This document shows positions 1 to 39,958 of a stretch of 39,958 nucleotides of DNA, piece after piece. This stretch comes from a virus. A program made the position numbers and the translations under genes. Numbering within the stretch: the first letter of the stretch is position 1; each line of letters begins with the position of its first letter. Below the pieces are notes generated by a model, which saw nothing but the letters and a program-made list of their open reading frames with translations, was not told the DNA's origin and made no database searches. The stretch lies in the IMG/VR virus record IMGVR_UViG_3300031601_000004, positions 1 through 39,958 of that record; one strand, written 5' to 3'.

Positions 1-1274
1 ATACTCTAGGTGCAACGGATTTAACTTCATCTATAATGGGCTTAATCGGTATGGTTGATTCAGGTAAATCAATGTATAAACCAGAAGTTGGAAATGTAAC
101 TCTTACTAAAATTTCAGATATGAAATTTCCTAAGAATATTATATTTTTTTTACAAGCTATAATTGACTGGTTAGGAAATGTTGTTAAGAAATTTATTTCA
201 GGATTTACAAATGGAATACAACGATTATTCGGATTAAAATCTGCAGATGACTTTAAAGGAGATTTAATTCCTAGATTACAAAAAGCTAAAAATATTGAGA
301 GTTGGATAACATTACCAAATGATCCAAAGGCTCCAAAGGCTGCATCAGTTATTCAAGCAAGTTTTGATACTCTTGAAAAAATTAATAATGTTTTCAATGG
401 AACTAACTTACGTGAAAGCGTAGAACTTACAGAAGCACCTTATAATAAAGCAGATTACGGTGAAACAGTAGAACCAGAACGTAAGAATGTTGCAACAGGA
501 ATTATGATTGATGTACGTAAAGAAATGCAAGAATTAGAACAAATGCTTACTCATTTCTTAGACCTATTTGACAATGCTTATGGTTCAAATCAAGAACACT
601 TATTCGAAACTGAAGATTTACAATTATTACTTGAACTATTCAAGGAAACAATGAAAACTATTTCTAGTGGTAGAGTTCCAGCTTATGCTCTTCAAGGAAA
701 TCTTACTGAATTAGATATCATTAATAAAAGTAAATTAAAAGATAATTTAATTAGAACTAAAATTAATGTTGATAGTTTAAAACGTGCTTATGTTGAAACA
801 CAACGTGGGATCATACAAAAACTTCAAACTATTACTCAAAAGCAATTATTTGCTTCTCAAGGTTTAGGTATTAATTTCAGATTCTATAGTGCAGGTACTT
901 ATCAAGCAATGATAAATATCCTCCAAGTAATTAATCCTAGAATCAAAGATGCTCATAAATTAGAGAAAAAACTTTCTCGTATGGGACAAATCTTTAATAA
1001 AGTTACTATTGAACTTGGGAAACAACGAAGATCAATTGCAAACTTTGGAGATGTAACATATACGCCAGTTTATCAAAGAAAAATTAATGACCTATTTGAC
1101 TCTGCAAGATTTGTAAGTCAAACGATTACACTTAGATTAACCACTCTAGGCTTATATATCAAAGAATTAAAAGATGTTCAAGAAGCAATTATGAACTCAA
1201 ATTCAATTAATGCTAGAAGTAAAGGTATTATTAAAAAAAATATATTTGGCTCAAATAGAGGTTTATTTAAATAA
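1..1274 (+). CDS. Unknown protein, 5' end outside window (partial)
   Basis: The frame is open from base 3 to the TAA at 1272-1274, so the ATG at 36 is probably internal and the real start lies to the left of the window. About 424 residues are visible. The protein looks largely alpha-helical, with a hydrophobic helix near the visible N-terminus (around FFLQAIIDWLGNVVKKFI) followed by long charged helices. I recognise no domain. A strong hairpin terminator follows at 1291, so this gene ends a transcription unit separate from the HNH gene. A virion or scaffold role is possible but nothing in the sequence shows it. Confidence 0.8.
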   Translation, partial: TLGATDLTSSIMGLIGMVDSGKSMYKPEVGNVTLTKISDMKFPKNIIFFLQAIIDWLGNVVKKFISGFTNGIQRLFGLKSADDFKGDLIPRLQKAKNIESWITLPNDPKAPKAASVIQASFDTLEKINNVFNGTNLRESVELTEAPYNKADYGETVEPERKNVATGIMIDVRKEMQELEQMLTHFLDLFDNAYGSNQEHLFETEDLQLLLELFKETMKTISSGRVPAYALQGNLTELDIINKSKLKDNLIRTKINVDSLKRAYVETQRGIIQKLQTITQKQLFASQGLGINFRFYSAGTYQAMINILQVINPRIKDAHKLEKKLSRMGQIFNKVTIELGKQRRSIANFGDVTYTPVYQRKINDLFDSARFVSQTITLRLTTLGLYIKELKDVQEAIMNSNSINARSKGIIKKNIFGSNRGLFK

Positions 1275-1290
1275 AACTTATAAAATTAAA

Positions 1291-1323
1291 GAAATAAGCT
1301 TAAAGGCTTATTTCTCTTTTTTT
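1291..1323 (+). terminator. Intrinsic terminator
   Basis: A perfect 9-bp stem GAAATAAGC/GCTTATTTC (1291-1299 and 1306-1314) with a 6-nt loop is followed by a T-rich tail. It lies between the partial first gene and the HNH unit. Confidence 0.85.
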
Positions 1324-1345
1324 AATTTTCAAAAGAAGTTAAAAT

Positions 1346-1357
1346 AATATATTATAA
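1346..1357 (+). promoter_or_regulatory. Candidate promoter motif, AATATATTATA class
   Basis: AATATATTATAA lies 23 nt after the first terminator and about 45 nt before the start at 1403. The surrounding 15-mer is identical to the one at 28642-28656, also in a gap between a terminator and a gene. No start site is known. The AT-rich background makes this a candidate only. Confidence 0.4.
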
Positions 1358-1402
1358 TACAGAGTATAAGCGTATATTATTATAAGAAGGAGAAAAATTA
1401 CT

Positions 1403-1936
1403 ATGATATGTAAAATACTAAACAATGATGTCCTTACGCAAACTTATAAACTGGAATTTCCAGATGGACGAATTGCTGAATACAAACACAATACAAACAG
1501 AAATATATTTGTAGGAAACAATTGTACGGGACCTGGCAAAGATTTGGATATGTATTATTTTAAATTTATTAGTGACCTTAAGGTCGAATTAGAATTAGCT
1601 GAAAGTAGTGTTACTATAAAAGGTTACGTTTTAGTTAAACTTAAAGGAGTTAGCAAAGTTACAGATTCAGCACATCGTATGGTATGCTGGTCATGGAATG
1701 GGAAATTTTTAACTAAATTTCATGTTGACCATATTAATGGAGACAAACTTAATAATACACCAGACAACTTACAAGCAGTTCCAGCAATTGTAAACACATT
1801 TAGAGCGTTTTTTAATTATCAGCATACAGGACAAAGCATTAAATACAAAAATTATGTAATTAATGAACTAGTCAAAGCAAATACAGCTGAGGAAATGTTA
1901 GAATTAATGAAAGCAGTAATAGCAGATCAAAAATAA
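1403..1936 (+). CDS. HNH endonuclease (homing-type, free-standing)
   Basis: This 177-aa protein carries an HNH nuclease core at about residues 92-130: an AHRMVCWSW segment, then HVDHINGDKLNNTPDNLQAV. This is the usual H...DHINGD..NN...NL pattern of phage HNH endonucleases in the homing group. The first 90 residues resemble no domain I can name and may carry target specificity. An AAGGAG ribosome binding site precedes the ATG. It has its own candidate promoter and sits just upstream of the nucleotide pyrophosphatase and the DNA polymerase fragment, a typical place for a selfish gene. Whether it still cuts DNA cannot be told. Identification of the HNH core is secure; the homing role is inferred. 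Confidence 0.85.
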   Translation: MICKILNNDVLTQTYKLEFPDGRIAEYKHNTNRNIFVGNNCTGPGKDLDMYYFKFISDLKVELELAESSVTIKGYVLVKLKGVSKVTDSAHRMVCWSWNGKFLTKFHVDHINGDKLNNTPDNLQAVPAIVNTFRAFFNYQHTGQSIKYKNYVINELVKANTAEEMLELMKAVIADQK

Positions 1937-1961
1937 CTTACAGTAAGGGTGATTACACAGA

Positions 1962-2582
1962 ATGATTAAAATATTACTAGCCTCTAATAATAGAGGAAAA
2001 TACGAAGAATTAGTAGAGACTTTTGCAGAAAACGGATTTGAGTTAATCTTTGACGGGAATTTAGACCTTGAAGAAGACTCACTCATATTAGAAAAGAATG
2101 CTGAGACAAAAGCGATATGTGGAGCAAAGCAACGACAAATGCTCGCAATAGGCGAAGATACAGGATTTTTTATTCCGGCACTAGACTACTTTCCAGGGGT
2201 GCATGCCAACCGTTGGATGGAAGGAACATGGCATGAAAAACGAATGAAGATATTAGAATTAATGGAAGGTCGGTTTGACAGACGTGCATGGCTTATTAAC
2301 AATTTTGCAATTTCAACTCCAACTGGAGATATAATTGGAAATGCTAAAGTTCAAAATGAATATACAATTGGATATGAAGAACATATTAATCCAGATTCAG
2401 AAACTTTTGGATATAATGAATTATTGATTATGCAAGGGCATTATATTGGAGAATTAGAAAAAGACGAAAGAAATTTTTTAAAACATCGTGCAAGATTTAT
2501 TAAAGAATTAAAAGCTGATATGTTTTATAATAGTAGTAATAAATATTATCAAAATCTGTTATTACAGGAGCGTGGAAAATAA
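1962..2582 (+). CDS. RdgB/HAM1-like non-canonical purine NTP pyrophosphatase
   Basis: This 206-aa protein matches the HAM1/RdgB (XTP/dITP diphosphatase) family along its length: the N-terminal phosphate-binding signature LLASNNRGKYEEL (residues 5-17), the catalytic segment GEDTGFFIPAL with Asp66, PGVHANRW (79-85), and the C-terminal FGYNELLI and KHRARFIKEL blocks, equivalent to the family FGYDP and SHRGRA motifs. The family hydrolyses ITP, dITP and XTP to monophosphates. In a phage it could clean or reshape the dNTP pool. It is followed by the polymerase fragment with an overlap (TAA at 2580-2582, ATG at 2582), so the two are translationally coupled. The ribosome binding site is weak. Family is confident; substrate is not. 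Confidence 0.9.
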   Translation: MIKILLASNNRGKYEELVETFAENGFELIFDGNLDLEEDSLILEKNAETKAICGAKQRQMLAIGEDTGFFIPALDYFPGVHANRWMEGTWHEKRMKILELMEGRFDRRAWLINNFAISTPTGDIIGNAKVQNEYTIGYEEHINPDSETFGYNELLIMQGHYIGELEKDERNFLKHRARFIKELKADMFYNSSNKYYQNLLLQERGK

Positions 2583-4546
2583 TGAACTTACAAATTAGAA
2601 ATAGAGATTATAGTAAAAACATTACTTTCCAAAATCTATGGTTAAAAGAACAATATTCACGGCTTAGAAAGATATATTCTCCAGAAGAATTATCTAAAGA
2701 CGATTTAGTTAATCTTCTAATGACTAAATATACACAAAGAAGATTATCAAATGGTAGACTATTCTCGAATACTTCAAATGAAAACACTGTTATGACACAA
2801 GAGCAGTTTATCGATTTATTCTTAAATAACGAATACATTCTATCTGGATACGGTGTGTTGTATCAAGATCAAGCAAATTCAATTAATATTAGCTCATCAG
2901 CACTTAAATTCTTATTAGACTCACGAAAAATTTATAAGACAAAGATGGAGGCAAGCCCTCATGGTTCAGAACAGTATGTTTACTACAGAATTTTACAGTT
3001 AACATATAAGGTTCTAGCAAATAGTTATTATGGAATTCTTGGTGAACGAAATTCAACGTTCTATAATCCACATGTACAAAATTCTATTACAATGACAGGT
3101 CAAGATTTAACTACAACTGCAATTATATCGTTAGAGAATTTTTTAGCTGATAATACAGAGTTTAATGATTTTGACGACATTATGACTTTTGTTCAAGAAA
3201 CAATAACAAAAGAAACAACTGATACTATTCTTAGATATGTTGATGTACCAAAAGATGGAACAGACTTACTTATGTATTTTCAAGGTAAGACTAGAACATT
3301 AGGTACAGTAGCTGAAGACAAACTTGAAGACATGATCAACAAGTTAGATTCTGAAACTATTAATAGACTTTATTATAAAAATAAAGTTCTTAATTTTATA
3401 TTTGATAGTACTTATTTAAAAGCTAAAATGACTGAGCTAGTTCAATTTAAATATGGTGAAACACCAGAAGATGCTATGCTTGAGCCATTAGCCGAATTCA
3501 AAGATGTTATCGTTAACTTCTGTTTCTCAAATGTAATATTTGAAGACAGATACAAACGAGTTATGAAAGACATGCGTAAAAGTACAATCACTGCAGATAC
3601 AGATTCAGTATTTATTAATTTAAATAACTATATCAACGAGACTACAGTGGGATTAAACTTAGATTCTGAAAATAAAGTTCAACAAATGACAGTAATGAAT
3701 GTGTACATTAGTATTGTTACAGAAGTATTAAAAGAAATATTCTGGAAACTTACTGGAAACATGGGCTTATTAGATGAATATAAACCAATCATTAATATGA
3801 AATCTGAGTATTTATACAAACGAATTATGGCTACAAGAAATAAAAAGAATTATAGTGGTATAATTACTGGTGAACTTGGAAAACTGTTAACCAATCCAGT
3901 TCTAGATATTAAAGGTCTTGCAATTCGTAAAACTACAGTTCCTAAGAAATTAAGAGAACAGTTTACGGAAATATTGAAAGATGATATTCTAGGTGCTGAA
4001 AAAATTAATATCCGAGCAATACTTGGTAAGTTTGATGCTCTTGGATTAGAGATTGAAGATTCATTACGAAAAGGGGAATTATTATATTCACTTCCTAAAA
4101 GTATGGAAATGTTCGACTCATATAAAAATCCTTCTACTCTCGAACAAGTAAGAGGTTCAATTATATGGAATGCTCTAGAACGAGATAACCAAATCGTACC
4201 ACCAGAAAAAATAAATCTACTTAAATTAAAAACTGCGGATAAAGTTCATCCAGCATTACTTGAATTAGAAAAGAACTATCCTAAGAAATACAAAGCTATT
4301 ATGAGAACAGTTTATAATGAAGATTTAGAACAAGAACCAGATATTGATATTTCAAGATTTGGAATGAGCGTCATTGCTGTACCAAAAGGTGTAGATAAGA
4401 TTCCAGAATATCTAAGACCACTTATTGACTACAGAACAATGGTAAGTAAAAATATGCAAAATGGTTATATAATGTTAGAGTCTCTAGGTATTTATACTGA
4501 AGAAGTTGACTCTACAAAATACAAATCAAATATCATAGAATTATAA
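2582..4546 (+). CDS. Family B DNA polymerase, C-terminal palm/thumb fragment lacking motif A
   Basis: This 654-aa protein aligns by eye with the C-terminal half of T4 gp43-type polymerases. Visible parts: a segment around residues 85-121 resembling the stretch after motif A; the fingers motif B with Lys143 and NSYYG at 147-151; motif C as ADTDS at 338-342, giving palm aspartates; and a KKNYSG segment near 419 with DIKGL downstream, typical of the thumb. The 3'-5' exonuclease and the motif A DxxSLYPS aspartate are absent, and the two upstream genes do not contain them. It therefore probably works with a separately encoded N-terminal half, as in split polymerases of some T4-like phages. A long insertion (about 185-330) separates motifs B and C. 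Polymerase identity is strong; the split is inferred. Confidence 0.88.
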   Translation: MNLQIRNRDYSKNITFQNLWLKEQYSRLRKIYSPEELSKDDLVNLLMTKYTQRRLSNGRLFSNTSNENTVMTQEQFIDLFLNNEYILSGYGVLYQDQANSINISSSALKFLLDSRKIYKTKMEASPHGSEQYVYYRILQLTYKVLANSYYGILGERNSTFYNPHVQNSITMTGQDLTTTAIISLENFLADNTEFNDFDDIMTFVQETITKETTDTILRYVDVPKDGTDLLMYFQGKTRTLGTVAEDKLEDMINKLDSETINRLYYKNKVLNFIFDSTYLKAKMTELVQFKYGETPEDAMLEPLAEFKDVIVNFCFSNVIFEDRYKRVMKDMRKSTITADTDSVFINLNNYINETTVGLNLDSENKVQQMTVMNVYISIVTEVLKEIFWKLTGNMGLLDEYKPIINMKSEYLYKRIMATRNKKNYSGIITGELGKLLTNPVLDIKGLAIRKTTVPKKLREQFTEILKDDILGAEKINIRAILGKFDALGLEIEDSLRKGELLYSLPKSMEMFDSYKNPSTLEQVRGSIIWNALERDNQIVPPEKINLLKLKTADKVHPALLELEKNYPKKYKAIMRTVYNEDLEQEPDIDISRFGMSVIAVPKGVDKIPEYLRPLIDYRTMVSKNMQNGYIMLESLGIYTEEVDSTKYKSNIIEL

Positions 4547-4550
4547 AACA

Positions 4551-4577
4551 AGAGAACCTTAGGGTTCTCTTTATTTT
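4551..4577 (+). terminator. Intrinsic terminator
   Basis: An 8-bp stem AGAGAACC/GGTTCTCT with a 4-nt loop is followed by TTATTTT. It starts 4 nt after the polymerase stop codon, and the next gene's ribosome binding site begins at once after the tail. Confidence 0.85.
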
Positions 4578-4592
4578 AAGGGAGGAATATTT

Positions 4593-5120
4593 ATGTTTAA
4601 GAAACGAAGAGAAGCAAAAGCACTACGATTAAAAGAAAAACAAATACAAGAAGATAAGAGACGAAAAGAACGTGATGCTAAATTAACAGCAAAAGAAAAA
4701 GAAAAAGCTGATAAACAAGCTAAATTTGATAAATACTTTGAAGATAAAGATTTAAGCATTCTATTCGATGAAGTAGCTGAAAAAATGGATATAATTGAAA
4801 CTGCAGTAGAAGAAGATGACCATACGCTTACTAATGAGTGGACAGGAAAAGCTAGAAATATTAGACTTAATCTCGGAGCTAAAATACAATTAAAATCTCT
4901 TTCAGGCCATTATACATGGACAAGTGATTCAACGCATTATCCATTATTTAAGAAGGGTGATAATTCTAAAGAAACACTTTACAAGTGTCTTATTGGGTCT
5001 CTTACAGATTCTAGAGGTGATATGTTTGATCATAATTTTAAAGAAGTATACTTAATGTTTAAGACATATGAAAAGAAATTTCCAGAATCGTTATTATTAA
5101 GATTTAGATTAACACTATAG
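4593..5120 (+). CDS. Unknown protein with basic coiled-coil N-terminus
   Basis: This 175-aa protein opens with about 50 residues of Lys/Arg/Glu-rich sequence that should form a single long charged helix or coiled coil. A mixed globular part follows, with no motif I recognise. A GGGAGG ribosome binding site lies 7 nt before the ATG. It stands directly after a terminator with no room for a separate promoter, and is followed 11 nt later by the radical SAM gene. The function is unknown. Confidence 0.8.
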   Translation: MFKKRREAKALRLKEKQIQEDKRRKERDAKLTAKEKEKADKQAKFDKYFEDKDLSILFDEVAEKMDIIETAVEEDDHTLTNEWTGKARNIRLNLGAKIQLKSLSGHYTWTSDSTHYPLFKKGDNSKETLYKCLIGSLTDSRGDMFDHNFKEVYLMFKTYEKKFPESLLLRFRLTL

Positions 5121-5131
5121 GGAGGTAGATT

Positions 5132-5800
5132 ATGAACTTACAAGTAGCAATGCCGTATGAAAAATGTCCATTTAACTGCCCTATGTGTGTGGCAAATGGG
5201 AGAAAAAGATTTCACAATTTTTATAAATCAAATAAAGACACGTATTTAGGTCTTTTAAAATATCAAGCTACATCAGAAAAATATAAAGATTTTGTAATTA
5301 CAGGCGCATCAGATCCATCATTGAATATTCATTGGTTACATGATGTTTTAGAAGCGTTAGAAGGCGTTCATACTGAATTACAAACTAAAAATTATAATAT
5401 TGAGCCAAATAAACTTCCATACTTAAATGTTTTAGCTTATAGTATTACTAATAGTAAAGAATATTTATCTGCATGGGCTTATCCAAGATTAAACAATGGA
5501 ACAAATCGTCTAGTTGTGTTATTAACTGAAGATTTTAAATTTCTAAATGAAACGAACTTTAGTCCAATGGGTTATGATCAAATTACATTTAAGATTTTAC
5601 AAGATACTGCAGATGAAAAAACAAATAAATGGATACAAAAGAATAAAATGAAAGATCTATCTAATATTTATGCAATTGTGGATAAATATAACGGTAGTAA
5701 AACAAGTGTATATTTAGATTCATCATGCCAAGATAGTCATGGGAGATATGAGATTTTCAGAGCTGATGGAAAAATGTATTCTAATTGGGAGGAAGAATAA
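5132..5800 (+). CDS. Radical SAM protein
   Basis: This 222-aa protein has a CxxxCxxC motif very near its N-terminus (Cys12, Cys16, Cys19, in CPFNCPMC), the signature of radical S-adenosylmethionine enzymes that bind a [4Fe-4S] cluster. It is followed by a beta-strand and glycine region (DFVITGASDPSLN, about residues 53-66) placed like the family GGE motif, though here it reads GAS. At about 220 residues it is short, close to NrdG- or QueE-sized members, but I see no feature that assigns it to either. A GGGAGG site precedes the start. Its stop overlaps the next ATG (TAATG), so the pair is coupled. Possible roles include DNA or tRNA base modification. Superfamily is fairly sure; reaction unknown. 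Confidence 0.75.
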   Translation: MNLQVAMPYEKCPFNCPMCVANGRKRFHNFYKSNKDTYLGLLKYQATSEKYKDFVITGASDPSLNIHWLHDVLEALEGVHTELQTKNYNIEPNKLPYLNVLAYSITNSKEYLSAWAYPRLNNGTNRLVVLLTEDFKFLNETNFSPMGYDQITFKILQDTADEKTNKWIQKNKMKDLSNIYAIVDKYNGSKTSVYLDSSCQDSHGRYEIFRADGKMYSNWEEE

Positions 5801-6582
5801 TGTGTGATCGAGAACAAGTTGTAGTAACTAGTACTTCAGGTTTTATTTATGATAAAATACAAGAAATTGATAGAATTAATATTGTATATGACATATTACA
5901 AGTTGATGAAAGAGCAGTGCATGTTAAAAAACCTTGTACATGTAATGGCGAATCATCATATTATTATGCTTCATATAACGCCAAGCAAATTAAAGGCTCA
6001 GTATTTATTCATAAAGAAACAAAAACTTGGGACCCAGATCCATTAGGATTTTATATTACAGAAACTAGTTTATTTGAAAAAATAGATACTAATGGTAATG
6101 TTACTAAATATAATTTGATTGAAAGTAAAGAACTAATAACTGATTCAGATGATCTTATATTATTAGCAAGTTTAAATGGTATAATTTCAAATGTTGATGA
6201 GTTTAAAGAAATTTTACAATCAAAATTAGATGAGTTATTAAAATATAGAAAAACAATAGCACCTTATGTTGAAATAGAACTAAGTGGTACAAAGAAAGCA
6301 TTTTATTTTGAATATGGTGATTTTTGGATTAATTTTAATATAAATAAAAATGATAATATGAGTTTTGGAATTTCTGGAGTAGTTAATTTTGATGATAACG
6401 ATATTCCAGTTAGTTATAACAGAGAGTATCATTCATCTCAACCAATAATTAAAGATCGTATGCAAGAAAAATATATCGAGTTTGCCATAAAGAATGATGT
6501 AAAAAAGATTGATAATGGATATATTATTAACAATACATATTATGAAACAATTGAAGAATATACCAAATCAATAGACGACTAG
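5800..6582 (+). CDS. Unknown protein coupled to radical SAM gene
   Basis: This is a 260-aa protein. I take ATG 5800, which overlaps the upstream stop as TAATG and has GGGAGGA about 8 nt before it, rather than the TTG at 5785 that lies inside that ribosome binding site. It contains a KPCTCNG segment near residue 45, a middle helical region, and a C-terminal part rich in beta strands and aromatic residues. No family is recognised. Translational coupling suggests it works with the radical SAM protein or shares its expression. Confidence 0.8.
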   Translation: MCDREQVVVTSTSGFIYDKIQEIDRINIVYDILQVDERAVHVKKPCTCNGESSYYYASYNAKQIKGSVFIHKETKTWDPDPLGFYITETSLFEKIDTNGNVTKYNLIESKELITDSDDLILLASLNGIISNVDEFKEILQSKLDELLKYRKTIAPYVEIELSGTKKAFYFEYGDFWINFNINKNDNMSFGISGVVNFDDNDIPVSYNREYHSSQPIIKDRMQEKYIEFAIKNDVKKIDNGYIINNTYYETIEEYTKSIDD

Positions 6583-6592
6583 GGAGGAAATT

Positions 6593-7528
6593 ATGAGCAA
6601 AGTAAAAGATACAGATATCCAAGCAATTAAATTAATTTTCGATGTGTATGAGGATAAACAAAATCTTATCAACATGCAATGCGCAAAATATAAATTAACA
6701 GAAGAATTTATGATAGCATTTGCAAAATATGTAACACCTGAAGCATTTTCTAAATCACCAAATTTAGAATATGAAATGATTCAGTTATATCAAGAATTTT
6801 TCGATATGAATTTCTGGGTTGAGAGCACCGAGAAGTCATTAGAACCATTAATGCATGATTTCTTTCATGCAGGTTGTGGTGATCTTACTGATGAAGCAAT
6901 TAAGAATGCTAGACCAGAAAAGATGACAATTGAATTTTATAAAAAATTTGAAGCAGTTCTTACAACAGAAACAAAACAATTAGTGCTAAGTAAATCAACT
7001 TTAGCACAAGATGAAGAAATACTTATTGGGAGTGCTGAATTTCTTACAAGAGATGTATTCAAAAATAGACGCTTAGACATTAAATGGTCTACTACTTTAA
7101 TTGAAAAAATACTTCGAAACAAAGTTTTAACCGTAAGATTTTTAATGGCTGCTTTAAGCAAAACAAAAGATATTTTCTTTATTGAGAGAATACTTGCAGA
7201 CCAAACGCTAACTTATGAGGAAACAACTGAAATGTTTGATGTTGAATTTAAGAACTTTACAAATAGAATCTCTGAGAATCAATTAGGAGCATTCTTTGAT
7301 ATTGTAAGAGCTTATAATCCAGCAGCATTTACATATAACTCATTAAAATACATATTAATGATGAAAGATTTATTAAGCGAAGACTTTTTATCTGAAAACT
7401 CTGATTTGTTTATGGAAGCTGCACTATTTAGCGACTTAGTTAGATATGCACGAAGAAATAATTATATGGATCTATTATTATTATTAAAATTAAATGAAAA
7501 TAATCATTCAGAAGAAGAAGACTACTAA
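6593..7528 (+). CDS. Unknown all-helical protein
   Basis: This 311-aa protein is predicted from its residue pattern to be almost entirely alpha-helical, with repeating amphipathic helices of about 20-30 residues, as in helical-repeat scaffolds. I recognise no family motif and no catalytic residues. A GGGAGG site lies 7 nt upstream of the ATG, and the gene follows the previous one after 10 nt, so it belongs to the 4593-8240 operon. Confidence 0.78.
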   Translation: MSKVKDTDIQAIKLIFDVYEDKQNLINMQCAKYKLTEEFMIAFAKYVTPEAFSKSPNLEYEMIQLYQEFFDMNFWVESTEKSLEPLMHDFFHAGCGDLTDEAIKNARPEKMTIEFYKKFEAVLTTETKQLVLSKSTLAQDEEILIGSAEFLTRDVFKNRRLDIKWSTTLIEKILRNKVLTVRFLMAALSKTKDIFFIERILADQTLTYEETTEMFDVEFKNFTNRISENQLGAFFDIVRAYNPAAFTYNSLKYILMMKDLLSEDFLSENSDLFMEAALFSDLVRYARRNNYMDLLLLLKLNENNHSEEEDY

Positions 7529-7547
7529 ATAAAGGAGTGAAAAGACT

Positions 7548-8240
7548 ATGAACGTAAGCGCATTATCAGGAACATTTATTATTGACATGGACGAAGTTCT
7601 AGTTGATATCAGTCCCGCACAGTACAATAAAATACGTGCAAATTGGAGAAAATATAGTCGGTTCTTTAACGACCTTGGCCCACTTACGGATCAAGGTGTA
7701 TTTAATAGACCCATATATAAAATCTCAGAATGGCTGTTGAAAGATGAGTATAAAAATTTAGAGGAAGACGAACTTAAGCAAACTAAAAAATTTATTTATA
7801 GTTTGATAACAGGTGATTTCTTTTCTACAGACTTATATTCACGCTTAGCACCAACAGATTTTGCTCGTAAAACAATTATGAAAAGAGCATTTATGGAACA
7901 TGTAAGGGTTAAGAAAGTTTATATTTTAACTCGTTATGTGGATGACGTAATGCTAGAATCAAAAAAGAAATTTATTAATAAATATTTTAATCATTCAAAG
8001 ATTGAAATTATTCCAGTTCCATTAGCTGAAAAGAAATCAGATTATATTAAAAAGCTTGGAATATCATGGAATGTTTTTATTGATGACGAAATTACTAATA
8101 TCACTGATTTTGCAGAGAATTTAAATATCGAAGGTAAAGAATTTATTATTCCAAAAAAGGGGTATAACGAAATGCCAGATTTATTAGATATTCTTATTCG
8201 AGAAAAAGGCGCAGTATGCAATTATTATGAAGGAACTTAA
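7548..8240 (+). CDS. HAD-superfamily phosphatase (5'-deoxyribonucleotidase-like)
   Basis: This 230-aa protein has the haloacid dehalogenase layout. Motif I is IIDMDEVLVD, with nucleophile Asp13 and acid/base Asp15. Motif II is a strand ending in YILTR near residue 126. Motif IV is FIDDE near residue 180, supplying the Mg-binding acids. A helical cap sits between motifs I and II. The DMDxV start and size fit phage and bacterial 5'(3')-deoxyribonucleotidases, so it may dephosphorylate nucleoside monophosphates, but polynucleotide 3'-phosphatases share this fold. An AAAGGAG site precedes the ATG. The TAA forms part of the loop of a terminator hairpin that ends this operon. Confidence 0.8.
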   Translation: MNVSALSGTFIIDMDEVLVDISPAQYNKIRANWRKYSRFFNDLGPLTDQGVFNRPIYKISEWLLKDEYKNLEEDELKQTKKFIYSLITGDFFSTDLYSRLAPTDFARKTIMKRAFMEHVRVKKVYILTRYVDDVMLESKKKFINKYFNHSKIEIIPVPLAEKKSDYIKKLGISWNVFIDDEITNITDFAENLNIEGKEFIIPKKGYNEMPDLLDILIREKGAVCNYYEGT

Positions 8241-8257
8241 TAGTTCCTTCTATTATT
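8229..8257 (+). terminator. Intrinsic terminator enclosing a stop codon
   Basis: A 9-bp stem GAAGGAACT/AGTTCCTTC (8229-8237 and 8242-8250) places the TAA of the HAD gene in its loop. The tail TATTATT is only moderately T-rich. Translation to the stop would melt the hairpin, so it may respond to translation. Confidence 0.7.
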
Positions 8258-8270
8258 AAGGATGAAAATT

Positions 8271-8510
8271 ATGTTAAATAGTAAAGAAGCACGCAAAGCA
8301 TCTCTTGCAAGTTTAATAGATAGCATTGATACTGAAATTATATACGCTACTAGAATTCATAATACTTATGCTGATGTAAATATACTTGGCTATGCATTTA
8401 GTACAGAAGAATTAGAAAAAATTATTAAAAAATATAAAGATATTGGTTATAATTTATATGTATCAGACTATGTTGGAAATTGGCCGTTTACTTTACGAGT
8501 TAAATGGTAG
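8271..8510 (+). CDS. Small unknown protein (79 aa)
   Basis: I choose the ATG at 8271 because AAGGATG sits about 8 nt before it; the ATG at 8262 overlaps that ribosome binding site. The protein has an N-terminal helix, a beta strand with Tyr/His residues and a C-terminal YLYVSDYVGNWP-like stretch. It looks like a small mixed alpha/beta domain without motifs I recognise. It heads the unit with the HD hydrolase, 12 nt upstream. Confidence 0.65.
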   Translation: MLNSKEARKASLASLIDSIDTEIIYATRIHNTYADVNILGYAFSTEELEKIIKKYKDIGYNLYVSDYVGNWPFTLRVKW

Positions 8511-8522
8511 AAGGAGGTAATT

Positions 8523-9170
8523 ATGTCATTATCAAGTAGAACTAAATTTTTATTACAGAATTTAAAAGTACTAGGATACACTAACGGTTTAAAAGCTACT
8601 CATTTAGTAATTAATGAAATGTGTATTGAAAATGGATACTCTCGACATGATGGCTCTCATTATTACCATCATCTTGTAGATGTTGCTCAAGTTCTGTTAA
8701 ATTTTGGAATTAGAGACGAAGATACTATTGTTGCTGCTATTCTTCATGATTATATTGAAGATGTACCAGGAGTAACTAAAAAATTTGTTGAAACGATGTT
8801 TAATAAGAACATTGCAGAAATGGTACAATTATTATCTAAGAAAAAAGGAATCAATTACAAAAAAGATGATAAAGCAATGAATGAATATTTAGATGGGATA
8901 TTTAAAAATGAGGGCGCGTGCTTAGTAAAAACAGCAGACAGAATTCATAATTTTAGTTCAATGAGAGAAGATACTAGTATTAAACACAAGAAACTTCAAG
9001 TTGAAAATACTGAAAAATATTTTATACCATTTTTTAAGAGATGCAGAAATGAATATGTTGAATATTCACATTTCTTCTTCTTTGCTAAAACAATTATAGA
9101 ACCAATTATGTATGAAATGAAAGAAAATATTAAATTAACAAATAAATATTTAGAGGTTAAAAATGGCTAA
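8523..9170 (+). CDS. HD-domain hydrolase of SpoT/MESH1 type, probable (p)ppGpp hydrolase
   Basis: This 215-aa protein is a single HD domain of the RelA/SpoT hydrolase group. YYHHLVDVAQVLL carries the first metal-binding His, AAILHDYIEDVPG carries the HD pair with the ED acids, and LVKTADRIHNFSSM carries the final Asp and the typical ADRLHN block. No synthetase domain follows, as in stand-alone MESH1-type enzymes that remove the 3'-diphosphate from (p)ppGpp. In phage infection it could lower host alarmone levels or cancel abortive-infection signalling; this is inference. AAGGAGGT precedes the start. Its stop overlaps the next small ORF. A related HD activity on another nucleotide cannot be excluded. 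Confidence 0.85.
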   Translation: MSLSSRTKFLLQNLKVLGYTNGLKATHLVINEMCIENGYSRHDGSHYYHHLVDVAQVLLNFGIRDEDTIVAAILHDYIEDVPGVTKKFVETMFNKNIAEMVQLLSKKKGINYKKDDKAMNEYLDGIFKNEGACLVKTADRIHNFSSMREDTSIKHKKLQVENTEKYFIPFFKRCRNEYVEYSHFFFFAKTIIEPIMYEMKENIKLTNKYLEVKNG

Positions 9171-9300
9171 AGAATGTATAGAAAACTTAGAAAAATGGAT
9201 AGAACTTTTAAAAATTGATGGAGTAGATTCTAAGCATACAGTTGCAAATGAAATGAAAAAGTATTTAGATACTAGAGAGTTGGTAGATAATGATGAATAA
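9163..9300 (+). CDS. Small unknown protein (45 aa) linking two genes
   Basis: This short ORF starts at ATG 9163 inside the last codons of the HD hydrolase and ends at TAA 9300, overlapping the start of the next gene. A GAGG sequence precedes it by about 7 nt. The peptide is helical and acidic with one Cys and one Trp. The tight overlap on both sides (8 nt and 11 nt) is the main evidence that it is a real gene; no homologue is recognised. Confidence 0.6.
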   Translation: MAKECIENLEKWIELLKIDGVDSKHTVANEMKKYLDTRELVDNDE

Positions 9301-9853
9301 ACTTAGAATAGCATTCAAGCATTTTAAAACTATTACAAAACATAAATTGTTAGTTACATACTCATGCTTTAGAGCCGGATTAATTATTCAAGGACTTAAA
9401 CATGATCTTAGTAAATATTCTAGACTTGAATTTTGGACTAGTGTTAAGTATTATACAGGAACCAAAAGCCCAATCTCAGCGGAAAAAGCTGATAAAGGCT
9501 ATTCTATGATGTGGCTTAATCATAAGGCTAGAAACAGACATCATTGGGAATATTGGACAGATTTTAAATTTGGAGAGCCATATGCTGCCAAAATGCCAAA
9601 AAGATATTTGGTTGAACATGTTCTAGACGGAATTTGTGCTGGTATGGTTTATGGTGGAAAGAACTTTAAAGGTGGAGATCCACTTAAATTTGTTAAGAAT
9701 GAGCCTTATAGATTGTATCATGAGGACACTAAAAGAGACGTTTATCTTTTATTAGAAGTTTTTTCTAAAATACCAACTAGAGAATTTTATAAATTTGTTA
9801 AAAAGTATTTAAAGAGTGATAGTGATACATACAGTAGTATAATACAAGAATAA
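9290..9853 (+). CDS. DUF5662-like protein
   Basis: This 187-aa protein has the pattern I associate with the DUF5662 family, common in Firmicutes and their phages: a KHDLSKYSRLEFW motif near residue 38, then a Ser/Glu/Lys spacer, GYSMMWLNHKARNRHHWEYWTDF near residues 70-90, and a C-terminal helical part with EHVLDGICAGMVY. The clustered His, Asp and Glu residues look like a metal site related to HD-type folds, but the biochemical function is unknown. Start is ATG 9290 or 9293. A strong terminator follows the stop. Confidence 0.75.
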   Translation: MMNKLRIAFKHFKTITKHKLLVTYSCFRAGLIIQGLKHDLSKYSRLEFWTSVKYYTGTKSPISAEKADKGYSMMWLNHKARNRHHWEYWTDFKFGEPYAAKMPKRYLVEHVLDGICAGMVYGGKNFKGGDPLKFVKNEPYRLYHEDTKRDVYLLLEVFSKIPTREFYKFVKKYLKSDSDTYSSIIQE

Positions 9854-9863
9854 TAAAATATAT

Positions 9864-9892
9864 AAAGACTTCTTAATGAAGTCTTTTTTTTT
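9864..9892 (+). terminator. Intrinsic terminator
   Basis: A 9-bp stem AAAGACTTC/GAAGTCTTT with a 5-nt loop is followed by an unbroken T run. It closes the 8271-9853 unit. Confidence 0.9.
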
Positions 9893-9917
9893 GCTTTCTA
9901 GATCTATCTTAATAATG

Positions 9918-9934
9918 AACAATAAATTATATGA
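9918..9934 (+). promoter_or_regulatory. Candidate promoter motif, AACAAWWWWTTA class
   Basis: AACAATAAATTATATGA lies between a strong terminator and the start at 9956, ending 21 nt before it. It belongs to a set of six similar intergenic elements in this window. Confidence 0.4.
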
Positions 9935-9955
9935 ACAAATTAAAGGAGTGATACT

Positions 9956-10309
9956 ATGAAGAGTATTAATAAAGATATGCAAGATTATTTTATTAAGATT
10001 GCACCTGATTTTTCAGTGCTTGATATGATAGAAAAATACTTCTATGATAATGATGAAGCTGAAGGTATATTTAAGGATGTATGTTATTATAAATCTAATA
10101 TACTTGCAAATGTAGATGTTGATGTTCCGATATATAGAGGAATGTTTATTATACATTCTACAGGAGACATTACAGTAAATATGGAAGATGATGAATTTAC
10201 TGTTTTTCCATACTGCCCAGATACTCAAATTTTAATAGCACTTAATGATAGCAATATAGTTATTAGTTCTGATGCCGTTATAGATCTAATTGTGGGGGTG
10301 GCTTTCTAA
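9956..10309 (+). CDS. Unknown protein (117 aa)
   Basis: This is a 117-aa acidic protein with an N-terminal helical segment and a C-terminal half that reads as alternating beta strands (around IYRGMFIIHSTGDITV and onward). I do not recognise it. An AAAGGAG site precedes the ATG, and the stop overlaps the next start as TAATG. It opens a unit that includes two other unrecognised genes and perhaps the long acidic repeat protein. Confidence 0.75.
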   Translation: MKSINKDMQDYFIKIAPDFSVLDMIEKYFYDNDEAEGIFKDVCYYKSNILANVDVDVPIYRGMFIIHSTGDITVNMEDDEFTVFPYCPDTQILIALNDSNIVISSDAVIDLIVGVAF

Positions 10310-11058
10310 TGAAACGATATATGAAAACCGTACTTGATGTTGATATTTTATTAGATATAAAATCTTTGACGCGAGATGGAATTGGCGGTTTTACTGTTGA
10401 TACTGTAAGTGCTGCGAAGGTTGGTTATAATGACCCTTTGCTATATACAAGCAGAGCTGTGAGCATTATTTCAGGATCTACTGAAACCAATACACTAATT
10501 ACTAATGATGGCTTAGTTGCCGTTCTTAGAGCAGCTGAGACACTTGAAATAATAGATATATTTGAAGATGAAACTACAACATATCAAGAAATCATGCCAA
10601 CTGGTTATACTGAATTATCAGCATATAATGAAATTATAAATCCTGCATCTACTAGAATTCTACCAATAGATGTTATAGCTGGTGGAATTTTACAATACAC
10701 TAATCAATTACAATTTATAGCTGAAACAGAATATCATTTTTCATCAGAAATGACTTATGGCTTAACAACTGATGATTATGGTTTTTATATAACTGATTTT
10801 ACTGATTGAGCTAATGATTATGCTACTAGCACTCAATTTTCAATAGTAAAAAAACAATTTATAAAAATAGAAACACCTTTAACTATAACAAATGTTGTAC
10901 TTAGTATAATTAATATAGATGAAGGAATTGAAATAGAAAATAAAAATAATGGTATATATGAACTTAAATATTTAGATATAAATGCAACAGAATTTTTAGA
11001 ATTAACAATTACTGTTTCAGATATTATTGGAACTCATGGATATATTAAAATTTACTAA
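10309..11058 (+). CDS. Unknown beta-rich protein read through an in-frame TGA
   Basis: The frame runs from ATG 10309 to TAA 11056-11058 with one TGA at 10807-10809, giving 249 residues if TGA is Trp. Sequence on both sides of the TGA is typical coding sequence in the same frame, with no other stop for over 240 bases afterwards. A GGGGGTGG site lies before the start. The protein looks mostly beta-stranded, with an N-terminal part rich in Thr and Ile and a C-terminal module of about 75 residues resembling a small beta-sandwich by pattern only. It could be structural, but no family is recognised. The alternative is a gene ending at 10809 followed by untranslated coding-like sequence. Confidence 0.72.
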
Positions 11059-11069
11059 GGGGTGAGATT

Positions 11070-11321
11070 ATGGACTTATTTGCAGATAATTACTATCAAT
11101 TAGATAGCGAAAATAAAATAGATTATTACAATGTTTTATATGATCCGACTACTGATCTTAGTGGAACTTATGCTAAAACAGTAGGAACTGATAACATATT
11201 AGAACAAACATTAACAACTGCTCTTCTTAATGGTACTGGCCACATTCAAAATACGTCAACTAAACAATACTGTTATGAAAAACAAATTACACTAAATATA
11301 AAGAAAATAATACTAGAATAA
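11070..11321 (+). CDS. Small unknown protein (83 aa)
   Basis: This 83-aa protein follows the previous gene by 11 nt, with AAGGGGTG before its ATG. It is rich in Tyr, Thr and Asn and likely beta-stranded, with no recognised motif. No clear terminator follows; the 87-nt gap to the next gene is AT-rich and holds a candidate promoter. Confidence 0.65.
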   Translation: MDLFADNYYQLDSENKIDYYNVLYDPTTDLSGTYAKTVGTDNILEQTLTTALLNGTGHIQNTSTKQYCYEKQITLNIKKIILE

Positions 11322-11356
11322 AATTAAACTTTTAGAATTTACATTTTAGTTAATTA

Positions 11357-11374
11357 AACAATAATTTATATAGA
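11357..11374 (+). promoter_or_regulatory. Candidate promoter motif, AACAAWWWWTTA class
   Basis: AACAATAATTTATATAGA ends 34 nt before the start of the long acidic repeat gene. It is a member of the recurrent intergenic set. Confidence 0.35.
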
Positions 11375-11408
11375 TTATGTATAAATTGCAAAAAGGAGGA
11401 ATTCTACA

Positions 11409-14400
11409 ATGGATAAAAATAAAATCAAAAGTCTTCTTAACGAGGGAAAATCTGAAAATAGATTAGCGCTATTATTAGAAGAATTAGAAACAAAAGCAAC
11501 TAAAAAATCAGATCCAGAAGTAAAAAATCCAGAATTATCAAATAGTGATCTTTTTTCTTCTAAAGCCAAAGACGAAGTGAAAGAGGTTATTGTTGAATCT
11601 ACAAAACTTTCTGCCAAACAAAAAATGGCATTTCTTCTTGAAAAATATGGTGTTGAAAACTTAGTGCAACTTGCTGGGGAAGAAAGAAATAGATTTTTGA
11701 AAGAACTTAACAACCCAACTACTAAGTTTATTAGTCCTAATGTTCTTTTAGAAAATATTGATACTGCTGCAGAAAATAAAAATGTGGATGATGCAAATAG
11801 AGCTGCTGCTGATAAAGGTGATGCTGCTTTGATTACAGCTAAAGCTAAAAAGCAACAACAAGATCGTCTTTCTAAAAATGCTCTTAACACAGATGGTTCA
11901 CATTTACTTAATGATGCAGTTCAACATGAAAAAGAAGAACTTGAACCTGAAGTTGAATCTCCAGATCCAGAAAAAGACCCTGAATTTGATGGGGAATTTG
12001 ATGATGATAAAAAAATTAAAAACAAAAATATAGATAACAAAGAAGGAGATGATACTATCAAAGCTAAAGATAAAGCATTAGATAGCGTAAATGAATCATT
12101 AGAAAGTATCTTCGATATCCTTATGGATTCGAAACCTCTTTTCGAAGAGGAAGTAACAGGAAAAGGCGAAGTTGCTATGACTGATAATGAAGCTACTAAA
12201 GAATCAGACGGTGAAGTTGCAAAACCTACTACTACAAATAATGATATTTTTACAACTGACGAACATAAACAAGACGAAGAAGTTAAAGAACTAGTTATCG
12301 AAGGAGAACTTCCTGAAGCGTTAAAGAAAAATATGAAAGACGACAAAGACGATTCAGATAAAACCCCAGAAAAATTAGAAGATGGTTCTAAAGATGAAGA
12401 TCATGACGAAAAATCTGACGATGACGAAAAAGAATCTAAAGATGATGACAAAGATGATAAAGATTCTAAAGCTGATAAAAAATTAGAAGAAGGCGAAATA
12501 CCTGAACAATTTAAAAAATCTGCAGATAAAGAAGATTCTAAAGACGACGATAAAGATTCTGATAAAAAAGATGAAAAATCTGACGATAAAGATGACAAAG
12601 AAGAAGATGACAAAGATTCTAAAGATGATAAAAAATTAGAAGAAGATGACAAAGATTCTAAAGATGATAAAAAATTAGAAGAAGGCGAAATACCTGAACA
12701 ATTTAAAAAATCTGACGACAAAGAAGAATCTAAAGATGATGAAAAATCTGATAAAAAAGATGACGACAAAGAAGAATCTAAAGATGATGAAAAATCTGAT
12801 AAAAAAGATGACGACAAAGAAGACGATTCTAAGGAAGACAAAAAAGAAGAATTAAAAGAAGCTGAATTACTTCCTAAAGAAGAAGAAAAAAAAGTCGGAA
12901 TTAAACAAACTGAAAAAATCTCTGACACTGTCGACTCAGAAGGAAATCTTAAACCTGTTGAAGTAGTTGAACCACAATTAAAAGGTGGAGAAATTTCGGC
13001 TAAACCTCATGATGATGCTGATGCTGAAGGTAAAAAAGAACGTGCCGCAGTACTAGAAGATGTTACAGTTAAAGGTGATGTTGCTATGACTGATAATATT
13101 GCAACTAAAGAAACTGATGGCGAAGCTAAAGAACCTACAACAACTAATACTGACATTCTTCCTACTGAAGAACACAAAGAAGTAGAAGAAATCGAAGAAG
13201 TTATTGTTGAAAATTCTGTTGAACTTTCAAATGCAGCTGTATTTATCAGTATTCCTATTAATGAAGGTGAATGATTTGCAACAGACTTAAGTGAAACTGA
13301 ACAATCATTATTACAAGAAGCTCTTAAAGTATTTTATGGTGTTTTAAGCGGTCTTAATTTAAATGAGACTGAAGATTTTGATATGCCTGCAGGTTCAGAA
13401 GCAGATATTAAAGTATATACCGAAAAAATTGAAATAGAACTTCCTATTAATGAACCAATCGATGAACTTACTGAAGAAAATACTCAAAGACTTCAAGAGG
13501 CTTTAGACGTGTTAAACGCTGTTCTTAAAGAATCTCTTGGTGGAATAGCTCAAATCGCAGCACCTGCTGCTGGTGGAGTTGTTAAAAAATTATTCCCTGA
13601 TACTGGTAAAGCTGACAAAGATCCAGAAAAAGCTGATGACGCAACTAACTCTGATCTTATGAGTGGTGGAGCTACAGATGATGTTAAAGAAATCGTAGTT
13701 GAAGATATAACATCTAAAGGTGACGCTGCTATGACTGATAATATTGCAACTAAAGAAACTGATGGAGAAACAAAAGCTCCTGACGTTGTTAATACAACTA
13801 TTCTTCCTACTGAAGAACACAAAGAAGTAGAAGAAGTGGCTGAAGTAGTTGTTGAAGACGTAACTGTAAAAGGTGACGCTGCTATGACTGATAATATTGC
13901 AACTAAAGAAACTGATGGAGAAAAAGCTACATCTACAGACACTAATAACGACTTATTCCCTACTGAAGAACACAAAGAAGTAGAAGAAGTTAAAGAAGTT
14001 GTAGTTGAAGAAACTCTTCCAACTGACACTCAAATTAAAGATGCAATGACAGATGAATCTACTGAAAAAGTAGATCACGATGTTGAAATCAAAAGTGGTG
14101 TAGTTGCTGCTAAACCTTATGACGAAGCTGATGCTGAGGGTAAAAAAGAACGCGCTGAAGTTATCGAAGAAGCAGGAGACCCTGCTAATGGAGATAAATT
14201 AAATAACGTTAATTCTGATACTCTTGATGACGAAGGTCAATTAAACGATCCTAAACCTGATTTAGAAGGTAAAGCTGAAGTTAAAGATGTAACAACTGGA
14301 ATTAGTGGAGAATTAAAATCTGGCGCTACTGTTGAAGATGTAACTGAAGGTTATAATTCGATTAAAGAAGCATTTTTACTAGAAGAAAATTACTTTTCTA

Positions 14401-14618
14401 AAGACAGTAGAATAATCTTAACCGCAAGTGAAAAAAGAACTAAATTGCAAAATCAAATGTCTCTTTTAGTAGCTCGTGACTCTCAAGATCCTCTTTATGA
14501 AGAACTTGTTAAAACGACTATTTTTGCTAAGAAACTTCAAAATCAACTTCAAGAAAGATATGCTGAAGTTGGAAAAACAAAATCAGAAGAATTAGTAACT
14601 TTAAAGGAAAATAAATAA
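11409..14618 (+). CDS. Large acidic repeat protein (1069 aa) read through an in-frame TGA
   Basis: From ATG 11409 (AAGGAGG upstream) one frame runs to TAA 14616-14618, crossed only by TGA 13272-13274. The sequence after the TGA continues the same repeat family, so reading it as Trp is well supported. Parts in order: an N-terminal helical region; a Lys/Asp/Glu-dominated low-complexity region (about residues 310-490) with tandem 13- and 16-codon repeats and repeated EEGEIPEQFKKS; then at least four copies of a 50-residue repeat with a core like AMTDNxATKExDGE, then PTEEHKEVEE, ending in a VVVE/VIVE strand; and a helical C-terminus. The protein should be extended and strongly negative. An internal head, scaffold or DNA-mimic role is speculative. 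The family recurs in the gene at 21471. Confidence 0.82.
12477..12713 (+). repeat. Direct repeat of an LEEGEIPEQFKKS module
   Basis: The segment encoding KKLEEGEIPEQFKKS occurs at about 12477-12522 and again at about 12668-12713, nearly identical at DNA level. A related but diverged ELPEALKK segment occurs near 12308. Confidence 0.8.
12603..12680 (+). repeat. Tandem 39-bp repeat, two copies
   Basis: Two adjacent 39-bp (13-codon) units at 12603-12641 and 12642-12680 encode an acidic DDKDSKDDKKLEE-type peptide. This keeps the frame and looks like slippage or unequal exchange. Confidence 0.85.
12714..12830 (+). repeat. Tandem 48-bp repeat, two copies plus a partial
   Basis: Units of 48 bp (16 codons) start at 12714 and 12762, with a partial third at 12810. 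They encode DDKEESKDDEKSDKKD. The repeat keeps the frame of the acidic protein. Confidence 0.85.
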
Positions 14619-14639
14619 ATGTGTAAATGTGTAAACTAG

Positions 14640-14669
14640 GAGCTAACGTAAGTTGGCTCTTTTACTTTT
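14640..14669 (+). terminator. Intrinsic terminator
   Basis: An 8-bp stem GAGCTAAC/GTTGGCTC (one G-T pair) with a GTAA loop is followed by TTTTACTTTTC. It follows the stop of the long acidic gene by 21 nt. Confidence 0.8.
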
Positions 14670-14704
14670 CATGAAAAAATTTAAATCTTTAAAATTAATA
14701 TAAA

Positions 14705-14716
14705 AATATATTATAT
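14705..14716 (+). promoter_or_regulatory. Candidate promoter motif, AATATATTATA class
   Basis: AATATATTATAT lies 48 nt before the ATG of the RNA polymerase subunit gene and after a terminator. It matches the elements at 1346 and 28645 in 11 of 12 positions. Confidence 0.4.
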
Positions 14717-14764
14717 ACATGAAGCAATGTGAGAATTACGCTTCACAAGGAGGTATATATTTAT

Positions 14765-16669
14765 ATGGTTTCAGAGCGATTATTTAACTTCACGAATATC
14801 TTCATGAGCTACGAAGAATATTTGTATACCAAAGATGAACTTAAGGAACTTGTATTAACTGATTTTGCTGCACGCAATAATCCAGTAAAGATACAAATTG
14901 GTCCTGAAATCATCGACGCAACCATAGGTCGAGTTTTAATTAACTTACTTATTATGAAACCTTTTGTAGAGAAAGGCGTTGTCTTGACTAAAGAGTTTCT
15001 CTTTGGATTCGACGCTGTCACAGAAGGAAATTTAAATAGGTATTTTAATTTTATATTAGACAAAAGTAAAAAAGTAGTAAATTTCACTAACCTTAGACAA
15101 GCAATGGCTGAAACAATTAATGAAATGGCTGACATTTCCGGAGAGCTAAATGTTCTTGCTGGAAACAGTTTATCATTCCATGACTTTGTTAGACTATTTG
15201 TAGAAGATCCAGAAGCTAGAGAAATATTCAATTATGAGTTAGGAGACTCATTACAATTTAATGAAATAGAAGATGCATTTAATAACTTAGGCGACAAAAT
15301 AAAAAAATTCTTTATAGACCGACCTGATACAGAATTGCATGCATTTATGAAAGCAGATACAGGAATTAATGCGAAACAACTTACTCAAGCAATTGCGTTT
15401 GTAGGATTAAAACCTGATATCGATGGAAGTATTATTCCAGTTGCAATTAATGCAAACTATTTAAATGGATTAGGAACACTTCAAAACTATTTTATTAATG
15501 CAAAAGGAACACGTAAGGCGCTAATAACAAATGCTAAACAAGTACGAAAGAGTGGTTATTTAACAAGGAAATTGTCACTTGCACTTATCGATAGATATCA
15601 TGATCACTTACTTGAAGATTGTGGTACAACTCACTTTATTATTTATAAAGTTGATAGCGACGCTAAGCTATTTCAAATTGAAGGAAGACATTATTACGAT
15701 ATTGATGCTGATGGAAATATTATATCAGAATTAAAAACCGTAAGTCATTCTGGAAATAAAGAACTAATTGGTAAAAATATCGGTTTAAGATCCCCAAGCA
15801 CATGTGGTGGAAAGCATGTATGCAGAACTTGTTATGGTTCAGAATTATCAGAAATTAACAAAGATTTAAATACAGGATTAGTTGCAGTATTGCTTTTAAC
15901 AAATCCATTGACTCAAAAACTTCTTTCAGCAAAGCATTTACTTACAACAAACGCTGAAGTAATTGATTGGGATTACAGTGGTAAGAAAGCATTTTTTGAT
16001 TATTTCTCAATTAATATGAACTCTATATTTATTAAAGACCCTGACACTTCAGTGGTTATTTATAAAGTTCCTGTTGAAGACAGAGATGAAGATGAAATTG
16101 GAGATTATACTGAGAAGATTGACATTTTATATCAAAACAAAAAAGTATTCACATACAAAGCACCAGCTGATATAAAGTTATATTACAATTTCAGAAATAA
16201 TTCTAAACCTGAAGAAAACATGCTTGAAGAAGAACCAACATTAAAACTACGAGGAACAGATTTTGACGATGGAGAACCAATTTTCACATTTATGGCAAAA
16301 AACAATGAGTTAACTAAATCTCTACAACAAATTCTTGACCTTATTGAATCAAGCAATCACTTAGGTATTACAGACTATAATGACCTAGTTAATACATTTA
16401 ACGATTTAATTATCGAAAATGGATTAGATATTGCATCTGTGCATGCTGAAATGATTAGTTCAGTATTAATACGAGATAAAGAAACACATGCAAAATTAGA
16501 TTTCTCTAAGGAGAAACTAAATAAATATGAAATTCACAGAGTATCCAAAGTCGTTTTAAATAGCGCACTTTCTAAATCATTAGCATTCGAAAGATTATCA
16601 GAGCAATTTGTTAATCTAGATACTTATGAAAAAACTGAAGAGAGTTTAATGGATTTCTTATTTCATTAA
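14765..16669 (+). CDS. RNA polymerase beta-prime subunit, C-terminal part (phage multisubunit RNAP)
   Basis: This is a 634-aa protein. I choose ATG 14765 because AAGGAGG lies 11 nt upstream; the in-frame GTG at 14729 lies before that site. Residues about 236-270 (LGTLQNYFINAKGTRKAL...SGYLTRKL) match the bacterial beta-prime bridge-helix region. A DCGT motif (near 286) and SPSTCGGKHVCRTCYG supply the four zinc cysteines. NPLTQKLLSAKH aligns with the trigger-loop segment PGTQLTMRTFH, keeping the Thr, Gln and His but not the Met-Arg pair. The NADFDGD magnesium site is absent, so it must be on another subunit, as in phages of the phiKZ/AR9 type with split beta and beta-prime. It heads a unit with the helicase and the SSB-like gene. 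Identity is strong; complex composition is inferred. Confidence 0.88.
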   Translation: MVSERLFNFTNIFMSYEEYLYTKDELKELVLTDFAARNNPVKIQIGPEIIDATIGRVLINLLIMKPFVEKGVVLTKEFLFGFDAVTEGNLNRYFNFILDKSKKVVNFTNLRQAMAETINEMADISGELNVLAGNSLSFHDFVRLFVEDPEAREIFNYELGDSLQFNEIEDAFNNLGDKIKKFFIDRPDTELHAFMKADTGINAKQLTQAIAFVGLKPDIDGSIIPVAINANYLNGLGTLQNYFINAKGTRKALITNAKQVRKSGYLTRKLSLALIDRYHDHLLEDCGTTHFIIYKVDSDAKLFQIEGRHYYDIDADGNIISELKTVSHSGNKELIGKNIGLRSPSTCGGKHVCRTCYGSELSEINKDLNTGLVAVLLLTNPLTQKLLSAKHLLTTNAEVIDWDYSGKKAFFDYFSINMNSIFIKDPDTSVVIYKVPVEDRDEDEIGDYTEKIDILYQNKKVFTYKAPADIKLYYNFRNNSKPEENMLEEEPTLKLRGTDFDDGEPIFTFMAKNNELTKSLQQILDLIESSNHLGITDYNDLVNTFNDLIIENGLDIASVHAEMISSVLIRDKETHAKLDFSKEKLNKYEIHRVSKVVLNSALSKSLAFERLSEQFVNLDTYEKTEESLMDFLFH

Positions 16670-16688
16670 GACGAGGTGATACGGATAT

Positions 16689-18113
16689 ATGATTGAAGTT
16701 GGAAGAAATTCTATTGTTGTAAGAAATGTAGATCTTGAATCTCAGGCATTTAAAAATGTAAGATACAAGTTTTCTATATATGACAAGGTTTGTCATAAAT
16801 ATACGATGAGCGCATTTACAATAATAGATACAGATCTTTACTTCCCATCTAGTGTGGGAGCATATCAACTAAAATATTATTTTCCTGATAAAGATGTAAT
16901 TTATAATTATAAAACAACATCTAAATCAGCTCAAGCACTATATCTCATGAAGAATTTGCCTAGAGATGAGTTACAACAAAAGGCAATCACATTCCTTATG
17001 AAGATGAAGAATGATAAGTATATAAGACATCGTTTCTTATCCTTAGCGACAGGATCTGGTAAGACTTATGTAACTATTAATGTAATATCACAGTATAAAA
17101 AACGACCATTCATTGTTGTTGATACATTAGAATTAGCATCACAATGGAAAGAACAGTTTTTAAAACATTCAGATGTTAAAGAAAAGGATATTGTAATACT
17201 TTCAGGTGGAGATATTGTTGAATCAGAAATGAAACAACCCACTGGAAAGATTTATATTGCAATACACATGACACTAACAAATATGCTAAAAGATGATTTT
17301 AATTCAGTAAATAAACTTACAAATAAGTTGAAAATTGGATTTAGAGTTTTTGATGAAGCACATGTTAATTTTAAGAATGTATGTATGATAAATGCTTTAA
17401 GTAATGTTGAATATACATTATATCTAACAGCAACTCCAGGTAGAAGTAGTTATACTGATGATTATTTATACGGAAAAGTTCTTAGAAAAATTCCATATTT
17501 TAATGGAAAAGATATTATTAACCGAAAGTACCACACTGTTGTACTCTTTAAAATGGATAGTAAACCAAGCCTTGCCGAACAAATCTCTGTAAAAACAAAA
17601 TATGGATTTAGCGCAGGTAAATGGGCTTCACTTTTAGAGAAAAATAGTTATGAAATCTTTTGGGATGTAATTATAAATATATTTGAAACATTAAAGCTCA
17701 AAGAGCGTGGCAAGAAAATTGCCATAATGCTACCGACAATTAGCCTTATTAAAAAACTCCAAAAAGATCTTGTTGACAATCTTAAATTAGATGTTGGTTT
17801 ATTTATTGGAGAAGTTAAAGAAGCTGACAGAAAAGAAGCATTACAAAAAAATGTAATAATAACAAATGACAAAATGTTTGGAAAAGCAATTGATGTACAG
17901 GATCTAGAAATATTAATAAACTTTGTTCCCTTTGGAAGCGATGTTAAAACTGAGCAAATAATGGGACGGTTGAGATATGGAGAAGATAAGTTATCAATAC
18001 TAATTGATGTAACAGACATTGGATACACTTCATGCGTAAACCAAATGAAACTTAGAAAACGGTTTTATAAGAAAAACGTAAAAAAATTAATTGAAATAGA
18101 CAACGACGACTAA
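16689..18113 (+). CDS. Superfamily 2 DNA/RNA helicase (UvsW-like)
   Basis: This 474-aa protein has the SF2 helicase motifs in order: motif I (Walker A) LATGSGKT near residue 121, Ia (VVDTLELASQW), motif II DEAH in FRVFDEAHVNF, motif III LTATPGR, a helicase C domain beginning KKIAIMLPTISLIKKL, motif V-like region, and motif VI as QIMGRLRYG. A 115-residue N-terminal region precedes the motor. DEAH plus this domain size resembles T4 UvsW, which remodels recombination and replication intermediates; an RNA helicase role is less likely. A GAGGTGAT site precedes the ATG. It lies 19 nt after the RNA polymerase gene and 21 nt before the SSB-like gene. Confidence 0.88.
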   Translation: MIEVGRNSIVVRNVDLESQAFKNVRYKFSIYDKVCHKYTMSAFTIIDTDLYFPSSVGAYQLKYYFPDKDVIYNYKTTSKSAQALYLMKNLPRDELQQKAITFLMKMKNDKYIRHRFLSLATGSGKTYVTINVISQYKKRPFIVVDTLELASQWKEQFLKHSDVKEKDIVILSGGDIVESEMKQPTGKIYIAIHMTLTNMLKDDFNSVNKLTNKLKIGFRVFDEAHVNFKNVCMINALSNVEYTLYLTATPGRSSYTDDYLYGKVLRKIPYFNGKDIINRKYHTVVLFKMDSKPSLAEQISVKTKYGFSAGKWASLLEKNSYEIFWDVIINIFETLKLKERGKKIAIMLPTISLIKKLQKDLVDNLKLDVGLFIGEVKEADRKEALQKNVIITNDKMFGKAIDVQDLEILINFVPFGSDVKTEQIMGRLRYGEDKLSILIDVTDIGYTSCVNQMKLRKRFYKKNVKKLIEIDNDD

Positions 18114-18134
18114 ACAAGGAGAGAATAATTAATT

Positions 18135-19229
18135 ATGCAAGCAAAATTTGATCACTTAGAAATGGTACTATTTGATAGTACAATCGCACATTTTAAATTA
18201 ACAATCAAAGGGTCTTTCACAAGAGGACGACCTGATAATTCAACATCAAATCTAATATACATGAACACATATACAAATAGACAAGGTAAAACGATTAATA
18301 CATTAAAAATGAATCCTAATATTTATTTAATTTATGAATTCCGTGGAGATACTTACGATGCAAGTAAACAACTTTATTCATCATTCCCACAGTTATTCCC
18401 AATTAGAGAAGCAATGAGCGAACTTAAAGATCTTTTACAATCTGGAGAAGCTTTTATAGATGTAGAAGGAATCATACAAGTAAACCCTCTACACCAAGAA
18501 CCTATCGTTATTGAAGGTATTGGTAAAGATAATAAATGGATTAGTTTTGGTATTGCTGCAGTAGATGAATCTGACAGCCAAGGAAACATTATTCGTAAAA
18601 TACCTGGAATTGCAATTCAAATTTCAGACTCAGAATATGCTTCAATATTAACAACAGAAGAATTTTTAACAGTATACAGTATTGTAACAGATCTTGATTT
18701 AGCTGGAATTCAAACACAGTTAGCATCACTATTTTATCTTAGTTCTGAACTAGGATCTACTGGTGGAGCTCCTGCGTATCAAGCTCCTGCTAATAAACAA
18801 TATAGACAACCACAATACAGCAATAATAATCAACAACTTCAACAACCGTATAATGGCAATCAAGGTGCACAACCATATAATAATGGTAATCAAGGCCAAG
18901 GTGGAGATCAATCACAAGCTTATACACCTAGACCTACATCTAAACCAACATACAATAACCAACCTCAAACAACAAGAAGTTCTTACAAACCTAGAGTGGC
19001 ACCAGTTGTAAGACAACAACCAGAAGTAACACCTGGGCAATTTGTAGATCCACAACCACAAACAACACAAGGAAATACAGTGCAACAACCTACTACAAGA
19101 GGCAATCTTCCTCCTCGTAATATTGAGAAAAACATCGTAAATATGAAGAACGTTGAAGAAACACCAGTAGCAAAATTTGATTTCAACGATCCCGATGCAG
19201 TCAACAGCATTTTTGACGATGAGAAATAA
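18135..19229 (+). CDS. Putative single-stranded-DNA-binding-like protein
   Basis: This 364-aa protein has an N-terminal folded region of about 210 residues rich in beta strands, then a disordered linker of about 130 residues dominated by Gln, Asn, Pro, Gly and Tyr, and a short acidic end (FDFNDPDAVNSIFDDEK). A beta-rich head, low-complexity linker and acidic tip is the layout of bacterial and phage SSB proteins, whose tip recruits partners. Its place after the helicase fits. I do not see a sequence match to a known OB-fold family, so the call rests on architecture and context. AAGGAG lies upstream with a longer spacer than usual (about 12 nt). Confidence 0.45.
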   Translation: MQAKFDHLEMVLFDSTIAHFKLTIKGSFTRGRPDNSTSNLIYMNTYTNRQGKTINTLKMNPNIYLIYEFRGDTYDASKQLYSSFPQLFPIREAMSELKDLLQSGEAFIDVEGIIQVNPLHQEPIVIEGIGKDNKWISFGIAAVDESDSQGNIIRKIPGIAIQISDSEYASILTTEEFLTVYSIVTDLDLAGIQTQLASLFYLSSELGSTGGAPAYQAPANKQYRQPQYSNNNQQLQQPYNGNQGAQPYNNGNQGQGGDQSQAYTPRPTSKPTYNNQPQTTRSSYKPRVAPVVRQQPEVTPGQFVDPQPQTTQGNTVQQPTTRGNLPPRNIEKNIVNMKNVEETPVAKFDFNDPDAVNSIFDDEK

Positions 19230-19258
19230 GAAAGAGATAACGAAGGAGAACGACGATT

Positions 19259-19651
19259 ATGGCAAAAAAAAATAATAACAAAAACTTTGATTTCACAACC
19301 ATAGTCGCTAATGTTGATAGAGTTAAAAGATCGAAAGCTAGTAAAAAGAAAAAACCTAGTACATCAGTAAAAGCTTTAAGCTTTGTTCCGCACCCAGATG
19401 ATTCACCATTAAAAGCTGCAATTGTAGAAAGAATTAACTTCAAAGATTTAGTTTATTCAGACTTATATAATTATTGTAGTGAAATTAAAGGTGGAGATTA
19501 TGCAGAAGGGCAAAAATTAGGTTATAATATTATTAGTGGCTTGCGACATAGACATTCTATGTTAGACACGACTTTTTCAATGTTATGTGACTTTTTGGAT
19601 CTCGATGTAATGCTTATAGAACGAAAGGAAGATGAAGAGGACGAAGATTAA
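19259..19651 (+). CDS. Small basic/acidic protein, possible helix-turn-helix
   Basis: This 130-aa protein begins with a strongly basic Lys/Asn segment, has a central region, and ends in an acidic tail (KEDEEDED). Residues about 85-120 (LGYNIISGLRHRHSMLDTTFSMLCDFLDLDVMLI) resemble the recognition helix and following helix of Cro/C1-type HTH domains, where a TLxKLxxxLxV pattern is usual. This is weak pattern evidence. GAAGGAG precedes the ATG. A terminator hairpin overlaps its last codons. Confidence 0.6.
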   Translation: MAKKNNNKNFDFTTIVANVDRVKRSKASKKKKPSTSVKALSFVPHPDDSPLKAAIVERINFKDLVYSDLYNYCSEIKGGDYAEGQKLGYNIISGLRHRHSMLDTTFSMLCDFLDLDVMLIERKEDEEDED

Positions 19652-19671
19652 TTTCTTCGCCCTTGTTTTTT
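19638..19671 (+). terminator. Probable intrinsic terminator overlapping gene end
   Basis: A 10-position stem with one mismatch (19638-19647 with 19654-19663), loop TTAATT, is followed by TTGTTTTTT. It includes the stop codon region of the 130-aa gene. The next gene's ATG is the base after the T run. Confidence 0.65.
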
Positions 19672-20385
19672 ATGAAAGATGAATATACACAAAAAGACAT
19701 ATTTGAGGTAGTTAAATACTTTAAATTTGTATATACTCTTATAAATAATAATAATGTTGAGAAAATTTATTTTAAGGGCAACAAATTCTATTATAAAAAA
19801 GATACGTTCTTCATTTTATATGGAGAACTTGAAAATAATGCAGACAATGCATTTCTTGAATGGATAATTAATAAAGAAGTAACTCTTGAATTAGACTACA
19901 TAAACATCTTTAAGAATGACGTAATCAAAAAGAATATTCAGACTTTAGAGAGTACTGACGATTATTTTAAAATTACATATGAAGACCGTGATGGAGAAAA
20001 CAAAGAATTTCTATGTTCTAATAAAGTAGATATATCTTACGCTAATATAGTTCAAGCTGTAGATATAATTAAACCTAAATTAGGGCATGATTATGACTTA
20101 GATTTTACAAAATTTGAGGATACTCTATTATTATACATAGACGAAAATCAAGAAATTTCTATGGAGTTTATGACTGAAACACTTATAGACTTTCCAATTA
20201 AGAGAATCCTATCAACTCAATCATTATCAAAAGCTTTGAAAAAATTTCTAAAATTTGACGAAGCTACTGACAAAATAGAATATGTTTTGCAATATAGTGA
20301 TAGAGATGAATATGGAAAAAGATTTATAGAAATTAGTAGTAAAAGTAAACTGATGCAAATAAATCAAATATTTGCAACAATATAG
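19672..20385 (+). CDS. Unknown protein with no visible ribosome binding site
   Basis: This is a 237-aa protein from ATG 19672; a TTG at 19663 is in frame but inside the terminator stem. No purine-rich ribosome binding site is present, because the preceding bases are the terminator T run. This suggests leaderless or reinitiated translation. The protein is mixed alpha/beta, with many Asp, Glu and Lys residues and segments such as FKITYEDRDGENKEF that look like beta hairpins. No family is recognised. The reading frame itself is clear. Confidence 0.7.
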   Translation: MKDEYTQKDIFEVVKYFKFVYTLINNNNVEKIYFKGNKFYYKKDTFFILYGELENNADNAFLEWIINKEVTLELDYINIFKNDVIKKNIQTLESTDDYFKITYEDRDGENKEFLCSNKVDISYANIVQAVDIIKPKLGHDYDLDFTKFEDTLLLYIDENQEISMEFMTETLIDFPIKRILSTQSLSKALKKFLKFDEATDKIEYVLQYSDRDEYGKRFIEISSKSKLMQINQIFATI

Positions 20386-20397
20386 AAAGGAGAAAAT

Positions 20398-20985
20398 ATG
20401 TTATTTCCAATTCTTTCACCATTAGAGAATTATATAATTTACGGAGCTTTTGCTTTTATACTTATTGTTTTCTTTATTGTTGCATTGCAACCTAAAAAGA
20501 AAACTGAGCCAATTGTTGAAGTTGAAATTATACCAGAAAATCATATATACGTGATTGAAGCAGAACCTGAAAAATTATTTGTACTAGATCCTTTAGAAGG
20601 TTCTATAAATACAAATGAATTAGACTCCGCAAAAACTATACAGGACTTATTTCCAGAAATAGTACCAATCTTTGTAGAACCTGCAAATGATGTAGACGCT
20701 ATAAGGCCTATAGCTGATGAAGCAAAAACAACACAACTTAGTTTTTTACATAAAAATTTTGAAGACGAAGTTAAGGATGAAGTTGAACTTCACGATGCAG
20801 TTATAGATTTACATAACACGCTTGCAAGTATAAATACAACAGAACAAGACTGTACTGATATGTTTAATAGTATGACAGTTGTAGAGCTACGTAGCTTAGC
20901 AAAAGATGCAGAACTTAAAGGATATACCAAACTTAGAAAGAAAGAACTGATACAAGTTCTTATCGATCAAGCTGATATTAATTAA
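20398..20985 (+). CDS. Single-pass membrane protein with C-terminal Rho-N/SAP-like domain
   Basis: This 195-aa protein has a hydrophobic membrane segment at about residues 11-30 (YIIYGAFAFILIVFFIVAL) followed by KKK, suggesting an N-out, C-in orientation. A long acidic Pro/Glu linker follows. The last 38 residues (MTVVELRSLAKDAELKGYTKLRKKELIQVLI) match the Rho N-terminal/SAP-like pattern of LtvxELrxlAkxxglkGysklrKxELI, a small helix-extended-helix nucleic-acid-binding module. Together they suggest a protein that tethers DNA or RNA to the membrane; this is inference. AAAGGAG precedes the ATG. Confidence 0.72.
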   Translation: MLFPILSPLENYIIYGAFAFILIVFFIVALQPKKKTEPIVEVEIIPENHIYVIEAEPEKLFVLDPLEGSINTNELDSAKTIQDLFPEIVPIFVEPANDVDAIRPIADEAKTTQLSFLHKNFEDEVKDEVELHDAVIDLHNTLASINTTEQDCTDMFNSMTVVELRSLAKDAELKGYTKLRKKELIQVLIDQADIN

Positions 20986-20988
20986 ACA

Positions 20989-21017
20989 AAAGATAGCTTA
21001 GGCTATCTTTTTTTTTT
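20989..21017 (+). terminator. Intrinsic terminator
   Basis: A 9-bp stem AAAGATAGC/GCTATCTTT with a 4-nt loop is followed by a long T run. Confidence 0.92.
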
Positions 21018-21040
21018 GAGTTTATCAAATATCTACTAGG

Positions 21041-21057
21041 AACAAATTATTATATGA
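21041..21057 (+). promoter_or_regulatory. Candidate promoter motif, AACAAWWWWTTA class
   Basis: AACAAATTATTATATGA lies after a terminator and ends 30 nt before the ATG at 21088. It is a member of the recurrent set. Confidence 0.4.
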
Positions 21058-21087
21058 TTTATACGAAAATACAAAGGAGGCAACATA

Positions 21088-21441
21088 ATGCTATTTAAAA
21101 AATTAAATGAAGAAATTCAAAAAAATGAGGTAAAACAAGAGGTCATTAATATCTCTGAAACAGATAAAAAAGCATATGAAGATGCTATTATTTTTGGTGA
21201 CATTTTAGAATCTCTAGATGCTGATGTTGTTGAAGATCAATATTTAGAATTAACTGAAGAAACAAAAACAGCTTTGCAAGTTCGTTCTGAGCAAATAAAA
21301 AGTCTAAACAGACAAGATATAAATAAGAATATTGCACACAAAGATACTCAAAAACCTAGTTCTTATGATGTTGATGCTAGCACTCCAGAACCTAAAGCAA
21401 AAGAAGTTCCAAATAAAATAAAAAATGATCAAGTAAATTAA
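21088..21441 (+). CDS. Small acidic unknown protein (117 aa)
   Basis: This 117-aa protein is mostly helical and acidic in its first 75 residues, then Pro/Lys-rich and probably disordered. Its opening (MLFKKLNEEIQ) resembles the openings of the next gene and of the long acidic gene at 11409, which may mean a shared N-terminal signal. AAAGGAGG precedes the ATG. It is co-transcribed with the repeat protein 29 nt downstream. The function is unknown. Confidence 0.72.
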   Translation: MLFKKLNEEIQKNEVKQEVINISETDKKAYEDAIIFGDILESLDADVVEDQYLELTEETKTALQVRSEQIKSLNRQDINKNIAHKDTQKPSSYDVDASTPEPKAKEVPNKIKNDQVN

Positions 21442-21470
21442 AAAATATAGATATATAAGGAGGAATTACA

Positions 21471-22586
21471 ATGTTAAATAAAAAATTACAAGTTTTACTA
21501 GAAAGTTTAAAAGGCGAAGTTGCAAAAACTGATAATGAAGCTACTAAAGAACAAACACCAGAAGTTTATAAAGTTCAACTAAGTAATACTAATATCTTCC
21601 CAGCTGAAGATCATGAAGAAAAAGAAGAAGTAAAAGAATTAATTATTGAAGATAAAGATTATACTGAAACTGAATTAAAAGCTTTATTCGAAGAATTAGA
21701 ACTTGATACTAACAAATATACTTTTAGCTATCTTGCTGAAGAGTTAGGTTTTGAACTTTTAGAAGATGAAGTAACATCTAAAGGCGAAGTTGCAAAAACT
21801 GATAATGAAGCTACTAAAGAAACTGAGGGAACAACGGCAGCTCCTAGTTCTGATAACAAAGATACTTTTGGATCAGATGAGCATGAACAAAAAGAAGAAA
21901 TTGAAGAAGTAATTGTTGAAGAATATACTAAGGAAGATTTAAATGATATATTCGAAGAATTAGAACTTGATACTACTAAATTTACTTTTGCATATCTTGC
22001 TGAAGCACTAGGTTTCAAACTTTTAGAAGATGAAGTAACATCTAAAGGCGAAGTTGCAAAAACTGATAATGAAGCTACTAAAGAAACTGAGGGAACTCTT
22101 TTAACTCCTGTAAAGAATAACAAAGATACTTTTGGATCAGATGAGCATGAACAAAAAGAAGAAATTGAAGAAGTTCTTGTTGAATCTGCTAAATTAGTAG
22201 AATACTTACAACAATTTGGCTATAATCCTCTAAATGAAGGTGTAGGCTCTTGAATTGCACGGAAAATGGGTAAAGACCATAAACAAAAAAACATAGATTT
22301 CAAAGATGGAGCCCAAAAATACAAAGATATGAATTCCCTTGATACTGGAAAAAAATACGCTCAATTAAAAAAAGCAAAAAAGGTAGTTACTAAAGACTCA
22401 AAAGCTGCTGGTATGGAAAACCAAAAGAAAGAAAGATTTATTAGAACAACTAGAAAAGCTGGATTTAAAATGGCCGAAGTTAAGGCTTCTCCTAAGGCTT
22501 CTCCTAAGGCTTCTAAATCTTCAACAGGTGCAAAAATAACAAAAGCGAGCCCAAATAATGTTAAAAATGCAATGTCTGAAAAATAA
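21471..22586 (+). CDS. Acidic repeat protein with basic C-terminal tail, read through TGA
   Basis: One frame runs from ATG 21471 (AAGGAGG upstream) to TAA 22584-22586, interrupted only by TGA 22251-22253, giving 371 residues if TGA is Trp. The N-terminal 260 residues are acidic and hold three copies of the KGEVAKTDNEATKE repeat and two copies of a helical module (FEELELDT...AYLAE.LGF.LLE). After the TGA the character flips: about 110 residues rich in Lys, with a KASPKASPKAS stretch like histone H1 or nucleoid-protein tails. The repeat family is shared with the gene at 11409. A charged, two-faced protein bound to DNA or packaged in the virion is possible. If TGA were a stop, the basic tail would have no good start. 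Confidence 0.8.
21508..22187 (+). repeat. Three TDNEATKE repeats, with a 264-bp tandem duplication
   Basis: Repeat copies lie at about 21508-21655, 21762-21923 and 22026-22187. The helical module between them is also duplicated: its FEELELDT-coding segment is at 21687 and at 21951, giving an exact 264-bp (88-codon) period. The DNA encoding GEVAKTDNEATKE is almost unchanged between copies, so the duplication is recent or kept uniform. Confidence 0.88.
22482..22514 (+). repeat. 12-bp tandem repeat coding KASP
   Basis: The unit AAGGCTTCTCCT occurs at 22482 and 22494, with a partial at 22506. It encodes KASP repeats in the basic tail. Confidence 0.85.
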
Positions 22587-22594
22587 TAAACTAA

Positions 22595-22624
22595 AAAGAT
22601 AAACCTTAGGGTTTATCTTTTCTT
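22595..22624 (+). terminator. Intrinsic terminator
   Basis: An 11-bp stem AAAGATAAACC/GGTTTATCTTT with loop TTAG is followed by TTCTT. It closes the 21088-22586 unit. Confidence 0.88.
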
Positions 22625-22639
22625 AATATTTCTTTCATC

Positions 22640-22651
22640 TATATATTATAT
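22640..22651 (+). promoter_or_regulatory. Candidate promoter motif, AATATATTATA class
   Basis: TATATATTATAT lies after a terminator and ends 46 nt before the RNase H start. It differs from the 14705 element in one base. Confidence 0.35.
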
Positions 22652-22697
22652 AATTGAGATATTAGTAGACTATATTAACGAAAAGGAGAAATGAAAA

Positions 22698-23528
22698 ATG
22701 ACTTACTTAATATGCAACATCTTTGTAAGCAATAGCACTAGCATAGAAAGCTTTTTAGACCATAAGGTTATGAAAGAGCTAGCGTTTAACTCAAAGATAA
22801 AAACACAACTCCCAGGAAAAGGAAAAGACCTAAAATACAATGCGCTACTTATCCCTATTCTAGAAAAACCAAAAGATATATCAAATGAAATGATTCTTTT
22901 ACAACAAGGATTATTTGAAAAAACAACTTCAGTTATTACATTAACTGAGGATATGATGTATTCAATAGCGGTTCTATTTAATGAGGGAAATAGAATGGTG
23001 TTAACATCTGAGAAATTATTTTTAGATATTTCAGTATTAGGAAAAATAACTGATACTGAGTTTGATATAATTTATTCGGATGGTAGTTTTAAAAAATCTA
23101 CAAATGAAGCAAGCTATGGAGTAGCTAAATTACTCAAAGAAGACAATCGAGGATTGTTAGATATGTTCACTGAAAGGTTATATACGTATCAAGAAATATC
23201 GGGAAAAGTCCAAGATGGGACAAATAATATAGGCGAACTAAATGGATTAAAACATGCAGTTAAAAATTTTAGTGATAAGAAATACCAAATAATTATATCT
23301 GATTCTGAATACAGCATTAAAGTATTTAGAGAATGGTACTATACTTGGAAGAATAACGACTTTAAAACACATGCTAAAAAAGAAATAAAAAATAAAGAAC
23401 TTATACAGGAAATTTATAAATTAGCTGAAGATTCAAATACAATAATTTTATTTAAATGGACTAAGGGGCATGCTAAAAATCCGTTTAATGAATTATGTGA
23501 TGAACTAGCAAAAAAGGCACTTAAATAG
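22698..23528 (+). CDS. Ribonuclease H type I with N-terminal extension
   Basis: This is a 276-aa protein. The C-terminal 160 residues form an RNase HI domain: FDIIYSDGSFKK carries the first catalytic Asp, NIGELNGLKHAVKN the Glu, IIISDSEYSIKVF the second Asp, and TKGHAKNPFNELCDELAKKA the His region and final Asp. The enzyme cuts RNA in RNA-DNA hybrids, for example primers. The first 110 residues are not the usual hybrid-binding domain and match nothing I recognise. AAAAGGAG precedes the start. It opens a long unit of mostly unknown genes ending at 27633. Confidence 0.9.
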   Translation: MTYLICNIFVSNSTSIESFLDHKVMKELAFNSKIKTQLPGKGKDLKYNALLIPILEKPKDISNEMILLQQGLFEKTTSVITLTEDMMYSIAVLFNEGNRMVLTSEKLFLDISVLGKITDTEFDIIYSDGSFKKSTNEASYGVAKLLKEDNRGLLDMFTERLYTYQEISGKVQDGTNNIGELNGLKHAVKNFSDKKYQIIISDSEYSIKVFREWYYTWKNNDFKTHAKKEIKNKELIQEIYKLAEDSNTIILFKWTKGHAKNPFNELCDELAKKALK

Positions 23529-23540
23529 GGAAGGGCACAA

Positions 23541-24098
23541 ATGTACAAAAAGAAAAACATAATTAATGCAATGAATAATACACTATTAAATAAATTTATA
23601 AAACATGATATTTTATATCAAAATGCAAATAACAAACCTATTCGATTTGCAAAGACTAAATTTAAAAAATCTGATTTAACAGATGAAGATTTAAAAAAAT
23701 TATTAGAGAACTATGCATATTTTCTTTTAGCAGGGAAAAAGTTATCATCAATGCAAAATGATTTTAGCAATATTATTTTCGAAGATTTTCTAATAAAATT
23801 AAATGAACCACTTGTATTAGGTGACGTTTTTGTATCTAAAACAGTTTATAATCATTATATTGCTAAATATATAAAAACTGTGCATCCATATTATGTAAAG
23901 ACATATGGTGAACACGCGTATATACGAGATCTTGAAACTAAAAATATAAAATATACAGACTTAGATCATATTATAGAAATTTCAAGTACTATGGATGATC
24001 GGCTTAAAAAGAAAATTGAAAAAGGTTTGCGATTAGATTTAAAAAGAATAAAAGATGAAGATCTAGAATCTATTAAACTATTATTTAGACTTATCTAA
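23541..24098 (+). CDS. Unknown protein (185 aa)
   Basis: This 185-aa basic protein is mainly helical. It shows no family motif that I recognise; a short HPYYVKTYGEHAYIRDLE stretch near residue 115 is the most distinctive part. A GGGAAGGG sequence lies before the ATG, and the gene follows RNase H by 12 nt. The function is unknown. Confidence 0.75.
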   Translation: MYKKKNIINAMNNTLLNKFIKHDILYQNANNKPIRFAKTKFKKSDLTDEDLKKLLENYAYFLLAGKKLSSMQNDFSNIIFEDFLIKLNEPLVLGDVFVSKTVYNHYIAKYIKTVHPYYVKTYGEHAYIRDLETKNIKYTDLDHIIEISSTMDDRLKKKIEKGLRLDLKRIKDEDLESIKLLFRLI

Positions 24099-24108
24099 GG
24101 AGGAAAGT

Positions 24109-24588
24109 ATGGAAGATGAATATAAGAATTTAATAAATGAATTAGAAAGTAATTATATTGATTTATGTATTAAATCACATAAATATAGAAAAGATGAAAA
24201 AACACATGAAGAACTTGAAATACTATTAAATACTGAATATACTGAATTTTTAGAATTAACTATGAAACTTTCCAGAAGATTTGCAGATATTTTAAAAATA
24301 ATTAATAAAATTCTTGGTTTAGATATTTCAGTATTAGTTAATCCTGAAAATGGAAGTATTTTTATGACATCAACTAATGAGTATTTTGAAATAACTGAAA
24401 ATTATTCAAATATTATTGAACGATTTTTTAAAATGGAAATTACAGTAATGAAAACTGAATCAATTTTAGTAATGTATGCTGACGATCTTTTATATGAAAG
24501 TCCTACATTAATTTCAATGTTAGATATGGATGATGATAGTCTAAAATTATATATTAGGCTTAATAAGGAGACAATATGGAACGATTAG
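24109..24588 (+). CDS. Unknown helical protein (159 aa)
   Basis: This 159-aa acidic protein has an N-terminal coiled-coil-like half and a C-terminal half with alternating strands. No family is recognised. AAGGAGG lies before the ATG. Its last 13 bases overlap the next gene, whose ribosome binding site (AAGGAG) is inside this coding region. Confidence 0.75.
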   Translation: MEDEYKNLINELESNYIDLCIKSHKYRKDEKTHEELEILLNTEYTEFLELTMKLSRRFADILKIINKILGLDISVLVNPENGSIFMTSTNEYFEITENYSNIIERFFKMEITVMKTESILVMYADDLLYESPTLISMLDMDDDSLKLYIRLNKETIWND

Positions 24589-24833
24589 AATTTAAAGATG
24601 ACAAAGGTGTTATGATTGTATATGATACTGAAGTTCATATAATATATACTGATGAAAAAGAAGTTAGCCGTAAATATCCATTATATGCAGATTATCCTTC
24701 TGGAAACTCTAAGATTATGCATGACTGTTTGAAAATTATAAATCTCGGAGGTTATTTAATAAATGATGAGGCTCTAGAAAAATTTGACAGGATAATTGAT
24801 GGTTACATGGCTGACGAAGTGTTAGAAGACTAA
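24576..24833 (+). CDS. Small unknown protein (85 aa)
   Basis: This 85-aa acidic protein has an N-terminal beta hairpin pattern and a C-terminal helix. It overlaps the preceding gene by 13 nt, and its stop overlaps the next ATG (TAATG), so three genes appear translationally coupled. No family is recognised. Confidence 0.72.
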   Translation: MERLEFKDDKGVMIVYDTEVHIIYTDEKEVSRKYPLYADYPSGNSKIMHDCLKIINLGGYLINDEALEKFDRIIDGYMADEVLED

Positions 24834-25390
24834 TGGAATATTTATTTATATTAGGACCATCTGGCTCAGGAAAAACAAATTTAGCAAAGAACTTGCAAAA
24901 ATTTAATTCTAAATACAAATGGTTAACTCAGACTACAACAAGACCAACAAGGTTAAATGAAAAAGAAGGTAGAGAATATTATTTCCTGTCTGAAGAAGAT
25001 TATGCTTTTTTAGATAGCCATGAAGATTTAATATGTCAAGTTAAAAAAGAGTTTGCTCCATATAGTTACGGAACACCTATCTGCGATCTTGATGAAACTA
25101 AGATAAATATAATTGTAGCATGTATAGAAGGCTTTTTAGATTCACTTACAAAGGTTAAAGAGGCCGATACTATTTCAGTTCTGTTTATCAATAATGTAAA
25201 ACCTGAAATTGAAAGAGACGCTAGAAGCTTTCATGACGAGGAAAAATATAATAAAATTGTGCTTGAAAAAGTGCAAGATATATATCAAGGGACTTTTAAA
25301 TTGATAGAAATATCACATGAGAACCTTAAGAAAATTCGTAATAACAAGAGATTATTATTAGAATTTATGGGGGAAAAATGAAAAAAATAA
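24833..25390 (+). CDS. Guanylate kinase-like nucleotide kinase
   Basis: This protein of 182 residues plus three has the guanylate kinase layout: P-loop LGPSGSGKT at residues 7-15, then the GMP-binding block TTTRPTRLNEKEGREYYFLSEEDY with the typical TTRxxRxxExxGxxYxF pattern, and a lid and helical C-terminus. It should phosphorylate dGMP or GMP using ATP, feeding dGTP synthesis. The frame meets TGA at 25379-25381; with TGA as Trp it adds WKK and ends at TAA 25388-25390. That TGA overlaps the ATG of the next tiny ORF. There is no strong ribosome binding site; the start overlaps the previous stop. Confidence 0.88.
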
Positions 25391-25458
25391 TATTAAAAAT
25401 AGCATTAGAGATGGAAGATTCTTATTGTACTGTTGAAATGATAGATGACAATGAATAA
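25378..25458 (+). CDS. Tiny ORF (26 aa), uncertain
   Basis: ATG 25378 is preceded by GGGGG about 5 nt away and opens a 26-codon frame to TAA 25458, where it overlaps the next gene. The peptide starts with a hydrophobic/basic stretch and ends acidic. Overlaps on both sides fit the packed style of this operon, but length alone makes it doubtful. Confidence 0.4.
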   Translation: MKKIILKIALEMEDSYCTVEMIDDNE

Positions 25459-25807
25459 AACAGATAAATTAGCAACTAAATTATATAGTAAATATGGCAG
25501 ATCGATTAGGACTAGTCATTCTGGAGAAACTGTATGGAAAGTCTTAGATAGTTCAAATGAAACATTAGGACTTATCACAATAAGCTTAGAGCACAAAGTA
25601 AATGTAAAGTTTCCTGAATTATTAATTATAAAACTTCCAGGTAGAACATCACCTGGAATAACTGAAAATCATACATTAAAAATATTAGATATGAAAACAA
25701 ATGTAACTTCTGATATGGTATTTAATGGATTAGAATTTTATATGTTATCACCAACTTTATTAAACATGACTGATATTGTTTTTGATGCATGGTTAACGAG
25801 TAAGTAA
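25451..25807 (+). CDS. Unknown protein (about 118 aa)
   Basis: The start is ATG 25451 or ATG 25445, two codons earlier; both overlap the end of the tiny ORF and neither has a strong ribosome binding site. The protein is alpha/beta with a Trp-containing core and a Gly/Pro turn (KLPGRTSPG). No family is recognised. Its stop is immediately followed by the next ATG. Confidence 0.7.
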   Translation: MNKTDKLATKLYSKYGRSIRTSHSGETVWKVLDSSNETLGLITISLEHKVNVKFPELLIIKLPGRTSPGITENHTLKILDMKTNVTSDMVFNGLEFYMLSPTLLNMTDIVFDAWLTSK

Positions 25808-25999
25808 ATGAGAAAGATATTTATTGATGGCATAGAAACGGCTGTAGATATTTTCATAGATAAATTTGAAAAGGCTGTTAGAAAAGAATCTATAATTTTT
25901 AGAAATGATTTTTTCACACACCTTAAAAATTCTTATATTGCAATGGGAACCACTGGCGAAGTTATTGTTAACAATATAAAATTCGAAACAGAAATATAA
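25808..25999 (+). CDS. Small unknown protein (63 aa)
   Basis: This 63-aa ORF begins at the base after the preceding TAA and has no ribosome binding site of its own, which suggests coupled reinitiation. It has an N-terminal helix with basic residues and a C-terminal strand. Context is the only strong support. Confidence 0.55.
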   Translation: MRKIFIDGIETAVDIFIDKFEKAVRKESIIFRNDFFTHLKNSYIAMGTTGEVIVNNIKFETEI

Positions 26000-26014
26000 A
26001 GGAGATGAGAACAC

Positions 26015-26776
26015 TTGGCAGCAATAAAATTAATGGAACGAACCAATTATCTTAACAAAGATATTGAATACATTAAAAATACAAAGATCGTTGAGTATGA
26101 TATTAGATCCGCTGGATTTACAACTCTACGATATAAAAAACTTCTTCCAAGTGATATCATTGACAAACTTGAGAAGATGCCCAATAAAGATCGAAATATC
26201 TATATTGGAAAACAAATTCGAAAGCATCCGAATATTGGTGAAGAGCTAATCAATACTCTTATAGATATTCGTAAGGACTTTGCAATGTTAAATGATATTG
26301 AAGAAGCTGATGTTTTATCAATTAAAAAAGATGCGTTATTCTTGATTAAAAAGGACCCGAAAGCATTAGTAATTCGGGAAATATTTGAATTCAGAGCTAA
26401 AGACGAGTATACATCATATTGTTATTTAAATAATAAAGAATTTTATTATTCAGCTTATACAGAAAAATTAACAGTAAAAGGAATTGGTAAAGAGAACCAA
26501 GAATTGCAAGATGCTTACTTATTAAAAGATATAAAGAACATTTTAAAAATGGCTGAAAAACTTATGCCAGACCAAATGTTTGCATATTTAAAAAAATATC
26601 GTAGTAGATATCTTACAAGGGAATTAGACAAAAATACTTATAGAAATCTAGATACTGGTGAATTTAGTATTAACGGTTATAAATTAAAAGACCTTCCAGA
26701 TGATCTTTTGGATGATATTGACATAGTTTATAATTATATTAATTACTTAATACCATTATTTAGATTGTTAGTTTAG
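26015..26776 (+). CDS. Unknown conserved-looking protein with polymerase-like motif pair
   Basis: This is a 253-aa protein, probably from TTG 26015 with GGAGATGAG about 10 nt before it; ATG 26033 is the alternative. Residues about 27-38 (IVEYDIRSAGF) and 100-110 (ADVLSIKKDALFLI) resemble, in order and spacing, the two aspartate-bearing strands of polymerase palm domains (EYDxxSx and DxxSxxxDxxF). The pattern is suggestive but could be chance, and no fingers motif is seen. I recall similar phage proteins without known function. A helical C-terminal half follows, with a Tyr/Arg-rich segment near 190. Confidence 0.7.
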   Translation: MAAIKLMERTNYLNKDIEYIKNTKIVEYDIRSAGFTTLRYKKLLPSDIIDKLEKMPNKDRNIYIGKQIRKHPNIGEELINTLIDIRKDFAMLNDIEEADVLSIKKDALFLIKKDPKALVIREIFEFRAKDEYTSYCYLNNKEFYYSAYTEKLTVKGIGKENQELQDAYLLKDIKNILKMAEKLMPDQMFAYLKKYRSRYLTRELDKNTYRNLDTGEFSINGYKLKDLPDDLLDDIDIVYNYINYLIPLFRLLV

Positions 26777-26784
26777 GAGAATTT

Positions 26785-27633
26785 ATGAAATACATTAGAA
26801 CTAATATATTTACTGATATAGAATTTAAACGAATTACAAAAACTATAATGGGCAATACTAAATTAGAAGACAAAATAATTTTTAAAACAAAAAGCCATTG
26901 GGATAAAACTATAAAATACTATAGCATACGAAGACCAACTGTAGCAAGTGTTAGAAAGCTTATTGAATCTTTTAATAAAAGAAAATTTGTACCACAAAAT
27001 GTAGGCCCAACACATATTGTACTTGAAAGAAAAATTCCATCTCAACTTAAACTTGAGTTAATTACAAGCATTATATTAGCAAGTAATTATGGTGGAGGAA
27101 AGGGTCATAATACTCATCCATATTATTCAGAGTTTTATGTTGGAACTAGAAATATTGATTTAAAATATATTGGCTTTAACAAACAATATACATTAGACGA
27201 ATTATTTAGCATATTTAATAATAAAGTATCAAAGACTATAATTGGCACAGTTTTAGGAAATTTAGATATTAATCATTCTTCTAAGAAGTTAATTATGGAA
27301 TGTGTATTAAATGGAAAAATAGAACCATACAGAGTACTTGGCGGAGCTACAATAGTTCAATTTTCAAAGAAAGAGCTTATGGAAATTATAAATAATGGGA
27401 ATTTTATAGCTAAACGAAGTGTCCCAATGTGCGGAGATAGAACTGATATAACAAATCGATATAGACTAGTAATGCATCAGGATGTTATCGACGAAGATAT
27501 TATTTTTGAAATAATGTCTACAATAACTGATAAATATGCAAAACTACGATTTGCATATACAACAAAAACTAAAAAATTTTTAAAGCGTGTTAAAGGTAAA
27601 ACTGAATTAGAATTATGGTTGAAATTACAATAA
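26785..27633 (+). CDS. Unknown protein (282 aa)
   Basis: This 282-aa basic protein follows the previous gene by 8 nt with AGGAG before its ATG. It has a Gly-rich turn followed by His residues (NYGGGKGHNTHP, about residues 98-109) and a Cys-Gly-Asp segment near 215. These may be binding sites, but no family is recognised. It ends a long transcription unit; two hairpins follow. Confidence 0.75.
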   Translation: MKYIRTNIFTDIEFKRITKTIMGNTKLEDKIIFKTKSHWDKTIKYYSIRRPTVASVRKLIESFNKRKFVPQNVGPTHIVLERKIPSQLKLELITSIILASNYGGGKGHNTHPYYSEFYVGTRNIDLKYIGFNKQYTLDELFSIFNNKVSKTIIGTVLGNLDINHSSKKLIMECVLNGKIEPYRVLGGATIVQFSKKELMEIINNGNFIAKRSVPMCGDRTDITNRYRLVMHQDVIDEDIIFEIMSTITDKYAKLRFAYTTKTKKFLKRVKGKTELELWLKLQ

Positions 27634-27642
27634 TAATTTTAG

Positions 27643-27659
27643 AACAAATTATTAATGGG
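27643..27659 (+). promoter_or_regulatory. AACAAWWWWTTA-class element near an operon end
   Basis: AACAAATTATTAATGGG lies 9 nt after the stop of the 282-aa gene and runs into a hairpin. It matches the core of the recurrent set, but no gene starts within 160 nt, so it could make a short leader RNA or be a chance match. Confidence 0.25.
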
Positions 27660-27673
27660 ATTAGAGTCCCATT
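27654..27673 (+). terminator. Hairpin, weak terminator
   Basis: A perfect 7-bp stem AATGGGA/TCCCATT with a 6-nt loop is followed by pyrimidine-rich rather than pure T sequence. It lies just after the long unit ending at 27633. Confidence 0.5.
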
Positions 27674-27714
27674 GTATATCTCTTCATAGTTTCTTTCTTC
27701 ATTTCTCTTTGAAC

Positions 27715-27755
27715 GTCAAAATAGGCCCTCTCTTCAGTCTATTTTGACACTTTTT
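27715..27755 (+). terminator. Hairpin with 10-bp perfect stem, probable terminator
   Basis: GTCAAAATAG (27715-27724) pairs perfectly with CTATTTTGAC (27739-27748) across a 14-nt pyrimidine-rich loop, followed by ACTTTTTAAT. The long unpaired loop is unlike the compact loops of the other terminators, so it may also be a regulatory RNA or a protein-binding site. Confidence 0.6.
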
Positions 27756-27778
27756 AATCTAAAAAGCGTTAGAATAGG

Positions 27779-27795
27779 AACAATTAATTATATAA
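27779..27795 (+). promoter_or_regulatory. Candidate promoter motif, AACAAWWWWTTA class
   Basis: AACAATTAATTATATAA lies 24 nt before the ATG at 27820 and after two hairpins. It is a member of the recurrent set. Confidence 0.4.
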
Positions 27796-27819
27796 TTATA
27801 TGAAAATTGAGGTGAGAAT

Positions 27820-28611
27820 ATGGCTAAATTACACAAGTGTCCATTTTGCAAAAAGAGCTATATAGTTGTTGATGCATTATACGGTCATATGGAAAAAGAT
27901 CACAAAGACGAGCTACATGGTTTACCTGCACAACAAATTGAATTTAATTGGCGTAATAAATATGCGCTAACAAAAGAAAATGGAAAGTGTGTAATGACTG
28001 GTAAAGCAACGAAATTTAATATTGTAACGGGAAGATACGAAAGATTTGCAGACGACCATGCTAGAAAAATGTATCGAGAATATTTTAGAAAAAATATGAT
28101 TCGAAGATATGGTAAAGATACTATACTAGATGAACCAGATCAACAAAAGAAAATGCTTGCAAGCCGAAGTATTTCCGGAGAATATAAATGAAATGTTGGA
28201 AAGAAAACACAGTATACTGGAAGCTATGAAAGAAAATTTCTTGAATATTTAGATGTATATGTAGATTGAGCTAATCCCGGAGACATCATGGGTCCAGCTC
28301 CAATGACATTTCCATATATAGGTGAAGACAAAAAACAAAGATTTCATATTCCAGATTTTTATATTACTAGTTTAAATCTTATAGTGAATGTAAAAGCGTC
28401 TGATAATAAGCATTATAGATTGAGAGATCTTGATATTGAGAAAGCTCAAGATGCCGCAATTAAAAAATCGAATTTCAATTACTTAAAGTTATATGATAAT
28501 GACTTTGATAAATTTTTAGAGATAATTGAAATGATAAAGAAACAAACACCAAATAATAAGCACAAAATTTTTCACGAAAATACTGATTATACAAACATAC
28601 AACTTAGTTAA
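27820..28611 (+). CDS. C2H2 zinc-finger and PD-(D/E)XK-like nuclease, read through two TGAs
   Basis: The frame from ATG 27820 to TAA 28609-28611 crosses TGA at 28189 and 28267, giving 263 residues with Trp at both. Residues 5-27 form a zinc finger (CPFCKKS...HMEKDH). A basic middle follows, then a segment YTGSYERKFLEYLD, PGDIMGPAPMTF and FHIPDFYI...LIVNVKAS, typical of a phage nuclease of restriction-endonuclease fold. In the PD...(D/E)xK pattern the acidic residue before xK appears as Asn here (NVK), so activity may be lost or rely on another residue. The block before the second TGA continues after it without a break, which strongly supports readthrough. GAGGTGAG precedes the start. Confidence 0.8.
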
Positions 28612-28630
28612 TATAGGTTGTATGTTTTTA
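28594..28630 (+). terminator. Intrinsic terminator overlapping gene end
   Basis: A 10-bp stem AACATACAAC/GTTGTATGTT, with a loop that contains the TAA of the nuclease gene, is followed by TTTAAATG. The hairpin begins in the coding sequence. Confidence 0.7.
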
Positions 28631-28644
28631 AATGTACTTTTAAT

Positions 28645-28656
28645 AATATATTATAA
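28645..28656 (+). promoter_or_regulatory. Candidate promoter motif, AATATATTATA class
   Basis: AATATATTATAA lies 65 nt before the AAA+ gene start, just after a terminator. The 15-mer around it is identical to the one ending at 1357. Confidence 0.45.
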
Positions 28657-28721
28657 AACCGAGTTAGTGGAATAGTTAAGTTTTAATTATTCCAAATACA
28701 AAAAACATAAGGAGGAAACAA

Positions 28722-30206
28722 ATGGCAACTATTAAAGCAGGAAAAAGATTGGTGAAGAGAGGGTATTTAACAAACCTAATTACACCACCAGGAAAAGGCA
28801 TTACTGTTCTTTTATCAGGACCACACGGTATTGGTAAAACAGAAATTGTCAATGCAGCTGCAAGAGAATTAGGCGGTTACGCATTAGTAGTCGAAGGTGG
28901 ATCATTGAAAGAGGGAGAAGTAACAGGCCTACCATTCGCAAGTCCAACACAAAATGGGGGAACTGAAGTTCGTTTCGTTCCGTATTATATAACAAATAGT
29001 ATTATGTCTTTAGAAGAAGAATATTATCGTAAAGCAACAAATGAAGGTTTCTTAAACGGAAGAATTAAATTAACAGACAAAGGAATTGAAATTCGCGATA
29101 TCCCAACTGCTAAGCAAAAAGCTGCTGGTAAATTAGGAACACTTCTTAAAACACTTCCAGTAAATTCAAAAATGGATAATATTGTCAGTGGTGAAGTTAA
29201 CAAATTTAAATTTGGCTCAAAATTACCACCAGAACTTAAAATCGAATTAGTTGAATCTGGAGAAATTAAACCAGTATTATTCTTTATTGATGAGTTAAAC
29301 AGAACAGAACCTCAAACAATGAAAGAATTAATGAACATTGTATTAAATAGAAATATTAATGGGTACGATATTCCTTGGTGGGTTTCTATGCTTGGTGCAG
29401 TAAATCCTTCATCTCAAAATAGTACATATGCTACTAATGAAATGGATGATGCACAAAAAGATAGATTCTTAAAAATCGTTGTAGACGCAAAATTAGTTGA
29501 TTGGGTAGATTACGCTTTAGATAAAGGGCTTAACCATGAAGTAATTAATGCAGTTGCAGTAGATGAATCTCAATTTATGAACAAAGATAATTCGCATAAA
29601 GATATGGATGAACAACATCCATCTCCACGTTCTTGGGAAATGGTTGCATACATCGTAGATAGCTTTAGTATCTTCCATAATACAACTTTGCTTACAAGAT
29701 CAGAAAGAGATGAATCTTCAAAAGATATGGAAAAAATGATTATTGGTAAAGTTGGGCAAGTTGCTGGACGTGCATTTATTCGTAACATGCAAGATACTTC
29801 AACTATTATTAAACCAATGGATATTATCAATGGCAGAACTACAGATATTTCTAAAGAAATCAAAGATAAATTCGCAAAACAGGGGCAATTACGTAGAAAA
29901 ATTACTGCAGATACTGTAGTATATCATATTGCTGAAACTATTGTAGATTTTGAACAAAAGAAAAAAATGGCAGACATCAAAATTGCAAAACAATACAATA
30001 ACTACAAAAGTCAAATTTCAGAATTCGTAAAAATGCTTGATGATTCAACAACTATCACATTCGCTAAGAAAATTGCTAATGTCGATTACATTGTTGCAAA
30101 AGATGGTAAAAACGTATTTTCTAAAATTTCAAAATGCTTTTCAAAAGATGTATTAAAACAACTTGTTGATTTTGATTCATCACTTAAATCATTAATGAAA
30201 GAATAG
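28722..30206 (+). CDS. MoxR-type AAA+ ATPase
   Basis: This 494-aa protein has a single AAA+ domain. Walker A is GPHGIGKT at residues 33-40. The VVEGGSLKEGEVTGLPF segment is the characteristic early MoxR-type loop. Walker B is FFIDELNR near 186-193, sensor 1 is the Asn in GAVNPSS, and an arginine finger candidate follows in AQKDRF. A C-terminal extension of about 200 residues is helical. MoxR ATPases usually act with a VWA-domain partner, and the next gene (10 nt downstream) is one. AAGGAGG precedes the start. The client protein is unknown; chaperone-like remodelling is the family role. Confidence 0.88.
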   Translation: MATIKAGKRLVKRGYLTNLITPPGKGITVLLSGPHGIGKTEIVNAAARELGGYALVVEGGSLKEGEVTGLPFASPTQNGGTEVRFVPYYITNSIMSLEEEYYRKATNEGFLNGRIKLTDKGIEIRDIPTAKQKAAGKLGTLLKTLPVNSKMDNIVSGEVNKFKFGSKLPPELKIELVESGEIKPVLFFIDELNRTEPQTMKELMNIVLNRNINGYDIPWWVSMLGAVNPSSQNSTYATNEMDDAQKDRFLKIVVDAKLVDWVDYALDKGLNHEVINAVAVDESQFMNKDNSHKDMDEQHPSPRSWEMVAYIVDSFSIFHNTTLLTRSERDESSKDMEKMIIGKVGQVAGRAFIRNMQDTSTIIKPMDIINGRTTDISKEIKDKFAKQGQLRRKITADTVVYHIAETIVDFEQKKKMADIKIAKQYNNYKSQISEFVKMLDDSTTITFAKKIANVDYIVAKDGKNVFSKISKCFSKDVLKQLVDFDSSLKSLMKE

Positions 30207-30215
30207 GGGGCCGAA

Positions 30216-31688
30216 ATGGCAGAGAAAAAAGCAAATATTTTAACAATATACAATATCTGTCGTGATCTTGTAACTCAAGCTGAGGCTTCTGCGATAATAA
30301 ATGAAGGGGAAGTAGACAAAAATATACTTCCTCCTTTACAAGAAGCATTTGAGCAAGTAATCGAATTTGAAAAAATTCACTTGATTATGGCTTATGACGT
30401 GTTTTATGGCGCTGTTTTAACTAGCGTTACTACAAAGATTAAATTTAATCTTAGAGGACCAATGGATTTAGATGTTTCAAAAGAACCAATTGAATTACTA
30501 TTTAATCCTATGTTCCTAGCAAAATATTCTTATTCAGAATTTACAGCACTTGTAGTTTCTGAAATATTCAGATTGGTATACGAACATCCAGCAACATTCG
30601 GTGATTTAAATGCTGAAATGGATAAAGAAAATCACATGAATTTAGAAAAAGGTTCTAGCGCATCAATCGCATCTATGGTACAACATGATGTTAGATTAGA
30701 TAAAGATGATGCATCTGCTAGGTTAAGACTTCCTAGAGGAACCTATACCACAGCTAAAATAAACGAAGAAACACATAGAACACCAAAAGATGATAGTTCT
30801 ATGGATTATTATTATAGATTCCTAAAACAATTTGGACCACCTTTACCACCACCTGAAGAAGGCGAAGGTCAAGGCGAAGGTCAAGGAATGGGCATGACAG
30901 CACCTGGTCAAGGTGAAGACGGTGATGGAGATTCTCCTGCAACCGAAAATAATAATAATGGACAACAACCTCATCAATGGGAACAAGTTGATTCTGAAGA
31001 CGCTAAAGATCGTATTAAAGGCTTAATCGGAGATGTTTATAGTAAATTAGATGATCGTGCAAGAGGCCTAATGCCTGCTGGATTACAAGAGCAAATTAAA
31101 TTTTTGCTTAGAAAACCAGAGATTTCTTGGAAACAAATTCTAAAGAAATATTTAGGAACAGTTCCTGTACCTTATAGAAGAACTAAAACACGTCTTAATA
31201 GGCGTCAACCATACCGTCCAGATTTATCTGGTAAACTTCCAAAAAGACATATTGAAATAGTATTAGCAATTGATACTTCAGGTTCAATGTCAGCGGAAGA
31301 TCTTGAATATGTTACAAATGAAATCTTTAGCATTGTTAAAGATTATGATACAAAAGTAACAATCATCGAATGTGATTCAGCTATTGGAGCAATCTATACA
31401 GCTAAGAATCCATCGGATATTCATACAAAATTTACAGGCCGTGGAGGAACTTCATTCATACCTGTAATTGAACATATCAATGAATCAAATCAATACCGAA
31501 ATGCATTAATGGTATACTTTACAGATGGTTATGGAGATAGTGAAATTCCTAAACCTAGAACATTAAGAAACTTATGGATCGTTATTGATAGTGAAGAAAA
31601 CCTATCATTAGCTGAACCATTCGGTGAAGTAAAAGCATTAAAAAAAGATGCAGATTGGGTTAAAATGAATAAGAAAAAAGGTTATTAA
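30216..31688 (+). CDS. VWA-domain protein (DUF2201-like) with degenerate metallopeptidase site
   Basis: This is a 490-aa protein. The C-terminal VWA domain begins HIEIVLAIDTSGSMS, with the MIDAS motif DTSGS at residues 353-357, a Thr in TGRGGTSF and an Asp in FTDGYGD completing the metal site. The N-terminal region resembles the DUF2201 putative metallopeptidase domain, but where that family has HExxH this protein reads SEIFR (115-119), so zinc hydrolysis is probably lost. A Gly/Gln/Glu-rich linker (about 210-245) joins the two. Pairing with the upstream MoxR ATPase is the classical arrangement, in which the VWA protein is adaptor or substrate. AGGGGG precedes the ATG. Confidence 0.86.
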   Translation: MAEKKANILTIYNICRDLVTQAEASAIINEGEVDKNILPPLQEAFEQVIEFEKIHLIMAYDVFYGAVLTSVTTKIKFNLRGPMDLDVSKEPIELLFNPMFLAKYSYSEFTALVVSEIFRLVYEHPATFGDLNAEMDKENHMNLEKGSSASIASMVQHDVRLDKDDASARLRLPRGTYTTAKINEETHRTPKDDSSMDYYYRFLKQFGPPLPPPEEGEGQGEGQGMGMTAPGQGEDGDGDSPATENNNNGQQPHQWEQVDSEDAKDRIKGLIGDVYSKLDDRARGLMPAGLQEQIKFLLRKPEISWKQILKKYLGTVPVPYRRTKTRLNRRQPYRPDLSGKLPKRHIEIVLAIDTSGSMSAEDLEYVTNEIFSIVKDYDTKVTIIECDSAIGAIYTAKNPSDIHTKFTGRGGTSFIPVIEHINESNQYRNALMVYFTDGYGDSEIPKPRTLRNLWIVIDSEENLSLAEPFGEVKALKKDADWVKMNKKKGY

Positions 31689-31695
31689 AATAACA

Positions 31696-31730
31696 AAAGA
31701 GGGATATTTCTATGTCCCTCTTTATCTTTA
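31696..31730 (+). terminator. Intrinsic terminator
   Basis: A 9-bp stem AAAGAGGGA/TCCCTCTTT with a 10-nt loop is followed by ATCTTTAAA. It lies between the VWA gene and the small acidic gene. Confidence 0.75.
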
Positions 31731-31744
31731 AAGGAGGAATACTT

Positions 31745-32164
31745 ATGGATTATGATGATTTTACCCTTAGCAACGAGGAACTAGATGATGAAAATGCTAT
31801 TGGACCCGTTGAAGAAGCGAAATTAGAAATATTAAATCAAATTAGTGATGTTGTTAAAATAGCAAAAAAGAATATCGAATATAAAGAAGAAGCAGAATTC
31901 AGAGCAAATTTCTCAATACTATCGAGATATGTTGGAGCTGTTGTAGATTTAGAAGCATTAATATCACCTATGAATTTTGAAGGCGAAATTGATGAAGAAG
32001 CACCAGAGCTTACAGAAGATGAAATTCTTGAAAGAATTGATGAAATCAAAAGTACGGTTAAAGAAATGTCTTTCAATGATTTAAGAGAATTTGAAAGTAA
32101 AAACAAAGCGGTAATAGTTAAACCAGAAGATGGCAATGACAAAAAAACTGGCTTAGGTTTTTAA
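31745..32164 (+). CDS. Small acidic helical protein (139 aa)
   Basis: I choose ATG 31745 because AAAGGAGG lies 9 nt upstream; the in-frame ATG at 31712 lies inside the terminator hairpin. The protein is very acidic and probably all-helical, with a disordered N-terminus rich in Asp and Glu. No family is recognised. Its position between the VWA protein and the ClpA-like ATPase suggests an adaptor or accessory role for one of them, which is inference from context only. Confidence 0.75.
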   Translation: MDYDDFTLSNEELDDENAIGPVEEAKLEILNQISDVVKIAKKNIEYKEEAEFRANFSILSRYVGAVVDLEALISPMNFEGEIDEEAPELTEDEILERIDEIKSTVKEMSFNDLREFESKNKAVIVKPEDGNDKKTGLGF

Positions 32165-32181
32165 GAAAGGGAGGATATTAA

Positions 32182-34404
32182 ATGGGCGTAAAAGCGTTAT
32201 CACCAGATATTGAACTTATATCACAAAAAGCTGGAAATGAGGCAGTTAATAATTATCAATCGTGGATTGGAACTCCACATTTATTCTTAGCAACTGCAAG
32301 ATTTCTAAATGCAAATAAAGAAAAAGATCGTTATACTGAGAGTTATGAAAACTTTTCAGGTATTCTTAAAGAATATGGAATTACAGGAGAAAATTTTACA
32401 GAAATGTTTTTAGAATTATATCCTGGCCTTAAAATTAGTGGAGAAACATATAAGGTTGAGTGGCATGAAGAAGGACAAACTGTTCGTAGAAACTTAAAAT
32501 TAGATGCAAGTAAACAAAAGCGTCAAATGCAAGTTGAAGATTTAATCAAAGTTCTATTTTCAGACAGTAGCTTTATTTTAAGAGATATCCTTGAATATGT
32601 ATTAAAAAGTACATCAGCGAATGCTTCTCAAAAAGTTGATGAATTAGCTGAAAAAATGGCTGATGCATTCAATGTTAAAATTGCAAAGCAAGAAATTGCA
32701 GCATTAGAGAAAGTTCCTGAATTAGTAAATCTTAATAAGTACGTAAGGGAGAGCAAACCATTTGTCGTTGGCGCTGATAATGCAGTAAATCAAATTCAAC
32801 TTGGTTTATCAGGGAAATCAATTAATAATGTTATTCTTGTTGGTCTTGCTGGAACTGGTAAAACTGTTTCAGTATATGAATTTGTAAAACGAATTATCAA
32901 CAAAAATACAATCAAGAAATTCCACAACAAAATCATATATCAATTAGATGCTGGCCAATTAGTTGCTGGTACTAGATATCGTGGAGATATGGAAGCAAAA
33001 TTAATGAATATTATCAAGTTGGTTATTGCCAATCCTGAAGTTATTCTATTTATTGATGAAGCACATATGATGGTTAAACTTGGTGATGCTGAAGGCGCTG
33101 CGAGTGCTGGAAACATTTTAAAACCATTTATTACTCGTGGAGAAATACAAATGATCTGGGCAACGACTACTGATGAATATCAAAAGAACATCAGCAAGGA
33201 CAAAGCACTAGAAAGAAGATTCCATAGAGTAAATATCATTGAACCATCAAAAGAAGAAACTTATCAAATACTTAAAGGTGTTCAACCTGGTATTGAAGAG
33301 TTCTTTGGTAAACATGGTTCAGACAAAGATTTAATCCAAAAAGTATTAGATTATTCTGAAAAATATACACTAGACCAAGCAAATCCTGCAAAAGCTATTA
33401 ATATGCTTGAACTTGCATTTGCTAACTCAACTGTTTTCAATGAAGATGGAGAAATAGTGATGACTGAAGATATTCGAAATGCTATCAAAGTAAAATATAA
33501 TATTAACATTTCTGAAACTAAAGCAACTGATAGTGAAAAAGCATTATTTGATTTCATTTTAGGTCAAGATGCAGCTTTAACAGACGTTGTAAAAATATTA
33601 AAACGTATTGACCGCGGACTTGTTGATCCTGAACAGCCACTAGGCTCAGTTATTTTAGCTGGACCAACTGGTGTAGGTAAGACAGAGACTGCAAAAATCA
33701 TTTCAAAAGTATTCTTTGGTTCTGAAAAGAACTTCATCAAAATCAATGGTGGAGAATATAGTAATGACATGGATATAACTAAAATCACTGGATCAGCACC
33801 TGGATACATCGGTTCTGATGATGAATCTGGATTAGTTTCAATGATTAAGCAATATCCAAGTTCTGTTGTATTATTTGATGAATGTGAAAAAATGGCTGAT
33901 AAAGTATTTGACGCATTACTAAACATCTTAGATACAGGAGAAATGACTGACAACCACGGAAACCGTGTAAGCTTTAGAAATGCATTAGTTATCTTTACAA
34001 CTAACTTAGGTTATGATAAAGACTTTGCAAAAGCTAAAGGTCAAGGTGTTGTTAGACATAGAACAAGCTCAATGGAAATCCGTGAAGCTGTTGAAAAACA
34101 CTTTCGTCCAGAGTTCATTAATCGTCTTGACGAAATAATCGTTTACGCAGGATTAACTAATGATATTGCTGAACAACTTATCGAAAGATATAGAAAAGTA
34201 TATGTTGCTAATACTGTCACTAAGAATGACGTTAAGTTTAGTAAAACTGACATTGCTGAAATTATCAAAGAAGCAAATATCGAAAGTTACGGGGCGCGTG
34301 GACTAAAGAAAGCTGTTAAGAAACAAATTTCTAAGGTTTATGATCGATTAGAAAAAAAGTTAAGAGAAAAAATTCAAAATAAAAAATTAGTAGAAATTAA
34401 ATAA
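32182..34404 (+). CDS. ClpA/ClpC-like double AAA+ unfoldase
   Basis: This 740-aa protein has an N-terminal Clp-N-like helical domain (about 1-150, with a TPHLFLA segment), then two AAA+ modules. D1: Walker A GLAGTGKT near 222-229, Walker B LFIDEAHM near 289, and an arginine finger region KALERRF. D2: Walker A GPTGVGKT at 494-501, Walker B VLFDECEK near 563, and FRPEFINRLDEII. There is no long coiled-coil M-domain, which separates it from ClpB. Where ClpA and ClpC carry the ClpP-docking IGL/VGF loop (between TTNLG and FRPEF), this protein reads KGQGVV, so docking to ClpP, if any, uses a changed loop. GGGAGG precedes the ATG. A ClpP gene lies two genes downstream. Confidence 0.9.
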   Translation: MGVKALSPDIELISQKAGNEAVNNYQSWIGTPHLFLATARFLNANKEKDRYTESYENFSGILKEYGITGENFTEMFLELYPGLKISGETYKVEWHEEGQTVRRNLKLDASKQKRQMQVEDLIKVLFSDSSFILRDILEYVLKSTSANASQKVDELAEKMADAFNVKIAKQEIAALEKVPELVNLNKYVRESKPFVVGADNAVNQIQLGLSGKSINNVILVGLAGTGKTVSVYEFVKRIINKNTIKKFHNKIIYQLDAGQLVAGTRYRGDMEAKLMNIIKLVIANPEVILFIDEAHMMVKLGDAEGAASAGNILKPFITRGEIQMIWATTTDEYQKNISKDKALERRFHRVNIIEPSKEETYQILKGVQPGIEEFFGKHGSDKDLIQKVLDYSEKYTLDQANPAKAINMLELAFANSTVFNEDGEIVMTEDIRNAIKVKYNINISETKATDSEKALFDFILGQDAALTDVVKILKRIDRGLVDPEQPLGSVILAGPTGVGKTETAKIISKVFFGSEKNFIKINGGEYSNDMDITKITGSAPGYIGSDDESGLVSMIKQYPSSVVLFDECEKMADKVFDALLNILDTGEMTDNHGNRVSFRNALVIFTTNLGYDKDFAKAKGQGVVRHRTSSMEIREAVEKHFRPEFINRLDEIIVYAGLTNDIAEQLIERYRKVYVANTVTKNDVKFSKTDIAEIIKEANIESYGARGLKKAVKKQISKVYDRLEKKLREKIQNKKLVEIK

Positions 34405-34431
34405 GAGAACCCAAGGGTTCTCTTGTATTTT
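34403..34431 (+). terminator. Intrinsic terminator overlapping a stop codon
   Basis: A stem of up to 10 bp AAGAGAACCC/GGGTTCTCTT (the inner pairs will open to form the loop) is followed by TGTATTTT. It begins within the TAA of the Clp ATPase gene; the next gene starts 17 nt after the tail. Confidence 0.8.
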
Positions 34432-34447
34432 AAAGAGGGAGGCAATT

Positions 34448-35644
34448 ATGGTATTAATTATTTTAGCAGTTATTGTAATGATAGCAGTATTCATAGGTTT
34501 AGGATTAGGGGATCATGAATATAAATATATAGAACGTAAACGCAATTATACAACAAATGAAATTGAAGATGTTGAAAAAACTAGCAGTAAATTTGGTTTT
34601 AAACTTAATAAATTACAATTGTTGGCACCATTAGCATTGTTAATAATTTTATTTGGTATGTTTACAACAGTAGACGCAACTGAAGTTGCAGTTGTAACAC
34701 GTTTTGGCGAAGTTCAAGAAGTAGTTAATGAACCAGGCCTTAAGGTCAAGAACCCATTAGACAAATATAATAAATATTCAACTGAAGTTCAAGAAATCCG
34801 ATATGATAATGTTGATCATTTGGAAATTTCATGTTGGGCTAGTACTGGTCAAGATGTATTTGCATTGGTAACAGTTCAATATAAAATTGATGTAACTAAT
34901 GCCGCACAAATTTATGAAGTTTTCGGTGGCAATATTGATGCAGTACAAACTAAATTAAGTTCATTATTAATCGCTGAAGTTAAAGGAACTATATCAAAAT
35001 ATACGCCAGACGGACTTATTGAAAACCGTGCTGTACTATCTGGAGAAATTGAAAATGATATCAGAACACAACTTGCTTCTGGTGATGACCCGCTTCCAGT
35101 AATACTTACAGCAGCATATTTAACAAATATTAACTTTACAATTACTTTCCAAGATTCAATTGATGCAAAAGTAGTTGCTGAACAAGATTTAATTAAAGCT
35201 GCTACAGAAAAAGAAATTGCTGTTGTTCAAGCTAATGAAGCTTTAGAAATTCAAGAAGTTTTAAATGCACAAAACATTGCAATGGCTATTGCTCAAGCAA
35301 CAGCTGATGTAACTAGAGCTGAAGGTACTTCTACTGCTCAAACATTATTGAATTCTGTTACTGTAAATGCGATTAATACAATGTATATTGGTCAATTCGC
35401 TGATGACATTGAAAGAGCTGCATTTGAAGCAAGTATAACAATGATAACAAATGATAATGGTACTCCATTAGATTTAACAGATGACTTTATCACTCAAACT
35501 AGTGATGGTGGATTCTTAACTATTCAAGAAGTTTCTAATATCATATTAACACAATTATATTATGATACTTGGGATGGAATTTTACCAGAAGTTATCGCTG
35601 GCGAAGATGGGCTAAGTTTAATCTTACCATCAGATAATGAATAA
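34448..35644 (+). CDS. SPFH/Band 7 (prohibitin/HflK-like) membrane protein
   Basis: This is a 398-aa protein. It has two hydrophobic segments, at residues 2-21 and about 56-75, followed by TVDATEVAVVTRFGEVQEVVNEPGLKVKNPL, the classic opening of an SPFH domain as in HflK and prohibitins (VxxxxxGVVxRFGKxxxxxxPGLHxxxP). The domain continues through VTVQYKIDVTNAAQIYEVFG. An Ala/Glu/Gln-rich helix (about 255-305) would be the oligomerising coiled coil, and a C-terminal region of about 90 residues is unassigned. SPFH proteins build membrane-bound rings or cages, and HflKC encloses the FtsH protease. Lying between a Clp ATPase and ClpP, this one may organise proteolysis at the membrane. GGGAGG precedes the start. 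Confidence 0.88.
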   Translation: MVLIILAVIVMIAVFIGLGLGDHEYKYIERKRNYTTNEIEDVEKTSSKFGFKLNKLQLLAPLALLIILFGMFTTVDATEVAVVTRFGEVQEVVNEPGLKVKNPLDKYNKYSTEVQEIRYDNVDHLEISCWASTGQDVFALVTVQYKIDVTNAAQIYEVFGGNIDAVQTKLSSLLIAEVKGTISKYTPDGLIENRAVLSGEIENDIRTQLASGDDPLPVILTAAYLTNINFTITFQDSIDAKVVAEQDLIKAATEKEIAVVQANEALEIQEVLNAQNIAMAIAQATADVTRAEGTSTAQTLLNSVTVNAINTMYIGQFADDIERAAFEASITMITNDNGTPLDLTDDFITQTSDGGFLTIQEVSNIILTQLYYDTWDGILPEVIAGEDGLSLILPSDNE

Positions 35645-35658
35645 ATACTAAAAAATAT

Positions 35659-35691
35659 AATAAGGCAGACATAATGTCTGCCTTATTTTTT
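35659..35691 (+). terminator. Intrinsic terminator
   Basis: A 12-bp stem AATAAGGCAGAC/GTCTGCCTTATT with loop ATAAT is followed by TTT-rich sequence. It lies between the SPFH and ClpP genes. Confidence 0.9.
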
Positions 35692-35713
35692 ATAAAGAGG
35701 GAGGAATTAAATT

Positions 35714-36298
35714 ATGAATAAACCGGAAAAGCTTACTAGTAATTATGCACAACCAAAATATGATATTCAAAAAGCACAAATAGACAGTAGGGTTATTCAC
35801 TTAGAAGGTAAAGTGGATCCTGCATTAGCAAGTTATATTATTCAAACATTATTTCATTTAAATGAACTTGATAGAAAAAGTCCAATTCAAATGTATATTA
35901 ATAGTCCTGGCGGTAGTGTTATTGATGGAATGGCTATTATAGATGCAATGAATTTTATCGAAGCACCAGTTTATACAATTGCTCGTGGAATGGCAGCATC
36001 AATGGGAGCTTTAATTTTAGCTGCTGGTCAAAAGGGTAAAAGATTTTCGTTACCAAACAGTGTTATTTTGATTCATGAAGGATCAAATGGCAATGAAGGA
36101 ACAACATCAAATTTTCAATCTTATGCAAAATTTTCAGAAAAATTGAATATTAGAGCAAATAAATTTCTTGCAAAAGCAACAGGTAAAACTGTAGCTCAAA
36201 TCAAGAAAGCTATTCTTGTAGACAATTGGATGTTTTCAGAAGATGCAAAAGAATATGGATTAATTGATGAAATTGTAACACACGCATTAGAAGAATAA
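35714..36298 (+). CDS. clpP: ClpP-family serine protease
   Basis: This 194-aa protein is the usual mature ClpP length. The catalytic triad is complete: Ser96 in GMAASMGAL, His121 in VILIHEG and Asp170 in LVDNWMFS, with the oxyanion glycine segment SPGGSV at 64-69 and the terminal DAKEYGLIDEI. It should form a 14-subunit barrel that degrades proteins fed by an AAA+ partner; the ClpA-like gene upstream is the natural candidate, though a host ClpX or ClpC could also dock. The N-terminal 15 residues differ from typical ClpP axial loops. GGGAGG precedes the ATG. Head-maturation proteases share this fold, but this sequence is much closer to true ClpP. Confidence 0.92.
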   Translation: MNKPEKLTSNYAQPKYDIQKAQIDSRVIHLEGKVDPALASYIIQTLFHLNELDRKSPIQMYINSPGGSVIDGMAIIDAMNFIEAPVYTIARGMAASMGALILAAGQKGKRFSLPNSVILIHEGSNGNEGTTSNFQSYAKFSEKLNIRANKFLAKATGKTVAQIKKAILVDNWMFSEDAKEYGLIDEIVTHALEE

Positions 36299-36328
36299 GA
36301 GGGATCTAATCCCTCTTTCTTTATTTTG
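36297..36328 (+). terminator. Intrinsic terminator overlapping a stop codon
   Basis: A 9-bp stem AAGAGGGAT/ATCCCTCTT with a 3-nt loop is followed by TCTTTATTTT. It begins in the ClpP stop codon and ends 13 nt before the next start. Confidence 0.85.
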
Positions 36329-36341
36329 AGAGGAGGACACT

Positions 36342-37757
36342 ATGGATTTATTCGATGATGAAAAAGATAACAACAATAACATACATGCTGAAATTAGTGG
36401 TATGCCTGAAAATGAAGAAATTGATTTTGGCGATGATAGTAATATCAATGCTGAATCAGGCTTTGATTCTTCAGAAAAAGATGCAGTACTCAATCAAATC
36501 AGTCAGACGTTTGGTGTGACTCAGGAACAGCTAGATTATGCAATGAAAGAATTTTCAAATTTGTTAATCACTGGTACTGATCCAGAATTTATAAAACAAA
36601 TAAAACCCCATATGCACCCTGTTGAAGATGACGAAAGTGGTTTTCAATTAGATATCATGGGATTAAAAATAATTCTAGATAAATTTTTAGAAGGAAACCA
36701 TGTTCCAAAACAACAATCAACAAATCCATTTGCAGGTATAGACCCAACTAACCCACAAAGTATGATATCTGAATTTATGTCTACGTTAGGTGTGAGTCAA
36801 CAAGACGCTAATGATTTAATAAAGCGAATTGAAAAAATTACAAAGAAAAATACAAAAAATATAGTTAGTAATAGTGAAATCGGTGAAAAAGAGGAAGAAA
36901 TAGATAATTTATTATCAGATTCTTATGAGTATGAAATTATTACTCAAGAAGACTCATTTGGTTTTATTAAACATACAGCATCTGAAGATATATATGAAAA
37001 TTTCAAAGATGTTTATGGCGAAGGATCTTATGATCTTTCAATGTTTGCAACGTTACAGGGTTATAACTTAGCTCCAGCGCTTCAAAGTATTGATAAACTT
37101 GAGTACTTAGAGCATAATGATAATTATATTTTACTTAGAGCTTATTCTGACAGTAATAATGAAATCGAAGATTTTGTTGTTGCGATTATTCAAATGGATG
37201 ATGAGTTTCAAATGATGGTTCCTATGTATGGAAATACATATAACATCGAAAGTGGAAATGTTATTGTTAAAGGAATTGATGATACACTTTATTTAGAAGA
37301 AGAAAAAAATGACGTTGTTGAAGTAAATTTAAAGAATCCTTTGGATTTAGAGAGATTGAAAACATCCATTGACATTGCATTATATGAAGAAAAAAGACCA
37401 CTTCTTTCAGTCCAAGAATTCGGAAAGATTTTTGTAGCTCCAGCTCCTTCTACTTTTACTAGTAATTTTGTAAAAGTTGGACGAATTAAGGCTTATGACA
37501 GCAAGGAAGTAGAAATGTTTAAAATGCATTGTGACATTGATGAAGATCAAGAAATATTTGATTTCTATATCAAATTAGATGATGAGTATTCAGCAAGAAT
37601 GCTAAGAGCTGTTCAAGAATATTTTAAATATATCGATTTTAATACAAACGAAAAGATAAAAAATTGTGAACTTTATAGCAGGAATTATGAAGCTCTGTAT
37701 ATCGAGTTAGATTTAGGGAGTCTCCCTGAGTTTGCTCATCTATGGAGAGAAAGATAA
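36342..37757 (+). CDS. Large acidic unknown protein with UBA-like helices
   Basis: This is a 471-aa protein. The first 45 residues are disordered and acidic. Two short helical elements (SQTFGVTQEQLDYAMKEF near 53 and MSTLGVSQQDANDLIKRI near 146) look like repeats of a small three-helix, UBA-like unit. The C-terminal 270 residues are a mixed alpha/beta domain without recognised motifs. GAGAGGAGG precedes the ATG. It closes the AAA+/SPFH/Clp block, so an adaptor that brings substrates to the protease is a reasonable guess, not shown by the sequence. Confidence 0.78.
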   Translation: MDLFDDEKDNNNNIHAEISGMPENEEIDFGDDSNINAESGFDSSEKDAVLNQISQTFGVTQEQLDYAMKEFSNLLITGTDPEFIKQIKPHMHPVEDDESGFQLDIMGLKIILDKFLEGNHVPKQQSTNPFAGIDPTNPQSMISEFMSTLGVSQQDANDLIKRIEKITKKNTKNIVSNSEIGEKEEEIDNLLSDSYEYEIITQEDSFGFIKHTASEDIYENFKDVYGEGSYDLSMFATLQGYNLAPALQSIDKLEYLEHNDNYILLRAYSDSNNEIEDFVVAIIQMDDEFQMMVPMYGNTYNIESGNVIVKGIDDTLYLEEEKNDVVEVNLKNPLDLERLKTSIDIALYEEKRPLLSVQEFGKIFVAPAPSTFTSNFVKVGRIKAYDSKEVEMFKMHCDIDEDQEIFDFYIKLDDEYSARMLRAVQEYFKYIDFNTNEKIKNCELYSRNYEALYIELDLGSLPEFAHLWRER

Positions 37758-37767
37758 ACTTAAATAT

Positions 37768-37800
37768 AAGAAGAACTACGGTTCTTCTTTTTTTGTTTAA
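37768..37800 (+). terminator. Intrinsic terminator
   Basis: A 9-bp stem AAGAAGAAC/GTTCTTCTT with loop TACG is followed by TTTTTG. It ends the Clp block. Confidence 0.92.
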
Positions 37801-38041
37801 TATTTTTGAAAAAGATATATAATTTAAAACAAAGAATTTGAGCTAAACAATAAATTAATAATTAATTTGATGGAAATTTCCATTCAATTTCAAAAAACCA
37901 AAGATGATATATTTTATAGTGAGTGTTAAAATTTCTTTTCTAAAAAATTTAATAAAATGTCCAGAAAGAGATATACAACGCTACTACAAAGATATATTAG
38001 TTTTATCCGTTTTTATGAAATTGTAGAAAGGATGACAAAAT
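37801..38041 (+). promoter_or_regulatory. AT-rich intergenic region upstream of nrdJ
   Basis: This region, with the preceding terminator, is the longest gene-free stretch (284 nt). It holds an AACAATAAATTAATAAT element at 37846-37862 of the recurrent candidate promoter class, and a perfect 14-nt palindrome ATGGAAATTTCCAT at 37870-37883 just after it, placed where an operator could sit. Several GATATAT sequences occur. I see no cobalamin riboswitch pattern, no tRNA and no ORF with a good start. The nrdJ ribosome binding site GAAAGGATG ends this region. Confidence 0.4.
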
Positions 38042-39485
38042 ATGTTCATACGAAAAAGAACTGGTGAATTACAAGAATTTAACATGAGAAAAATTGAGGA
38101 TGCTATATACAAGGCTTTTAAAGAAACTTATGGCCGTGAAAAAGCACGAGAATTATTTGACGACATAAAAGCTATGGCAAAATCAGTTCATGTTTATGAA
38201 GGAATTGGCATTGAAGAAATACAAAACAAAGTTCAATATGCTATTAAGGAATATCCAGAGGCAGTTGAACACTACATACTACGACGAAATGCTAGATCAA
38301 AGCGTAGAGAATCATTGAAAGATGTTGTCTACAGTTCAGAATACTTAGCACCTAGTTTTTTAATCAACTATGACAATTACCCAGAACATATGAGTCCAAT
38401 TAGTAAGTTTACTTACTTGAGAACATATAGTCGAGACGTTATTGAATTAGGACGCCGAGAAACATTTAAAGAAACAACAATTAGAGCTGTAGATCACAAT
38501 ATCAATATGGATATAAGATCTAGAGACGAAGATGTTATGCAATTCTTGAAAAAAGAAGCAGAACAAATGTTCGATATGCAATTTAATTTACGTTCATTTC
38601 TTAGTGGACGTGCAATGTTTACAGGTGGAAGTTCAGCAGCAGAAAAGTTCCCTTTAAGTTTATTTAATTGTTCATTTATTGAACCAGATACGCTTGATGC
38701 TTTTTATGATATCTTATATTTGTTATCAGTAGGAGCTGGTGTTGGATACAGAAATACATGGGATGTTGCAGATAAACTTCCAAAATTTAGAGATGACATA
38801 CGATTACAAACAGTTCCTTACAATCCTTTACCAAAAACAATGAGAAAAGATAAAACTCAAGTGTTAAAACTTAATGGAACAATCTCAATTATTGTTGGTG
38901 ACAGCAGAGAAGGTTGGGGAAAAGCTATAACTGAATTCTTAAAATATATGAGTTATGAATACGAGCATGATTATAAAAATATCAGAATGGTATTTAATAA
39001 CATTCGACCAAGTGGAGAACCGCTCAAAACTTTTGGGGGCTATGCTTCAGGAGCAGAACCATTTATTCAAGCAATTCAAAAAATTCATGAGGTAATTACT
39101 AGTGATTATAGAGATAGTCATGGTAATGTATTAACTAAGAAAATGGTGGATGGAAAAATTCGTCCTATACATATTATGCACATAGCAAACTCAATTGCCG
39201 AAGCTATTGTTGTCGGTGGAGTTCGTAGAAGTGCAATGATTTCGTTATTCTCTCATGATGATACCGAAATGGCAACAGCTAAAACTAATTTTGTTGATTT
39301 CAGTGATCGAAAAATATCACATTACTGGATCTCAAATAATACAATGGTTATTGAAGATGGTTATGAACCAACTTTTGAAGAAGTACAAGCACTAATGGAA
39401 AATATTAAAAACTTTGGTGAACCTGGATTTATGAATGAAAGTGAACTTAAGAAAAGACATCCATTAGCTAGAGGAATGAATCCGT
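38042..39485 (+). CDS. nrdJ: Class II (B12-dependent) ribonucleotide reductase, exon 1
   Basis: Residues 1-95 form an ATP-cone regulatory domain (FIRKRTGELQEFNMRKIEDAI). The rest follows the monomeric Lactobacillus leichmannii-type reductase: FLSGRAMFTGG, LSLFNCSFIEP with the first active-site Cys, VGAGVGYRN, IRPSGEPLKTFGGYASG, GGVRRSAMISLFS, and HYWISNNTMV. It reduces ribonucleotides to deoxyribonucleotides using adenosylcobalamin and no oxygen. The frame reaches ARGMNP and then diverges into intron sequence with an early TAA at 39502. Exon 1 should end with the T of a Cys codon, so splicing would restore the family motif NPCGE holding the thiyl-radical cysteine. Exon 2 is outside the window. 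Confidence 0.9.
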
Positions 39486-39958
39486 TAACCTATTCAATTT
39501 AACATGCGGATTTAAAAGTGCGTGAATTGCTGGAATCTCCTTAGAGCTTTTAGAACTACAACGTGACCTGCAAAGGTGAGCGTGAATGTTTGAAAATCTA
39601 AAAGATTGGACAATCAGCAGCTAAGCTTCCCTATGGGAAGAAAGTTCAACGACTAAGGTTTCTTTAAGAAAAAGACGAAAGTTAACTGAGTTAACGGAAA
39701 GGTATAAATTATGAATCAATTAAAATCAAGTGAATTTAAAGCATTTATTTATGGAACTATGTTAGGAGATTCTTATGTACATAATACATCACATAGAAGA
39801 TTTGGATGTGGACAAGTAAAGGAAGATGTAATTCTTTATAAAAAAAGAATTATTGAAAACCAATTAAATAAATGTATAACAAATTATAAAGCACAAAATT
39901 ATAAGCAAAAAGACGGAAGAAACAGACAAACATTATATAGATTAACTATTCAACATGA
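39486..39958 (+). other. Group I intron (IA-like), 3' end outside window
   Basis: P1 is clear: exon bases 39479-39485 (AATCCGT) pair with intron bases 39506-39512 (GCGGATT), with the conserved U-G wobble at the cut site. Core-like sequences follow: GAATTGCTGG near 39524, CCTTAGAGC, AATCAGCAGC near 39613 and GTTCAACGACTA near 39644, the P4/P6/P7 type sequences of phage group IA introns such as those of Twort and SPO1. A LAGLIDADG ORF begins at 39711. The 3' strand of P7 and the 3' splice site are not seen, so the ORF may lie in P8 or P9. Confidence 0.88.
39711..39958 (+). CDS. Intron-encoded LAGLIDADG homing endonuclease (partial)
   Basis: ATG 39711 follows GGAAAGG by 8 nt. The frame stays open to the window edge (82 complete codons). 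Residues 14-22 read YGTMLGDSY, a LAGLIDADG-type motif with the catalytic Asp, preceded by a short helix as in the family. The visible portion continues with a Phe-Gly-Cys-Gly-Gln segment resembling the DNA-contacting beta strands. Such enzymes cut intron-less alleles to spread the intron. Only the N-terminal part can be judged. Confidence 0.82.
   Translation, partial: MNQLKSSEFKAFIYGTMLGDSYVHNTSHRRFGCGQVKEDVILYKKRIIENQLNKCITNYKAQNYKQKDGRNRQTLYRLTIQH

Follow-up and report, generated by a model that had tools for sequence, protein, structure and literature searches.

The reassignment of UGA to tryptophan coincides, in the phage analysed here, with the predicted regulon of its non-virion RNA polymerase (nvRNAP), and this is the new element with respect to the known AR9-type systems. 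The product of the gene at 14765-16669 is an ordinary additional member of the AR9-type nvRNAP beta'-C family and, taken by itself, represents one further branch of an already known polymerase family. Its best explanation, which we hold with high confidence, is the nvRNAP beta'-C subunit of an AR9-type jumbo phage, including the early-to-late sequence of events proposed below. We also lean, with less assurance, towards regarding the nvRNAP switch and the stop-to-Trp switch of UGA as a single timed programme, in which late proteins would be gated at both transcription and translation. The 39,958 bases of the window, meaning the whole stretch of DNA analysed, make up a full IMG/VR virus record, which is linear and probably fragmentary. 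Its features are collected in Table 1.

Table 1. Features located in the window and the evidence or context for each
Feature	Position	Strand	Evidence or context
Early-type promoter motif	1347..1362	+	Upstream of 1403
Divergent family B DNA polymerase, AR9 g152 homologue	2582..4546	+	PF20286, PHROG 2927, tblastn to AR9
Late-type (nvRNAP) promoter motif AACA-N6-TATA	9918..9931	+	Upstream of 9956
Late-class gene, one in-frame UGA	10309..11058	+	82 open codons past the UGA
Late-type promoter motif	11357..11370	+	Upstream of 11409
Acidic repeat virion-type protein, read through UGA 13272-13274	11409..14618	+	C-terminus like AR9 virion protein g153
Early (vRNAP) motif AAAAATATATTAT-ATACAT-G, predicted start G at 14721	14702..14721	+	AR9 consensus; upstream of beta'-C
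Ribosome-binding site AAGGAGGT of the beta'-C gene	14747..14754	+	
nvRNAP beta'-C subunit gene	14765..16669	+	phmmer, tblastn, PHROG 3015, PF04998, AF2 model against 7s01_D
Bridge helix, residues about 239-274	15479..15586	+	Alignment; helices H239-253 and H257-274 in the AF2 model
Second zinc-binding domain of beta' (C286, C347, C353, C356)	15620..15832	+	Alignment of 18 homologues
N-terminal arm of the trigger loop, residues 368-395, signature TQKLLSAKH (383-391)	15866..15949	+	Family-wide xQxxLSxKH
Trigger-loop insertion domain (TLID), residues about 396-510	15950..16294	+	Aligned with AR9 gp154 400-508, the TLID of that protein (PMC9209446)
SF2 helicase	16689..18113	+	Downstream of beta'-C, as in AR9 (g156) and other family phages
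Late-type promoter motif	21041..21054	+	Upstream of 21088
Late-class repeat protein, one in-frame UGA	21471..22586	+	110 open codons past the UGA; internal ATG 22266 without ribosome-binding site
Early-type promoter motif	22641..22656	+	Upstream of RNase H gene 22698
Late-type promoter motif	27779..27792	+	Upstream of 27820
Zn-finger endonuclease, AR9 g233 homologue, UGA codons 124 and 150	27820..28611	+	TGG in relatives
Early-type promoter motif	28646..28661	+	Upstream of ATPase gene 28722

Identity and parts of the beta'-C subunit

The open reading frame runs from an ATG to a TAA and encodes 634 amino acids with no in-frame UGA. Its product has the AR9 nvRNAP subunit gp154 (PDB 7s00_D) as a full-length homologue (phmmer, 2.2e-86), and tblastn gave 33.7% identity to AR9/PBS1 over 99% of the protein. 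PHROG 3015, 'RNA polymerase beta subunit', matched at 1.4e-73 (249 bits), and the Pfam family PF04998 (RNA_pol_Rpb1_5) at 33 bits, above its cut-off of 28.5 bits. A profile built from 18 relatives, AR9 itself being one of its rows, found 7s00_D at 2e-230, far above cellular beta' and phiKZ gp74. Structure prediction, which the sequence-only reading had named as a check, yielded an AF2 model of moderate quality (pLDDT 75, pTM 0.48) whose top five PDB matches were all AR9 nvRNAP beta'C chains, with phiKZ gp74 next; the structural search with this model found no unrelated fold fitting better than RNAP.

The bridge helix, four zinc cysteines and trigger-loop segment that had been recognised from the letters alone were all located by alignment. 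The bridge-helix sequence is GTRKALITNAKQVRKSGYLTRK, and the four cysteines are invariant in 10/10 and 18/18 aligned phage proteins. These three elements occur together on one polypeptide without the DFDGD barrel. The Mg-binding NADFDGD is, as the same reading had stated, absent from the 634-residue protein, because phage beta' subunits are divided after the barrel that bears this motif (PMC7598289), leaving DFDGD on a separate gene. The sole look-alike, GTDFDDGE at about residue 496, was rejected as the catalytic motif, as it lies inside the insertion domain and is unconserved.

The split after the DPBB barrel, the zinc cysteines, the trigger-loop signature and the TLID are all common to the window protein and gp154 of Bacillus phages AR9/PBS1 (PDB 7s00, 7s01, 7um0, 7um1), and in both cases an early promoter lies ahead of the gene and an SF2 helicase downstream. 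The window protein differs in belonging to a UGA-Trp phage, in being only about 34% identical, and in that its partner subunits lie off the 40-kb fragment. The phiKZ nvRNAP subunit gp74 (PDB 7ogp, 8que) also has the bridge helix and the zinc domain, and its trigger loop bears an insertion domain of similar kind, but it is much more distant (phmmer, 3.7e-14 over about 190 residues).

It is scarcely credible that the product is the packaged virion RNAP (vRNAP) beta'-C rather than the non-virion subunit. PHROG 2962, the vRNAP family, does match it weakly (5.5e-8) over a region common to both enzymes, but its 33 bits compare with 249 bits for PHROG 3015. Moreover, AR9 gp154 is an nvRNAP subunit, the gene has an early-type promoter and no UGA, and the vRNAP beta'-C of this phage is a different gene, of 399 codons, on an overlapping contig.

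The trigger loop of the nvRNAP family

The trigger-loop segment of the nvRNAP subunit is PLTQKLLSAKH, with T383, Q384 and H391. Cellular polymerases have Met-Arg (M932 and R933 in E. coli) where the phage loop has Leu-Ser. It had been claimed that the loop keeps only the Thr-Gln and His positions of the cellular motif, and this was borne out; such a loop is not, however, peculiar to this protein. A comparison of ten divergent phage proteins shows Q384, L387, S388, K390 and H391 to be invariant. About 45 phage loci, that of AR9 among them, carry the pattern xQxxLSxKH, some of these loci being copies of each other. The 'alteration' is therefore the norm of the nvRNAP family. The replacement of Met-Arg by Leu-Ser might also be taken as the sign of an inactive or specially adapted polymerase, but this is very improbable given the spread of LSxKH over those loci; besides, PMC7598289 describes the core of the AR9 nvRNAP as active in catalysis, and the structure of the phiKZ nvRNAP was solved in the act of transcribing (PMC7618050).

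Other subunits and overlapping contigs

No other RNAP subunit (beta'-N, beta-N, beta-C or gp226-type) was found within the 40-kb window, and no contigs reaching upstream of it were found. All five nvRNAP subunits are present in the nearest long relative, G001, a record of 332,864 bases which, besides beta'-C (locus L012), carries genes for beta'-N (with LLAADFDGD), beta-N, beta-C and a gp226-like specificity subunit, together with a vRNAP beta. From this relative a complete five-subunit nvRNAP can be inferred for the phage of the window. The tree unites the window protein with L012 and L013 (support 100/100) and sets it on the AR9/PBS1/phiR1-37 side, apart from the phiKZ-like rows. The suggestion of a split multisubunit RNAP of phiKZ or AR9 type, to be placed by phylogeny among jumbo-phage RNAPs, is supported in kind, the branch being that of AR9 and not of phiKZ.

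Two observations concern the relatives. In G002 (L013:166-1245) a homing-endonuclease ORF, probably part of an intron, seems to split the beta'-C gene close to the bridge helix. The beta'-N of G001 (L052, 328 kb) keeps an N-terminal CxC...CxxC zinc ribbon though it stands on the AR9 side; phiKZ is reported to have this ribbon and AR9 to lack it (PMC7618050).

Contig G009 matches window positions 26378-39958 at 99.90% and extends about 30 kb beyond, and contig G012 overlaps G009 at 99.7-99.9%. The window, G009 and G012 look like separate records of one population, whose uncompared parts may differ. G012 encodes the 399-residue vRNAP beta'-C, which matches PHROG 2962 at 1e-68 and is 35% identical to AR9 g264 (3e-88); its gene contains two UGA codons. 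A separate virion RNAP, reached through these overlaps, together with AT-rich early and AACA late motifs, resembles the two-polymerase arrangement of AR9, as read from sequence.

Early and late promoter motifs

In AR9, early promoters have the form AAATATATATTAT-N6-G and late promoters the form AACA-N6-TA/G (PMC5312081). The early core is shortened in the window to ATATATTAT-N6-G, which is found at four places on the coding strand and at none on the opposite one; all four lie between genes, 56-76 nt before genes 1403, 14765, 22698 and 28722, and 0.015 occurrences were expected from shuffled intergenic DNA. The strict 13-base AR9 motif finds the beta'-C site only, and the core with the fixed N6-G finds all four. 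All early motifs found in the relatives examined are likewise intergenic. The late sites match the AR9 consensus but are extended to TATA or TATG: AACA-N6-TAT(A/G) occurs at four intergenic positions, 38-52 nt before 9956, 11409, 21088 and 27820, compared with 0.16 expected from shuffles. The late promoters of phiKZ, in contrast to the AACA-N6-TA of the window, are TATG (PMC7618050). The promoter of the beta'-C gene is of the early class and that of the preceding virion-type gene of the late class, an arrangement also seen in AR9. Recognition of the two motifs by vRNAP and nvRNAP, respectively, is inferred by analogy with AR9.

UGA as a tryptophan codon

Under code 4 the window contains five in-frame UGAs in four genes. 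A naive count of TGA-terminated ORFs was rejected as evidence of recoding, since AR9 gives similar counts; recoding was judged instead by the length of open frame past the TGA and by the aligned Trp residues. The frame stays open for 82-447 codons after the UGA in the four window genes, as against 0-18 codons for UGA-ended ORFs of AR9. The internal ATGs past the UGAs ending at 13274, 22253 and 28191 have no good ribosome-binding sites (ATG 13383 has none). Both UGAs of the endonuclease gene correspond to TGG-Trp in its two nearest relatives (L082 and L083), and W124 is present in all phage homologues checked, including those of AR9, BpSp and Staphylococcus phages. On G009 and G012, UGAs fall at positions that, to all appearance, are canonically Trp in homing endonucleases (EI-W-K, NLE-W-C), and of the two in the vRNAP beta'-C gene one aligns with a Trp and the other with a Phe of AR9 g264. 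As in-frame UGAs align with conserved Trp positions, UGA is taken as confirmed to be Trp in this phage, which upholds the earlier proposal of a UGA-recoded phage. Reading as Gly, as in the Absconditabacteria code, was rejected because the aligned residues are Trp or other aromatics. In the relative G002, whose helicase is 65% identical, UGA is still a stop.

The small number of in-frame UGAs in the window, five, would suit a standard-code phage carrying several pseudogenes or tolerating occasional UGA readthrough. This is nevertheless highly improbable, since the endonuclease UGAs are identical in three near-identical contigs (the window and two further ones) and, over all the operons classified below, 18 genes that are otherwise intact contain 40 UGAs between them, many at positions where Trp is canonical.

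Confinement of UGA-Trp to predicted late operons

Operons of the window, of G009 and of part of G012 were classed by their upstream motif, the class being carried down each operon between hand-drawn borders. In the eight early operons (46 genes) none of the 91 Trp codons is UGA, whereas in the 16 late operons (40 genes) UGA accounts for 40 of 81 and UGG for the other 41. The difference is significant by codon (Fisher, 9e-17), by gene (Fisher, 7e-8) and under permutation of whole-operon labels (p about 5e-5). Within the window alone, UGA makes up 0/60 Trp codons in early and 5/6 in late operons. The nvRNAP beta'-C gene falls on the early, UGA-free side, and the beta'-C gene of the packaged RNAP on the late, UGA-using side.

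The guanylate-kinase-like early gene 24833-25381, in the stretch 24833-25390, has a UGA end overlapping a short ORF, with a UAA two codons on. Here UGA possibly still serves as a stop in an early gene, and it was counted as such; if it were sense, the early tally would be 1/92.

A standard-code host is probable, given that sense UGA is avoided in the early genes. The host might instead itself read UGA as Trp, with a Mycoplasma-like code that the phage follows, the early/late contrast then having some other cause. In favour of this, UGA clearly encodes Trp in the phage, just as it does in hosts using code 4, and the window and the extensions searched yielded no tRNA, suppressor tRNAs included. 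We nonetheless consider a recoded host unlikely, because the early genes of a phage with 30% GC should then use UGA and none of their 91 Trp codons does, and because G002 retains UGA as a stop. Bacterial genomes searched for a host gave a single hit, of 25% identity on a short contig of a Clostridia MAG from sheep colon, which is too distant for a host to be named. A search of the window and its relatives for a homologue of the UDG inhibitor associated with uracil DNA found none, an empty result that says little.

Recoding of UGA to Trp in phages, and its proposed role in regulating late lytic genes, are known in outline from PMC11210395. In the stop-codon-recoded phages to which that paper, citing its reference 12, refers, the recoded stop is concentrated in late or structural genes, as here. 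What differs is that the codon is UGA in an RNAP-encoding phage of AR9 type, whose own promoters supply a second, independent label of timing. A search of the openly available literature found no description of UGA-Trp in such a phage. Early and late are marked by these promoters without recourse to gene function, a mark that the recoded codon tracks almost perfectly. The hypothesis linking recoding to timing hence becomes directly testable in an AR9-type phage, where transcription is expected to be independent of the host polymerase.

Proposed sequence of events

The injected vRNAP would, by analogy with AR9, read the ATATATTAT-N6-G promoters, that of beta'-C among them. The beta'-C subunit would then join beta'-N, beta-N, beta-C and a gp226-type specificity subunit, as the five genes in the nearest long relative suggest, contributing the bridge helix, second zinc domain and trigger loop with its insertion domain, while the DFDGD loop and the beta parts would come from separate genes. 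The resulting nvRNAP holoenzyme may transcribe the late operons from the AACA-N6-TA motifs. The UGA-Trp codons seen in the sequence lie only in these putative late operons, including the beta'-C gene for the next generation's virion RNAP, so many late proteins would need both nvRNAP and a recoding factor, probably phage-made, which did not turn up in the parts searched. If this is true, the early mRNAs made by vRNAP, with no UGA sense codons, would be readable by an unmodified host, and the changed code would be needed only by the nvRNAP-made late mRNAs, that of the packaged vRNAP included.

Neighbouring genes

The neighbourhood is conserved, with beta'-C followed by the SF2 helicase and the family B polymerase near. 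In AR9 the small virion protein g153 likewise lies immediately upstream of the beta'-C gene, and the product of 11409-14618, given the likeness of its C-terminal part to g153, has the look of a virion protein that carries a very large repetitive extension. The products of 11409-14618 and 21471-22586 are long acidic proteins with a common repeat of about 50 residues, 'DVTVKGDxAMTDNIATKETDGE...EEHKEVEEVxEVVVE'.

At 38042-39958 an intron-like stretch splits a ribonucleotide reductase gene; the stretch contains a LAGLIDADG-type ORF continuing past the window end, and on G009 it is followed by the second exon. An Rfam scan gave no family at the gathering threshold and no group I match for this insert. 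The small protein encoded at 5132-5800 has a CxxxCPxC motif and resembles radical SAM enzymes, with no clear family match. Behind one early-type promoter, 28722-36298 encodes a MoxR-like ATPase, a VWA protein, a ClpA/B-like AAA protein, an SPFH-like protein and a ClpP-like protease, a cluster of proteostasis type. An early-class operon of G009 (L087-L089, reverse-complement position 17532-18566) contains an apparent glyceraldehyde-3-phosphate dehydrogenase gene.
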